Position numbers and translations under genes: made by a program. Positions 1-64,000 of a DNA stretch of 64,000 nt are shown one piece after another. Source of the DNA: Gallionella sp. (GTDB lineage Bacteria > Pseudomonadota > Gammaproteobacteria > Burkholderiales > Gallionellaceae); NCBI GenBank assembly GCA_003153155.1, contig PLWV01000017.1, positions 37,932-101,931 of the forward strand, read 5' to 3'. The first letter of the stretch is position 1. Each line of letters starts with the position of its first letter. Below the pieces are notes generated by a model, which had not been told where the DNA came from, ran no database searches, and saw only the letters and a list, made by a program, of their open reading frames with translations.

Positions 1-29
1 TTTTATAAATTCGTCATTCCCGAAAAACT

Positions 30-81
30 CGTCATTCCGGCGCATAACCAGCGACTTTGCTGGTTATGCGCCGGAATGACG
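30..81. repeat. Perfect 23-bp inverted repeat with 6-nt loop (CGTCATTCCGGCGCATAACCAGC-GACTTT-GCTGGTTATGCGCCGGAATGACG)
   Basis: Read directly; arms 30-52 and 59-81, just downstream of the SMR/EamA gene stop. Confidence 0.9.
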
Positions 82-90
82 GAGTGGTAT

Positions 91-462
91 TTAAGCCCGT
101 GAAATAATAATCACGCCAAGTATTATCACACCCATGCCGACCAGCTTGGTCGGATTGAAGGCTTCGCCAAGCAGATACCACGCAGCGACAGCATTCACCA
201 CATAAGCCATGGACAGCATCGGGAAGGCAATGCTGACGGGCACACGCGACAGCGCGAGCACCCAGATGACCACGCTCAGCGCATAACAAAACAGCGCGAC
301 GACGATGTGCCACTCGGTCGCCAGTTTCAGGCCGATGGGCAGGACGTTCTCCATGCTGAACTCGAAATAGCCGATGCTGTTGGTGCCCGCCTTCATCAGT
401 ATCTGCGCGGCGGCGTTGAGCATCACGCCGGTGAAAATTAAAGCAAAGCTGACGAAGTTCAT
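91..462 (-). CDS. SMR/EamA-like small multidrug-resistance type membrane protein (ArnE/F-like)
   Basis: 123 aa, four hydrophobic segments, LSRVPVSIAFPMLSMAYVVNAVAAWYLLGE motif. Confidence 0.8.
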   Translation of the reverse strand: MNFVSFALIFTGVMLNAAAQILMKAGTNSIGYFEFSMENVLPIGLKLATEWHIVVALFCYALSVVIWVLALSRVPVSIAFPMLSMAYVVNAVAAWYLLGEAFNPTKLVGMGVIILGVIIISRA

Positions 463-511
463 GGAAAAACCGCCCTCTCTCCCACCCTGATATAACCTCT
501 AGCCATTCGAC

Positions 512-602
512 TGATGAAACTACTAGCCATCCCACTAAGCAACCAAAAAACGGTTGCCAAGTGGTTGGTTATAAGCCCGCAAGCGGGCAAGTCGCTGGTT
601 AT
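512..602 (+). repeat. Variant copy of the CTAG-type miniature element (TGATGAAACTACTAGCC...GTCGCTGGTTAT)
   Basis: Shared ends with copies at 3346, 15197 and 19651; changed but complementary stem GCAACC-aaaaaac-GGTTGC. Confidence 0.75.
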
Positions 603-637
603 CTCCCGGCGGGAGAGGTGGATTATTTTTTTTGTAT

Positions 638-2356
638 TCATGGTTTGCTCACCACGATGTATTGAGGATCCTCATAAATGATTTTCATCGCAAAATCCAG
701 TTGCTTGAGTTGCTTGTAAGTATCCACCGGCATGATCGCCAGCGCCGCCGTTTGCGCCTGCCAGACCTTCGCGAAGCTGGCGTAGTCCGGTATCCAGCGC
801 TGCGGTTCCTGCATGATACCGAATGCCATCTCATCCTGATACTGCACCAGAGTAAAGGTGCGCTTCAGATAGAACGGCAAGGTCTGTTCGTAGGTGTCCA
901 CCGAATAGAACGGTTCGTCAGCCTTGACGTAAGGACGTATCGCGTTGGCAATGTAGTAAGCGGAGCGCTCCTTCGCGATGGTGTTGTAGCCGGACGTGCC
1001 GAGCTGTGCGGCAAGCAAGGAACTGAACGCCAACACCAGCACCGCCACCAGCTTGGACTCTTTGGCAACTTGCGGGCGACGCAGCAAAATCAGCGCAGCG
1101 ATCACACCCAGCGACCAGATCAGCGCTGCGGCCACCAACCAGTAGGCATAATCACCGTATCCCTGCAGTTGCAACGGCGTATCCGCAAGCCTTGCGGTAA
1201 AAGGAGCCAGGCCCAGACCCAGCAATGTCAGCGGCAAAATCGGGGCGATCAGCCAGAACAATCTGCGCGTATCCATTTCGACCAGTTGTCTGCCCATCAA
1301 CAGGGCCAGCGCCGGGAACATCGGCAGCAGATAAGACGGCAGCTTGGAACCGGAGACGGTGAAGAACAGGTAGATGAATACAGCCCAGACCAACAGAAAA
1401 TTCGCGGCATTGAATGCGTTGCCCGTCAGCTTGCTTCCGCGCCATGTATTGATCAAGGTGTCGAACATCAACAGCGTCCAGGGCAACATGCCGGCCAGCA
1501 AGATCGGGACGAAGTAATACCAGGGCTGATAGCGCCCCAGGTCTTTGGTGGTGAAACGCGTGTAGTGTTCGTAAATGAAAAAGCGCTGGAAGAATTCCGG
1601 ATTGGCTTTCATCACCAGATAAAACCACGGCGCGGTAATCAGCAGGAACACCGCCAAACCGAGCAACCAGTGCATACGTTTGAACACGGAAAAATCGCGC
1701 TGTGCCACGGCATAAATGAACAGCGCGGCACCCGGCAACACCAGGCCCATCAGGCCCTTACTCAACACGGCCAAGCCCAGAGCAGCCCAGGCCAGCAACA
1801 TCCAATTACGGCGTTTCGTTGTGTCTGTCTGTGTTTGTCCGAGCAACAGACCTGCGATGCCCAGGGTAAGGAAAAAAGTGACGCCCATGTCCAGAGTGTT
1901 GATGTGTCCCATCAACGCATACAGCATGCTGCTGCCCAGCAATATCGCGGCATAGCCCGCCGCCTCGCGCCCGAATAAACGCAACCCGGTAAACCACACC
2001 AGCAGAATACCGGCAAAGCCGGTCAGCCCCATCCACAGGCGCGAAGTCCATTGATGCTCGCCGAACACGGTGTAAGCGGTGGCCGTCGCCCAGTATTGCA
2101 GCGGCGGCTTCTCGAAATATTTGAGGCCGTTCAGGCGCGGCGTGGTCCAGTCGCCGCTGACCACCATCTCGCGCGGGATCTCGGCATAGCGGCCTTCGTC
2201 CGGTTTGATCAATTTGCGGTATTCGAGATTGGCGAACCAGATCACCGCGACGGCAATGACCAGCCACCAAAACCGTCTGTTAGATATATTCTTCATCACC
2301 GACATTAGGGAACCTCTAGAAATTCGTTTTGCGGGATGAAGCGCAAGGAGCCGCAC
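638..2356 (-). CDS. ArnT/GT39-like membrane glycosyltransferase (start more likely near 2296-2305)
   Basis: ~550 aa polytopic protein; DEGRYAEIPREMVVSGDWTTPRLNGLKYFEKPPLQYW is typical of ArnT/PMT family. Confidence 0.9.
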   Translation of the reverse strand: MRLLALHPAKRISRGSLMSVMKNISNRRFWWLVIAVAVIWFANLEYRKLIKPDEGRYAEIPREMVVSGDWTTPRLNGLKYFEKPPLQYWATATAYTVFGEHQWTSRLWMGLTGFAGILLVWFTGLRLFGREAAGYAAILLGSSMLYALMGHINTLDMGVTFFLTLGIAGLLLGQTQTDTTKRRNWMLLAWAALGLAVLSKGLMGLVLPGAALFIYAVAQRDFSVFKRMHWLLGLAVFLLITAPWFYLVMKANPEFFQRFFIYEHYTRFTTKDLGRYQPWYYFVPILLAGMLPWTLLMFDTLINTWRGSKLTGNAFNAANFLLVWAVFIYLFFTVSGSKLPSYLLPMFPALALLMGRQLVEMDTRRLFWLIAPILPLTLLGLGLAPFTARLADTPLQLQGYGDYAYWLVAAALIWSLGVIAALILLRRPQVAKESKLVAVLVLAFSSLLAAQLGTSGYNTIAKERSAYYIANAIRPYVKADEPFYSVDTYEQTLPFYLKRTFTLVQYQDEMAFGIMQEPQRWIPDYASFAKVWQAQTAALAIMPVDTYKQLKQLDFAMKIIYEDPQYIVVSKP

Positions 2357-2450
2357 AGCGAACGACGAGACATATCAGATTGATAGGCGAGGAGTGAGCG
2401 AGCACGCGACGCCGCGATTCGCCCGGAAAATGAATTTATAGAGATTCCCA

Positions 2451-3323
2451 TTATTTTTCTGTCCAACCGGCACGTAATTCTCGCGCCGTGCGAAAGGTCT
2501 GTTCGAGTTGTGCCGCATCACCCGCCGCAAGTGCCGTGCTCATCTGATTCAATTCCGCGATGTAGATTTGCAATTCTTTTAATAGGGCTTCGCGATTCGC
2601 CAGGCAGATATCGCGCCACATTTCCGGCGAACTGGCGGCGATGCGGGTGAAATCGCGGAAGCCGCTGGCGGCGAAAGACAATAGCAACTCGCGGTTGTCG
2701 CGTTGCGCCAAGTCATGCGCCAGCGCGAACGACAACAAATGCGGCAAGTGGCTGACGGCGGCGAATACTTGATCATGCTCGCCATGCGTAAGCTGATGAA
2801 TGTTTGCGCCGCAGGCTTGCCAGGCGGCTTGCACACGTGCCACCGCTTGCGGCGTATTTTCCGGCAACGGAGTCAGCACCACCTTCTTGCCCAGATACAA
2901 ACCGGCACGTGCCGCTGCCGGTCCGCTCTGCTCGTCTCCGGCGATAGGGTGTGCGGGTACGAACTGTGCCACCTTGCTGCCCAGTTGCGCGTAAGCCTCG
3001 CGCACCACATCGCTCTTGGTGCTGCCGCCGTCAGTGATCAGGGTGTGTGTGCCCAGATGCGGCGCGATGCGTGCCATCAGTTCCGCCATTTGCCCGACCG
3101 GTGTGGCCAGCAACACCAGATCGGCGTCACCAACTTCGGCAGCCACATCCTGCCCGATGCGATCGATGATGCCGAGTTGTTGAGCTTGTTGCAGTGTCGC
3201 CGCACTGCGCCCGAAACCCACCACCGAATCCACCGCATGTGCTTTTCGCAATGCCAGCGCAAACGAACCACCGATCAACCCGACGCCGAAGATGACGATT
3301 TTTTTGAATAGTGGTTGTGTCAT
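2451..3323 (-). CDS. tyrA: Prephenate/arogenate dehydrogenase
   Basis: N-terminal GVGLIGGSFALALR Rossmann motif; HPIAGDEQSGP; gene context. Confidence 0.93.
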   Translation of the reverse strand: MTQPLFKKIVIFGVGLIGGSFALALRKAHAVDSVVGFGRSAATLQQAQQLGIIDRIGQDVAAEVGDADLVLLATPVGQMAELMARIAPHLGTHTLITDGGSTKSDVVREAYAQLGSKVAQFVPAHPIAGDEQSGPAAARAGLYLGKKVVLTPLPENTPQAVARVQAAWQACGANIHQLTHGEHDQVFAAVSHLPHLLSFALAHDLAQRDNRELLLSFAASGFRDFTRIAASSPEMWRDICLANREALLKELQIYIAELNQMSTALAAGDAAQLEQTFRTARELRAGWTEK

Positions 3324-3345
3324 GGTTTCCCCCACCCTAACCCTC

Positions 3346-3405
3346 TGATGAAACTACTAGCCATTCGACTAAGCTGGCAAACTACGCCAGTCAAGTCGCT
3401 GGTTA
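3346..3405 (+). repeat. CTAG-type miniature element copy
   Basis: TGATGAAACTACTAGCCATTCGACTAAGCTGGCAAACTACGCCAGTCAAGTCGCTGGTTAC. Confidence 0.85.
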
Positions 3406-3423
3406 CCCCAGAGGGAGAGGGAA

Positions 3424-4440
3424 TTAAAGTGTGCGCCCGATCGCTTTGGCAATACCGCCCAGCGTGCCCATCAAATTTTTCAGCTCTTGCGGCGTTAATG
3501 CCTGATCGGCATCACACCATGCTTCGCAGGGATTCGGATGCATCTCGATCAACAGACCGTCCGCACCTGCGGCAATCGCCGCTTGCGACAACGCGGGCAC
3601 CATCCACGCCTTACCGCCCGCATGCGATGGATCGACGATCACCGGCAAATGGGTTTCTTTTTTCAGCACCGGAATCGCCGTCACGTCCAGCACGTTCCGA
3701 TAGTAAGTCTCGAAGGTGCGGATGCCGCGTTCGCAGAAAATGATATTGTGATTGCCGCCCGCCGCGATGTATTCCGCCGCCATCAGCCATTCGGAAATGG
3801 TCGCCGACATGCCGCGCTTCAAAATCACCGGCTTGTTGATGCGCCCGACTTCCTTGAGCAGATCGAAATTCTGCATGTTGCGTGTGCCGATCTGGATTAC
3901 GTCCACGTCGTATTCGAGGAAGGTATCCAGCATGCGGATGTCCATCAACTCGGTGACGATAGGCAGCTTGTATTTACCCGCCGCTTTGCGGAAGATGTCC
4001 AGTCCCTCCACGCCCTTGCCCTGAAAGGTGTAAGGACTGGTGCGCGGCTTGAACGCCCCGCCGCGCATCAAGCGGCAACCCGCCTCATGCACGAACTTTG
4101 CCGACAAATCCATCTGCTCTTGTGTCTCCACCGAACACGGTCCGGCGATGATCTGAATCTGATTGCCGCCCAACTGGATGCCGGCAATATCGATCACGCT
4201 GTTGTTGCGATGCGATTCGCGCGACACGATCTTGTATTGCTTGGCAATGTGCATCGCCGACTCCACACCGGGCAACGGCGTGAACATTTCCTCGGTCAGG
4301 GGACTTTCATTACCAATCGCGCCGATCACGGTGCGCTCGATGCCGCGCGAGATGTTGGCCTTCAATCCGGCTGCTTCAAGTCTGTTAACCACTGCGCCGA
4401 TTTGCTCGTCAGTGACGTCTTTTCCCATTACGATAATCAT
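3424..4440 (-). CDS. aroF: 3-deoxy-7-phosphoheptulonate synthase, type I-beta (N-terminal ferredoxin-like domain)
   Basis: IIAGPCSVETQEQM, GGAFKPRTSPYTFQGKG, VDPSHAGGKAWMV motifs. Confidence 0.94.
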   Translation of the reverse strand: MIIVMGKDVTDEQIGAVVNRLEAAGLKANISRGIERTVIGAIGNESPLTEEMFTPLPGVESAMHIAKQYKIVSRESHRNNSVIDIAGIQLGGNQIQIIAGPCSVETQEQMDLSAKFVHEAGCRLMRGGAFKPRTSPYTFQGKGVEGLDIFRKAAGKYKLPIVTELMDIRMLDTFLEYDVDVIQIGTRNMQNFDLLKEVGRINKPVILKRGMSATISEWLMAAEYIAAGGNHNIIFCERGIRTFETYYRNVLDVTAIPVLKKETHLPVIVDPSHAGGKAWMVPALSQAAIAAGADGLLIEMHPNPCEAWCDADQALTPQELKNLMGTLGGIAKAIGRTL

Positions 4441-4443
4441 TAC

Positions 4444-5541
4444 TTATTCTCCAAGTATCTGCTGCAACGCAGACAAAAATTTCTCATTCTCTGTTTCCAG
4501 ACCGATGCTCACGCGCAAATAATCCGGCATGTCATAACTGGCGATAGGTCGGACGATTACGCCCAACTCCAGCAAACGGCGGTAGATGCGCGCCGCTCCG
4601 GCGATTTTAAAACTGACGAAGTTGGCCAGGGACGGAATAAATTCCAGCCCCAGCTTGCCCAAGCCATGGGTGATCTGTTCCATGCCGCGCTGATTCAATT
4701 CGTGGGTCTGCCTGACGAAAGCCTCGTCCCGCAAGGCCGCCACGGCTGCGGCCTGCGCCACGCTGTTGACGTTGAACGGCTGGCGCACGCGGTTCATCAT
4801 GTCGGCCACCTGCGGATTCGCCAGCGCATAACCCACGCGCAAACCGGCCAGGCCATACGCCTTGGAAAAGGTGCGCGAGATGATCAGGTTAGGGAAATCC
4901 TTCAGCCAACTCACGCTATCGTAATGATTCTCTTCCGGCAGGTATTCGTTGTAAGCCTCATCCAGCATCACCAGAATCTGCTGCGGCAGCGCGCGCAGGA
5001 AAACCAGCAAATCCGCCGCACTCAGGAAGGTGCCGGTCGGGTTGTTCGGGTTGGCGATGAACAACAGCTTGGCCTGTTGCTCCACGGCGGCCTTGAGCAT
5101 CGCGTTCAGGTCGTGGCCGAAATTGATCGCGGGCACGCTGATGCCGGTCGCCCCCACCGCCTGCGTCGCCAGCGGATACATCGCGAAGGCATGGGCTGAA
5201 TACACTGCCTTGTCGCCCACGGTGAGGAAGGCGCGCGCGGCCAGTTCCAGCATGTCGTTGGAGCCGTTGCCCAACACGATGCACGCATGTTCGACGCCAT
5301 AGCGCCTGGACAGCGCGTCCTTCAACTCGAAGCCGTTGCCGTCCGGATACAGCGCAATGGTCTTGATCGCCTCGTGCATGGCGGCCACGGCCAGCGGGCT
5401 GCAACCGAGCGGGTTCTCGTTGGAGGCCAGCTTGACGATGCCGCTGACGCCCAACTCGCGCTCCAACTCGGCAATCGGTTTGCCGGGCTGGTAAGGCGCA
5501 ATGGCGCGGATGTGGGGTGGAGCTAAATCGCTGTAATTCAT
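4444..5541 (-). CDS. hisC: Histidinol-phosphate aminotransferase
   Basis: Class I/II aminotransferase; [37 protein letters not shown]. Confidence 0.93.
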
Positions 5542-5734
5542 TGTCTCAATCTACTAAAACTGGATGCTGCAAATAAACCGTGAGCCGCCCGAGGCGGCTC
5601 GATTTCCACCCCTTCCCCCTTGCAGAGGGGGAGAGCGTAGCGAGGGGGCAACTGGGATGGGGGTAGAACTGTGGGTAAGCCAAGCTTCTACCCCCTCCCT
5701 AGCCCTCCCCCTGCAAGGGGGAGGGAACTTTAAA

Positions 5735-6799
5735 TTAAACGGCCACCGGGTATGAGCCCAGCACCTTCACAAACGCGGCAACCTGTTTCAGTTCGTCCAA
5801 TGCAGCAGCCACCCTGGCATCGTCCTGATGACCTTCGATGTCCATGTAGAACACATATTCCCAAAGCCCTGAACGCGCCGGGCGCGATTCCAGCTTGGTC
5901 ATGCTGACACCGTGTTTGGCCAGTGGTACCAGCAAATCATGCACCGCGCCCGGACGGTTTGCTGCGGACATTACCAGCGAAGTCTTGTCATTGCCGGAAA
6001 GGGCGACTTGCTGATTGCCCAACACCAGAAAGCGCGTGGTGTTGTTGGCATCATCCTCGATGTTTTCCACGCACACACTCAAGCCGAAATGCACGGCGGC
6101 CTGACTGCCTGCGATAGCCGCGCTATTGGAATTTTCCGCTGCCAGCCGCGCCGCTTCGGCGTTGCTGGCGACGGGGATGCGCGACGCGCGCGGCAGATTG
6201 GCATTCAACCAACCCTGACATTGACCCAACGACTGCGGATGCGAATAGATGGTTTTGATCGTGCCCGAGTCGCAATGCTGTGCCAGCAAACATTGATGGA
6301 TAGCCAGCATCACTTCGCCGCAAACTTGCAGCGGGCTTTGCATCAACAAATCCAGCGTGCGTCCGATCGCGCCTTCGCTGGAATTTTCCACCGGCACCAT
6401 ACCGTAATGCACCGCGCCGCTCTCGACCGCATGAAACACATCATCAATGTTTGCACACGGCTTGCCCTGCACCGCACTGCCAAAACGCTTGAGCACGGCG
6501 GCCTCGCTGAACGTGCCTTGCGGCCCGAGATAGGCCACCGTGAGCGGGGCTTCCAGCGCGCGGCATTGCGACATCACTTCGGTGAACATCTGGGCAACAG
6601 CGGCATTGCTCAACGGTCCGCTGTTTTTTTTCTGCAACCGTTGCAACACCTGAGCCTCGCGCTCGGGGCGCAGAACCACACCATCCTCTTTGAGATGGCC
6701 GATCTGTTGCGCCAGCGCAGCACGCTGATTGGCGAGTTTCAACAACTCGTCATCCAGCCTGTCGATCTGCTCGCGGAGCTGTTTTAATTTCTCGCTCAT
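5735..6799 (-). CDS. pheA: Chorismate mutase/prephenate dehydratase (P-protein)
   Basis: CM domain, YLGPQGTFSEAA PDT motif, C-terminal ACT domain with ESRPARSGLWEYVFYMDIEGH. Confidence 0.95.
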   Translation of the reverse strand: MSEKLKQLREQIDRLDDELLKLANQRAALAQQIGHLKEDGVVLRPEREAQVLQRLQKKNSGPLSNAAVAQMFTEVMSQCRALEAPLTVAYLGPQGTFSEAAVLKRFGSAVQGKPCANIDDVFHAVESGAVHYGMVPVENSSEGAIGRTLDLLMQSPLQVCGEVMLAIHQCLLAQHCDSGTIKTIYSHPQSLGQCQGWLNANLPRASRIPVASNAEAARLAAENSNSAAIAGSQAAVHFGLSVCVENIEDDANNTTRFLVLGNQQVALSGNDKTSLVMSAANRPGAVHDLLVPLAKHGVSMTKLESRPARSGLWEYVFYMDIEGHQDDARVAAALDELKQVAAFVKVLGSYPVAV

Positions 6800-6811
6800 G
6801 CCGGCTTTCGT

Positions 6812-8002
6812 TTATGTCGCCTGGGGTAAAGGTAAATCGCGCACCATCAGCACGCCCGGAATGGCGGCGATTTGCGCGATCAGTTTAGCGGGAATCGCGC
6901 TGTCGGTGTCCACCAGGGTGTAAGCCATTTCACCGCGCGACTTGTTCATCATATTGTGAATGTTGATGCCCGCAGCGGCCAGCGTGGTGGAAATCTGCCC
7001 CAGCATGTTCGGCACGTTGCTATTGGCAATCGCCAGACGGAAAGCCGATTCGCGCGGCATCACCAATGTCGGGAAATTCACCGTGTTGGTGATATTGCCG
7101 TGTTCCAGATATTCCCGCACCTGATCCACCACCATCACCGCGCAGTTCTCTTCCGCCTCTTCGGTGGATGCGCCGAGATGCGGCAAGGTCACCACGTTGG
7201 CCTGCCCCTGTAATTTTTGCGCCGGAAAATCGCACACGTAACAGCGCAGATGTTTGCTCGCCAGACTCGCCAACACCGCATCGCTATCCACGATCGCATC
7301 GCGCGAGAAATTCATCAGCACACTGCCGGGCTTCATCACCTGCACACGCTGCGCGTTGATCAAACCGCGTGTCGCATCCAGCAGCGGCACATGCAGCGTG
7401 ACGAAGTCGCTGTGCTTGAGCAGATCTTCCACGCTGTGCGCCTTCTTCACTTGTGACGACAGACTCCATGCCGCATCCACGGTGAGTTCCGGATCAAAGC
7501 CGTACACATGCATACCCAGACTCAGCGCGGTGTCCGCCACCAGGCGGCCGATCGCCCCGAGGCCGATGATGCCGAGCGTGCGCCCTCGCAACTCGATGCC
7601 CGCATAGTGTTTCTTGCCATCCTCGACCAGTTTGTGCAGCGTCGCATCGTCGCCGTGCAAGCTTGCGGTGAATTGCAGCGCGGGCACGATGTTGCGCGCC
7701 GCCAGCAACATGCCAGCCAGAACCAGTTCCTTCACCGCATTGGCATTCGCGCCCGCCGCATTGAACACCGGCACGCCGCGCTCGCTCATCTTTTTCACCG
7801 GCACATTGTTGGTTCCCGCACCGGCGCGGGCAATGGCTTTCACGCTGGCGGGAATATGCATATCCAGCATGTGATGCGAACGCACCAGAATCGCATCCGG
7901 TTCTGCAATCTCGGTACCGACGACGTAACGCGCGGCGGGCAGGCGTTGCAGCCCCTGCGCGGAAATCTTGTTCAATGTCAGTATCTGGAATGTCTTAGCC
8001 AT
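6812..8002 (-). CDS. serA: D-3-phosphoglycerate dehydrogenase
   Basis: [23 protein letters not shown] motif, [17 protein letters not shown]-terminal ACT domain. Confidence 0.92.
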
Positions 8003-9077
8003 GATTTTTAGCGAACTCGTTCATGAAGTTGATCAAAGTCTGCACGCCTTCCAGCGGCATCGCATTGTAAATCGAGGCACGCATACCGCCCACCGAACGA
8101 TGTCCCTTGAGTTGCAGCAGCCCGCGCGCATCGGCCTGTTTGACGAAATCGCCATCCAGATTCGCGTCTTTCAACGTGAACGGCACGTTCATACGCGAGC
8201 GGTCCGATGTCGCCACCGGGCAATTGTAGAAACCGTTGCTGGCATCGATCGTGGCATACAGCAGCTTGGCCTTCGCGATGTTGGTCTTTTCCATCTGGGC
8301 AATGCCGCCCTTGCGCTTCAACATCTGGAACACCAGCCCTGCGATGTAGATGCCGTAAGTCGGCGGTGTGTTGTACATGGAATCATTCTCGGCGTGGGTC
8401 TTGTAATCCAGCATGGTCGGCGTGCCGGGCAGCACTTCGCCGATCAGGTCTTCGCGCACGATAACGATGGTGAGTCCCGCCGGGCCGACATTCTTTTGCG
8501 CGCCGGCGTAGATCAGCCCGAATTTGGACACATCGACCGGACGCGACAAGATGCACGACGACATGTCCGCCACCAGCGGCACCGTGCCAACATCCGGCAG
8601 CCAGTTGAATTCCACCCCGCCTATGGTTTCGTTCGGCGTGTAATGCAGGTAGGCGGCGTTGGCATCGCGCTGCCAGGTATTGAACGCCGGAATATAAGAA
8701 AAATTCCTGTCAGCACCAGTCGCCACCACATTCACCGCGCCGAATTTCTTGGCTTCACTGATAGCCTTCTTCGACCACTCTCCGGTATTGAGGTAATCCG
8801 CCGACTTCTTGCCGCGCAACAGATTCATCGGAATCATGGCGAACTGCTGACTTGCGCCGCCTTGCAGGAACAACACCTTGTAGCTGGTTGGAATGCCCAT
8901 CAGCTCGCGCAGATCCGCTTCGGCCTGCGCCTGTATGCCCATGTATTCCTTGCCGCGATGCGACATTTCCATCACCGACATGCCGCTGCCATGCCAGTCG
9001 AGCAATTCCGCCTGCGCCTGTTGCAACACTTCTTTCGGCAACACTGCCGGACCCGCGCTAAAATTGTAAATCGTCAT
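7995..9077 (-). CDS. serC: Phosphoserine aminotransferase
   Basis: [16 protein letters not shown] start, [20 protein letters not shown]. Confidence 0.96.
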
Positions 9078-9198
9078 CGTGCATTACTCCAAGTTTTCAA
9101 AAAATATTTGATCAGAATCAAGGATACGGGATTCGGAATTCAAGAACGAAACCCGCTGCCCTGCTTTTAGCTTGATCCTGAATCCTGCATCCCGAATC

Positions 9199-11760
9199 CT
9201 AGCTTTCCTCTTCTTCCGGCTCGGCGATGCGGCTCAAACCGGCCAGCTTTTCGCCCTTCTCCACATTCATCAGCGTGACGCCTTGAGCGGTGCGCCCCAT
9301 CTCGCGAATTTCCTTGACGCGGGTGCGGATCAACACGCCGCTGGTGCCGATCAGCATGATCTCGTCTTCGACATTCACCAGCGTCGCGGCGACCACCTTG
9401 CCGTTGCGCGGTGAAGTCTTGATCGCGATCATGCCCTGTGTGCCGCGCCCGTGACGGGTGTACTCGACGATAGGGCTGCGTTTTCCATAACCGTTCTCAG
9501 TCGCGGTCAACACGCTTTGCTGCTCATTCTCGGCCACCAGCAACGAGATCACTTTCTGCTTGGCGGCCAGCTTCATGCCGCGCACGCCGCGCGACGCGCG
9601 TCCGGTCGGGCGCACGTCGTTCTCATCAAATCGCACGGCCTTGCCGCCGTTCGAGAACAGCATCACATCGTGCTTGCCGTCGGTGACGGCGACCCCGATC
9701 AGGCGATCGTCCTCGTCCAGATTGATCGCAATGATGCCGCGCTTCATCGGGCGGGAGAAATCATTCAGGGTAGTCTTCTTCACCGTGCCATTGGCGGTGG
9801 CGAAGAACACATATTTATCTTCGACGAACTCGCTCACCGGCAACACCGCGTTGATTTTCTCGCCGTCTTCCAGCGGCAACAGATTCACGATCGGCTTGCC
9901 GCGCGAAATACGGCTGCCCTGCGGCACTTCATAGACCTTGAGCCAATACACGCGGCCGCGATTGGAGAAACACAAAATGTAATTATGGGTATTGGCGATG
10001 AACAGGTTGTCGATGAAATCGTCTTCCTTGGTCGCAGTAGCCTGTTTTCCGCGACCGCCGCGCTTCTGCGCGTGATATTCGTCGAGACGCTGCGCCTTCA
10101 TGTAGCCGCCATGCGACAGCGTGACCACCACGTCTTCCGGCGCGATCAGGTCTTCCATGCTCATGTCCTGGGTGTGCGTGATGATCTCGCTGCGGCGCTT
10201 GTCGCCGAACTGCGCTTTCACCGCGACCAACTCGTCGTTGATGATTTGCGTCACACGCTCCGGCTTGGCGAGAATGTCGAGCAGGTCGGTAATCTTGTCC
10301 ATCACTTCGCGATATTCGCCGACGATCTTGTCCTGTTCCAGGCCGGTCAGGCGTTGCAGGCGCAATTCCAGGATCGCTTGCGCTTGCGCATCCGATAAAT
10401 GATAGCCGCGCGTCTTGCCCTTCCCTACTAGGCCAAACTCCGGCGCCAAACCTTCGGGACGCGACGCATTGCTGACGCGGCTCAACATGTCTTCGACCAG
10501 CGACGAACGCCACGTCCGCGCCATCAGCTCACGCTTCGCGTCGGCGGGTGTCGCCGCGGCTTTGATCAAGGCGATGATCTCATCCACATTGGACAACGCC
10601 ACCGCCAAACCTTCCAGAATATGGCCGCGTTCCCGCGCCTTGCGCAATTCGAAAAGGTTGCGACGCGTGACCACTTCGCGGCGATGACGCAGGAACGCAT
10701 CGATCACTTGTTTAAGGTTGAGCAGCCTGGGTTGACCGTCAACGATGGCGACCATGTTGATGCCGAAGGTGTCCTGCAACTGGGTATCTTTATACAGCTT
10801 GTTGAGGATCACATCGGCATTTTCGCCGCGCTTCAGCTCGATCACCGCGCGCATTCCGGACTTGTCCGATTCGTCGCGGATTTCGGAGATGCCTTCAAGG
10901 CGCTTCTCGCGCACCATCTCGCCGATCTTGATCAGCAGGTTGGCCTTATTCACCTGGTAGGGCAACTCGTCGATGATAATGGCCTGACGACCACCGCCCT
11001 TATCCAAATCCTCGAAGTGGGTACGCGCGCGCATCACCACGCGGCCGCGCCCGGTGCGATAGCCTTCCTTTACGCCGGCCAAACCGTAGATGAAACCTGC
11101 GGTCGGAAAATCCGGCGCGGGAACGTATTCGATCAGCTGCTCGATATCCATGTCGGGATTCTTCAGCAGCGCGAGACAGGCATCCACCACCTCGTTCAAA
11201 TTGTGCGGCGGGATGTTGGTCGCCATGCCCACCGCGATACCGGAAGAACCGTTCACCAGCAGGTTGGGGAAGCGTGACGGGAACACCAGCGGCTCGTGCT
11301 CGGAGCCGTCGTAGTTCGGCCCGAAGTCGACCGTTTCCTTGTCCAGATCAGCGAGCAGCTCGTGAGCGATCTTGGACATGCGGATTTCGGTATAACGCAT
11401 TGCCGCCGCGTTATCGCCGTCCACCGATCCGAAGTTACCCTGCCCGTCCACCAGCGTGTAGCGCAGCGAAAAATCCTGCGCCATGCGCACGATGGTGTCA
11501 TACACCGCCGTATCGCCGTGCGGATGATACTTACCGATCACATCGCCGACGATACGCGCCGACTTTTTATAGGCTTTATTCCAATCGTTGGACAGTTCGT
11601 GCATGGCGAACAGCACGCGGCGGTGTACCGGCTTCAAGCCGTCGCGCACATCCGGTAGTGCGCGTCCGACAATGACGCTCATCGCATAGTCCAGATAGGA
11701 CTTGCGCATTTCTTCTTCGAGGCTGACGGGGAGTGTTTCTTTGGCGAATTGCTGTTCCAT
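9199..11760 (-). CDS. gyrA: DNA gyrase subunit A
   Basis: 853 aa; [54 protein letters not shown]. Confidence 0.98.
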
Positions 11761-11922
11761 GAATGACCCTGATAGCTAAGCTGCTGACGCAATAATTAAA
11801 GCGCACATTTTAGCACAGCGACGCTGCTCTAAACCACCTGTATGCTTAGCTGTATTAATCAGATTTGGCTGAAACAGCGAGTTTTGTTAAAGTCAGGCCT
11901 TCAGCACTCAGGCACACATATC

Positions 11923-12621
11923 ATGACCAACGCCGACCCCATCGAACTGGAAAAATTCTCGCAGCTTGCCCACAAGTGGTGGGATCCGAACAGCGAGTTC
12001 AAACCACTGCACGACATCAACCCGCTGCGCCTGGGTTACATCGACCGCCACGCCGGCCTGGCCGGGAAAACCGTGCTGGATGTCGGCTGCGGCGGCGGCA
12101 TTTTGTCGGAAAGCATGGCGGGACTAAACGCCAATGTCACCGGCATAGACCTGTCCGACAAAGCCCTGCAGGTCGCCAGACTGCATCTGCTGGAAAGCGG
12201 CAAGCAGGTTGAATACCGCAAGATCGCCGTGGAAGACCTCGCCGCCGAGCAGCCCGCTCATTACGATGTGGTCACCTGTTTGGAAATGCTCGAGCACGTG
12301 CCCAATCCGCAAAGCGTGATTGCGGCTTGCGCCAAGCTGGTCAAGACTGGCGGCTGGATATTCTTCTCCACGCTTAACCGCAATCCGAAATCCTATTTGT
12401 TAGCCATCATCGGCGCGGAATATGTGCTGAACCTGCTGCCACGCGGCACACATGATTACGCCAGATTCATCAAGCCGTCCGAACTGGCGCAGTCCTGCCG
12501 CAATGCGGGGCTGAACATGGCCGATCTGATCGGCATGAGCTACAACCCGCTCAGCCGGGTTTATTCATTGGGTAGCAATACCGATGTGAACTACATGATC
12601 GCCTGTCGTCGTGATTATTGA
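11923..12621 (+). CDS. ubiG: Ubiquinone biosynthesis O-methyltransferase
   Basis: SAM motif [40 protein letters not shown]; start set at MTNADPIEL. Confidence 0.94.
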
Positions 12622-12683
12622 GATTTACATCATTGAAGACAACGTTCGAAGCAAGTGCCACAGTAGGCGAAATCCACCACTCC

Positions 12684-12793
12684 GTCATTCCGGCGCAGGC
12701 CGGAATCCAGCTTGTCAAATAACTCCGCGCAGCGGACAAAGCCGTATTTGGGGTATTGTCAATTTTCTGGATTCCGGCCTTCGCCGGAATGAC
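12684..12793. repeat. ~110-bp intergenic inverted repeat (GTCATTCCGGCG...GGCCGGAATCCAG / CTGGATTCCGGCC...CGCCGGAATGAC)
   Basis: Both arms read directly; each arm is itself palindromic. Confidence 0.85.
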
Positions 12794-12816
12794 GGCTGCT
12801 GTATAAGGTATCTGTC

Positions 12817-13500
12817 ATGAATTACGTAAAACTTAATAAGTCTGCTGTGGTTAAAGCTGTCCTGTTTGACCTGGACGGCACCTTCGCCGACACTGCGGCC
12901 GATCTTGCCGCCGCACTTAACCACGCCCGCGCCGCGCGCCACCTGCCGCCGCTGCCAATCGAAGTGCTGCGCCCGCAAGCCTCGCACGGCTCACGCGGCC
13001 TGCTCAAGACGGGTTTCGACATCGAGCCGGAACACCCCGACTACGACACTCTGCGCGACATCTTTCTCGACTACTACGCAAGAAACATCTGCGTGCATAC
13101 GCAACTGTTCGGCGACACGGCAGAGCTGGTCGCCGAACTGGAACAGCGAGGCATCAAGTGGGGCATCGTCACCAACAAACCGCACCGCTTTACCGTGCCT
13201 CTGATGCAAGCCCTGGGCTATGCCGATCGCGCCGCCTGCCTGATCAGCGGCGACACCTGCGCTCACGCCAAGCCGCATCCCGAACCGATGCTCAAAGCCT
13301 GCGAGATCATCGGCGTTTCCCCGGCACAGTGCATCTATCTCGGCGACGACCTGCGCGACATGCAAGCCGCCAACGCCAGTGGCATGCGCGGCATCATCGC
13401 CAACTACGGCTACATCAGCGGCGACGCATCCGTCGAAAACTGGAACGCGCACGGCAGCGTGAATAAACCGACGGAACTTCTGGACTTAATCGCCCTCTGA
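12817..13500 (+). CDS. gph: Phosphoglycolate phosphatase-like HAD hydrolase
   Basis: FDLDGTFADTAADL, YLGDDLRDMQAANASGM; downstream of ubiG as in many Proteobacteria. Confidence 0.9.
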   Translation: MNYVKLNKSAVVKAVLFDLDGTFADTAADLAAALNHARAARHLPPLPIEVLRPQASHGSRGLLKTGFDIEPEHPDYDTLRDIFLDYYARNICVHTQLFGDTAELVAELEQRGIKWGIVTNKPHRFTVPLMQALGYADRAACLISGDTCAHAKPHPEPMLKACEIIGVSPAQCIYLGDDLRDMQAANASGMRGIIANYGYISGDASVENWNAHGSVNKPTELLDLIAL

Positions 13501-13541
13501 AACCTGCTACAATCCGCACCGTTTTGTAGCATTACCTTATC

Positions 13542-13909
13542 GGGGACGACTTGGCTTCGACGTGGGTTACAAAGCAGCGTAGGGCATACCGAGGACCCGC
13601 CACCTCGTAAATCAGCTGGAAAAAACTAGTCGCAAACGACGAAAAGTACGCTTTAGCTGCTTAGTCAGCTAGACCTCACACCCTGCTGTCTGTGGAGGGG
13701 CTCAAAGCCGCAAGGCTGAGATGAGTGAGGTAACACCACAGAATCGTGTCGAGCAGGGTCACTTTGCTCGAAGCTAAAACCAAGGTGACTCGTCCTTTAC
13801 CAGCCCGCCGGTTGGCGTGTACGGGATTAAATTAAATAGCATGGCTAAGTATGTAGAACTATCTGTAGAGGACTTGCGGACGCGGGTTCAATTCCCGCCG
13901 TCTCCACCA
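13542..13909 (+). ncRNA. ssrA: tmRNA; tag peptide ANDEKYALAA at 13632-13664
   Basis: 5' GGGGACGACTTGGCTTCGACG, tag ORF GCAAACGACGAAAAGTACGCTTTAGCTGCTTAG, 3' CGGGTTCAATTCCCGCCGTCTCCACCA. Confidence 0.97.
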
Positions 13910-13954
13910 ACAAATAAAAACGACACCCTCGCGGTGTCGTTTTTATTTGTTGGA
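13910..13954 (+). terminator. Rho-independent terminator of ssrA (AACAAATAAAAACGACACC-CTC-GCGGTGTCGTTTTTATTTGTT)
   Basis: Long stem-loop immediately after tmRNA CCA. Confidence 0.85.
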
Positions 13955-14200
13955 TTGTGACTGCACGGGAATCGAATCCGCGTCCGGCATGGACGCGGGA
14001 TGAGCGGGGAATTCGAGCAGCACCGCTGCGAGCCCACGAATGACAACGCGCATGCAGGCGCGTTGGCTGGCCAGGATGGCCAATTCCCACATCTAAGCGA
14101 GCGAAGCTCGCCAAAACAATTAGGCTTCTTTACCTTTGGTTAACTGCAAAAAGAAAAACGAAGCTGACCCCTTTAGCTCGATACTTGTATAAAGGACACA

Positions 14201-14830
14201 TTACATCGCTTCCTTTTTTCCCTTCAGTTGAATCATTTCAGGGAGCGTAAACAGATACATAAGTACGAGCTGAGTGAAGGCATGCATTTCTTCTGCCTCT
14301 GGCTTGGAAAATGCGACCTCGTCGTGGCTTGCATCATTTCCGTCGAGTCTGATTCCATGCGCCCATTCCTTTAGGCTTGGTGTTAGCTTGTTTTGAGATG
14401 CCAGAGTCTCAATGCGAGAGTAAAGCGTCCCCTTCAGGTCTGGTGCAATAGCTTTGAGGCCAACGTCCAAAGATTTTCTGTACATAGCACCAGCGGCGTC
14501 ATAATGGCCTGCTACTCTCGATTCAACTGCCTGCTTAAAAGGTGAAGCGACAGTTTTAGGGACATGCTCTGGTACTATCGTCCCTTCAAGTTTTGGATAC
14601 ACCATGGGTACCACAAATGCTGACGATTTCATCAAATCACCTTGGTACAGGTCGGGATTAGCTCCACTGTGCGAAATGATTTGCATGCAAATTGGAGCAT
14701 GACAGCCACTGCACACAGCAAAACCAGCAAAAAGCCTTTGATTGTTAGGATCTTGCGCACAATTAATAAGCGGGAAATTCATTTCCTTAGCACCGCAATG
14801 AGGACACTGAAAAGTTATAAGTGCAGGCAT
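14201..14830 (-). CDS. Zinc-ribbon, DUF4145-like hypothetical protein
   Basis: CxxC pairs (CPHCGAKE, CSGCHAPIC); C-terminal ARSLD-like MYRKSLDVGLKAIAPDLKGTLYSRIETLA. Confidence 0.65.
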   Translation of the reverse strand: MPALITFQCPHCGAKEMNFPLINCAQDPNNQRLFAGFAVCSGCHAPICMQIISHSGANPDLYQGDLMKSSAFVVPMVYPKLEGTIVPEHVPKTVASPFKQAVESRVAGHYDAAGAMYRKSLDVGLKAIAPDLKGTLYSRIETLASQNKLTPSLKEWAHGIRLDGNDASHDEVAFSKPEAEEMHAFTQLVLMYLFTLPEMIQLKGKKEAM

Positions 14831-14930
14831 AAACCCCCCATATTGTTTTCATTTGAGTAAAGTTAATTCTGGGTATTTCTTGGTGGTAACCAACCCGCAA
14901 TCTAGCAGCAAATACCCTTCATGGATAACT

Positions 14931-15048
14931 ATAAAAACATCGCCCGCCTCTCCTCCCATCTCTCCAGCAACGCCTCAAACTGTTCCACCGGTATCGCTTC
15001 GCCGAACAAATGACCCTGAAAAGCAGGACAGCCGCATCGCTGGAGTCC
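14931..15048 (-). pseudogene. C-terminal remnant of an EAL-domain protein
   Basis: Minus-strand translation HGLQRCGCPAFQGHLFGEAIPVEQFEALLERWEERRAMFL*; compare YQGYLFSKPVPIEQFEALLKQG* at 60723. Confidence 0.8.
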
Positions 15049-15196
15049 GTGCTGATGTCGAGCACGAACGAGAAGTATATGCTCAACTTCTCTCTATCAA
15101 CAAAAAATATCCAGGCTCCCAGAAACCACAAACAAAAAGGCCAACCTCGCGGTTGGCCTTTTCTTCGAGTCAACTAACTCCTTCTCCTCAATCCTC

Positions 15197-15257
15197 TGAT
15201 AAGACTACTAGCCATTCGACTAGGCTGGCAAAAACTGCCATCCAAGTCGCTGGTTAT
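15197..15257 (+). repeat. CTAG-type miniature element copy
   Basis: TGATAAGACTACTAGCCATTCGACTAGGCTGGCAAAAACTGCCATCCAAGTCGCTGGTTAT. Confidence 0.85.
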
Positions 15258-15319
15258 CCCTTAAAAGGGCGAGGAAGCAATCGTACATTCTCCCAAAGGA
15301 GAATGTGAACTAAATAAAT

Positions 15320-15874
15320 TTAGGCGCGTTTCCTGAATTCGTTGCTGCGGGTGTCGATCTCGATCTTGTCGCCGATCTCGATGAAGGCGGCAACAGGCAG
15401 CTCAAAACCGGTGTTGATCTTGGCAGGCTTCATCACCTTGCCGGAAGTGTCGCCGCGCACCGCGGGTTCGGTATAGATCACTTCGCGCACGATGGTGTTA
15501 GGCAGCTCGACCGAGATGGCTTTGTCGTTGTAGAACACCACTTCGCAAGCCATGTTGTCTTCGATGTAGTTGATCGCATCGCCCATGCTTTCGGCTTCAA
15601 TTTCGTACTGATTGTATTCGCCGTCCATGAACACATACATCGGATCGGCGAAGTAAGAGTAAGTCACTTCCTTGCGATCCAGCATGATCTGTTCGAATTT
15701 GTCGTCGGCGCGGTACACGGTTTCCTGTGCGGAGTCGGTCAGCAGATTCTTCATCTTCATCTTGACCACGGAGCCGTTACGGCCTGAGCGGCTGTAATCT
15801 GCCTTGAGCACGACCATCGGCTCGGTGCCAACCAAAATGACGTTACCTACGCGAACTTCTTGTGCTGTTTTCAT
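15320..15874 (-). CDS. efp: Translation elongation factor P (Arg32 type)
   Basis: [34 protein letters not shown]; residue 32 is Arg; adjacent earP. Confidence 0.96.
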
Positions 15875-17126
15875 GTTTACTGCCCTCAATTTTCAAGGCG
15901 CGCATTGTACCGATTTCCCGGCAAAAATCCAGCAAATTCAAAGCCAGATTATTTTCGGCCAATTGCCGCGCCCAGTCTTGCGCGCACCGGTTCAGCTCGC
16001 TGAGTTCGGCTGCAAAGGCTGGCCATGCCTGTCCTGAGCTTGTCGAAGTGGCCTGTCCTGACCCTTCGACTGCGCTCAGGACTAAAGGCTTCGTCGAAGC
16101 GGCCGGCCCTGCCCCGCTTTCCATGTTCCAAGCCTGCCACAAGCCTTCTATTGCCTGGCTTGCAGACTGGCTGAGTTGCCCGCTATACAACATCAGGAAG
16201 GCTTGCAGCTTTTTCAAGTGCACCGCGTCGTGCTGAGGATAGATTTGCCAAACGAACGGGCGCCCCGCCCATAGTGCGCGCACGCAGGAATCCTCGCCGC
16301 GCACGAAGTTGATGTCGCACGCCCACAACAGCGGGTCAAAGCGTTCCTGCTCGACGAACGGCAGCACGCGCACATGCAGGTTGCCGCGCGCATAATCGCT
16401 GCCCGCGTGCGGCGCATTGTCACCGAAGTATTGCCCGACTTGCGGCAAGATGCGGCCTTCCGGCACCAGGCACAATAGGGGTTGTGCACTGACCGTCCAC
16501 GCATCGAACAAGCCGTGCAGCGTGGCATTTTCATAACCAAACAGCGAAATTTTCAGCGTCTCCGCTGCTGGCATATCCATGCCGATGGATTGCCAGAATG
16601 CCTGCTGCTGCACGGCATCGTTCTGGAACGCATCGCGCCGCACCAGCAGATCGCGCTCCAGCAACAAGCCGCCGGTCTGCCTGGTGAAACCCGGAAAGAA
16701 AAAATATTTCACCAGCGGCAAGCTCGGATGCGGCGAAGGCAGCTTATGGCAGCCATGCACCCAGTCCTCACCGCTCAGGTATTCGAGGTTGATCCAGACA
16801 GGCTGCTGCGCTTGCGCCGCCATCGCGGCGATGTATGACTCCGGCAGCACGCAGGCAAAGGCCTCGATCACCACATCGGCGGGCTGTACTTCAGCAAAGT
16901 TTTTACTCCACAGGCGCACTTCCACGCCCCGGCAATGCTGGCTCGCCAGCGTGGCATCGGCTTCCGGACACAACTTTACCAGGCTGCTCAAATCATCCAC
17001 CCACAACCTGACTGCGAGGCCGTGTTCATTCGCCAACTGCCGCGCCAACCGCCAGCACACGCCGATGTCGCCATAATTGTCGATGACGTTGCAGAAGATG
17101 TCGCAATGGGTTTTTATTTTTTTCAT
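15843..17126 (-). CDS. earP: EF-P arginine rhamnosyltransferase
   Basis: [31 protein letters not shown]-terminus; [25 protein letters not shown]; overlaps the efp start. Confidence 0.94.
16021..16110. repeat. In-frame intragenic copies of the CCTGAGCTTGTCGAAGG / CCTTCGACTGCGCTCAGG dispersed repeat within earP
   Basis: tgtcctgagcttgtcgaagtggcctgtcctgacccttcgactgcgctcagg; encodes [21 protein letters not shown]. Confidence 0.85.
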
Positions 17127-17230
17127 TCCAAATCGTACCGTTAATTCAACATCAATGTAGGAGCGGGCCCTGCGTGTGTTGTTGGGGCTTCAGCGCCAAC
17201 AACACACGCAGGGCCCGCTCCTACAAGTCG
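17050..17230. repeat. Direct repeat copy 1 (5' end of earP + upstream + GTAGGAGCGGGCC palindrome)
   Basis: Near identical to 18207-18430 (second copy carries extra palindrome sequence). Confidence 0.85.
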
Positions 17231-17246
17231 TGAACAATAGGGGACT

Positions 17247-17420
17247 GAACAATAGTGAACAATAGAGGACAGACCACGGTTTCTGCGAGATTGGCACGCT
17301 GTGGAATGTTTGAGTGGGATGTCGTTGCTTGCATCGTCGTTTGTTCAGTTCATCGTTCGTTGTGTTGTAGGGGTTGCTCAATAAATCGTGGTCTGTCCCC
17401 AATGCTGTTCAATGCTGTTC
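17247..17420. mobile_element. ~174-bp MITE-like element with ~38-bp terminal inverted repeats (GAACARYAKTGAACARYAKNGGACAGACCACGRTTT)
   Basis: Left gaacaatagtgaacaatagaggacagaccacggttt; right arm (reverse complement) gaacagcattgaacagcattggggacagaccacgattt. Confidence 0.7.
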
Positions 17421-17510
17421 ACTTAATACCAAACCGTTCGCCCTGAGGTATCGAAGGGCATGCATCAAGTGGTTCGATACCTCACCACGAACGTTTAAGT
17501 GAACAGCATT
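17411..17510. repeat. 100-bp imperfect inverted repeat (AATGCTGTTCACTTAA...CCTGAGGTATCGAA / TTCGATACCTCACCACGAACGTTTAAGTGAACAGCATT)
   Basis: Arms read directly. Confidence 0.75.
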
Positions 17511-17980
17511 GGGTCTGTCCCATATTACCTGAGAGTTTGCCAGGTTTCAGGACTGGTTCGACAAATCCTGGCCGCTACGCGCATTCTCACCGCCGACTAC
17601 AGCTTTTTTCAGGACTCGAAGATGAAAATGGGCGTTTGACAGAGGCACTTACGCCGAGGATACTTTGGCTCGTGCAGTTGAATTTCCTATCCTTAAAAAG
17701 GCAAAATCTCAGACACCTCCCAGGCCTTGGCCCTTTTCGCCCGGCTAATTTCACCGTGCTGCGAGAGTAAAAAATCTTTTGCCGGATGTGCGGAAGCGCA
17801 CAGTGTGTACGGGCTGCGAAGTAGAAAACAGGGGCAACGGCCGATGGCGCCAGAACCTCTTGCAATGTCATATTGGGGTGAGGTCATTAGCGCTGAATGA
17901 TCGTCAAACCATCTCGCGGGACACGCCCGCGCAGTGGGCGTAACCTGGCTGAATGTAATTCTATGGATTGGAGAAATGTC

Positions 17981-18178
17981 ATGCCACTAAGAAAAGGGAC
18001 AAGCCCGGCAGTCGTCAGCAGTAATATCAAGACGCTGGTGAATGAGTGGGAAAAACAAGGATCAATAGGCAGCAGCCATCCCGCGACCAAACAAAAAGCG
18101 GTCAAGCAGGCCGTTGCAATCTCGTTGAAAAAAGCCGGGAAAAGCCGCAACACCCAGCCTCGCGGACGCAAAAAGTGA
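17981..18178 (+). CDS. Small basic DUF6496-like protein (ORF could start at 17897)
   Basis: MPLRKGTSPAVVSSNIKTLVNEWEKQG...KQAVKQAVAISLKKAGKSR-like architecture. Confidence 0.55.
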   Translation: MPLRKGTSPAVVSSNIKTLVNEWEKQGSIGSSHPATKQKAVKQAVAISLKKAGKSRNTQPRGRKK

Positions 18179-18206
18179 CTTCCGGATACTCAATTTACTA
18201 TCGTCC

Positions 18207-18430
18207 GCAGCACTCGCCGATGCCGCCATAATTGTCGATGACGTTGCAGAAAATATCGCAATGGGTTTTTAATTTTTTCATTCCAAATCGTACCGTTAAT
18301 TCAACATCAATGTAGGAGCGGGCCATGCCCGCGAATAGATGTTTGCGGGCATGGCCCGCAAGAGGTACGCCGTGGTTGTAAAGGGCTGAAGCCCCAACAA
18401 CACACGCAGGGCCCGCTCCTACAAGTCGTC
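18207..18430. repeat. Direct repeat copy 2 of 17050-17230
   Basis: Shared gatgccgccataattgtcgatgacgttgcagaa...catcaatgtaggagcgggcc and ...caacaacacacgcagggcccgctcctacaagtcg. Confidence 0.85.
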
Positions 18431-18431
18431 A

Positions 18432-19631
18432 TCATTCCGCATGCAAAGCCTCCACCGGATCCAGCCTCGCCGCACGCCGTGCCGGTGCAACACCAGCCAC
18501 CAGACCAATAGTGACTGCACTGAATTCGGCGAGCACGGCAAACAGCCACGGCGTATGCACCGGCAAAGCCGGGAACAGCAGATGCAACGCCTGTGCGATG
18601 CCGACCCCAAGAGCCAGCCCCGCTAATCCACCCAGCGCGGACAGCAGCATCGCCTCGCCCAGAAACAGCGTCAACACTTGCCGTTCGCGTGCCCCCAAGG
18701 CACGCAGCAAGCCGATCTCGGAGGTGCGCTCGGTGACGGCCATGGTCATGATGGTCAGGATACCGACCCCACCCACCAGCAGGGAGATCCCGCCCAGCGC
18801 GCCCACCGCGAAGGTGATCACATCCAGCACCGAGCCGAGCACTTCGAGCGCTTTTTCTTGCGGAGTTATCGTGAAGTCTTCGCGTCCGTGCCGCTCCTTG
18901 AGCAGTTCGGTGATGGAACGCACCACGCCATCCAGATCGGCGTTAGGTTTGTAGCTCAACTGAATTTCCATCAGCCCCGGACGATTGAATAATTCCAGCG
19001 CTCGTGCGGCGGGAATGAACACGGTATCGTCGAGATCGAAACCGAGCATCTGACCCTTGGTCTCCATCACGCCGACCACCCGGTAGCGTTGCCCTCCGAC
19101 GCTCAAATAGCTGCCAAGCGGATTTTGTCCGAAGAACAATTCCTGACGCACTTTTGAGCCAAGCACGACCAGCGCGCGTGCCTGGGTCGGATCATCATCC
19201 GGCAAAAAACTGCCGGTCTGCACATTGCTTGCCATGACCTTGGTGAGATCATGCCCCGCTCCGAACACCGTGGTGCGGCGCGTCTTGCCATTGGCGCGCA
19301 CCTCGGCATTACCCGTCACGCTGGGATTGACGTACTCGACATTCGCCAAATGGCGCAAGGCCTGCGCATCCTCGATGGATAGCTGCCTGACCGAGCCGAA
19401 AATACCCACGTTGCCACCCTGTGTCTGCGTCTTGCCGGGCTGGATGGCGATCAGATTGGTGCCGAACTGGTTGAATTCAGCCAGCACGAATTGATGCAAA
19501 CCTTCGCCGATGGAGGTGAGCAGAATCACCGCCGTGATGCCGATGGCGATGCCCAGGCCGGTGAGAAAACTGCGCAGCCGATAGGCCAGGAAGCTGGAGG
19601 TGGTCAGACGAATGAGATCTGGGAATAACAT
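18432..19631 (-). CDS. MacB/FtsX-type ABC transporter permease
   Basis: MFPDLIRLTTSSFLAYRLRSFLTGLGIAIGITAVI; C-terminal three-TM FtsX domain. Confidence 0.88.
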   Translation of the reverse strand: MLFPDLIRLTTSSFLAYRLRSFLTGLGIAIGITAVILLTSIGEGLHQFVLAEFNQFGTNLIAIQPGKTQTQGGNVGIFGSVRQLSIEDAQALRHLANVEYVNPSVTGNAEVRANGKTRRTTVFGAGHDLTKVMASNVQTGSFLPDDDPTQARALVVLGSKVRQELFFGQNPLGSYLSVGGQRYRVVGVMETKGQMLGFDLDDTVFIPAARALELFNRPGLMEIQLSYKPNADLDGVVRSITELLKERHGREDFTITPQEKALEVLGSVLDVITFAVGALGGISLLVGGVGILTIMTMAVTERTSEIGLLRALGARERQVLTLFLGEAMLLSALGGLAGLALGVGIAQALHLLFPALPVHTPWLFAVLAEFSAVTIGLVAGVAPARRAARLDPVEALHAE

Positions 19632-19650
19632 AAGCCCGTCATTCCGGCGG

Positions 19651-19711
19651 ATAACCAGCGACTTTGCTGGCGTTTTTTGCCAGCTTAGTCGAATGGCTAG
19701 TTGTTTCATCA
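19651..19711 (-). repeat. CTAG-type miniature element copy nested inside a GTCATTCCGGCGG...GCCGGAATCCAG palindrome
   Basis: Reverse complement TGATGAAACAACTAGCCATTCGACTAAGCTGGCAAAAAACGCCAGCAAAGTCGCTGGTTAT. Confidence 0.88.
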
Positions 19712-19919
19712 GGCCGGAATCCAGTCAATAAGAAACTTCCCGCGACGCGGGACAAAAACCAAAGACTTGTTGGATAAAACCGCAGGATTCCGACAGCCCT
19801 CACCTCAATCCTCTCCCGCTTGCGGGAGAGGAGGCAATCGTCCCTTCCCCCTCGCAGGGGGAAGGTTAGGATGGGGGTTTCAGCCGGAATGACGAAACTA
19901 AAATTTACCGAGACATCCA

Positions 19920-21128
19920 TCATGACCTCGCCAAAGCCATCACCGGATCGAGCCGTGCCGCACGCCGTGCCGGCCACACGCTGAACAGAATCCCTGTGCC
20001 CAGCGATGTGCCAATCGCCGCCAGCACTGCCCACCAGGGTGCGGACACCGGCAATGACGGATAGATTTGCGCGATCACCTGCACGCCTGCTTGACCCAGC
20101 AACAACCCAACCACGCTGCCGATGCTGGACAGCAATATCGCCTCGGCAAAAAACAAATTTCTGATTTGTGCGGCAGGCGCCCCCAAGGCTTTGAGCAGGC
20201 CGATTTCTTTGACGCGTTGTGAAACGGCGATCAGCATCACGTTCATGATCAGGATGCCCGCCACCGCCAGACTGATCGCGGCGATGCCGCCGACCGCCAG
20301 CGTCAAGGCGCGCAGGATGCGGTCAAAGGTCGCCAGCACAGCATCCTGGGTGATGACGGTTACATCGCGCTCGCCGTTGTGGCGGCGCAATAAAATTTCT
20401 TCGGCATCGCGCTTGGCTTGCTCAATGGTGTCGCGACTTTTGGCTTCAACCAAAATGCGAAACAAACCGGAGGTGTTGAACAGCATGTGTGCCGAGGCGA
20501 CCGGCACGATGACGATCTCATCGGTATTGAAGCCCATCGATTCGCCCTGACTGGCCATCACGCCGACCACGCGAAAACGCCGGTCTCCCAAGCGCACCCA
20601 GGCACCAATGGCCTGCTCTTGACCGAATAATTCGCGTCTGATCTTTGCCCCCAGCACACACACCGACTCGCTGGAATGCACATTACCGGATGGCAGAAAT
20701 TGTCCTTGCGCCAGACTCATGTGACGCACTTCGAGCAAATCGGCAGTCGAACCCAACACCACCACTTCGCGGTTGAGCGCCCCCTGGGAAATCTGCGACG
20801 AGCCTAAAGTCAGCGGCGCAATGCGCCCGACAGCACGGCTGCGCAACAAGGCTTGCGCATCGTCCAGACTCAGTTCGCGCGGAATTTGCCCGAGCAACAT
20901 GCCCGGCCCGATGCCCGCCGTTTCGGTGCGTCCGGGTAACACGATGACCAGATTGGTACCCAGCGAAGAAAATTGATTGATGACATAACGGCGCGCGCCT
21001 TCGCCCAATCCGGTCAGCACCACCACCGATGCGACACCAATAGACATTGCGAGGATCATCAGCAAGGTGCGTGCGCGGCTGCCGCGCAGGCTGCCTGAGG
21101 CGAACTGTATGACATCAATCAGTTTCAT
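19920..21128 (-). CDS. MacB/FtsX-type ABC transporter permease (paralog)
   Basis: RARTLLMILAMSIGVASVVVLTGLGEGARRYV; MacB_PCD + FtsX. Confidence 0.9.
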   Translation of the reverse strand: MKLIDVIQFASGSLRGSRARTLLMILAMSIGVASVVVLTGLGEGARRYVINQFSSLGTNLVIVLPGRTETAGIGPGMLLGQIPRELSLDDAQALLRSRAVGRIAPLTLGSSQISQGALNREVVVLGSTADLLEVRHMSLAQGQFLPSGNVHSSESVCVLGAKIRRELFGQEQAIGAWVRLGDRRFRVVGVMASQGESMGFNTDEIVIVPVASAHMLFNTSGLFRILVEAKSRDTIEQAKRDAEEILLRRHNGERDVTVITQDAVLATFDRILRALTLAVGGIAAISLAVAGILIMNVMLIAVSQRVKEIGLLKALGAPAAQIRNLFFAEAILLSSIGSVVGLLLGQAGVQVIAQIYPSLPVSAPWWAVLAAIGTSLGTGILFSVWPARRAARLDPVMALARS

Positions 21129-21805
21129 ATAGTACGCCCGGTCTCGCCGGTGATCTGCCCATCCACCATATGCAACTGCCGCGTCGCGCGTCCGCCGATC
21201 ACCGGATCGTGGGTGACGACGATCAAGGCCACTTGCTGCGCGACCATTTGTTCGAGCAGGTTCATCACCTCTTTGCCGGTGGTTTGATCGAGATTGCCGG
21301 TCGGCTCGTCGGCCAGCAACACGGCGGGGTGCATACTGGTGGCGCGGGCAATCGCCACGCGTTGCCGCTGTCCGCCGGAAAGCTGATCGGGTCTGTGATC
21401 GGCGCGATCCGTCAAGCCATAGTTTTCCAGCAACTGCGCCACGCGCGCTTTGCGTTCAGCAACGGAGATGCCCGCCAGGATCAGCGGCAACTCGATATTC
21501 ATGGCTGCAGTCAGGCGCGGCACCAGATGAAACGCCTGGAACACGAAGCCGATCTTTTCGCTGCGCACTCTGGCCTGTTGCTCGTCATTCAAATCGGTGA
21601 CGTTCCCGCCATCCAGCTTGTATGTGCCGGAACTCGGGCGATCCAGCAGACCGATCAAATTGAGCAAGGTGGATTTGCCGGAGCCGGACGGCCCCATGAT
21701 GGAGACATAATCGCCCGCCGCGATGTTCAGGTCGATGCCGCGCAAGGCGGCAACTTCCTGATCACCGACCATGAAACTGCGACTGACTTTATCTAGCCGA
21801 ATCAT
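21125..21805 (-). CDS. ABC transporter ATP-binding protein (LolD/MacB family)
   Basis: [16 protein letters not shown] Walker [15 protein letters not shown] signature, [12 protein letters not shown] Walker B. Confidence 0.95.
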
Positions 21806-22995
21806 TTAACAGATTTATTTTCTTCAGGCTGCACCCGCACTCCGGCCTTCACCCCTGCTTGATCGAGCGACATCACAATCTGGTCGCCTTCGTTCAATCC
21901 GGAGATGATTTCGGTGTGATCCCAGTTTGCCAAACCCGTCGCCACGGTGCGTTCTTCGAGTATGCCGTCAGGCCTGTAGAACAATACGCGCTTGCCTTCC
22001 AGCAAAGTTTGCGTGGGAATGCGCAGCACATTTTCATGCGTTGTGTGGACGATTTCCACATCGGCGCTATAGCCAACCAATAAATTTTCTGCGGTTGGCG
22101 GTTCGTCGAAGGCCACTTCCACTTCAACGGTGCGCGCCTGCTTCTCAAGTTCCAGCACATAGGGCGCGACACGTTTGACCTTGCCTGCAAAAGATTTGCC
22201 CTTGATCGCGTCCAGTGTGATGCGACTGACCTGCCCCGCCTTGATGTCAGCCGCGTCCACTTCATCGATTGGCGCGCTGACGAACATGCAGCTATCATCG
22301 ATCAAGTCGATCGCCGGCGGAGTCGGAATGCCGGGCGGTGAAGGAGTCGCGTATTCGCCCAACTCACCGCTGATGTCCGCCACGATGCCGTCGAACGGCG
22401 CGCGCAGCACCATGCGTCTCAGGCTGGCATGTGCCGCGTCTATGCGCGAACGGCTTTGCTCGATTTCACTGCGCGCGGCCTCACACCCGGCGCGGCTCAC
22501 CTTGGCGGCCGATACTTTTTGATCGACGCCTTCGGCAGAAATGAATCCCTTCTCTTTCAACTGGCGCGCGCGCTCGGCTTCCTTCTCAGCCAGGTCAGCC
22601 TGCATACAGGCCTGTTGCGCCTGCGTCTGTGCCGTGCCGAGTTGCTCATGCGCCAATTGCGCCTGCGCCTGCAAATCGTCGTTCCACAACTCCAGCAATA
22701 TCTGGTTCTCTTTTACGCGCTGCCCCTTTTTCACCAGCAAATGCGCGATCTGGCCTCCCGCCGGAGGGGCCAGCTTGGCGCGACGACACGCCTTGACCGT
22801 CCCCGCGCGGGTGTTGCTCACGGTCGCTTCCACCAGCCCGCGTTCTGCCTTGACCAGTTGCACATGTAGCGGCGCGGGGCGCGTGAAGTACCAGGCCGCA
22901 ATAGCCAGCAGCACCAATCCCGCCAGCCACGGCAGGTAGCGAATAAGAGTATTACGTTTGTCGTGCGTAGAAACAGTCATACCGGCCCCTTGCAA
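21802..22995 (-). CDS. HlyD/MacA-type periplasmic adaptor (membrane fusion protein)
   Basis: Single N-terminal TM, coiled coil, barrel-sandwich motifs; operon with ABC genes. Confidence 0.9.
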   Translation of the reverse strand: MQGAGMTVSTHDKRNTLIRYLPWLAGLVLLAIAAWYFTRPAPLHVQLVKAERGLVEATVSNTRAGTVKACRRAKLAPPAGGQIAHLLVKKGQRVKENQILLELWNDDLQAQAQLAHEQLGTAQTQAQQACMQADLAEKEAERARQLKEKGFISAEGVDQKVSAAKVSRAGCEAARSEIEQSRSRIDAAHASLRRMVLRAPFDGIVADISGELGEYATPSPPGIPTPPAIDLIDDSCMFVSAPIDEVDAADIKAGQVSRITLDAIKGKSFAGKVKRVAPYVLELEKQARTVEVEVAFDEPPTAENLLVGYSADVEIVHTTHENVLRIPTQTLLEGKRVLFYRPDGILEERTVATGLANWDHTEIISGLNEGDQIVMSLDQAGVKAGVRVQPEENKSVK

Positions 22996-23009
22996 AATTC
23001 AACTTTGAA

Positions 23010-23070
23010 AACTTGTAGGAGCGGGCCATGCCCGCGAGCCGCTTGATCGCGGGCATGGCCCGCTCCTACG
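23010..23070. repeat. GTAGGAGCGGGCCATGCCCGCG palindromic repeat
   Basis: cttgtaggagcgggccatgcccgcgagccgcttgatcgcgggcatggcccgctcctacg. Confidence 0.9.
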
Positions 23071-23232
23071 GGTGCCAGGCTATAAGTTTCACAAACGGAC
23101 GGCTCACTCAAAAGATGAGTTGCATCAAAGACACAAGAGTCAATCATCACGCAAACTTTCATGGAAATATAAATGGTCAACTGCGATTTTCAAGTTGAAT
23201 CCTGTGGGATGCGGTTCCTTCATCGCCGCATC

Positions 23233-24174
23233 CTACGGACTAACCTTGTTTATCTCAACACTGATATGCACCAGCTCTTCGTGGATGCTTAATTGTTTCT
23301 TGAAGTATTCCGGCGACACATCATTATCCGTCGCGAGGCTGAGAATGCAAGCAAACTTGCCTTTCCCCACTCGCCACACATGCAAGTCGCAAATTTGCGC
23401 TTTGACCGGTGAGGCGGCAATGACTTCGCGTATCTCGTCCACCACGGGAACATTCATCTCGGCATCCAACAGCACACGCCCGGTGTCACGCAGCAAACCA
23501 TAGGCCCATACGGAAACCAATACCGCACCGACCAGGCCCATCACCGGGTCCAACCAACTTGCCCCCCACAACTTGCCGCCAAATAACGCGATGATGGCCA
23601 ACACCGATGTCGCCGCATCGGCCAGCACATGCATATAGGCCGAGCGCAAGTTCAAGTCATGATGGCCTTGGTGAGCATGGTCGTCATGCCCATGCGCATG
23701 ATCGTGATGATGGTGATGCCCATCCTTGAGCAGCCACGCGGAAACAAGGTTGACCAGCAGGCCAACGATTGCAATCACAATCGCTTGGTCATAGTGAATC
23801 GGGCTTGGTGCGATCAGCCTTTCGACGGATTGAAAAATCATCAATCCGGCCACCATCACCAGAAAAATCGCACTGGTATAGCCGCCCAACACCTCGATCT
23901 TCCAGGTGCCGAAAGAAAAACGCGGATCGTGGGCGAATCTTCTGGCGCAAACATAAGCCAACAGAGACAGCCCCAAGGCGACCGTATGCGAACTCATATG
24001 CCAGCCATCGGCCAGCAGAGCCATCGAGTTGTAATACCAGCCGCCAGTGATCTCGACCACCATCATCACTGCGGTAAGAATGGCTACGCGTAGCGTACTT
24101 TTCTCGGCGAGCGGGTTCCCCTCATCAAATCGGTGCGAGTGTTTCAGGCTATCGGGGGCAAGAGATTGTGTCAT
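23233..24174 (-). CDS. CDF cation efflux transporter, DmeF-like, with His-rich loop
   Basis: CDF topology, MMVVEITGGWYYNSMALLADGWHMSSHTVALG; loop KDGHHHHHDHAHGHDDHAHQGHHD. Confidence 0.9.
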   Translation of the reverse strand: MTQSLAPDSLKHSHRFDEGNPLAEKSTLRVAILTAVMMVVEITGGWYYNSMALLADGWHMSSHTVALGLSLLAYVCARRFAHDPRFSFGTWKIEVLGGYTSAIFLVMVAGLMIFQSVERLIAPSPIHYDQAIVIAIVGLLVNLVSAWLLKDGHHHHHDHAHGHDDHAHQGHHDLNLRSAYMHVLADAATSVLAIIALFGGKLWGASWLDPVMGLVGAVLVSVWAYGLLRDTGRVLLDAEMNVPVVDEIREVIAASPVKAQICDLHVWRVGKGKFACILSLATDNDVSPEYFKKQLSIHEELVHISVEINKVSP

Positions 24175-24221
24175 GGGAGAATTCAGTATTATGAAGTGGA
24201 GAACCAGCCGGAATTTTATGG

Positions 24222-24264
24222 TGCTGGAGAGAGGAATCGAACCTCCGACCTACGCGTTACGAGA
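24222..24264 (-). tRNA. 3' half of tRNA-Thr(CGT), truncated in the anticodon loop (candidate attachment-site remnant)
   Basis: Minus strand ..CTCGTAACGCGTAGGTCGGAGGTTCGATTCCTCTCTCCAGCACCA; no 5' half follows. Confidence 0.8.
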
Positions 24265-24496
24265 GTTAGACTCCAGCGTATTCCCTCGCATATTCAGCAG
24301 CGTGTAGCACCGCCAATTAATAGTGATATCATTTTTGATGGCACTCTCTATCGAAAAGTTGATACCACTCTGATGCCGCAATTATACAGGCTATGGTGAA
24401 CGGCAGCTTTCTGGACAGGCAAAGTTTTTTTGTTTTTGTTGACCAAAATGATTTGGCCTATAATGTACTATTACTGTGCTATGCGAGTAGGTTACG

Positions 24497-25093
24497 ATGA
24501 ATGGCTTAATTAAAAATGACCCCATGAAAAAGGCGCTGGATGAAATTAACAACAGCCCCTTGAAAAGGGCATTGGATGCAATTAACAACGACCCCTTTAG
24601 AAAGATGATGGATGAATTCAATAATAGTCCCATGAAAAAGGCGCTGGATGAGATGAATAAAATCAATGAAACGATTAACGCTATTAAGCTTCCGAAAATT
24701 ACTATGCCAACCTTCGACATGCCTAATATGGAAGCACTCCAGCTTCATAATATCCATATCCCAACGCAGAAAGAAGTGAATGAATATCAATCGGCTGGAA
24801 TCCTCATGCGTCGATTGGCAGATGCAATACTTCAGTGGCGAGAGCAACTTCCAGAAACTCAGCAACCTGCCATATTGGCGCTCCTGTATGGCGGAATTCA
24901 AATTAATGTCGAACGGCTTGCTCAGGAAAGTTTTCATGGCATCCGTATCGAAGGCAAGATGAACGGTGTGCCCTGCATGATATTGGCGCACCAATCAACG
25001 GTGCAGCTTTTATGTTATGTCGAAAATGTCGAAAAGGTAGAATCCCGGCGACAGATTGGTTTTATTATTGACGGTGAAGAAACAAATATCTAA
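24497..25093 (+). CDS. Hypothetical protein with four tandem 12-aa repeats at N-terminus
   Basis: NDPMKKALDEIN/NSPLKRALDAIN/NDPFRKMMDEFN/NSPMKKALDEMN. Confidence 0.8.
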   Translation: MNGLIKNDPMKKALDEINNSPLKRALDAINNDPFRKMMDEFNNSPMKKALDEMNKINETINAIKLPKITMPTFDMPNMEALQLHNIHIPTQKEVNEYQSAGILMRRLADAILQWREQLPETQQPAILALLYGGIQINVERLAQESFHGIRIEGKMNGVPCMILAHQSTVQLLCYVENVEKVESRRQIGFIIDGEETNI

Positions 25094-25135
25094 GACATAC
25101 ACCCGCACCAATTACCGTTATCGGGTACTCCACTC

Positions 25136-25204
25136 TAATATTCATCAGGAAGCAGCAAACATGTCGATGACATGTGAGCTTCCGTAATAATCCACAGCTT
25201 GTCT
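25136..25204 (-). pseudogene. 3' remnant (copy A) of the 32009-32308 gene family
   Basis: Translation DKLWIITEAHMSSTCLLLPDEY*. Confidence 0.85.
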
Positions 25205-27206
25205 AGGTATTACTGATCAAGCAGTCATTCAGCCAATTTAAACTTACTAATGCAATAACAAAATCATCTTCATTTATGTCTTTTGCATGAGCATCACTAC
25301 GATGCTTGTTAATATTATCCATATACGATGAGAATTTTTGCTTGTCTGATTTGAAGATATTTTCAAATATTTTCCAATTGCCTTCGACTGCCCGCTTTAA
25401 GTCAACCAAGTAAATTTCATGATCAAATATTTCATCATATGCGAATGACTGAGCTCTATTTTTCTGGTTGGGTTTACTCATGGCTTCAATAATTGCAGCT
25501 TTCGCTTTATTGGCTGTTAGACTAATCTTCAATAGCTTTCTCACGTTCAATCTAAGTTCTTTCTCAAAAGAGTTTCTCTTTTTTGAAAGTTGTGCCCAAC
25601 GTTCTTCAAGTGAATCAGGCAATAACTTAGCCTTTGCCTTTAATCTAATGAAATCACGAACCACATTCATTCTAAAGTGATAAATGTCATTTTCTTCAGT
25701 TATTAATCCATATCCTTCAAGATGGATAATCCATTCCTTCGATTGCTTTGCAAATTCCAAAAAAGTCTTCTGATCGTCCTTTGCCAGATACAAAAGTAAT
25801 TCATATTCACTTGGGTATTTATCAATAAGAATCTGGAGAATTAATTCTATATATTCGCTAATATTTTGCGAAAATTTGTTTATGTGGCTTCTGTAGTATT
25901 CTTTTGAAATAACCACAGGACGCCTGATGTTATCAGCAACTATAGATTTATGGATTTGACTACAAATTTGGCGAATCAGAAATGGATGTCCTCCAAAATC
26001 ATCAGTCAAATAAGTCTCAACCTCCTTCGCAAATGCCAACCCCATGTATTTGCCAATGTAAGTGACCATTTGAGCAACTTGTTCAACATTAAAAAAGCCA
26101 AGGTAATTTGGAGTTATAAACCGATATATTGGATTATCATTTTTTTCATGGACTTTGGGAACCTCTAAGGCATGGGGATTGACACCTGAAATTATGAAGC
26201 TAAACAATCCACTGTTTTGTTGAAATACAGACCGGATAGTTTGCCAGAAATAGACATAATCGAGTCCTTCTGACCAGTGTTCCGATGCAGACAAATCAAA
26301 GGTAAGACTTTCTATTTCATCAAATATAAGCAGAATTGGTTTTTTTTGATTATGAGCACTTAACTTTGTTAAATCATTTACAAAATTACTTGAAGCATTA
26401 CCTTCTGTGTATTCGTGCTCTTTGTACCCATCTGAATTAGTTAGTCCATTTTGCGAAAAAAGAGCATTTTTAATATGAAATAGTGCCGTGTTCCATCTAT
26501 TTCTATGAAACTTAGTATCTGAACAATCAATATAGACAACAGGACAGTTACGTCCTCTCAACTCGCGTTCAACGGCTAATAAAACAGATGTTTTTCCTAT
26601 TCGCCTTAGTCCAAAAATGCAACCATTTTCCCCATTGGAATATTTCCCAACTAATGTTTGGACATCTGCCTTGCGACCAAAAAAATATTTATCAGTCCTC
26701 AGCGGAGAATCGAAAGCAAACAAGTCCTTCGTGTAAAGTTGCTCCTCCAAACGACGAACGATCAAAGCACTTTCTTTACCTTTACTTTCAGTAATCTCAC
26801 CAAAATTAAAGGGGATATATATTCTAGATTCTTTATCAGCAGATAGCTTCTCAATCTCTTTAAAGATATTTCCTGCCTTTGATATTACTAAAACACAAAG
26901 CTTATCGAGTCTATTGTTGAATTCAAACAGCGTCTTGTCTACAAAGTCTAGTGCGCGTGCGTCGAAGGTGTCGTAAGAATGGAATATACAAAGCACTTCC
27001 GTGTAGAGATTAAATCGATCAGACAATACTGGAGATGGCCTTAAGAATATGTATGGATAACGGCTACCTTTAAAATTATGGATTTTTACAAAGGAAACAA
27101 ACCAAACAGCGGAAAGTCTGTTAACAATTTCTAATTCATCAGGTTGAAAATCACGGAACTCAAGTGATGACAAAATTCCTGTGCTTTTTCCTTTGAAGGT
27201 AAACAT
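25203..27206 (-). CDS. AAA+/STAND-like ATPase with extra N-terminal domain and C-terminal wHTH-like region
   Basis: FFGRKADVQTLVGKY...GCIFGLRRIGKTSVLLAVEREL Walker A; PILLIFDEIESL Walker B; GGHPFLIRQICSQIH. Confidence 0.85.
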   Translation of the reverse strand: MFTFKGKSTGILSSLEFRDFQPDELEIVNRLSAVWFVSFVKIHNFKGSRYPYIFLRPSPVLSDRFNLYTEVLCIFHSYDTFDARALDFVDKTLFEFNNRLDKLCVLVISKAGNIFKEIEKLSADKESRIYIPFNFGEITESKGKESALIVRRLEEQLYTKDLFAFDSPLRTDKYFFGRKADVQTLVGKYSNGENGCIFGLRRIGKTSVLLAVERELRGRNCPVVYIDCSDTKFHRNRWNTALFHIKNALFSQNGLTNSDGYKEHEYTEGNASSNFVNDLTKLSAHNQKKPILLIFDEIESLTFDLSASEHWSEGLDYVYFWQTIRSVFQQNSGLFSFIISGVNPHALEVPKVHEKNDNPIYRFITPNYLGFFNVEQVAQMVTYIGKYMGLAFAKEVETYLTDDFGGHPFLIRQICSQIHKSIVADNIRRPVVISKEYYRSHINKFSQNISEYIELILQILIDKYPSEYELLLYLAKDDQKTFLEFAKQSKEWIIHLEGYGLITEENDIYHFRMNVVRDFIRLKAKAKLLPDSLEERWAQLSKKRNSFEKELRLNVRKLLKISLTANKAKAAIIEAMSKPNQKNRAQSFAYDEIFDHEIYLVDLKRAVEGNWKIFENIFKSDKQKFSSYMDNINKHRSDAHAKDINEDDFVIALVSLNWLNDCLISNT

Positions 27207-27567
27207 TTATAGAATTCCTAAGTATTAATGGCCAAAATAATTCATGTAAGGCACCACCCCCGTTTAAAAGCGGCTTTCTATCTCCGCCGTTCAAGTAACG
27301 CGGGGGGCTTACTGTACTGTACTGCAATGTACCGTTACTGAGGTTAGGTGAGTTATTTCCTCTTGAATTCGTCTCTTACTTCACTACCCATTAGCCTTGT
27401 CACATTCAGTATACCTTCCCGACGGGGGGAGAGTACGTTCGACAATCATCTTCGATAATCAGGGTTCGAATGCTGAGCTTGGCGAATGACCGGCTTCGGG
27501 AAGCGTAAAATCAAAGCCGACTGGCCGGATTGGACGGCACTTCGTCAAGTTCCGCTATCGGGTACTC

Positions 27568-27691
27568 CACACTAATATTCCTCCGGCAGCAGCAAACAGG
27601 TCGATGATCGATCTGCTTCCGTAATGACCCACAGTTTTTCACCACGCTCATTCAGCGGATAGCTGGACATCACTCTATTACCGTTTTCAAT
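27568..27691 (-). pseudogene. 3' remnant (copy B) of the 32009-32308 gene family
   Basis: Translation IENGNRVMSSYPLNERGEKLWVITEADRSSTCLLLPEEY*. Confidence 0.85.
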
Positions 27692-27965
27692 GCCTCTCCT
27701 GCCCGATCCCCGAAACAACAGTTCCTAACACTCCAACAAGAATCTCCATTCCATCTGTCATTAGCTGTATCTGCTCTTCATTGGGTTTGGTCATGCCGAA
27801 CATGGCGAGTTTCTCATCAAGTGGTAGTTCGCCATATTTCGATTGATAATGCGCTACATTCATGGCCAGCAGCCTTGCGCATTCTGCAATGTCTTCCTTG
27901 CTTACTTGCTCAATAAGAAGATCGGCAAGTTTGTTATATTGGTCAAACGTCGATAAATCAGACAT
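27687..27965 (-). CDS. Small hypothetical protein
   Basis: 92 aa ORF, soluble, plausible coding composition. Confidence 0.55.
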   Translation of the reverse strand: MSDLSTFDQYNKLADLLIEQVSKEDIAECARLLAMNVAHYQSKYGELPLDEKLAMFGMTKPNEEQIQLMTDGMEILVGVLGTVVSGIGQERH

Positions 27966-27980
27966 GGAGATTCTCCGAAA

Positions 27981-28496
27981 ATGAAGTTCTACTGTACTCG
28001 ATTCCTTGTACTGCCAGCCAGTCTTGCACTGGTGCTTTCATTCCCTGCATGGGCTTCAGACATGCCCGATCCGTCGCTTACCCCCGGCGCAATCAATCCA
28101 GAAGTAACACAAGCAAATATTCAGCAGACTGTGTGCGTGAAGGGATATACCAAAACGATTCGACCCCCCGCTCACTTCACCAACAAGCTTAAGAAGCGGC
28201 AGATACGCGAATATGGCTATGCTGACAGAAACCCCAAGCATTATGAAGAAGATCACCTGATTGCCCTTTCTATTGGGGGCGCACCTGATGATCCGCGCAA
28301 CCTTTGGCCAGAACCCCGAATCAGCGAGTGGGATGCCAAGAAGAAGGATCGGTTAGAGTTTGTGCTTTATAAGATGGTATGCAGGCAAGAAATACCGCTT
28401 GCAGAAGCTCAGCACGAGATGGCGACAAACTGGATAGAAGCTTGGAAACGGTATGTGCCAAGTCACCAGCATTATCGGTTTAAGAGGGTTGATTGA
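27981..28496 (+). CDS. Secreted HNH-like endonuclease-fold protein
   Basis: Signal peptide ending PAWASD; EEDHLIALSIGGAPDDPRNLWPEP matches HNH-like context. Confidence 0.65.
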   Translation: MKFYCTRFLVLPASLALVLSFPAWASDMPDPSLTPGAINPEVTQANIQQTVCVKGYTKTIRPPAHFTNKLKKRQIREYGYADRNPKHYEEDHLIALSIGGAPDDPRNLWPEPRISEWDAKKKDRLEFVLYKMVCRQEIPLAEAQHEMATNWIEAWKRYVPSHQHYRFKRVD

Positions 28497-28501
28497 CTGA
28501 T

Positions 28502-29182
28502 ATGTGTGGACGCTTTGCATTGAACGAAAATCCCCTCAAGTTTGCCGAATACTTTTACCTATCCGGCAATCCGGAATTCTCGCCTTCCTGGAACATCGCC
28601 CCTTCGACTCGGATATGCACCATCACTTCGGATAAGGAAGGACGCAGACATCTCCACAAGATGAAATGGGGACTCATCCCGTCGTGGGCAAAGGATGCAA
28701 CGATAGGCAACAAGCTCGCCAATGCACGAGGTGAAACTGTTGCCGAGAAGCCATCATTCAGGTCAGCTTTCAAGTCTCGACGCTGCCTCATACCTGCTTC
28801 CGGCTTCTATGAATGGAAGAATGAGAAAGGTGTTAAACAGCCGTGGTATATCAGACTGAAATCAGGCGTTCCGATGGCGTTCGCAGGGCTTTGGGAGGCG
28901 TGGCATCCGGAAGAAGGTGAAACCATCGAGAGCTGCTGCATCATCACTACCGACGCTAACAAGCTCATGGAACCGATCCACGACCGGATGCCTGTTATCC
29001 TTGATCCAGACCAGTGGGCTACTTGGCTGTCCCCGCAAGAGCACCTCGCTGACAAGTTGTTACCCCTGATTCGTCCGCATGATCCCGAATCGATGCAAGC
29101 TTGGCCTGTCACCCGTGAAGTTAACCGTGTCGGGTTGAGGGATGATGCTGGGCTGGTTAAGCCAATTCCTGTGCAAACCTGA
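28502..29182 (+). CDS. SRAP/HMCES (YedK-like) abasic-site-processing protein
   Basis: MCGRFAL (catalytic Cys2), NARGETVAEKPSFRSAFKSRRCLIPASGFYEW, HDRMPVIL. Confidence 0.95.
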   Translation: MCGRFALNENPLKFAEYFYLSGNPEFSPSWNIAPSTRICTITSDKEGRRHLHKMKWGLIPSWAKDATIGNKLANARGETVAEKPSFRSAFKSRRCLIPASGFYEWKNEKGVKQPWYIRLKSGVPMAFAGLWEAWHPEEGETIESCCIITTDANKLMEPIHDRMPVILDPDQWATWLSPQEHLADKLLPLIRPHDPESMQAWPVTREVNRVGLRDDAGLVKPIPVQT

Positions 29183-29185
29183 TTT

Positions 29186-29225
29186 GTTTGACAACAGAAC
29201 GTTCGTTCTCTATGATGTGTCAAAC
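29186..29225 (+). promoter_or_regulatory. Sigma70-like promoter TTGACA-N17-TATGAT with palindrome AGAACG-TT-CGTTCT in the spacer (candidate SOS operator of umuDC)
   Basis: TTGACA 29188-29193; AGAACGTTCGTTCT 29196-29209; TATGAT 29211-29216; outer GTTTGACA/TGTCAAAC arms. Confidence 0.7.
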
Positions 29226-29239
29226 GCTCATCCTGTTCG

Positions 29240-29692
29240 TTGACCATCATGATTCGCACCTTGCAGCAAATTTTCTTCAAGCTACCGGCGATAGGCATAC
29301 GGCCCATCCTAATTCCTCTGTTTGGCCACAATGTTCCTGCCGGATTTCCTTCTCCAGCCGATGATTACATCGAAGGCAGGTTGAGCCTGGACGAGCATCT
29401 GGTTCCACATAAAGATTCAACATTCTTCGTGCGTGCCAAGGGAAACAGCATGATGGGCGCAGGCATATTTGATGGCAATCTTCTGGTGGTCGACAAATCA
29501 CTCACCCCGTCGTCCGGTGACATCGTGATCGCCGTGGTCGATGGTGAGCTAACGGTTAAACGCTTCATCAAGCGTGGCGAGAAAGTCATCCTCAGACCCG
29601 AGAACCCTCGCTACAAGGAAATCGAACTCAAAGAGGGTCAAGAGTTGCAAGTGTGGGGTGTGGTGACCTCCACGGTAAAGACGTTCGTTTAA
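29240..29692 (+). CDS. umuD: UmuD-like S24 autoprotease subunit
   Basis: [15 protein letters not shown] cleavage region, [14 protein letters not shown] Ser motif, VKRFIKRG Lys motif. Confidence 0.93.
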
Positions 29693-29703
29693 CGTCCACT
29701 GCC

Positions 29704-30978
29704 ATGCCGCTCGCGCTCGTTGATTGCAACAATTTCTATGTGTCCTGTGAACGGGTCTTCAACCCCAAGCTGGAGGGTAAGCCAGTCGTCGTGCTATCCA
29801 ATAATGATGGCTGTGCCGTCTCCCGATCCAGTGAAGTAAAGGCGCTCGGCCTCAAGATGGGCGAGCCATGGTTCAAGATGGAAAAACTGGCGAAGCAGCA
29901 TGGCATCATTGCGCTCTCCAGCAACTACAGCCTTTACGGAGACCTGTCCGCAAGGGTGATGTCGATCCTTTCCGACTTCTCTCCAAAGCAAGAAATCTAT
30001 TCCATCGACGAATGTTTTCTTGACCTCGATGGTTTCGAGCCGCAATCACTGATGGCTTACGGCCAGAGGATTCGACAAACCGTGAAGCGCAATGTCGGTA
30101 TTCCTGTTTGTGTTGGCATTGCTGATACCAAGACGCTTGCCAAGCTGGCCAATCACTGTGCAAAGAAAGGACTGGCTGGTGAGAATGGTGTGTGCGATTT
30201 TGGACGGCTGGATGAGCAAGAGCGCAGCGCACTATTTGCGAGCATTCCGGTGGGTGAGGTGTGGGGAGTTGGAAGACGCTTAACCGAAAAACTACTCAAC
30301 ATGAACATCGAAACTATTGAAGACTTGAGAACTGCCAACCAAAAAGCAATTCGAGACCATTTCTCAGTGGTGCTGGAACGCACGGTGCAAGAGCTAAACG
30401 GCATTCCATGTATCGAGTTGGAAGATGCAGGAACACCCCGGCAACAGATCATGGTGTCCCGTTCATTCGGGTCAATGGTGACAGAATTCGATGACCTAGC
30501 TGAATCAGTATCTTACTTTGCCACCAAAGCAGCAGAAAAACTTAGACATGATGGATCCGTTGCAGCCAGTGTATGCGTCTACATCCGCACCAATCCATTC
30601 AAGGAAGACGAGCCACAATACCAGCGCTCAATGATCGTTCCATTGTGTCAGCCAAGCGACGATACGATGGCGTTAATCAATGCAGGGCTCAAAGGACTCA
30701 AGAAAATATTTCGAAGTGGTTTCCGTTACAAAAAGTCGGGCGTGTTGTTGATGGGATTGCAGAATAAAGGTACTGTACAAGCTACGTTATTCGATGACAT
30801 ATCCAAGCAGGGAAAATCAGCCAGCATGATGAGTGTCATGGACACGATCAACCGGAAAATGGGGCAAGGAAGTATGACGATAGCGGCATCGGGTATTAAT
30901 CACCGCTGGGCGATGCGTCGGGACAGAATGTCGCAGAATTACACCACGGATTGGAATGATTTGCCGGAGGCGGATTAG
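29704..30978 (+). CDS. umuC: Y-family DNA polymerase V catalytic subunit
   Basis: [52 protein letters not shown]. Confidence 0.95.
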
Positions 30979-30987
30979 TGCTCGGGT

Positions 30988-31087
30988 ACTCCACGCTAAT
31001 ACTCCTCCGGCAACAGTAAACATGTCGATGATCGATCTGCTTCCGTAATAATCCATAGCTTGTCGCAACAATCATTTAGCGGATAAT
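30988..31087 (-). pseudogene. 3' remnant (copy C) of the 32009-32308 gene family
   Basis: Translation NYPLNDCCDKLWIITEADRSSTCLLLPEEY*. Confidence 0.85.
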
Positions 31088-31127
31088 TTAGAATGCAAGC
31101 GTCCGGTTAACAACTATTAGGCCCAGC

Positions 31128-31646
31128 ATGCCAAACGTTTTTTATCTTGCCTACGGTTCAAACCTCCACCCGGTCAGGCTCAACGAGAGAGTCCCCTCGG
31201 CTCTACCTATCGGCGTTGTGGAACTGCATGGCTATTCATTGGCGTTTCATAAGCGGAGCGACGACGATTCAGGTAAGTGCCTTCTCTATACGGCACAGGG
31301 TGATTCCGACAAGACTTATGGTGTTCTATACGAATTTGATGTAAGCCATAAGCCAGCACTAGACGATGCCGAAGGCAAAGGGAAAGGCTACTTCGAACAA
31401 CAGGTGAGTATTCCGCTTAACGGACAGAACTACACCGCTTTTTTATACATGGCCTCATCGACGCACATAGACTCGGCTCGCGTTCCATACCATTGGTACA
31501 AGAATCTTGTCCTCGCCGGGGCACAATTCCATGACCTTCCTCCCGACTACATCGCATCCATTAAATCCGTTCCTTCAAAGGAAGACTTTAACAAGCAGAG
31601 GAAGGAACGTTATGAGGCTCTCCTCCGAAGAATGGGATGGGTCTAG
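31128..31646 (+). CDS. Gamma-glutamylcyclotransferase-like (AIG2/GGCT) protein
   Basis: VFYLAYGSNLHPVRLNERVPSA N-terminal motif. Confidence 0.85.
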   Translation: MPNVFYLAYGSNLHPVRLNERVPSALPIGVVELHGYSLAFHKRSDDDSGKCLLYTAQGDSDKTYGVLYEFDVSHKPALDDAEGKGKGYFEQQVSIPLNGQNYTAFLYMASSTHIDSARVPYHWYKNLVLAGAQFHDLPPDYIASIKSVPSKEDFNKQRKERYEALLRRMGWV

Positions 31647-31649
31647 CGT

Positions 31650-31997
31650 ATGCCATCAGCTAAACATCTAAATTATAGAAGGTTGAGATTCGAACCGGAT
31701 GTCCCAAGCGAACTGTTCGATGAGGAAGAAACTGAAATACTTCGTACCTATGGATATTGGCTGGCGGCACTGATGCGCGGAAGAATTGAGCCAGAAACGC
31801 TAGCCCAAGAACACTTTGTAGAGGTCTGCAAAGGCAAGGTCGAGCCTCACACCCAAATCGAACGAGTCTGGGTTCGCTACATAAAGAGAAAACTTTGGGA
31901 GGCAGAGAATCCAAACTATGTTGGACTCGAAAATGCAGTCTTCGCGGATTTAGGAATAACGGGAAAGGGATGGGGAATTTACGGGCACTTTCGGTAA
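31650..31997 (+). CDS. DUF413/MaoP-like protein
   Basis: LRTYGYWLAALMRGRIEPETLAQEHFVEVCKGKVEPHTQIERVWVRYIKR resembles DUF413. Confidence 0.7.
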   Translation: MPSAKHLNYRRLRFEPDVPSELFDEEETEILRTYGYWLAALMRGRIEPETLAQEHFVEVCKGKVEPHTQIERVWVRYIKRKLWEAENPNYVGLENAVFADLGITGKGWGIYGHFR

Positions 31998-32008
31998 GCT
32001 ACACCACG

Positions 32009-32308
32009 CTAATACTCCTCTGGCAACAGCAAACACGTCGATGACCGATCCGCTTCCGTGATGATCCACAACTTGTCACCGCGATCATTCAGAGCATAGC
32101 TCGACATCACTCTATACCCTTCCTCAACGCTACGCTGATTCTCCAGCCGGTCTTCCTCAGGAACGCATCCCCAATCACCGTTAGCATGGCGAGACAATAA
32201 GCTCCACGCTTCAATACCGTTTTCCTTCATCGCCTGAATCGCTCCTGGCGTTGCAACAATCTGACCTAACTTAAACAGCATTTTGTTCTCCGGAAATGAT
32301 GCCGACAT
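32009..32308 (-). CDS. Hypothetical protein, full-length parent of the dispersed 3' remnants (copy D)
   Basis: 99 aa; C-terminus RGDKLWIITEADRSSTCLLLPEEY repeated in four other loci. Confidence 0.8.
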   Translation of the reverse strand: MSASFPENKMLFKLGQIVATPGAIQAMKENGIEAWSLLSRHANGDWGCVPEEDRLENQRSVEEGYRVMSSYALNDRGDKLWIITEADRSSTCLLLPEEY

Positions 32309-32430
32309 GGCGCTGCATCTTCCGGTCGATCACTGCCGCTTTAGCAACTGAAAAATATTTACCTTATAGCCGTTGCCCTACCCTTGGTTCGGTTGGATGG
32401 TGTCCGTGTGGTTAAGACAAAGGAGCACAC

Positions 32431-32625
32431 ATGAAATCGCTAACAACCGAGCAGAAGCAAGAAATGGTGGAAATCATTAAAGAAGAGTACGGCAACGCGC
32501 TAGATTTTGATGAGTTCACCAATGCCCTGCTCGGCTTGCTGGAAGACGTGCCCGGATTCGAAACTGCAAAGGAAAGCACTATCAACAATCTCACTCAAAC
32601 TTTATGGAGCCAATATCATGACTAA
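32431..32625 (+). CDS. Small hypothetical protein, overlapping the next gene
   Basis: 64 aa; stop overlaps start of 32618 CDS by 8 nt. Confidence 0.7.
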   Translation: MKSLTTEQKQEMVEIIKEEYGNALDFDEFTNALLGLLEDVPGFETAKESTINNLTQTLWSQYHD

Positions 32626-33007
32626 GAAAATCACAGTACCAGCAGCTAAATCAGCAACCACAAAAGCACCAGCAGCTAAAGCAGCACCAACCGCAGTAAA
32701 GAAAACTGCACCAGCGGCAGCAACTCCTGCTACTGCAACCAAACCAGCACCTGCTGTCGTCGAACCAAAAAAGATCGATATGAACAAACAGTCGATCAAG
32801 GATGCCATCGCGAAAGGTAAGGAATTGCTCAAGGAAGGCAAGACCAAGGCCGATGTGGCAATGGTTATTTTCAGCGCCCTCAAGGACGAGGACAAAGATA
32901 CCGTCATCGCCGCGTTTGTCCAAGGTGCAAGCCTTACCGAAAAAGGCTCGGTTACGTACTGGTACAACTGCAAACGCAAGGCCAGGAAAGTATCTCCGAA
33001 AGCTTAA
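32618..33007 (+). CDS. Ala/Lys/Pro-rich histone H1-like tail + C-terminal globular domain, putative nucleoid-associated protein
   Basis: MTKKITVPAAKSATTKAPAAKAAPTAVKKTAPAAATPATATKPAPAVVEPKK then KADVAMVIFSALKDEDKDTVIAAFVQGASLTEKGSVTYWYNCKRK. Confidence 0.75.
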   Translation: MTKKITVPAAKSATTKAPAAKAAPTAVKKTAPAAATPATATKPAPAVVEPKKIDMNKQSIKDAIAKGKELLKEGKTKADVAMVIFSALKDEDKDTVIAAFVQGASLTEKGSVTYWYNCKRKARKVSPKA

Positions 33008-33229
33008 TCTTTTGAGTGGGCATCCGAGTTGATCTTGGATGCCCAATTCTGAATGAGCTACTGTTTGAGGTCATTGGAATAATTTGTAATCAGAAGCGCA
33101 TCTCCAATATTGACAACGCTTCCTTACTATCAAGCCTTCAACTAGCCCCCATATGGTCTGAGGAAAAGGACAAAGCTATTGAGCTGGTGAAGCGGTTGTT
33201 AACTGGCTGATTCACACCGCTGGAAACAC

Positions 33230-33721
33230 TTACAATCTTGCTTGGTCGATAAGTCCTGCGTCAATTAATTCGTCTTGAGCTGAAAGAATATCGCCGGTTC
33301 CAACGTATTTGTTGAAGATTTTGTCAATTGGTCCACCATTGTCAATACTAATATGTACTACTCCTTTTATCAACAACAGTCCTAATAAATGTGTTACAGC
33401 TGCATTACACATAAACACTCCATCCATTTCTTTTATTATCTTGTCGACACCTGAAAGTGATTTTATTTTTGTCTGAGAGCAAAAAACACCACCACCAACA
33501 ACCGAATAAGGAGCACCTTTAAGTGATATCAGGTTTGTGTTAGCACAACGAAAATAGCCAGTCACCCTTCCAAATTGAACAGGAATAGAGGATTCGGCAA
33601 CGTTACGCAGAATAAGATTACCGTCCACATCAACAATACCATCAGGTCTAATGGTATAAGTTGTGATATTGTGATCATCAAGCCAAACTTTGATTTCTTC
33701 GTGTGTGTGTAGCATGCTCAT
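33230..33721 (-). CDS. Phage-like hypothetical protein sharing a C-terminal module with its neighbour
   Basis: C-terminus IFNKYVGTGDILSAQDELIDAGLIDQARL. Confidence 0.75.
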   Translation of the reverse strand: MSMLHTHEEIKVWLDDHNITTYTIRPDGIVDVDGNLILRNVAESSIPVQFGRVTGYFRCANTNLISLKGAPYSVVGGGVFCSQTKIKSLSGVDKIIKEMDGVFMCNAAVTHLLGLLLIKGVVHISIDNGGPIDKIFNKYVGTGDILSAQDELIDAGLIDQARL

Positions 33722-34254
33722 TACAATCTTGCTTGGTCAATAAAACCTGCATCAATCAATTCATCTTGAGCTGATAATATATCGCCAGTTCCAACGTATT
33801 TGTTAAAGATATCGCCAAGAGTTTCTACATTGCCAGTCTGTCCTGGTACCATAACACCCTTAATGCCCATAATACCTATGTGGGTTATTCCTGAAATTTC
33901 AAACAATCTAAGAAGGTGTGTGGCATTTTGAAAAACCCGTACACTCCCCACATAATTTGCTTGCTTGAGACCCTTACACACTTTTGACATATTGTAAGGA
34001 GCTGCCGTCTCTAGTAATTTAATCTGTTCAGATTCTGGTAGTTTCTTGGAAAGGTCCATCATACCGTGAACCAAAGGGTCCAACTCATGGGGGAACACAA
34101 ACAATATTTTTTCCAAAGCAACATAGACAGAACTAAGCTCGTCAAGGGCTTCCTTTAAAAGAGGAGTGGAGGTCATTAATCCTTCCATATAGTCTTTTCC
34201 TTGTTGAGTAATCTGCTGTTTTTTTAATTTAGCTTGTCCCATTTGCGTCTCCAT
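33721..34254 (-). CDS. Hypothetical protein with same C-terminal module, unrelated N-terminus
   Basis: C-terminus IFNKYVGTGDILSAQDELIDAGFIDQARL. Confidence 0.75.
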   Translation of the reverse strand: METQMGQAKLKKQQITQQGKDYMEGLMTSTPLLKEALDELSSVYVALEKILFVFPHELDPLVHGMMDLSKKLPESEQIKLLETAAPYNMSKVCKGLKQANYVGSVRVFQNATHLLRLFEISGITHIGIMGIKGVMVPGQTGNVETLGDIFNKYVGTGDILSAQDELIDAGFIDQARL

Positions 34255-34311
34255 TTGTTGATTTACAATAGAAACACTATCTCACAATCCTCCTAACAAA
34301 GGGGTCTAACC

Positions 34312-34476
34312 TCAGTAGTCTTCCGGTAATAAGAAGGTCGTGTATGAACGGTCTGCTTCCGTGATAATCCATATACGGCCTTCCGGAAGATTATAAGACC
34401 TCAACAACCGTGTTCCTTCGTTTAACGCTTCGTTGTTAGCTTGCCAGTCTTCTTTACATACGTCACCCCAATCGTG
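34312..34476 (-). pseudogene. Divergent truncated paralog (copy E) of the 32009-32308 family
   Basis: Translation HDWGDVCKEDWQANNEALNEGTRLLRSYNLPEGRIWIITEADRSYTTFLLPEDY*. Confidence 0.85.
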
Positions 34477-34477
34477 T

Positions 34478-34542
34478 TTTATGTGGCGGCCTACTGGTAC
34501 AACACGCGACGCAAGGCCAAGAAATCATCTTCGAAAGCTTAA
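34478..34542 (+). pseudogene. 3' remnant of a paralog of the 32618-33007 gene
   Basis: FYVAAYWYNTRRKAKKSSSKA* versus VTYWYNCKRKARKVSPKA*. Confidence 0.8.
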
Positions 34543-34649
34543 CCAACCGCCTTGGTATCCACGTCAAACCGGGATGCCAACCTTTTTCCGGATAGACCTC
34601 AGTAAAAGTTGTATATGGGTGGAGAGGAGAAACATTTACTGAGGATGAT

Positions 34650-37364
34650 TTAATAGCATTTCCTTATAAATGGGCAATCGTAACTTGATCTAAGCGTTAC
34701 CGCATCCGCCGAACGATCTGTATAAAGGAATAAATCGATATCAAGGTCTGGAACGGTTTGTTTTAACGCCTTCAACCTTGCCAGAACCTCATTGGTGGGC
34801 GGGCATGAATGAGGAACGAAGGGTCGCCTATTTGCATTTTCTACATCGGATCTCTTGCAAGGTATATCGTGATTGATTAATAGGTCTGCAAATCTCTGTG
34901 CCGATACACCATTCACTTGGCGTGACAGTCCGGCCTTTGATTCTCTCCAAGCCGAACACAACAGCTGCCGCAATCGTTGAATGTCAGGGTTAATTTTCTT
35001 GAGGTATTTGCCATGCTCCTTCGTCAGGAAGGAGTGGGCCTCGACCGATGATGCAAAGGCCTCATAGTCGCCCGGTGTTTTCAGGCACACATGCTTGTCC
35101 TGCGTGTAGTCATCCCACGCTTCCCGAATTTCGACAAATTGCTCTAAAGAATGCCACGGGCGCGTACTGAATATGAGGTGCTGGTGCTTCTGCGAAAAGC
35201 CCACGCCCAATGGCTGGCGCTTCCAGTCGTATTCCATGTTCAGCTTCTTGGAAATAACCTTTTCCACCAGATCGGCATCATGTTCCACCATATCGCGAAT
35301 GCCTGTCATGGCCTCCACCCTAATCAATGAATCAGGGGTACGGCTGAAAAACATACGGATGATTTCGTTGTTCTGGTCTTCCGTTGACTCGCATTCTGGC
35401 GGCGTGAATATGCCTCCCTTGGCCAATACGGTTATTTTGTCCTCATCGTCTGGACTGGTAGCCACTCCCGGCATCAATGTCGCTTGGCCTCGGGTTCGCC
35501 AGCCTAATGGCTTGCGCAAGAAGTGCTTGGTTTCAAGAACCGATGGCAGGCCCGTCAGTAGCTCCCGCGATTGCAGGAACAGCTTGGATAATTCCCCTTC
35601 CTGTGCCCGTTTGATTTCGTCCTTGCCGGCATTGGAAATGAACCCGTCAGTCGTGCAACTGAAAACGCAGGTGTCACGGTCAAGGTTGTTGATGATCTCG
35701 CCCATAATGGCGCGAGTAAATGACGTGATGTACGATGCGAAAAACGGGTTGGTGATGGCACTCGGTGGAAGTATTTTCGTAGCACGGTCACGCATGTCAT
35801 ACACCCGCTTGGGCCTCAGCCCTTGTGCTGTCTTGCCATAGGTGGAATTGCTGATTTCCTTCCAGAACAGGCTCTCAAGCTTTTTCGTTCCTGCATTCTT
35901 ACGCCGTTCCAGGCAATCCTTTATAAACAAGCCAAATATTTTAATGTCGGGGTCGGACGGGACGATGACTCCCTTGTTTATCTTGATTGTGGCACCGAGC
36001 TTGCGCGCAACGAATAGCTCCGGGGCTGAACAATAGCTCTTGCCGGTGAGCGGAAAGATCAAACCGTGATTGGTACGGACAGGCAGTGTCGGATACCTTG
36101 TCTCAGCTGGAAACTCAAAATCTACGTTGGCAAACCCCAGTGTCGTCGGCGTAAACAATTCGATGCCAGGATCATCATGAACCTCATGCCATTTCGGCAT
36201 GCCGATGAGTGACATCGCGGTTGGATAGGCGCTGGATAAGTCGTAGTCCGTCCAGTCATCCTCGAAGCATGGCCCAAACCAGAATTGCTCGTTGCGGCCG
36301 CCGTGGTAGCTCTCGGTTATGAAGTCGATATACCACGCCACCTCCTCCATATCGACGACCTTTTTATTCTTGACGAAGTATCCCTTTTTCTTGTCGAAGT
36401 ACCGTTCAGTGACCTCCTCCTTGCCGAGAATAGTGAGTGCATCTTCTGCCAAATTTTCCTTCCAGCTTTTCTGAAGCAGATCGACACCGATGGAAGTCAG
36501 GGTAACGGGCACTTTCTTCTTGCCGGTGATCTGCTCGAATTGGTCGATGATCTTTTCGATGTAGCGAACACAGATCGTTGCATCGTTTAGCGCATACCGT
36601 TTGAACAAGTCCCAATGCTCGACCCGAACCTTATCCATGTTGCGGATCATGTCCTTGTGCTTGGCCTCGTCGGGGTCTAATTGCATCTTCTCCTGGCCGA
36701 CCAGCTTGCCTATTTCCTTGAGGCTTTTTGAAGCCTGCGGAGTGAGCAGCATCGTGTCCCTGAATAATAGGTTCAGCGATGTGCTGGCACTGCCATCCGG
36801 ATAATCAACCCTCAGGTGAGCGCCGCTGTCGATCGAGATGAAAGTATTGCGAACACTGGACAGCAAATGAGTCAGGTCTTGAAAGTCGGCGAATGCCGGT
36901 ACATCAGCCCGAGTGAAATGGCCTACGAGGTAAATCTTGGTTGGTATATTTTTAATTTGATGGTCACGAGCACCAAGGCCAAGAGCAAACACGACGAATT
37001 CACCAAGGGTCATGCGCTCATCACCATCAGGACAGCAAATGCCTTGCCACTCATGACCATCGCTGGTCTTGGCATGAAACTGGTAGGATAAAACCCGGTA
37101 CTTCGCCTCACCAGCTACAATTTGCTCGCGACTGACATGGTATTCAGGCGTTTTAAACTCAGTGTCAAAGCCGATAATCAGGTAGGGTTCAGAAGCAACG
37201 GCAACGGCTTCGGCTGCTTTCTTGCGTGTGCGTTTGGTTTTGGCTTTTGCAGGGATGAAATCTGTACTGGCTACTTCAGTTTCTTGCGGCGTTTTATTGC
37301 CTATCAGTTCGGTTGGCTCTGCAAAGTACTTAACCTTGTTGGAGCTTTTTAGTTCATCCGCCAT
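34650..37364 (-). CDS. Family B DNA polymerase with 3'-5' exonuclease domain (candidate primer-independent piPolB)
   Basis: 904 aa; ExoI FDTEF, ExoIII YALNDATI, motif A DYDLSSAYPTAM, motif B KEISNSTYGKTAQGL, motif C CTTDGF. Confidence 0.85.
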   Translation of the reverse strand: MADELKSSNKVKYFAEPTELIGNKTPQETEVASTDFIPAKAKTKRTRKKAAEAVAVASEPYLIIGFDTEFKTPEYHVSREQIVAGEAKYRVLSYQFHAKTSDGHEWQGICCPDGDERMTLGEFVVFALGLGARDHQIKNIPTKIYLVGHFTRADVPAFADFQDLTHLLSSVRNTFISIDSGAHLRVDYPDGSASTSLNLLFRDTMLLTPQASKSLKEIGKLVGQEKMQLDPDEAKHKDMIRNMDKVRVEHWDLFKRYALNDATICVRYIEKIIDQFEQITGKKKVPVTLTSIGVDLLQKSWKENLAEDALTILGKEEVTERYFDKKKGYFVKNKKVVDMEEVAWYIDFITESYHGGRNEQFWFGPCFEDDWTDYDLSSAYPTAMSLIGMPKWHEVHDDPGIELFTPTTLGFANVDFEFPAETRYPTLPVRTNHGLIFPLTGKSYCSAPELFVARKLGATIKINKGVIVPSDPDIKIFGLFIKDCLERRKNAGTKKLESLFWKEISNSTYGKTAQGLRPKRVYDMRDRATKILPPSAITNPFFASYITSFTRAIMGEIINNLDRDTCVFSCTTDGFISNAGKDEIKRAQEGELSKLFLQSRELLTGLPSVLETKHFLRKPLGWRTRGQATLMPGVATSPDDEDKITVLAKGGIFTPPECESTEDQNNEIIRMFFSRTPDSLIRVEAMTGIRDMVEHDADLVEKVISKKLNMEYDWKRQPLGVGFSQKHQHLIFSTRPWHSLEQFVEIREAWDDYTQDKHVCLKTPGDYEAFASSVEAHSFLTKEHGKYLKKINPDIQRLRQLLCSAWRESKAGLSRQVNGVSAQRFADLLINHDIPCKRSDVENANRRPFVPHSCPPTNEVLARLKALKQTVPDLDIDLFLYTDRSADAVTLRSSYDCPFIRKCY

Positions 37365-38223
37365 TGCCTCTCACCCTTTGATATATGGTTGCACTGACTA
37401 GCACGCTGGTCTTCCAGTTTGTATCGTATCAGGCGGTAGCTCCCATCATACTGAAAATTCAAAACTGGAATTCCACCATTTAAAGCGGTGACGGGTTCAT
37501 TGTGTTGGGGTCAAGAGTAATGACATAAATACATCTGTCCAATAATTGATTCACCGTCTCGCGTCGGGACAAGCACGAACACAAGCCAATATGACGAATA
37601 ACCAGACATACCCTAACTGCTGGTGAGAGTAGTACGGAACAGATTGCGTCGAGCCGCAATTTCAAGCCAGCCGGATGATGCCGGTCAAAGTTTTGATGAC
37701 TTAGTTGTGGATGCGTCGTTGATGTCGCCAGCTTGGGAATTACGCTTCTTTTACCTTCCACAAAATTGTAACAAACCGTCAGTAATGACAGCGCAGCGAA
37801 CCCGATTTGAGTTGTGCGTGGATGGAAAATCCACTACGGGGCTGGTCATTCTTTTATAGTTTGAATGTGGTTCGAAATAAGATTGAATTGTGTGGTTGAC
37901 CACGAGCGCAGTGAGTGAGGCAACTGCACAATTCACGTGCGCAGCACGAACCGGATGTGCCTGAAGCAAATATTCAACATGGAATTTCGTCTGCGAATTG
38001 CGTGTTAGCCCCATTGGAACAAACCCACCGATCTCGCTCCAATTCAAGTGACATGCAGTCGCCTTCGGCTCCTGGTTGAACGCGCAAATTGCACTTCCGC
38101 TGCGCGTCGTTTATTTGCACCTTCAACGTGTCCTTTACCAATTCATCTCGGGATGCACCCCAACCCCCGAATACCATAGCCTATGCGGCCTAATTCAGTT
38201 GTCCTGATTGGTTTACGTCCACC

Positions 38224-39369
38224 CTACTCCACCACCGCTGTCGCATGTAGCCGATTCAGCACATCAACTGCCAAGCGCGACGCATCGCTGGGTGCCAAGT
38301 CGGCGTAATAGCTGGCCGTAATGTCCACGGTTGCATGACCCAATATCTTGGACACGTAGTGAATTGGCACGTTGTTCTGTACCAGCCGCGATGCACAGGT
38401 CTTTCTAAGGTTATGGAATGAAATGCCGTCAATGCCAGCCCGATCGCATGCACTACGGAACGCTTTCGGTGAATATTTGCGCGGCCCGCCTGACTTGCAT
38501 TCGAAGATGTAAACCTGGCTTGTCGTCTTGCCATCGAACCTGCGCTGCAATACCTCACGGGCACGGTGGGTCAGCTGCAACATCGACTGGTTGCCAACCT
38601 TGGGGCGATACAGCTGAACCTCGTTGCGATCCAGCCGCACATCTTTCCATTGCAACTTGGACAACTCGCTGTGGCGGCATCCGAGGTCGAGCAGCAGTAC
38701 CGCGAAGTCGTAGGCGTCATGTTTCATCCGGCGCATTTCATCAGTCTGGTTTCCTACGCTGGCAAGACCACGAGCAATCCTATCCGGATGCAGTTCTTCC
38801 AGCAGCCGTGCTTCTTCCTCAATGGACAGGAACCGGATGCGCTTGCGGTCTGGCTTGATTGCATTGTCTCGCTTGATTTCGGCCAGGTTGAGCTCTGGTA
38901 CTTCGTACCCCAATTTCCGGCAAAGCTTGATGATGCTGTTCAGCGTCAGCAGTTCATACAGGATCGTGCCGTTGGCGTTCTGCTCTTTCCGGCGTTCAAG
39001 GACAAGGCGCTGTATGTCCTTGGTTTTGAGCTCGTGCAAATAAGTGCTGCCATCAAAACCGAAGCAAGCCACACGGGTCTGAGTGCCGGGTTGATTCTTT
39101 GACCCCAACAGCTTGTTTGCTCGCGCCTTGATGTTGCCGTATTCGCTGTTACCTCGCTTACTGTCGAGGAATTGTTGTATGGCCGCTTTTAACGTGATCG
39201 GCTCGGCCTTGTCGCTAAGCGATGCCTCTATCGCCTTCCTGCGTTCACCATCCTCCACCTTCTTGGCAACCGTCTTGTTGCCGGTGCCGGTTGAACCGAA
39301 ATGTTTCTTTCCTTTTAATTGGAAAGAGTAATACCAATTGGGACTTGATGCGTGTCTGACTATGCTCAT
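38224..39369 (-). CDS. Tyrosine recombinase/integrase
   Basis: LLLDLGCRHSELSKLQWKDV; SFHNLRKTCASRLVQNNVPIHYVSKILGHATVDITASYYADL. Confidence 0.93.
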   Translation of the reverse strand: MSIVRHASSPNWYYSFQLKGKKHFGSTGTGNKTVAKKVEDGERRKAIEASLSDKAEPITLKAAIQQFLDSKRGNSEYGNIKARANKLLGSKNQPGTQTRVACFGFDGSTYLHELKTKDIQRLVLERRKEQNANGTILYELLTLNSIIKLCRKLGYEVPELNLAEIKRDNAIKPDRKRIRFLSIEEEARLLEELHPDRIARGLASVGNQTDEMRRMKHDAYDFAVLLLDLGCRHSELSKLQWKDVRLDRNEVQLYRPKVGNQSMLQLTHRAREVLQRRFDGKTTSQVYIFECKSGGPRKYSPKAFRSACDRAGIDGISFHNLRKTCASRLVQNNVPIHYVSKILGHATVDITASYYADLAPSDASRLAVDVLNRLHATAVVE

Positions 39370-39709
39370 GTTTTTCTCCTAATTTAACGATGCCACTTGA
39401 TGTGGCCTCATATCTATTTATGGGAGTTGCGAGCATGCGTGTTCAATTCGGAAAGACAACGCTGGATTCACCATTGGCGCGGAGTCTGGGCTGGTCAGGC
39501 TTGACCCGATTAGTGGCTGGAATGAAGATTTGGTGTAAAAGAATTGGCTGTTTAAGGATTATGACGTCCCAGTTTGGGGGCCGGATCATTTTCAGGCCAT
39601 CGTTCCCCAAATGTCCGGCGACATTACCAAGAACCGTATCGAATCGTAGAAACACGGTATGGCCACGGTTATTGCGCCAACAAACCATGAGACGGAGCAA
39701 AACGGAGCC

Positions 39710-39753
39710 TATCGGTTTACTCTTATATATCTATCGGATTACTGTTATATATA
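39710..39753 (+). repeat. Tandem 22-bp direct repeat upstream of the integrase
   Basis: TATCGGTTTACTCTTATATATC followed by TATCGGATTACTGTTATATATA. Confidence 0.8.
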
Positions 39754-40033
39754 AGGACAGATACTAAACAGCTATCCTCATAAAAGGCGCATTGGGTGCC
39801 GGTAGAAGGCGATTCGAGGCAGGGTTGGCTCGAATAATGTTAGCCCGTTGATGGTTTGGATTGTTTTTGACGCTTGGCGGTTGATGGAGATGACGGCAAC
39901 ATCGTTATATCAAAGTTACACGGTGTAAAAACGCCCGTAGTCTCTGAGTTATCTTGTGAAGGACTGTTGCCATGGCCGGGAGATAATTAAATTGGTTTAG
40001 ATGTGTAGCAGAAAAAAACTTAATTTGGTAACT

Positions 40034-41563
40034 TCACTTAGGTGGTAGGGGCAAGCGTTTATTTGATAACTGGCTCTCAATTAGCCTAAGGTCAGAAATC
40101 ACTTCGGCAGCTGATTGCTCTAGTGCTTTTCGCCCCCTTTGCTCGTCTGCATCAAGCCACGCGCGAACATTGTCTAAAAGTTGTTGCTTAGCTTTTCTGC
40201 GAGCTTGCTTATCGGCATGAACAAAAACTTCTTTTGTTTGTTCCGCAAATTCGGCTGGATAGTATTGCTCGAATTGCGCTTTGCTAAAGCAGCCAAATCT
40301 ATCTGACTTCCACGACGGATAGCGACCCTGAAGTCGTGTGATTATTTCAGAACCAGCACTATCGCCATCAACTCGCACCCAAGCCGCATCTCGATACGCT
40401 TCTTCCAAATGTGTGAAAAGTACTAAACGGTGAAAGTCATCGAAAGTTGGTCCAACTTGACTCACTCCACCTACAGCAAGGGTTCGAACACGTGCTAGTT
40501 TTGGAGCAAACCAAGGAATAAGGTAGTCACGAATAATGCGCTCGGCTGATGACTCTTCAAGAATCAACCAGCCATCCCAAAGATCAAAGTCAGAAAAAGA
40601 GTAACCGAGTTCCCGTAGCACCTCAAGCCGAGCATCAACAGTTGGTTCAACAGCTCGAATTGTCGCAATAGGCGGCAACTTTCCAAATACAGAGGTAATG
40701 TTGTAAAGCCTACTATTTACTGCTGCTGCGAGGTGACGCACTACAATGTTTGAATGTGTCGAGACTACAAATTGGTTTGACTTGGAACTCTCTACAATTA
40801 AATCAAGCAATGCCTTGAGGGCTTGTGGATGAAGATCGTTTTCAGGTTCTTCAATCAGAATGAGCTTCCCTTCCGAGAGCGCCAAATCGGCCAAAAGTGC
40901 CACGATATTTGGTACGCCTTCACCCATTTGGTCGATAGGGATGGTCTGACGATCCGGCAAATAAACACCAGGACGCAGCCCATTGAGAGATGGTATGGCT
41001 GTCACCACGAACCCGAGAATTTCCTTGCAAGTATTGCTATAGCGTTCGTACTCAGGAAACCCTGGGTTTGCGAGCCTGGAAAGCCTTGCAGCAAGATTCG
41101 ACATATCTGCGTTGACTCGTAGCGCCATTTCATTTCTAACGTCTTCTTGATAGTTAGAAGTTTTGCGCTTTGATAGATAAGGTACTACAAAATGGAGCGG
41201 TTCAACATTTTTCAGAGCTTTAGTTCTATGGGGGGTCGAGTCGTCAGGCCTCTGAATAGTGATGGCAATTTCACCGCTACTTCTATCTTGTGATTTCATA
41301 TCAACCCCGAGAACTCCCGATCCCGTATAGCCAAATTCTCCTTTCATATCACCCAAACCAATCATGATCTGAGCGGCACCTGTGCTAACACGTACGTCAG
41401 GATAAGGGTTTCCGTAACTTTCCTGAATAAGTAGCAATGCCCTAAGGATAGAAGATTTACCCGCATTGTTTGGGCCAATAAGGACGTTGATTTGGTCAAG
41501 CTCTATTAGCTCCATAATCTCGAAGGAGCGGAAGTTTTTGAGTTCAAGAGAAGTAACACGCAT
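40034..41563 (-). CDS. OLD-family-like AAA ATPase with C-terminal TOPRIM-like region
   Basis: LKNFRSFE..INVLIGPNNAGKSSILRAL Walker A; KLILIEEPENDLHPQ; ILEESSAERI and VRVDGDSAG TOPRIM-like. Confidence 0.8.
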   Translation of the reverse strand: MRVTSLELKNFRSFEIMELIELDQINVLIGPNNAGKSSILRALLLIQESYGNPYPDVRVSTGAAQIMIGLGDMKGEFGYTGSGVLGVDMKSQDRSSGEIAITIQRPDDSTPHRTKALKNVEPLHFVVPYLSKRKTSNYQEDVRNEMALRVNADMSNLAARLSRLANPGFPEYERYSNTCKEILGFVVTAIPSLNGLRPGVYLPDRQTIPIDQMGEGVPNIVALLADLALSEGKLILIEEPENDLHPQALKALLDLIVESSKSNQFVVSTHSNIVVRHLAAAVNSRLYNITSVFGKLPPIATIRAVEPTVDARLEVLRELGYSFSDFDLWDGWLILEESSAERIIRDYLIPWFAPKLARVRTLAVGGVSQVGPTFDDFHRLVLFTHLEEAYRDAAWVRVDGDSAGSEIITRLQGRYPSWKSDRFGCFSKAQFEQYYPAEFAEQTKEVFVHADKQARRKAKQQLLDNVRAWLDADEQRGRKALEQSAAEVISDLRLIESQLSNKRLPLPPK

Positions 41564-41643
41564 AAATTAATTGTACTACTAATTGTCAGACCACCTTGCC
41601 TGCCGAAATGACCTGTTGTTGAACCTCTAAGTTTGAACGTAGA

Positions 41644-43422
41644 ATGGCGCTCATGAATAGTCTAATTGAACTTGACATCCCCCAAGCCCAACGGCCTCGG
41701 TATAGCCAGGTTGATCTACAGAAACATTCTGGGGCCACTTATACCCCAGAAGTTTTCGCAGTATTTGTTGCCAATCAAATGATACAACTTGCCAAGCTGC
41801 CCAAGAGAGGGAAAATCCGCATTCTTGATCCAGCTGTAGGTGATGGCGCTTTACTGGATGCGCTGATTAAGCGCTTGCCTGCGGCTGATCGTAAGCGTGT
41901 TGAAGTAATTGGCTACGATACTGATCTAAACGCTATCAAGGTCGCATCGCAACGCCTTGGTGAGGACTTTCCTGGTCTAGATATTCGCCTTGAACAGAAG
42001 GATTTTCTCGAACACGTCCTAAGCTTAGGAGAGCGCGATGATTTGTTCTCTTCGAAGGATTGCCAAGAGCCATTCCATTTAGTGATCGCCAATCCGCCTT
42101 ATGTTCGCACGCAGATTATGGGTACTCAACAAGCCCAGCAGTTGGCGCTACGCTTTGGCCTAACTGGCCGCGTAGATTTGTATTACCCTTTTCTTTTGGC
42201 GATTTCCCAAGTTCTGGTCGCTGGTGGTATTTCAGGTGTGATTACCTCGAACAGGTTCATGACTACAAAATCTGGTCAGGCTGTGCGACGCGCATTGCTG
42301 TCCCGCTTTCAGATTGTGCATGCGTGGGATTTGGGTGATACGAAACTTTTTGATGCTGCTGTTCTGCCTTCGGTTCTGCTGGCTCGGGGAATAACAGACT
42401 GCCAACATCCAAGCGTCGATGGCATAGCGTTTTCCACAATTTACGAAACCCAAGATTCCTTCCAAGAGATTGCTCATGATCCTCTGGCAGCCTTGGTCGT
42501 TGAGGACAATACAGTTGTAGAAATATCCGATGGCCGACGATTCCGAATTCGACATGGTATATTGGACAACGGAGGTAGCCCAGATGGTCTTTGGCGCGTC
42601 GGGACTCAATCCACTGATCAATGGCTGGCAACGGTAGAAGCCAATACTTGGGATACCTTCAGGCGCATAGGCAAAATTCGTGTGGGCGTTAAATCTACCG
42701 CTGATAAAGTTTTTATTCGTAATGATTGGGCTGATTTGCCTGAAGGCGAGCCTGAATTGTTACGTCCACTGATAACGCGCCATCACGCACGTCGTTTCAA
42801 GGCTCTATTTCCTGCGAAGGCCAAACATGTCAAAGCTATTCTTTACCCGCATGAGATGACAGAAAGCGGACGAGGCGCTGTGGATTTGAGTCATTACCCA
42901 AAAGCTAAACGTTACCTTGAGCGGCATCGAGATGTGTTGGAGTCTCGAACCTATGTTATTGAAGCTGGACGTCAATGGTACGAGTTGTGGGTTCCACAGG
43001 ATCCCTCAGCGTGGTCATCTCCCAAATTGGTGTTTCCCGATATTTCTGAAAAACCGATTTTCTGGATCGATACCGAAGGTGGTGTAGTTAACGGTGAGTG
43101 CTATTGGATGCGATGCGAAAAAGATGGTGATGAGGATTTGTTATGGCTGGCTCTTGCTGTTGCCAATTCGACGTTTATTGAAGCGTTCTACGACCACCGA
43201 TTTAATAACAAGCTATACGCTGGACGCCGTCGTTTTATCACTCAATATGTGGAGAAATTCCCATTGCCTGACCCAGCTCGAGAGGATACTCAAGTCCTTA
43301 TTGCGATGGTAAAATCTATCTACGCAAAAATTCCATCCAGAGAAGCTGATGATTTGGCTGCAACTCTGGACGAGCGAGTGTGGCGAGTGTTCGGCTTAGA
43401 GTTCGAAAAAATCTCGGGGTAA
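41644..43422 (+). CDS. N6-adenine DNA methyltransferase
   Basis: ILDPAVGDGALLDALI SAM motif; VIANPPYVRT catalytic NPPY. Confidence 0.93.
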   Translation: MALMNSLIELDIPQAQRPRYSQVDLQKHSGATYTPEVFAVFVANQMIQLAKLPKRGKIRILDPAVGDGALLDALIKRLPAADRKRVEVIGYDTDLNAIKVASQRLGEDFPGLDIRLEQKDFLEHVLSLGERDDLFSSKDCQEPFHLVIANPPYVRTQIMGTQQAQQLALRFGLTGRVDLYYPFLLAISQVLVAGGISGVITSNRFMTTKSGQAVRRALLSRFQIVHAWDLGDTKLFDAAVLPSVLLARGITDCQHPSVDGIAFSTIYETQDSFQEIAHDPLAALVVEDNTVVEISDGRRFRIRHGILDNGGSPDGLWRVGTQSTDQWLATVEANTWDTFRRIGKIRVGVKSTADKVFIRNDWADLPEGEPELLRPLITRHHARRFKALFPAKAKHVKAILYPHEMTESGRGAVDLSHYPKAKRYLERHRDVLESRTYVIEAGRQWYELWVPQDPSAWSSPKLVFPDISEKPIFWIDTEGGVVNGECYWMRCEKDGDEDLLWLALAVANSTFIEAFYDHRFNNKLYAGRRRFITQYVEKFPLPDPAREDTQVLIAMVKSIYAKIPSREADDLAATLDERVWRVFGLEFEKISG

Positions 43423-44442
43423 CGGAATCTGGATTTTGCCGTTGATGACTTTACCCTCGAAGCGTCTAAATCTACTAAAGAAATCTGCTCCGGTAGTGAC
43501 AAAAAGATGAGTCAAGGTCACAGTCACTCCGTCCGTTGCCGCATAAAACATAGCGTACCGAGTGTCACAATGGCGCGGGTGGATGTTTCCTATCTGTTGA
43601 ATATCCAATTGCTCTTCGCTGCTTGGCTGAACGAGTCCTAAATCAATAGTGGGCGATGTTTGTAACTTCACTTCCAACAGCTGATGTCGTACATCGGGGA
43701 ATTGTCCTTTGTCTTCGTAACGGTTGTATCCCAGCCGTTCACAAACTAAGCGATGGAGTGATGCTCCACGATTGCGTTCTTGATCCATGCCAGGGTCAGC
43801 AAACGTCTGCCCGACGAGATGAGAAAGTCTCTCAAATATTTCCCTGATCGGAAGTAACGTACCGCTTTCAGGTTCTTGAATTGGGCTGGTTTGGGGATTG
43901 AATATTGCGTTGGCTTTAACGTACGGCATCATGGCATCAGTGTCTTGCGGCGATATCAACTCGTGCGTGGTGGTGCCGGTTTCAAGTCGTGCTTGATACT
44001 TGGTGGTGATTGTTCCAGTTGTATCTAACAACGCAAGTTGTTGACCATTTACGACTTTCACTCTGCCAATTACATCGTCTTCTGAAACTTCAATAATTGC
44101 GTAACGGCGCGTTGGTGAAAGCTCTTCATTCCAGATTTGTAGGTTTAGTGACTTTTGCGCGTAGGTGTCAAGTTGTTGGCCTAAAAAGCGAGGCTGTGTC
44201 TTTTTAAATGACCTTGGAATTGGATAGCCAAGTGCCTCGCACACTGCTGTTTTGACGACTTTTGATCGTGTACGCAACGCAAGGCCCGAAAGGGACAGAC
44301 CTCGCAATCCCTCATTTAGCAACGTCTCCAAGTGCTGCATAGGAATCCAATAGTCAGGGTCGCCGACTTCAATATTGGCGTAGATGTCTTTGCCGGATGA
44401 TGCTATGGCTTGCTTGTAATCGGAGGTTTTTTTCTCGGTCAT
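43396..44442 (-). CDS. Putative type II restriction endonuclease (PD-(D/E)XK)
   Basis: FPDVRHQLLEVKLQTSPTIDLG motif; convergent and overlapping with methyltransferase. Confidence 0.8.
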   Translation of the reverse strand: MTEKKTSDYKQAIASSGKDIYANIEVGDPDYWIPMQHLETLLNEGLRGLSLSGLALRTRSKVVKTAVCEALGYPIPRSFKKTQPRFLGQQLDTYAQKSLNLQIWNEELSPTRRYAIIEVSEDDVIGRVKVVNGQQLALLDTTGTITTKYQARLETGTTTHELISPQDTDAMMPYVKANAIFNPQTSPIQEPESGTLLPIREIFERLSHLVGQTFADPGMDQERNRGASLHRLVCERLGYNRYEDKGQFPDVRHQLLEVKLQTSPTIDLGLVQPSSEEQLDIQQIGNIHPRHCDTRYAMFYAATDGVTVTLTHLFVTTGADFFSRFRRFEGKVINGKIQIPLPRDFFEL

Positions 44443-44579
44443 GCTCGCTATTGTGGTCAGCAGTTAAATAACGCTGACCACAAGATTACCAGCAAGTTCT
44501 AAAGGCGTGTTAAAGAAATGATTCTCTCTTCACTCCCCCTGGTTACGATGTAAATGTGGTGAAGTTCTCGGAGTTTGGT

Positions 44580-44680
44580 TAGGCCAAACATCCTATGTAA
44601 TTTTCACATGGCCGATCACAGGGTTGAGGCTGTGTGAAAACACCCAGCGAAATGGGATAGGCCAAATAATCTAGGCCAAA
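44580..44680. repeat. Three TAGGCCAAA motifs (44580, 44658, 44672)
   Basis: Read directly upstream of the DUF2188-like gene. Confidence 0.65.
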
Positions 44681-44785
44681 ATATCGCTTGCTTAACTTCT
44701 TCGTAGTACTACAATTAGTGTCCACGATTTAAAAAATCACTATATGTAGTGGTTTCGTGAACCCTCAACCCAATTAGGAGTTGAT

Positions 44786-44992
44786 ATGAGTGACAAAAAG
44801 ATATTTGTGGAACGGCGACCCGAAGGTGACTTCGCGATTAGGAAACCTAACTCAGAAAGAGCTAGTGCTGTTTTGCCCACACAGGCCGAAGCAATAGAAC
44901 GAGCGCGGGAATTAAATCATGGTGTGGCGCCCTTGGTTGAGCGCGTTCGCCATACTACAGGTGGGAAACCTGATAAGTGGCGCAAGCCATAG
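44786..44992 (+). CDS. DUF2188-like small protein
   Basis: IFVERRPEGDFAIRKPNSERASAVLPTQAEAIERARELN. Confidence 0.85.
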   Translation: MSDKKIFVERRPEGDFAIRKPNSERASAVLPTQAEAIERARELNHGVAPLVERVRHTTGGKPDKWRKP

Positions 44993-45149
44993 CGTCATTC
45001 GCTTGCTGATACCCTCGCCAACCATGCATCTGGCTGGCTTGTACTTTTTTCGCCTAAATTCAAGGGGCTGATTTCAACGTCCCGGATTTTCACCAGCAAA
45101 ACCTTCTCCATTGTTGGGACTATCCATCAATCTTGAGCACTGTACAACG

Positions 45150-45290
45150 GGATCGTTGCCTGTTGACCTCTTTTCGAAATTGTTGGATTGTGGCCATACT
45201 GGAAAATCTGTTAGCCTTGCCAGCCTTGGTGTAGGTCGTCAGATGGGGTATATATACGGCACTGTTACACCATCGGTTATGCCGCACCCT
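45150..45290 (-). repeat. Left copy of an inverted repeat pair (partner 59848-59968)
   Basis: Reverse complement TGGTGTAACAGTGCCGTATATATACCCC..CGACCTACACCAAGGCTGGCAAGGCTAACAGATTTTCCAGTATGGCCAC. Confidence 0.85.
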
Positions 45291-45510
45291 TCTGAGTGCC
45301 ATTGACCGCAATTTGCGTGAAGCGGACGGTCAGCATTCGAGTTGTTGTCCGACATGGATTCTAACCAGAGAGCAGGTCCTCCAGAATGCTTAGATATATC
45401 TTGCCATGATGCCAATAGTGAATTGTGTCTATAATCGGCACCTTGTAACCGTAGCCCTCCGTGTTACCTGAAAAGGGGAATTGGCGCATTTAAGCAAATG
45501 GAACTCACTA

Positions 45511-46530
45511 ATGATTAAATACTCTTTCTGGAACAACAAGGGCGGAACAGGCAAAACTAGTCTTGCCTTTCAATCGATATCAATATTTGCGGAACTCCAT
45601 CCAGATAAAAAGATTCTTGTTGTTGATCTTTGTCCCCAAGCTAATTTATCTGAACTCCTATTGGGCGGATTGACTGGTTCAGGTAGCCATAATCTCAATG
45701 CGTTACATAGCAATACACCGAGACGGAGTATTGGAGGCTATTTTCAAGATCGCCTGCCTTCTCCGTTTCTCATGCCGACCCTAACTGTTGCTAACTACAT
45801 ATCGAAACCCCATTCGTATAACGAAAATATTCCTGCCAATATAGATTTGGTGGCTGGTGACGCACTTGTTGAATTGCAGTCCAATGCAATCTCGACACTT
45901 GCAAATACCCAAATTCCTGGAACAAATACTTGGCTAAAAATTATAGACTGGCTAAACGATTTCGTCGCTCAGGTCCAGAATGAGTATGATTACCTCTTTG
46001 TTGATGCAAACCCAAGTTTTTCCATTTATACGCAGATAGCGATCGCAGCAACCGATTCGATGATTCTTCCAGTTATGGCCGATGATTCGTCTCGTCGAGC
46101 CGTTCAAAATGCAATTGCGCTAGTTCAGGGATTAAATTTGCCGTCTCCAATATACAAACAGCACAACTTTGCTTCACAGTTGAATGCCGCAGGACGGCTG
46201 CCACCACGATTCCATTTGTTTCCAAAAAACAGACTAACGCAATACATGGGGCCCGCATCTGCTTATCATGCAGTCCTAACTGAAATCGACACAATGATTC
46301 AAGCTGTTCAGCAAACGAACCCGAACGTATTTACCTTTGCAAACCTTGCTGATGGAGTGACAGAAATTAGAGATTTTCAGACCACAGGAGTTGTGGCTTT
46401 TGCTTGTGGCCTTCCATTTACGCGTATGCATGCAGGAAGGTATCGTATGCCGGGAAGAGTGGTGCAGGTCAAAGCTGAATATCTGCAAAACTGTATTGAT
46501 GCCATGAATGCGATGGTTGCCAAGCTCTAA
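45511..46530 (+). CDS. ParA/SIMIBI-like P-loop ATPase
   Basis: MIKYSFWNNKGGTGKTSLAFQS deviant Walker A; YLFVDANPSFS. Confidence 0.9.
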   Translation: MIKYSFWNNKGGTGKTSLAFQSISIFAELHPDKKILVVDLCPQANLSELLLGGLTGSGSHNLNALHSNTPRRSIGGYFQDRLPSPFLMPTLTVANYISKPHSYNENIPANIDLVAGDALVELQSNAISTLANTQIPGTNTWLKIIDWLNDFVAQVQNEYDYLFVDANPSFSIYTQIAIAATDSMILPVMADDSSRRAVQNAIALVQGLNLPSPIYKQHNFASQLNAAGRLPPRFHLFPKNRLTQYMGPASAYHAVLTEIDTMIQAVQQTNPNVFTFANLADGVTEIRDFQTTGVVAFACGLPFTRMHAGRYRMPGRVVQVKAEYLQNCIDAMNAMVAKL

Positions 46531-46603
46531 GCTGAACACCTCGTCTGTTTGATGTCAGATTTTCTGTCTTGGTGCGCAAATTGTTTGATTTCTTGATAGT
46601 GAC

Positions 46604-48208
46604 GTGGCCGATAAATCCTCAAAAGCCGATCTCAATATTTACCTCGCCAAAGCGGAGGTTAAGAACGCCTCCGATATTGTTAAAAACCTTAGTGAGTTGA
46701 AATCTTTCGATCTTGAAATTAGCGGGATAAGTCCTTGTACCTTATTCATTAAGAATAACTATTCAAACACTCCTCGCTGGGCCCGGTTTCTTGCTCCAAT
46801 TGTTGTCGCTACGGAATTCGGGCGAAATTCTTCAACCGGCGCGCTGCTTTACGCAAAAGTTGGGGATGCGATATTTATTTTGACCTTTGGGCAAGGCCAT
46901 CAATTAGTCGATTCAGCAAAAATCGAAATGAATTTTGGCTTAAAAGTCGCCTTAAATCTCCTTGATGTAGCAAGCCTCCGCAGCATAGATAAGTCGTCTT
47001 TCGAGCAACACCCTACACAAACTCGTGAGCAAACCGGCGTCGCTACTGAGCTTCAGTACTTCGGCTTGAATATTGAACGTGACCTTCTGCGCGCTATTAC
47101 AGGAAAACCCAATGATGAAAAATATGGTACGCGCATATCAGGAAAGGATGCTTTAAAGCTAAGTGTCGAAGTCAAGCTAAAGAACCTTGCCGATTTACTA
47201 AAGCACATTTTAGCTACCTATAACGACAATGCTTATAAACATGGGGCATTCGCATGGGTTGATCATATCGGCGAAGTAAGGGACAAAGCTCTTCATGAAA
47301 TACTAGACGTCGAACTTTTGAATCGAATCAACTCTGAAAATTTTGAGCGTGTCTGGTTGTCTGTTCCTGAAATAATCGATTGGGATCGGGTAGTAGGCTT
47401 CAAGTACACCGGCGCCGCATCATCTCCCCGATATTACGATATTCGCATATCGGAGTTTCTTGAAACCTTTAAAGGCAAAACCCCAGATGCTCAAAGCCTG
47501 AGACAGCGAAAAATACTTTGTGTCGATTCAGACGATCTTGTCGTCTATGAGTGGCCTGCGTATCGCTTCATCTATGCTGAAGTTAACTATCAATTCGACG
47601 TGTACGTATTGAACAATGGGAAATGGTACAAAGTAAACCACAAATTCGCAGAACAAGTGAACAGCTTTTTCACGAACGCTCCTAAATATGAAAAGTCGCT
47701 CCCGATTTATGATGATGAAACTGAAGGCGACTATAATGAACGGGCAGCAAAAAGCGATCCAGACTCATTTGTACTGTTAGATAAGAAGAATATCCTTGTG
47801 ACAGGAGCAGCCGCGCCAGTAGAGCCATGTGATTTACTGAGAAACGGAAATGAATTTATCCATGTTAAGCGTTACGGTGGTTCCAGCGTTCTAAGCCATC
47901 TATTCAACCAAGGCCTTGTGTCCGGCGAACTGTTTCAGATGGAGCCTGAATTTCGCAAACTCCTAAATTCCAAATTGCCCGCCAAGTTTAAGCTAATAAA
48001 CCCAAACAATAGACCTAATGTAAATGAATATCATGTGGTTTTCGCTATTATCAGTGAATCCGATAAAAAGGATTTGACGGTACCTTTCTTTTCAAAGATC
48101 AGTCTCAGACATGTAATGACTCGACTACAAGCTATTGGGTTCGTTGTGACGGTAGCAAAAATTCCCGTGGATGAAATGAAAAAGAAAACAAAGAAATATG
48201 CTCCTTAA
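46604..48208 (+). CDS. TIGR04141/DUF6119-like sporadically distributed protein (GTG start)
   Basis: C-terminal FIHVKRYGGSSVLSHLFNQGLVSGELF; N-terminal LNIYLAKAEVKNASDIVKN. Confidence 0.75.
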   Translation: MADKSSKADLNIYLAKAEVKNASDIVKNLSELKSFDLEISGISPCTLFIKNNYSNTPRWARFLAPIVVATEFGRNSSTGALLYAKVGDAIFILTFGQGHQLVDSAKIEMNFGLKVALNLLDVASLRSIDKSSFEQHPTQTREQTGVATELQYFGLNIERDLLRAITGKPNDEKYGTRISGKDALKLSVEVKLKNLADLLKHILATYNDNAYKHGAFAWVDHIGEVRDKALHEILDVELLNRINSENFERVWLSVPEIIDWDRVVGFKYTGAASSPRYYDIRISEFLETFKGKTPDAQSLRQRKILCVDSDDLVVYEWPAYRFIYAEVNYQFDVYVLNNGKWYKVNHKFAEQVNSFFTNAPKYEKSLPIYDDETEGDYNERAAKSDPDSFVLLDKKNILVTGAAAPVEPCDLLRNGNEFIHVKRYGGSSVLSHLFNQGLVSGELFQMEPEFRKLLNSKLPAKFKLINPNNRPNVNEYHVVFAIISESDKKDLTVPFFSKISLRHVMTRLQAIGFVVTVAKIPVDEMKKKTKKYAP

Positions 48209-48783
48209 AAAAGGAAAAAATCTAACAAGCCTATCAACCTGGACGCCAAACAGCGGCGCTCCTTAGTCGTGCCCTTATTTGTCACCGGTTAACGCCCACG
48301 GGAGTATTCGTGAGCTGTGACAATTCCTAACACGACGTATTGGTCTGATCACAACGGTGTTAATGCTGAACTGTCATTTTCGTAGCTACAAAGAGATGAA
48401 CCAACACTGTAATCTCCAACGACCTGACATAAAAACTAGCCCAGTTTTGAAACAGTCTGACTAACCGCTTGGTTATCGTGAGAAACGATAGGTACGTCAT
48501 AAACCCATACAGCTTCAGCCCTAGGTCTAACCATGGTAAAAAAAGAGAGGACGCACATTGGCGTCCTCGATTAGGTTCCAGCTTTGTCAGTTTATTGACC
48601 CGCACAATGCTGGCAAACAGTCTTAAAATTATCTCATGACTGTCTTTCATGCCAAGCTTTGTTGGCAACAATTATCAGCTTGCATAAACCCAGCCCCAGC
48701 AGACCACTGTATGTCGTAGAATTGGTGGCGACACTGTTTGGTTAGTGCAATACAACAAACTATTTTTTAGCGGCTAAATCCAT

Positions 48784-49557
48784 ATGACAGACCTTGACCA
48801 CATGAGCATGCAGAACGTCGCGCTATTCTCTGGGCTAATTGGAGCATTAATCTCTTCTGGCCTAAGTTATGTGATTCGAGCCAATCTAGATCGACGCAAT
48901 CTAAAAGAAGCAGAGTCACGCATTACTTACGTGCATTTTGTCAAAATATCAGAGATTGTCGCGATAGATTCAGTAGCAAAGATACTTATTAAGGCATACC
49001 TAACTGATGAATTAAAAGCAGCATTAAAAATCGAAGGCGGTTTGTTTGAGCCATCACACGCGATCAGCGTTCTCCTTGCGGAGGAAATTAAGAAGCAAAC
49101 GCCAAAGAAAATCAAAGCTATCCCCGGGATATCATTTGTCTCGCTGTACCTAAAGTCGCTACTGGAATCAGTTAACGAGTCAAAATTATCAACGGAGCAA
49201 TTGTCAAAATTGCCGAAAGAAACTGTGCTGAACTACTCCAGCTTTTTGAGCTACTTATCCCACATACAGGCCATTATTTTAATCTGGAGTAATTTTTTTG
49301 AAGAACCAAATACTGCGTGGGTAACGGCGGAAGCAATTCATGACCAGTGGCTTTCAATAACAAAGTTCTTTGAGCACGCACGCATACTCCACTCAGCCTT
49401 GCAACGAGCAGGATCAATAACTAACAATGAGGCAAATGCTCTTATACGAAAGCAGTCCGCCATAATGACAGAAAGATATTTTAGTAAACTCAAACACAAG
49501 CCTAAGCTGGAAGCCGCCTTGGCAGATTTTAACAAAGCAGCGACTGATGCCAAGTAG
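48784..49557 (+). CDS. Hypothetical protein with one N-terminal TM segment
   Basis: NVALFSGLIGALISSGLSYVIRANLDRRN then soluble helical region. Confidence 0.65.
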   Translation: MTDLDHMSMQNVALFSGLIGALISSGLSYVIRANLDRRNLKEAESRITYVHFVKISEIVAIDSVAKILIKAYLTDELKAALKIEGGLFEPSHAISVLLAEEIKKQTPKKIKAIPGISFVSLYLKSLLESVNESKLSTEQLSKLPKETVLNYSSFLSYLSHIQAIILIWSNFFEEPNTAWVTAEAIHDQWLSITKFFEHARILHSALQRAGSITNNEANALIRKQSAIMTERYFSKLKHKPKLEAALADFNKAATDAK

Positions 49558-49639
49558 CTGTAATTAAAATACTAGCTCTCCTTGCGAACTTCAAATGACT
49601 GCTTTGGGTTAATAGCCGTATTCACGAACGTCGGCCTTC

Positions 49640-49780
49640 TTTCAACGTAACAAACTCTTCTCCACTATCTGCACCATCCAGCAAAATGGTAAACAGGTCA
49701 ACAGCAATTACCCGTTGCCTTGTTGCCGAATTTATAGGATCGTGACCACAGTGGAAAAACTGTTGATCACAATCACCGGC
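49640..49780 (+). repeat. Third, divergent copy of the 45150/59848 repeat
   Basis: RNKLFSTICTIQQNGKQVNSNY and IVTTVEKLLITI versus ANRFSSMATIQQFRKEVNRQR and IVPTMEKVLLVKI. Confidence 0.6.
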
Positions 49781-50045
49781 GCTTTAACCTGTTAGACCGA
49801 GCGATGAGATCATTCATCACCGACCGTTCCTTTTCGTTGGCTGCCTGCCCCAACACCTTCGGGTCAGTTTTAGCATCAGATTGTGTTGGTTGATTGTTTC
49901 GAACCCTGACACGGTACTCAAGCCAAATTACATGCTCGTTGGTTTGATTGTCATAGCCTTGCCATAATTTCTTCACCTTGGATGAAGCCTTGGTGGATTG
50001 AAATCCAAACTGTGCATCCAGCAATGCCAATATTTTATTCCACAT
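49773..50045 (-). CDS. Small hypothetical protein
   Basis: 90 aa ORF MWNKILALLDAQFGFQSTKASSKVKKLWQGYD. Confidence 0.5.
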   Translation of the reverse strand: MWNKILALLDAQFGFQSTKASSKVKKLWQGYDNQTNEHVIWLEYRVRVRNNQPTQSDAKTDPKVLGQAANEKERSVMNDLIARSNRLKRR

Positions 50046-50136
50046 CGTCTTGATGACCTCCTTGAGAGGTATTTATCAGGACGACCAACACAGCCATCAG
50101 CATAAATATCTGTACACCAAACAGGAGGTAGCGGAT

Positions 50137-50343
50137 ATGAAACTATCAGAAGTCGCAAATGACTTGGAACAACGCAGAATCGAATTACTGAAAAGCAATA
50201 CCGAGATCGCCAAGCAGCAAGCTGCCTATTCGAAGTCGGCACAAGCATGGTTCGAGTTGCAAAAGGCTGAAGCTAACGAACAGAAAGCACGGCAGAGATT
50301 TATTCAAGCCGCCCTAGCTTTTTCAAGCAGCTCTCATCCTTAG
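50137..50343 (+). CDS. Small coiled-coil protein, paralog of next gene
   Basis: AGGAGGT RBS; MKLSEVANDLEQRRIELLKSNTEIAKQQ. Confidence 0.75.
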   Translation: MKLSEVANDLEQRRIELLKSNTEIAKQQAAYSKSAQAWFELQKAEANEQKARQRFIQAALAFSSSSHP

Positions 50344-50375
50344 ATACCGTCAACGATCAACAGGAGACCACGAAA

Positions 50376-50558
50376 ATGAAACTAGCAGAAATCGCCAATG
50401 ATTTAGAACAACGCAGAATTGAAATACTGAAGAACAATGCCCAACGTGCGAAGCAGCAGGTCATAGATGCTCAGGCTAGAGCTAAGATGAGGAAGGCTCA
50501 GGAGGAATTGCGGAAATCACGAGAGGCGTCAGCTTCAAGTTTGTCGTTGGTTGGATAG
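50376..50558 (+). CDS. Small coiled-coil protein, paralog of previous gene
   Basis: MKLAEIANDLEQRRIEILKNNAQRAKQQVIDAQARAKMRKAQEELRKSRE. Confidence 0.75.
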   Translation: MKLAEIANDLEQRRIEILKNNAQRAKQQVIDAQARAKMRKAQEELRKSREASASSLSLVG

Positions 50559-50656
50559 CTCCACATAAATTGCCTTAACCCACGATCCTAGAGTTGATTT
50601 AATCACAGCGATACCTGGCACAGTTGTAGCGCGTTCTGGCTGCTGCACAGTAGTGA

Positions 50657-51169
50657 TTATGACGGGCGTTTGAATTTGCTTCTATCCGTACCTTTGCCCT
50701 CAACCGCTTTCCCGAGTGAAACCAAACGGTTGCAAGCTACCAGAACAGCCCATGGCACCTCACCAAGGTGATCAGCTATTCTCGCGTAAGATATGAATTT
50801 TGGCCCCAACATTTTGTGTACTCGATCCTCGAGGGCCATGTCATTCCCTTCCAGTACATCGTCCTCCCAATCGCACCAATAGATACGCGATCGCCAAACG
50901 ATGAAATGGCTGCGGCAACCGTTGTCACGCCACACAGAGGGGAACAATGACGCCCCACGTCGATCGTTGTAGAAGCGCCAAGCAGAACCCGCACGTTCGT
51001 CAAGATTGATAGTCAAGGTATCGCCGCATCCATCCGGACATGCAATGACCAGAGATCGCTGAACTCCACGGTTCACCAAGACCGCCGTACCTGGCCCTCT
51101 AAGAAGCTCATCCGCTTCGTGTCGGTGGGCTACTTCACCAGTGAGTGTCAGTCGATTAGCCCGTCTCAT
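50657..51169 (-). CDS. DUF6527-like protein of the Ub-like operon
   Basis: MRRANRLTLTGEV..LVIACPDGCGDTLTINLDERAGSAWRFYNDRRGASLFPSVWRDNGCRSHFIVWRSRIYWC; ATGA overlap with upstream gene. Confidence 0.85.
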   Translation of the reverse strand: MRRANRLTLTGEVAHRHEADELLRGPGTAVLVNRGVQRSLVIACPDGCGDTLTINLDERAGSAWRFYNDRRGASLFPSVWRDNGCRSHFIVWRSRIYWCDWEDDVLEGNDMALEDRVHKMLGPKFISYARIADHLGEVPWAVLVACNRLVSLGKAVEGKGTDRSKFKRPS

Positions 51170-52668
51170 GCAGACGCGCTCCCAGAAGCAGAGGACTTGG
51201 TTGTCAGCCATTCGACGAGTTGGGATCCAAGAAAGTACGCATAGCCGCGACGATAAGCGTCTTCCTCATTCTCAGTTGTGTACTGCGAACGTCTGAGCAG
51301 ATGCAGTGCAATTGCGGTTGGATATTCCGTGTCGCACTCACATATAGCACCGGCAATCATACGGGTTTGCCGAATACAGCCACGCAGCCAATCCAAGCCT
51401 ACGTCGGTACTCGCAAGTCTAGGAGGCCTATTCACCTCGGTCGGGGAGAATAATTCTTTTGCGACCTGCGTCCAAACCTTTCGGTCAGGAATCTGTTTAT
51501 TGGAGTTTGGCACCTGAAAAGTTAGCCAGACCTCCAAGCTTGCCACGTCCGCACAAAGAGGCCCATTACTCGCATTTGCCAAGTCGATAATAATTGCGTC
51601 GTTGTTGCGTACGCGTACATTTTCAGCATGCATGTCGCCGTGCATTGGAGCGTAGCGCAATTGCTGTTCGGGCAAGTTGAGCAACTGCTCCCACAATTCC
51701 TGAGGTGATCGCACCGACCCATGCTGTTTGGCCTGTTCAACAGTCTGCACCGGCACCCTTTTCCATTTAAAAACATCTTTCAGACTACTAGCCATACTGC
51801 ATTTCATTGGTGGACGGCTATAGGCTTGGCTTCGCCAACCCATCAATGTATCTTCGAATAGAGCATGGATGTAGCGCGGCCCTTTGCCGTTAAGAACGGC
51901 CTGCCACAATGATTCTGATTGCTCGACGAAACTACCTACAAGGATTCCACGTTCCACCCCTTGTATACAGCGAGAAGGATCTAGGTTGGGACGGAGGTAC
52001 CATGGTATATGATGGGTGGCGAAAAGCTGATAGTTGGTTACTTCGGTGAAAATCTTGTGCGCTTCATCAAGTTTGACGAAGAACGGTAATGGCCGCGGCC
52101 CAACTTCAGACGCCGTTAGCGTAGCCTGAGCGAAGAAGGCCGTGGCAGAAAGTCCGCCACTTAGCGGCTCGAGCGAAACAGCCATACAGTCGCTGAAAGC
52201 ACGACATACAATAAACTCCTGATCTGCGTCGAGATGCACATCCGGCGGAAGCTGAATCTGCAAATTAATATTGGCATGTCGGCCAGCATCGTGGCGTGCA
52301 ATATTTTCCGCACATTCAAAAGATGGTACGCTGCCCGTGCGTGACCTCACCAGCATCGCAAGGTGTCCCTTACGTACGGCATCAGGCACCTCTCTCAATA
52401 AATGCGCCTGAATCGCGTCATCCGCAGCAAGCAGATAAACCATGAGGCCATGTTCGAGAGCGGTCAGCAAACTTCCAATTTGAGCTGATACCACTGGCAC
52501 ATATGGGGGGCTCGCGTTGTATACAACGGCCCGTGCTACGTTGAAGTCGATGACTGTGCCTTCAGTTAGAGTACGAATGACCAGATTGCGACGCTCGAAC
52601 TCGAGTCGTTCTTCAATGGTTGGTGGAGAGCCAATCCAGTAGACGACACTTCGACTAATCGCTGACAT
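51166..52668 (-). CDS. Phosphotransferase (APH/kinase-fold)-like protein with N-terminal domain
   Basis: YAPMHGDMHAENVRVRNNDAIIIDLANAS Brenner-like HxDxxxxN and IIDLA; overlaps neighbours. Confidence 0.75.
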   Translation of the reverse strand: MSAISRSVVYWIGSPPTIEERLEFERRNLVIRTLTEGTVIDFNVARAVVYNASPPYVPVVSAQIGSLLTALEHGLMVYLLAADDAIQAHLLREVPDAVRKGHLAMLVRSRTGSVPSFECAENIARHDAGRHANINLQIQLPPDVHLDADQEFIVCRAFSDCMAVSLEPLSGGLSATAFFAQATLTASEVGPRPLPFFVKLDEAHKIFTEVTNYQLFATHHIPWYLRPNLDPSRCIQGVERGILVGSFVEQSESLWQAVLNGKGPRYIHALFEDTLMGWRSQAYSRPPMKCSMASSLKDVFKWKRVPVQTVEQAKQHGSVRSPQELWEQLLNLPEQQLRYAPMHGDMHAENVRVRNNDAIIIDLANASNGPLCADVASLEVWLTFQVPNSNKQIPDRKVWTQVAKELFSPTEVNRPPRLASTDVGLDWLRGCIRQTRMIAGAICECDTEYPTAIALHLLRRSQYTTENEEDAYRRGYAYFLGSQLVEWLTTKSSASGSASA

Positions 52669-54004
52669 GGAGGCGTGTCGGCAAAGACCAAGTATTCCCT
52701 CTCCCAAGTGCACCAGCGGGAGAACAGACTATACACTCAGGGTGGGGCGTCATCACTGTGGGTCGCATTGCTCCCCGAATCGCGTCATATAAAACAAATC
52801 GCGCTTGCGAAGGAATTGCCGTCACAGCTGATAAAAAAGTCGTAACTGCAATAGAAGAAACGGCACCATTGAGTGAGATTACTGCCGGCTGGGGCACCCC
52901 TTCACCCTTGAAATAAGGATCCGCTGCGCGCTGCTCCGGCCTCATCATTTCAATGCGCACTTGGTTAGGGTCGATCCAACCGGAACACAGAAGGCATGGT
53001 AACCCGCTCGATATCATCTGAGTACGGCCTACTATATGCTTGACGACCCCATTAGTAGCGTGAATCGCTACACCCATGTCTATGGTAGGTATAAGGTATT
53101 GATATGCAACTTGATTGACGACAGCTCGGCTAGCATGCGAGTCAGTACACAAAAAAATGAAGTCCACGTCCAATAAATGTTTGGCAATATCATCTTCAAC
53201 AATATCTGCATTGCACTCGACACAAGTTGCCTCTGGATTAATGGTCTTAATCCACCTTCCCATTTGTTCGACTTTGAATTTTCCGATATCAACGCGAGTG
53301 GCTCCCAGCAGTCTGTTCAAATTTGTTTCGTCTACCACATCGGGATCAATAAGAAGGAAGTCTGCTAAGCCGAGGTATGCAAGCTCTGTGGCGATAAATG
53401 AACCAGTGCCGCCTGCTCCCACGATTGCAACTCGCAAGTTGCCAAATATTTTCTGGACATCCGATCCAAAGGCGAGTACTTGTCGGGCAAAACGTGGATG
53501 CTGCTCGGCGTTAGCAACGTGGTCTGAGTGCAGCCAACAAATATCCCGTCCAACAACCTGCATTCCAATGAGTTTTTTTGATCCGAGTTGTCTACACTGT
53601 CCGCTGCTCTGTGTGAACAAGGCCGCAATGTGAAAACTATTTGGGACGCGACGTTCGAAATATTCCTTCAAACATTCTTCCCCAGCATCATCAATTGACG
53701 AAAATGATCGCATTGGCCGATCGCCCGGGTGGGTATGCGCAAGCACGATGCCAAGCCCTGCTTTGCGCGCACGGTTAGCAAGATCAATGCAATAACCGGG
53801 AGACAAAACCGCGTTGACCGGGCTTCGTGATTGATAAGCTGATTCAGGTACAGGTAGCATCTCTCTTACCACATATCGGGGTTTCCCATTGCGCATACCT
53901 GCAGGCGCGATGAGGCCGCTGGCACAAGTTTCCAGCAGATCAGACGCTGCACGCGATTGCAGTTCCTCTACAGCTGCCTGCTCAAAAGTAACGATCTGAC
54001 TCAT
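52655..54004 (-). CDS. JAB (JAMM protease)-ThiF/E1 fusion
   Basis: N-terminal LAHTHPGDRPMRSFSSIDDAG (HxH...SxxD); RVAIVGAGGTGSFIATELAYLGLADFLLIDPDVVDETNLNRL. Confidence 0.9.
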   Translation of the reverse strand: MSQIVTFEQAAVEELQSRAASDLLETCASGLIAPAGMRNGKPRYVVREMLPVPESAYQSRSPVNAVLSPGYCIDLANRARKAGLGIVLAHTHPGDRPMRSFSSIDDAGEECLKEYFERRVPNSFHIAALFTQSSGQCRQLGSKKLIGMQVVGRDICWLHSDHVANAEQHPRFARQVLAFGSDVQKIFGNLRVAIVGAGGTGSFIATELAYLGLADFLLIDPDVVDETNLNRLLGATRVDIGKFKVEQMGRWIKTINPEATCVECNADIVEDDIAKHLLDVDFIFLCTDSHASRAVVNQVAYQYLIPTIDMGVAIHATNGVVKHIVGRTQMISSGLPCLLCSGWIDPNQVRIEMMRPEQRAADPYFKGEGVPQPAVISLNGAVSSIAVTTFLSAVTAIPSQARFVLYDAIRGAMRPTVMTPHPECIVCSPAGALGRGNTWSLPTRLHVSD

Positions 54005-54381
54005 TGGGGTTTGCTCAATCGCTGCTTGATAAGTGTGAACCATGTAACTAAATCGTCGCGATTCGGGTTCCAAGGATCGACATGCCAAGAGAACCACAGC
54101 ATGGCGTCGGGCACTCCCGGTATTGGATTGTTGATCTGCGTGTTCTGCGGGATGTTGCCGTTGGCTAGTCTCAAGTCCAGGTCGGCCCAGAAGCAATCCG
54201 GCTTTGCAAAAGGATAGCCTTGTGGCGCGACAAGGGAAATATGAGTACTCTTCTTGTTCCAGCCTGTAGGCAAGGTAACTGCGGAAATTCGAATCACCCA
54301 GCCGGTTCCGGCGACTTCCTGAACAGTGACGTCACCAATGCGAGCGCGAAGTCGCTCTAAATGCAAATCGATTGGGCCCAT
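54001..54381 (-). CDS. Prokaryotic E2-like (family E) conjugating protein
   Basis: VAPQGYPFAKPDCFWADLDLRLANG...LWFSWHVDPWNPNRDDLVTWFTLIKQRL; ATGA overlap with E1. Confidence 0.8.
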   Translation of the reverse strand: MGPIDLHLERLRARIGDVTVQEVAGTGWVIRISAVTLPTGWNKKSTHISLVAPQGYPFAKPDCFWADLDLRLANGNIPQNTQINNPIPGVPDAMLWFSWHVDPWNPNRDDLVTWFTLIKQRLSKPQ

Positions 54382-54383
54382 TA

Positions 54384-54641
54384 TTACCCAAAGGTAGCTG
54401 GTGGAACAATGGTAAACCGTGCAGGGCCGTGTCCGGTATCCAGATGTACCACTTCGTCGTCCCCAATTAGACGGTCTGGTTCATTTCCGTGACCTTCTAG
54501 GGACAAGCCTGTACCTGGTTCAAGGTTTGGGATTCTAGCCTTGATCTGCGCACCCGTGAGTGTCGGCTGATCAGTATCGTAGCGGATGTTATTGACAAAG
54601 TAGTGGTAGGTCTGCGGTTTGTGTGGTTGCTGATCGCTCAT
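54384..54641 (-). CDS. Multiubiquitin-type ubiquitin-like protein ending in Gly
   Basis: YHYFVNNIRYDTDQPTLTGAQIKARIPNLEPGTGLSLEGHGNEPDRLIGDDEVVHLDTGHGPARFTIVPPATFG*. Confidence 0.88.
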   Translation of the reverse strand: MSDQQPHKPQTYHYFVNNIRYDTDQPTLTGAQIKARIPNLEPGTGLSLEGHGNEPDRLIGDDEVVHLDTGHGPARFTIVPPATFG

Positions 54642-54792
54642 GCTAATTTCTCCCTAGGCCGTTGGTGCATCAAAATAAGATACATAGTGTTAATTATAGA
54701 CTGTGCCTGCTAAATGTTTAATTTCGACAGTAAATTGAATGACTCCTTCTAGCCGATTTCTGCCAGTCATGCAGCCAGACTCACTGTCGATT

Positions 54793-55332
54793 CTACGTCG
54801 GCTTCTGAACTAATACCAGCCGATCACTGTTCCGATTCAGTCTATTGATTACATCGCGAGCCTTTGACGTGACCTGCCGCTGTTCTAAATGCGCATATCG
54901 AAGAGTGGTCTTAATATCTGTATGTCCAAGAATTTCCTTAACCTCATACACGCTCATACCGTTCTGCACCAACCGTGAAGCATGCGTGTGCCTCAATGTA
55001 TGAATCCGGCAATCACACAAGCCAGCCCGCTGAATGGCCTTCCGAATCGACATCGCAGAGTATCCACGCGCATCACCATTCCGATTGCAAAACACATAGC
55101 GGCTTGCCTTGTTCGCATCTCTGCGTGACAACACCTCAAACACTCTATCCGTCATAAACAAAACCGTCTCGTTTTGCACCTTCTGCCGCCACAAGTGAAC
55201 TGTCCGGCTGGCAAGGTCGATGCGCGACCACTCGATGTTCGCTATCTCTGAGTATCGCGCACCTGTATCGAGCAACAAGATCACCAAATGCAGTCTCGCC
55301 CTGCCAGTTACGGCCCAACCATACCTTCCCAC
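54793..55332 (-). pseudogene. 5'-truncated tyrosine recombinase
   Basis: Catalytic C-terminus LLLDTGARYSEIANIEWSRI...HTLRHTHASRLVQNG..ILGHTDIKTTLRYAHL; N-terminal region replaced by 3' end of next gene. Confidence 0.85.
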
Positions 55333-56396
55333 TGGTAAATCTTGTCCTGAACTTTACGTGAATCGGGGGCATCAGGTACCAATAGCAAATAGCGCTTCAT
55401 TTCGCGTATTGCGTCCCGATAAATTTTTGTTTCACCCAGTATCAGAGCCCGGTTGTAGTGTCCCTCTGGCCACCAAGGGGCGATTTCTAGTGCCTTGCCA
55501 TAAAGCTCAACACCCTTGTCGAATTGTTTTTCCTGCACCGCAAATTCGGCTTGCACCCTGAACTTGCGCGCCTCTTCGGGCAATCGAGGCTTGGGGTTAG
55601 AGGCTCGATAGTCCATCGCACTATTAACAAATAGCTGGTCATCCCAAGCTTGTCGCTCCTCCGAAGTAGCCATTTTCCATCTCAGAAGAGCCGTGGCGAC
55701 AAGTTGAGCTTCTGCATTTTTATCTGCCGGAAACGCTAACCGATAATGGCACTGCGAACCAAAATCGACTATATTTTTACCCTTTTCCTCGTAGATGATT
55801 GGGTCCATATCTTCATAGCGACAGGAAACTATGGTAGGGTCAGATCCGATCATGATCTCACTGGGAAGAAAATCAACCACACTATTGTTTTTGACAATAA
55901 TGGATGCCTCTCTCAACGACATTTTTAGTGCTTGTGCGGAGTCTTCATCAAAATCATCGGCTCCTGAATCAGAGAGTTCTGATTGATGATTCTTTATGAC
56001 AGCGAGCGCATCAGCTAACTGAATAGCATCATTAGCTGTAGGAAGATTTACCCAGTTAAAATTTATCATCCCATTGGTTCTGACCGTAAAATCCTCGGTA
56101 ACAACTGGATTCAGATTTGTAATGTCTAAAACTAAATTTTCATGGCCTGCGCTAACCAATTCAATTTGCTTCTTTGAAATGATGACCTTGTCCACTTTTG
56201 TGATGGAATGACCTCCACAACAGCTTGCCGCATGTTTGAGTATGTGTTTCACTGTCCCTTTTGCTTGAAACAGCGTCATCTTAGAGCCTGCGGCTTTCGT
56301 CGGCGTGTAACTGGCACAACTAACGAGTGAAAGTAAAATTGCCAGACACGAAGCTTTCTTGATGATAACTGCCAACCATGGCTGAATGTGTTTCAT
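55308..56396 (-). CDS. TPR-containing lipoprotein
   Basis: Lipobox LSLVSCAS; RFKVQAEFAVQEKQFDKGVELYGKALEIAPWWPEGHYNRALILGET. Confidence 0.8.
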   Translation of the reverse strand: MKHIQPWLAVIIKKASCLAILLSLVSCASYTPTKAAGSKMTLFQAKGTVKHILKHAASCCGGHSITKVDKVIISKKQIELVSAGHENLVLDITNLNPVVTEDFTVRTNGMINFNWVNLPTANDAIQLADALAVIKNHQSELSDSGADDFDEDSAQALKMSLREASIIVKNNSVVDFLPSEIMIGSDPTIVSCRYEDMDPIIYEEKGKNIVDFGSQCHYRLAFPADKNAEAQLVATALLRWKMATSEERQAWDDQLFVNSAMDYRASNPKPRLPEEARKFRVQAEFAVQEKQFDKGVELYGKALEIAPWWPEGHYNRALILGETKIYRDAIREMKRYLLLVPDAPDSRKVQDKIYQWEGMVGP

Positions 56397-56572
56397 GTCT
56401 ATTCCCTAATATGTCATTAGAAATTTCATTGGGTTATTTTGCGGCCTTGTAACGGATCTGTGGCTCGAATGAAGCGAAAATCCAGAAAGCAGTGTATATC
56501 TGAGATCACCCCCGGATTTCGGTGCATTTCATCCGGGCTACGCTCGCAACTTGAAAATTTTTAGTTTGCTCA

Positions 56573-57673
56573 TCATGCAGCACAATTTCCAGACTGGTGT
56601 GGTTTCACCAGATTACTAGCGTCGCGGTCGTTAAGTTTCGCCATAGCTACTTCGGCATCGTATTTTTTCAGAAGGTGTATCTCAGTAACACACTTGAGAC
56701 TTTTCAGGGCTCTGAGCTGAGCAGCGGTAAGATCGTTTAGTGCCTTTACTTGGCTAACTGCCACATATTGAGCACTCGCATCGTACACGGCCCAGACTGC
56801 AACTTCACCTGCCTTTACACCGTTGAAAAAACCCTCAAGTGATTCTGGCGCAATGAATTCAATCAGTTTCGCAGTGCCTTCGAGCGTATTACCTGAATCG
56901 AATTTCTCCTTCATTTCTAAGGTGCCTTTAATATCATGGAACAGTTGCTTAGCAATGACATTGGCGGCTTGATGATTTAACAACATGTCTTGAGCCGGCG
57001 TGTTGCCATATCCATACTTGACTAGCATTGCGACTACTTCATCTGGTGGCACATGCCCAAGCTGGTAAATGGCTTTCTCAACAAACTTCTCCTGCCCGTA
57101 ATCAATAAGCTTACCTGAGAGTGACTCCCACAGCTTGCGATGTCCCTCCTCAGATAATTTATCCCATTCCTGAAAGTCCTCCGCTCGGTGATGAAAACCA
57201 AGATTGTTTACTGCTGTTGCGTCTCGTTGCAAAGCGAGATTCATCTCATCGATGATTTTTTGGAGACGAAGATTCTCTGATCCTATAGCTTCGGACACCG
57301 AGTAGTTGTAATGTTTGGCGTCTGTAATATAAGTCTGCTTAGCATCACCAAGTTCTTTGGTCATTCCAGTACAAATCTTTGCCAATTCCGAGTTTGCATC
57401 ATAGATGTGGCAATTTTTATCATGCCACGCTATGCGCTGCCGGAGATCATCGCGGCGCGTGACAAGCGCTAATCGATCATGTTCTAGATTGTCTCGCACA
57501 ACATCGGGTAAACCAGTTGGTGCCTTGATCATGGCGGGCACCTTTTCATTGTCAGAGGGCCCCGACGTTATTATCGTTACCGCTGATGACTCGTCCAAAC
57601 ACGCAATCACTATCAAAAGCAAGATCGTCCACTGAAGCAGTCCGTTACCAAAGATTCGCGCTATTCCGTGCAT
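56573..57673 (-). CDS. Exported helical hypothetical protein
   Basis: N-terminal signal-like LLQWTILLLIVIACLDESSAV; 366 aa. Confidence 0.65.
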   Translation of the reverse strand: MHGIARIFGNGLLQWTILLLIVIACLDESSAVTIITSGPSDNEKVPAMIKAPTGLPDVVRDNLEHDRLALVTRRDDLRQRIAWHDKNCHIYDANSELAKICTGMTKELGDAKQTYITDAKHYNYSVSEAIGSENLRLQKIIDEMNLALQRDATAVNNLGFHHRAEDFQEWDKLSEEGHRKLWESLSGKLIDYGQEKFVEKAIYQLGHVPPDEVVAMLVKYGYGNTPAQDMLLNHQAANVIAKQLFHDIKGTLEMKEKFDSGNTLEGTAKLIEFIAPESLEGFFNGVKAGEVAVWAVYDASAQYVAVSQVKALNDLTAAQLRALKSLKCVTEIHLLKKYDAEVAMAKLNDRDASNLVKPHQSGNCAA

Positions 57674-57685
57674 GACAATCCTCTG

Positions 57686-58777
57686 TTATCGTGACGGCGA
57701 TACGGCTGGAGCAGTGTTGTCGCCTGGTCCTTTTTCTTCATCAAAGCCGATATTGGTTTCTCCAGCAGTGACCTTTTCGATATTCTGAGTTAGTTGGGTG
57801 TTGGTCGTAGTGACCTCGTTCAGCTTGCTTTGCACTTGGCCTATTGCTACCGGATCGGGAGTAGGAGACTGCTGAAGTTGCGCAAGCTGATCTTTGAGCG
57901 ACTGCTCTTTAGCTTCATTCTCCTTGAGTTTGGAATTGAGGGCATTCAGCAGTTGTGTTTTCTTGGCCTGAGGTGTGCTGTCGCTGGTTGGCGTTGGCGG
58001 AGGGGGCGGGAGATTACTACCCATTATCTTGCCACTGGTATCGAATCCTTGTTGGGCTTGCATGCTGCGTTGGACTTGTATGCTGCTGTCCGCATCGTCG
58101 CCCAGCTTTAGCTGGAGTCCTTGATCGGTTGGAGGTGAGTTAATTCCGGCGGGGGTTAACACGGTACTGCCAAACGCCCCCCGTGTTTCAGTAACCGTCA
58201 GAGGCGAATCCTCACCGCCCGTTTTAAGCGACAAGTCAGAGGATTGCTCAGTCCCTTTGAGCATGCCGAGAATTCTCTGTTTGGCTATTTCCTGCTGACG
58301 CAGATCATCGGCTCTACGCTGTTCATCCGCCCTTCTTTGCTGCTCGGCGGCTTGAGCAGCTTCTTGGCTCCTGCGCGCATCTTCAGCAGGGTCGCTCTGC
58401 ATGCCCTGAATAAGCATTGACATGCCAATCCCCATCATTCCTGTACCTGTTTCTTGTGAATTGCCATTCATTATGCCCTTCACTATGAGCTTTGATGACT
58501 CCGTAACAAGATCCCCACTGCTACCTGCGCTCGCCGCATCACCTCCTTGTTCTGTGCAAGCACTAAAGGTCGTAGAAGTGCCAGTACTTCGCTTCACTTC
58601 GGCCACTCTGCTTTCACACGATCCTTTATCACCAAAGCATTCTGTACCGCCCGATCCAAAGCCATGACTGGCGCACGCCGGGCAATTCGACGTTACACAC
58701 CACTGACCAGCTTCAGCATACTCAATGGGCTGCGCAAGGATAATTAGCTCGACCACGAGAAATATCAGCTTTTTCAT
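57686..58777 (-). CDS. Exported Cys-rich N-terminus/coiled-coil hypothetical protein
   Basis: MKKLIFLVVELIILAQPIEYAEAGQWCVTSNCPACASHGFGSGGTECFGDKGSC; AAQAAEQQRRADEQRRADDLRQQ. Confidence 0.65.
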   Translation of the reverse strand: MKKLIFLVVELIILAQPIEYAEAGQWCVTSNCPACASHGFGSGGTECFGDKGSCESRVAEVKRSTGTSTTFSACTEQGGDAASAGSSGDLVTESSKLIVKGIMNGNSQETGTGMMGIGMSMLIQGMQSDPAEDARRSQEAAQAAEQQRRADEQRRADDLRQQEIAKQRILGMLKGTEQSSDLSLKTGGEDSPLTVTETRGAFGSTVLTPAGINSPPTDQGLQLKLGDDADSSIQVQRSMQAQQGFDTSGKIMGSNLPPPPPTPTSDSTPQAKKTQLLNALNSKLKENEAKEQSLKDQLAQLQQSPTPDPVAIGQVQSKLNEVTTTNTQLTQNIEKVTAGETNIGFDEEKGPGDNTAPAVSPSR

Positions 58778-58800
58778 CGGTAACCTCCTTACTTGTTCAG

Positions 58801-59619
58801 TCAGTTTGGCGTGCCGGCCTTGCGTTCCCAATCATAAATTTTGTCCTGTGCCGCACGCGCATCGGGCGCGTCAGGGACAAGCGCAAGGTAACGCTTCATC
58901 TCAGCAATTGCGTCAAGAAACTCACCAGTTTCCGAGAGCAACAAGGCGCGGTTGAAATGTCCCTCAGGCCACCAGGGTGCAGCCTCCAGCGCCTGCTCGT
59001 ATAAATCAGCGGCGTCGTTGAATTTCTTATCGTGAACTGCACCTTCAGCTTGAACCTTGAATCGGCGAGCTTCTTCAGATAGTGTTGGTTTTGTTGTCGC
59101 CTGCTTATATGTCTTTGCGATCTCCTCGAAGCGTGCAGAGTTTTCCGTTTCATTCAAATCTCGGTTCAACGCTGTTTGCTTGATTACCAATATTGCATCA
59201 GCAATCCGTTTAACCCGGTTTAGCCCCTCTTCATCGGGCGGTATACCCCATAGCCTCCAATTATCATTCAAATCTACTACAGCCCATGTCCCCAAGCAGC
59301 AAGTTCCCGCACTTACAGTGAGATTGCTTAGTGAAAGAGAATACGTTCCCCCATTCTTTGCGTGAAGTACAAGATTTTTGTGGGCATCTACTTTAATGCT
59401 TGTGATGGAAATCCCTTCTTCGAACGCTGTTCTACTTAGAAGGATATGTGTGTTTTGAAGTACCCCACGCGCCTCGATTGGCTTCATTCTCTGAAGGACT
59501 TCTGCATCTGGGACATCCTTTGGCTGATTAGACGCACAACCTGAAACTCCAAGCACAAGTGCAATGACAAAGTTCAGGAAAGAATATTTAGCGAACCATC
59601 GATTAACTAAGATTTTCAT
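58801..59619 (-). CDS. TPR-containing lipoprotein, paralog of 55308-56396
   Basis: Lipobox VSGCAS; RFKVQAEGAVHDKKFNDAADLYEQALEAAPWWPEGHFNRALLLSET. Confidence 0.8.
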   Translation of the reverse strand: MKILVNRWFAKYSFLNFVIALVLGVSGCASNQPKDVPDAEVLQRMKPIEARGVLQNTHILLSRTAFEEGISITSIKVDAHKNLVLHAKNGGTYSLSLSNLTVSAGTCCLGTWAVVDLNDNWRLWGIPPDEEGLNRVKRIADAILVIKQTALNRDLNETENSARFEEIAKTYKQATTKPTLSEEARRFKVQAEGAVHDKKFNDAADLYEQALEAAPWWPEGHFNRALLLSETGEFLDAIAEMKRYLALVPDAPDARAAQDKIYDWERKAGTPN

Positions 59620-59847
59620 TGTTCTGTCCCCCCCTTATAGGATGAGTCTATTCTCAATATGGAAAGCATTCAACAAATGAAGGTCTGCATTTCTTTGGCC
59701 ATTCTCAAGCGACAGCTTCTGGCACAAGCTGTACTAAGAGCTTGATATTATCCTTCCCGATTGTGGATGCTCGCAAAAGGCAGTAATTGGCCGATAAAGG
59801 CCAATCTCTCTCATATACCCATAAGCCTCTATCCATTACAAGAGCTT

Positions 59848-59968
59848 GGTGTAACAGTGCCGTAAATATACCCCTATCAACGACCTACACCAAGGCTGGC
59901 AAGGCTAACAGATTTTCCAGTATAGCCACCATCCAACAATTTCTTCAACAGGTCAACAGCGATATAGC
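59848..59968 (+). repeat. Right copy of the inverted repeat pair (partner 45150-45290)
   Basis: TTGGTGTAACAGTGCCGTAAATATACCCCTATCAACGACCTACACCAAGGCTGGCAAGGCTAACAGATTTTCCAGTATAGCCACCATCC. Confidence 0.85.
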
Positions 59969-60215
59969 TTGAATTTCGCCCATGAATATATTTTCATATA
60001 GGTGAATCATTTTTGGACTAGAGCAACAGAGAATTTTCGACACACATTCTCCAGACAATCGTGCCATTACGCTGCCCGAAACCGGACGCTCGTGAACTTC
60101 GGCAAATGGCACACACCAGCAGGTCATGACATGAAATATGCCGCCGTAAAGCGGTCGTTCACCTCAGCCTACTTGGCACTGTTCTACTGTCATGCAGCCA
60201 GACTCACAGCCGATT

Positions 60216-60483
60216 CTACGTCTGCTTCTGAACTAATACCAGCCGATCACTGTTCCTATTCAACCGATTAATTACATCCCGTGCCTTGGAAGTCACTTGC
60301 CGCTGTTCTAAATGCGCATACCTTAACGTGGTTTTAATATCGGTATGCCCAAGGATTTCCTTAACCTCGTAAACCGACATTCCATTCTGGACCAAACGCG
60401 ACGCATGAGTATGGCGCAAAGTATGAATCCTGCAATCACGCAAGCCAGCCCGCTGAATCGCCTTGCGGATTGACATCGCAGAG
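60216..60483 (-). pseudogene. C-terminal fragment of a tyrosine recombinase, near duplicate of 54793-55332
   Basis: YSAMSIRKAIQRAGLRDCRIHTLRHTHASRLVQNGMSVYEVKEILGHTDIKTTLRYAHLEQRQVTSKARDVINRLNRNSDRLVLVQKQT. Confidence 0.88.
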
Positions 60484-60601
60484 TAAGCGAGCAAAACAGC
60501 AGGTCAAGGATGCTCAGGCTCGAGCGAAGATGAAAAAGGCCCAAGAGGATTTGCTGAAATCGCGAGAGGTTGCATCTTCGAGTTTGTCGCTGATAGGTTA
60601 G
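60484..60601 (+). pseudogene. 3' fragment of a paralog of the 50376-50558 coiled-coil gene
   Basis: Translation RAKQQVKDAQARAKMKKAQEDLLKSREVASSSLSLIG*. Confidence 0.85.
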
Positions 60602-60722
60602 TGCTTAGAAAATTGACTGCCCGAAACCGGTCGTTCGCCAAGTGGCGCTTTCGACACTAAGCCGAACTTCGGCTTACTCCGAAGCAGCCGTTCGGTTTCC
60701 GACACAACACCATCAAAGACGA

Positions 60723-62975
60723 TCAACCCTGCTTTAGTAACGCCTCAAACTGCTCAATCGGTACCGGCTTGCTAAATAGATACCCTTGGTAATGAGTGCA
60801 GCCTTCGTCCAGGAGGAATTGTCGTTGCTCTTCCGTCTCCACCCCTTCGGCAATGACGTCCATGTCCAAGCTTTGTGCCATGGCAATGATGGTGCGTACA
60901 ATCGCTTTATCGCTGCTATCGATGGCAATATCGCGTACGAACGACTGGTCAATCTTGAGCTGATCGAGCGGCAGCCGTTTGAGGTATTGCAGGGATGAAT
61001 AGCCGGTGCCGAAGTCGTCCAGTGAGAACTGGACACCGATTTCCTTCAATGCGTTCATGGTTGCAATGGTATCCTCGATGTTCTCCAGCAACATGCCTTC
61101 AGTCAGTTCCAGTTTGAGCAATATCGGATTGATGGCATGGTGTTGCACGGCAGCTTGCACTTGAGCCACGAAATCAGCCTGGCGGAATTGTTTGGCACTT
61201 ACGTTCACCGCCAGAACGAGATCGCGGGTTAGCGCATCTTGCTGCCAAGCCTTGAGCTGGGCGCAGGCCGTCTCCAGCACCCATAGCCCGATGGGCAGGA
61301 TCAGCCCGGTTTCTTCCGCCAGCGGAATGAATTGAGCAGGTGATACCATTCCGCGTAAGGGATGTATCCAGCGGATCAATGCCTCTGCTCCCAATGGACG
61401 GTGCGAACTATCCACCTGAATTTGGTAATGCAAATGAAATTGCTGGTTCTCAAGTGCTTTGCGTAATTCGCTTTCCAGTGAGACACGGGCAGTAATGCTT
61501 ACCTGCATCTGCGGGTCGAAGAAGCGCAGGGTGTTGCGGCCGGCTTTCTTGGCCTGATACATGGCGATGTCGGCTTGTTTCAGCAGGTCTCCCCCAGACT
61601 GGCCGTGATCGCTGAAAATGGTCGCACCGATACTAGAGGTGCTGTGGTATTCGTGCGTGGCAAGCTGGTAAGGCTGGCCGAGCGTAGCGAGAATTTTCTC
61701 GCCGACAGTTTTCGTCTGTGCTGCCGCTTCAAGAGCATGTTCGCTCAGGCCTTCCAGCACCACTACGAACTCGTCACCACCCAGACGGGACACGGTGTCA
61801 ACTTCGCGCAGACAGGACTCCAGGCGTTGCGCTGTCTGTTGTAGCAGTAAGTCCCCGATGTCATGGCCGAGGGTGTCGTTGATGTCCTTGAAATTGTCCA
61901 GGTCAATGAACAGCAGCGCACCTTTCCGGCCGCTGCGCGCACTGGAAGCCAACGACTGCTGGAGCCGGTCCATGAGAAGCCGCCGGTTGGGCAGGCCAGT
62001 GAGCGGGTCGTAGAACGCCAGATTCTCGATCGATTCCTCCGCTGCCTTTCGTTCCGTCATGTCGCTAAGTGCCCCAATATAATGTGTGACGACCCCGTCG
62101 CCCCCCTTGACGGCCGAGATGCTGCGCCATCCGGGATATACCTCCCCATTTTTGCGTCGATTCCAGACTTCCCCCTGCCATGCTCCAGTGCGCTGTAGGG
62201 TCTCCCACATCGCGCGATAGAAGTCCGCGTTGTGGCGGCCAGACTTGAGCAGGCGCGGTGTTTGGCCCACGGCTTCCTCGGACGTATAGCCGTTGATCTT
62301 GGTAAATGGCTGGTTGACCCGCAGGATCACACCGTCGGCATCGGTGATCATCATGCTTTCTTGCGACTCGAAGGCGACTGCGGCGATGCGAAGTTCGGCC
62401 TCCGTCCGCTTGCGATCGGTGATGTCACGGGCAATGCCAAGTACGCCAATCAACTGTCCTGATTCATCGTGCACCGGTGTTTTGACAACCTCTACTGCGG
62501 CAAGGTGACCGTCATCGGCGAAGGTCACCCATTCCTCATTGACGCTGAGGCCACCATTGGCAAGGGCGGTGCGGTCGCGTTCACGAAATAAATCGGCTCG
62601 TTTCTTGTCCATGAAATCGTAATCGGTCTTGCCGACGATCTCTGCCTCTTTCGCGCCGAAGGAACGCTCGAACATTGGATTGCAGGTCAGATAGACACCA
62701 TCTGGGCTCTTGAGCCAGACCAAGTCCTGTATTGTTTCAAATAGCGTACGCAGACGCGCGTAGGAAGACTTCTGATTTTGATATAGGGCATGCATCTCTT
62801 CCGATGAAATGGCAAGAGAACGCTCCAAGGTATACCGTTCCTGATCGGCGTCGCGATAGGCTTGGTCAATGACAGACAACAAGTTCGACCAAATTGCAGC
62901 ATCGGGAGGAAGCTGTTCATCCAAGCCGTGTTTACGTAGTTGCCGAGCAAGGAGAGGATTCAGGCCTTTGTTCAT
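60723..62975 (-). CDS. PAS-PAS-GGDEF-EAL signalling protein
   Basis: Two PAS/PAC segments, GGDEF (RLGGDEFVVVLEG), EAL (GAEALIRWIHP); FIST gene immediately upstream. Confidence 0.95.
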   Translation of the reverse strand: MNKGLNPLLARQLRKHGLDEQLPPDAAIWSNLLSVIDQAYRDADQERYTLERSLAISSEEMHALYQNQKSSYARLRTLFETIQDLVWLKSPDGVYLTCNPMFERSFGAKEAEIVGKTDYDFMDKKRADLFRERDRTALANGGLSVNEEWVTFADDGHLAAVEVVKTPVHDESGQLIGVLGIARDITDRKRTEAELRIAAVAFESQESMMITDADGVILRVNQPFTKINGYTSEEAVGQTPRLLKSGRHNADFYRAMWETLQRTGAWQGEVWNRRKNGEVYPGWRSISAVKGGDGVVTHYIGALSDMTERKAAEESIENLAFYDPLTGLPNRRLLMDRLQQSLASSARSGRKGALLFIDLDNFKDINDTLGHDIGDLLLQQTAQRLESCLREVDTVSRLGGDEFVVVLEGLSEHALEAAAQTKTVGEKILATLGQPYQLATHEYHSTSSIGATIFSDHGQSGGDLLKQADIAMYQAKKAGRNTLRFFDPQMQVSITARVSLESELRKALENQQFHLHYQIQVDSSHRPLGAEALIRWIHPLRGMVSPAQFIPLAEETGLILPIGLWVLETACAQLKAWQQDALTRDLVLAVNVSAKQFRQADFVAQVQAAVQHHAINPILLKLELTEGMLLENIEDTIATMNALKEIGVQFSLDDFGTGYSSLQYLKRLPLDQLKIDQSFVRDIAIDSSDKAIVRTIIAMAQSLDMDVIAEGVETEEQRQFLLDEGCTHYQGYLFSKPVPIEQFEALLKQG

Positions 62976-64000
62976 TTTTCCCAAAATGAGGTCAGTGTCA
63001 TGGTTTGATTGTGCAGATCGCAGCGTCCGCTCGCCAGGGGAGACAATTCGCCGTAGGAGTAATAACCGATCAGATCGCATCTTGGCGGCAAGCCATCAAG
63101 CACAGCTTCAATCTCTTCTTCTATGCGCTGGGTCAGTACGAGCCGACGTCCAACACAACTGATAGCCACCGTAAGTAGTGGACCGCCAGGGTAATCTTCG
63201 AACGCGAGCTGGCCCACAGCATCGGAAGCCCCATCTATCAGACGTTCAAAATTGGCTCGCATCAGGCGCACAAAGCTACCCTGTGGGATATCACCCGCGA
63301 AGGTGATGGAATTGTCGGCTTCGTTCACGGAAAGGATGGTGCGGACGGTCAATCCATCTTGCTCGAGATCATTGCGTATCGCAAGCGGAAACAACAGCCC
63401 GGTAGCTGGCAAACCCGCCGAGCGCTCACCGAGATATTTCTTGTATAGGGCCAGTGCAGGTTGCCCATCCAAGTTATAGAGCACATTGCCTTCGGAGTGC
63501 GTAACCTCGCGTTCCGGCCCCAAAACGTCCCATCCTCCTCGGGAGCCGTGGGCGATACCCACATGTTCGCCGTATAGCCCCACCGCTACGACATGGTTAG
63601 ATCGTGGCGCTTTGTCCACCAACACCCATGTTTTCTTAAAACGATCTCCATCACCAGCCAGCCCACCTGTCACCACAACGTCCTGCGGCAGATTCTGCGA
63701 CAATCCCTTGGCCAGTTCCGACCCGTTGACCGAAAGGCCATCGGATAATACGAATATTCCTCTAAGGTCGGGTGCATGGAGAGTGCTTGCCAAGTACGAA
63801 CCAACTTGAAAGGAAATATTGGGGTCAATGATTTCGCTGGCAGTCAAGCGCAGAATCGTATGGGTGAATTTCATCACGGCCACTGCCAGCGTATTATCTT
63901 CAAGCGAATGGCCATATATCTCGCCAGCGGTTGAACAGCCAGTCCAGATCGAGCGGGGGAAAATCCTGCGAAGATCGGCGATCCCTGATATCAGAGCGTC
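62972..64000 (-). CDS. FIST/FIST_C sensory domain protein, 5' end beyond the window
   Basis: Frame remains open upstream of ATG 63883 and encodes WTGCSTAGEIYGHSLEDNTLAVAVMKF (FIST GCSTxGEI motif). Confidence 0.88.
   Translation of the reverse strand, partial: DALISGIADLRRIFPRSIWTGCSTAGEIYGHSLEDNTLAVAVMKFTHTILRLTASEIIDPNISFQVGSYLASTLHAPDLRGIFVLSDGLSVNGSELAKGLSQNLPQDVVVTGGLAGDGDRFKKTWVLVDKAPRSNHVVAVGLYGEHVGIAHGSRGGWDVLGPEREVTHSEGNVLYNLDGQPALALYKKYLGERSAGLPATGLLFPLAIRNDLEQDGLTVRTILSVNEADNSITFAGDIPQGSFVRLMRANFERLIDGASDAVGQLAFEDYPGGPLLTVAISCVGRRLVLTQRIEEEIEAVLDGLPPRCDLIGYYSYGELSPLASGRCDLHNQTMTLTSFWEK

Follow-up and report, generated by a model that had tools for sequence, protein, structure and literature searches.

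Tandem tRNA-Thr-targeted elements in Gallionella, a pipolin and a sibling whose equivalent slot holds an unrelated replication gene, suggest that the replication gene of such elements is exchangeable

Background

According to published descriptions, an integrated pipolin is recognized in sequence by a gene for a family B DNA polymerase that can start synthesis without a primer (piPolB), att repeats at a tRNA gene and tyrosine recombinases (PMC7385651, PMC9710591). In the integrated pipolins of Escherichia coli (PMC7385651), a piPolB with the TTDG form of motif C is accompanied by tRNA att repeats, at least one tyrosine recombinase and variable cargo with restriction-modification genes; plasmids of Staphylococcus epidermidis and L. 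fermentum have also been named as pipolins (PMC9710591). The primer-independent PolBs lack the first Asp of motif C and are active all the same (Kazlauskas et al., PMC7544198). The role of piPolB in pipolins has been described as unclear (PMC9710591).

Here we analyze a stretch of 64,000 nucleotides (the window) from Gallionella sp. (assembly GCA_003153155.1, contig PLWV01000017.1, positions 37,932 to 101,931), which from position 24219 to its right edge is occupied by a putative mobile element, denoted element A. All the features of the E. coli pipolins listed above are found in element A, which nevertheless differs from them in encoding a polymerase of a different clade (~31% identity to that of locus L091), in its location at tRNA-Thr(CGT) rather than tRNA-Leu, in the UmuDC and SRAP genes among its cargo and in the presence of a tandem sibling without piPolB, denoted element B. 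The plasmids of Staphylococcus, Limosilactobacillus and Fusobacterium that encode piPolB (e.g., NC_005006 and NC_004566) have in common with element A the xTDG form of motif C, followed by the TR motif, but are circular, carry relaxase or recombinase-family genes in several cases and encode polymerases with only ~24-28% identity. The features of the locus are collected in Table 1.

Table 1. Features of elements A and B. Coordinates are those of the window unless a contig (C15) or locus (L029) is named; window-equivalent positions extend the window numbering beyond its right edge.
Feature	Position	Strand	Remarks
Element A (pipolin), 42.3 kb	24219-64000 in the window, continuing to att2 at window-equivalent 66510		delimited by att repeats, GC drop and A/B DNA homology
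att1, left border of element A	24219-24263	-	45-nt direct repeat of tRNA-Thr(CGT) 3' end
Cargo block	27981-30978	+	ORF, SRAP (28493-29182), UmuD-like (29240-29692), UmuC (29653-30978)
99-aa chassis gene	32009-32308	-	conserved in pipolins L099, L098, L112, L095, in element B and in G310
166-aa chassis gene, lysine/alanine-rich	32507-33007	+	conserved in pipolins L099, L069, L050, L048, L052, L042, in element B and in G310
Exchanged replication block, 5.26 kb	32983-38239		piPolB and small ORFs; no DNA match to element B
Two ORFs of the exchanged block that are similar at their ends	33230-33721, 33721-34254	-	no family match
piPolB-clade family B DNA polymerase, 904 aa	34650-37364	-	exonuclease and polymerase motifs intact
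Small ORFs of 93 and 98 aa that overlap, between PolB and TyrRec2	37480-37761, 37751-38047	-	no family match
TyrRec2, second tyrosine recombinase, 381 aa	38224-39369	-	common to element B (90% aa identity)
Cargo block, probable defence	40034-44442		AAA ATPase (40034-41563, -), type II methyltransferase (41644-43422, +), type II restriction enzyme (43396-44442, -)
Right-end integrase gene fragment (3' part)	54793-55332	-	bounds cargo block
Second right-end integrase gene fragment (3' part)	60216-60494	-	
Right-end integrase, 383 aa, beside att2	C15:102398-103549 = L029:5399-6550 = window-equivalent 64467-65618	-	just past the right window edge
att2	C15:104410ff		exact copy of att1 over 45 bp
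Element B, 36.4 kb, in tandem after A	att2 to window-equivalent 102959		followed by the intact tRNA
att3	C15:140859ff		1 mismatch vs att1; inside intact tRNA-Thr(CGT)

Results

A polymerase of the piPolB clade

The 904-aa protein contains the three exonuclease motifs (ExoI, FDTEF; ExoII, HFTRAD; ExoIII, YALNDA), the polymerase motifs A (DYDLSSAYPTAM) and B (KEISNSTYGKTAQGL) and motif C in the form CTTDGF, where the first Asp is missing (TTDGF). All the motifs and coordinates given in a preliminary description made from the sequence alone were recovered. Because the protein matches the Pfam family DNA_pol_B_2 (2e-13) and can be aligned almost end to end with homologs that are up to 57% identical, the assignment to PolB does not result from a chance similarity. 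A search of the PDB sequences yielded no match; the structure model (mean pLDDT 91.9) has the phi29 polymerase as its nearest solved structure, and the profile of the protein aligns with phi29-type polymerases through motif C. For the proposed check on the TPR2 insert and the absence of TPR1, motif spacings were compared: the spacing of motifs A and B is 127 residues (134 in phi29, 136 in an E. coli homolog) and that of motifs B and C is 71 residues (75 and 71, respectively). The region after motif C comprises 332 aa, close to the median of the homologs (328) as opposed to ~118 in phi29.

A scan of species genomes with this protein identified 126 relatives, 57 long ones among which were compared. 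The first Asp of motif C is missing in every one of these 57 (TTDG in 54, TIDG, STDG and ITDG in one each), and it is likewise missing in the homologs encoded on Staphylococcus, Limosilactobacillus, Helicobacter and Fusobacterium plasmids, whereas the polymerases of phi29, PRD1, Cp-1 and T4 have DTDS. Thus, motif C, which had been labeled atypical, has the form that is the norm in the piPolB family. The best plasmid matches come from small plasmids of Fusobacterium and Staphylococcus; weak partial matches were detected in six Microbacterium tectiviruses, and no close relatives in viral contigs. The genome searches covered samples of larger groups, and no homolog was found in the order sample, which comprised 398 genomes besides this one. 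The nearest PolBs come from betaproteobacteria.

In the phylogenetic tree, the check that had been proposed for this protein, it groups with homologs from Zwartia, a Rhodocyclaceae MAG, another betaproteobacterial MAG and a Comamonadaceae MAG (SH-aLRT 97-98), and this group is nested in an alpha/betaproteobacterial piPolB clade to which the E. coli-type clade is separate but adjoining. The placement is accordingly among the piPolBs and not firmly within the protein-primed or replicative phage PolB clades. A constraint that held all piPolBs together against five other enzymes was not rejected (p-AU 0.159), which is compatible with a single piPolB clade but does not prove it, and the deepest branches are uncertain. 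Taken at the level of sequence, the 904-aa protein is a piPolB-clade polymerase that can be predicted to initiate DNA synthesis de novo.

Boundaries and integration site of element A

The tRNA 3' remnant previously noticed at 24.2 kb turned out to be the 3' end of tRNA-Thr(CGT). The three att copies lie in the same orientation on the same contig, and 0 occurrences of the 45-nt core are expected in shuffled sequence. The piPolB gene is surrounded by att-like direct repeats, one copy of which overlaps a tRNA gene. Within the window, ARAGORN found no tRNA, only a tmRNA (13542-13909); between 24 and 61 kb, the GC content is mostly 36-52%, down from ~57%. In a relative (locus L028), the cation-efflux gene bordering att1 in the present genome comes directly after the same tRNA, on the far side of which the other chromosomal flank is located; judging by this gene order, L028 is an empty site. 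Repeats of a tRNA 3' end, 45-54 nt long, also flank eight further piPolB loci, one of which (L046) is located at the same tRNA-Thr. Because of the att repeats, the tandem order with the intact tRNA (derived from one 30-contig draft assembly) and the empty site in a relative, element A is identified by its sequence as a pipolin integrated at the 3' end of tRNA-Thr(CGT). With piPolB, att repeats at a tRNA gene and tyrosine recombinases (TyrRec2 in the window and the integrase adjoining att2), it possesses the published sequence features of pipolins. The original reading, a pipolin or a related element, is thus borne out by the phylogeny, motif C, the att repeats at the tRNA, the empty site and neighbors of the pipolin type. 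Both the sibling without piPolB and the conserved integrase lie outside the window and were invisible in the preliminary description.

Two recombinases with different distributions

TyrRec2 belongs to the phage-type integrases (Pfam, 2e-22). This is the recombinase that had been reported as the gene next to PolB; the gene is indeed at the place originally given, but it is not the immediate neighbor, given the two small ORFs in between. Among 120 genomes of the family, TyrRec2 is present only in this one, once in element A and once in element B, with no match at E 1e-60 in the other 119. The recombinase that accompanies piPolB in other species is of the right-end integrase type, not of the TyrRec2 type, with 67% identity to the integrase of the Methylotenera pipolin L099 and 47-52% to those of L042, L050, L052, L048 and L069. 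The order sample contained this integrase in two other genomes, G310 (75%) and G372 (70%); the class sample contained it in none besides this genome, and no close relatives were found in viral contigs.

Comparison with the alpha- and betaproteobacterial pipolins (L035, L042, L046, L050, L052 and others), whose polymerases are 51-57% identical to that of element A, shows that several are likewise bracketed by tRNA 3' repeats and that L042, L050 and L052 also have a related integrase, albeit only 47-48% identical, along with the 166-aa gene. Those with both att copies in the stretch compared (L046 and L050) are smaller than element A, at ~8-11 kb. The closest pipolin chassis found outside the present genome (G000) is that of L099, with the integrase, the 166-aa gene and the 99-aa gene 67%, 66% and 57% identical, respectively; however, its piPolB is of the E. 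coli type, that is, of the other clade (~31% identity).

Element B and the replaced block

Elements A and B have in common both recombinases, the two small genes and the att ends. At the DNA level, besides the att ends, element A matches B at 27686-28494 (93%), 32009-32982 (88%), 38240-40005 (86%) and 64503-65622 (80%). In place of the exchanged block of element A, element B has a 3.2-kb slot with no DNA matching A and a single ORF (L030:2145-5360, -) for a 1071-aa protein. Residues 387-974 of this protein match the NCBIfam profile NF042913 (CyRepA1) with 385 bits, against a curated cutoff of 200, and the protein also matches the family of the herpes origin-binding helicase, with a weak PrimPol match in front. 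By these profile matches, the slot protein of B is a plasmid replication protein of the CyRepA1 family, only two distant relatives of which were found in the order sample. Element A has no such protein, and element B is a chromosomal, tRNA-targeted element, unlike the plasmids on which replication proteins of this type are known.

The integrases of G310 and G372 adjoin related small chassis genes. G310 encodes a 906-aa primase-helicase-like protein, the N-terminal region of which resembles the protein of B (24% over 253 aa); this protein received neither a CyRepA1 call from NCBIfam nor a Pfam match. In G372, the contig ends before any replication gene is visible. With tree groups chosen for testing after inspection of the first trees, joining the integrase of A with the integrases of its polymerase's own relatives was rejected (p-AU 0.0015), and so was a grouping of the window polymerase with the L099 polymerase (p-AU 4e-98); as reconstructed, the integrase and polymerase trees are in conflict. 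Because of the block that differs between A and B, the variation of the replication genes in G310 and L099 and this conflict of trees, the replication gene has the appearance of a module that can be exchanged on the common chassis. Furthermore, since element B retains both recombinases, the small genes and the att ends but has CyRepA1 in the slot, this chassis is probably compatible with unrelated modes of replication initiation.

Discussion

The explanation that we favor, with a probability of roughly 0.8, is that element A is an integrated pipolin, the excised circle of which is copied by piPolB, the polymerase being an exchangeable module. Under this model, the tyrosine integrase would excise a 42-kb circle between att1 and att2; piPolB would copy the circle in a template-dependent manner, without a separate primase or terminal protein, its exonuclease providing proofreading; and the circle would then reintegrate at the tRNA. 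The remainder of the element is cargo, which includes the SOS polymerase and restriction-modification genes along with others that probably function in defence; the ATPase, methyltransferase and restriction genes of the second cargo block are assigned to defence as probable.

The main rival to a replicase role is damage tolerance: the PolB might be cargo that serves repair or damage tolerance, the element being copied by the host machinery or moving only with the chromosome. The literature, where the role of piPolB is called unclear, mentions a putative function in damage tolerance (PMC9710591), and the SOS genes in the cargo would fit it, with SRAP, UmuD and UmuC in element A. Similar genes are found near piPolB in L095, L100 and L101. 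Nevertheless, the same slot in B holds the CyRepA1 plasmid replication protein, which suits a replication slot, and piPolBs are also found on small plasmids, so that we regard a repair cargo as unlikely. The slot held in common with a plasmid replication protein is the best argument here for piPolB as the replicase of the element. Far less probable still is a protein-primed or phage-type PolB of a prophage or a linear plasmid. Although the nearest fold and profile are those of phi29-type enzymes and the tectiviral matches point the same way, motif C is TTDG rather than DTDS, the region that follows it is nearly three times as long as in phi29, and no terminal-protein or virion gene was recognized among the element proteins scanned. 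A prophage and a linear plasmid were rejected as candidates for the element on the same grounds of motif C and gene content, and a casposon was rejected given that the element proteins compared with Pfam include no Cas1 and that the recombinases are of the tyrosine type.

A further alternative is to regard A and B as generic genomic islands, united by one integrase family, to which replication genes are added as cargo, 'pipolin' naming only the current cargo. The presence on the same chassis of CyRepA1 (B), the primase-helicase-like protein (G310) and an E. coli-type piPolB (L099) speaks for it, as does the integrase/polymerase tree conflict; yet related integrases and the 166-aa gene stand beside piPolB in L042, L050, L052, L048 and L069, which indicates that the link is not a single accident. 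We consider this reading possible, although rather doubtful. It is compatible with the explanation of element A as a pipolin replicated by piPolB, but would alter the meaning of the pipolin class. With somewhat better than even confidence, we propose a single integrase/att chassis that accepts interchangeable modules: piPolB in A, CyRepA1 in B, a primase-helicase-like protein in G310 and a piPolB of the second clade in L099. Being a pipolin would then be a state that a chassis gains or loses when a single block of genes is exchanged, and the two elements would represent a natural matched pair for probing piPolB.

Conclusions

The tandem arrangement of a pipolin and a sibling in which an unrelated replication gene occupies the corresponding slot suggests that the replication gene of such elements can be exchanged. 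Elements A and B are adjacent and have common recombinases, att sites and small genes, with 80-93% DNA identity in the chassis blocks, but differ in the replication gene; therefore, whether piPolB serves A as CyRepA1 serves B can be compared directly. If it does, piPolB would be the replicase of the element, and pipolins would be defined by an exchangeable module, which would change how they are counted and how their spread is traced. The PolB clade may also be a source of candidate primer-independent enzymes, which are of interest for whole-genome amplification.

Cargo blocks and duplicated gene ends

In A, the 42-kb integrated pipolin, an 85-115-bp segment that takes in the end of the 99-aa chassis gene, its stop codon and ~15 nt further is repeated three times; B, the tandem sibling with a CyRepA1-family gene in the polymerase slot, has one copy of this repeat. 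Every copy borders a block of cargo genes (STAND-like ATPase; SRAP-UmuD-UmuC; GGCT-DUF413). Cargo was apparently added block upon block immediately downstream of the chassis gene, whose 3' end was duplicated along with it. The right-end tyrosine integrase gene is the second gene with this pattern: two additional fragment copies of its 3' part flank two blocks, one of TPR-protein genes and the other of FIST and GGDEF/EAL genes.

UmuC, UmuD and SRAP genes are located near piPolB both in A and in loci of the other piPolB clade (36-54% identity). Elsewhere in the A cargo, the gene for a DUF6119/TIGR04141 'sporadically distributed' protein adjoins that for a ParA-like ATPase.

Relationship between A and B

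Both elements encode ThiF/E1-like proteins, alongside DUF6527 in A and a multiubiquitin protein in B; these loci are possible ubiquitin-like conjugation systems. Over a 204-bp stretch, A and B are 99.5% identical, far above the 80-93% of the remaining shared blocks, which hints at a recent exchange of DNA between the two.

Coordinates of the repeats and cargo genes (window numbering; we, window-equivalent, the same numbering beyond the right edge; L029, stretch with the right end of A and part of B; L095, L100, L101, other piPolB loci)
Feature	A	B or other loci
99-aa gene 3'-end sequence	25121-25224, 27558-27661, 30982-31085, 31995-32098	
Right-end integrase 3'-part sequence	54766-55287, 60189-60485, we 64454-64955	
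UmuC/UmuD/SRAP genes	27981-30978	L095:13932-16659; L100; L101
ParA-like ATPase	45481-46530	
DUF6119/TIGR04141 protein	46604-48208	
ThiF/E1-like regions	50657-54196	B, L029:11727-13805
204-bp stretch	45076-45279	B, we 91371-91574
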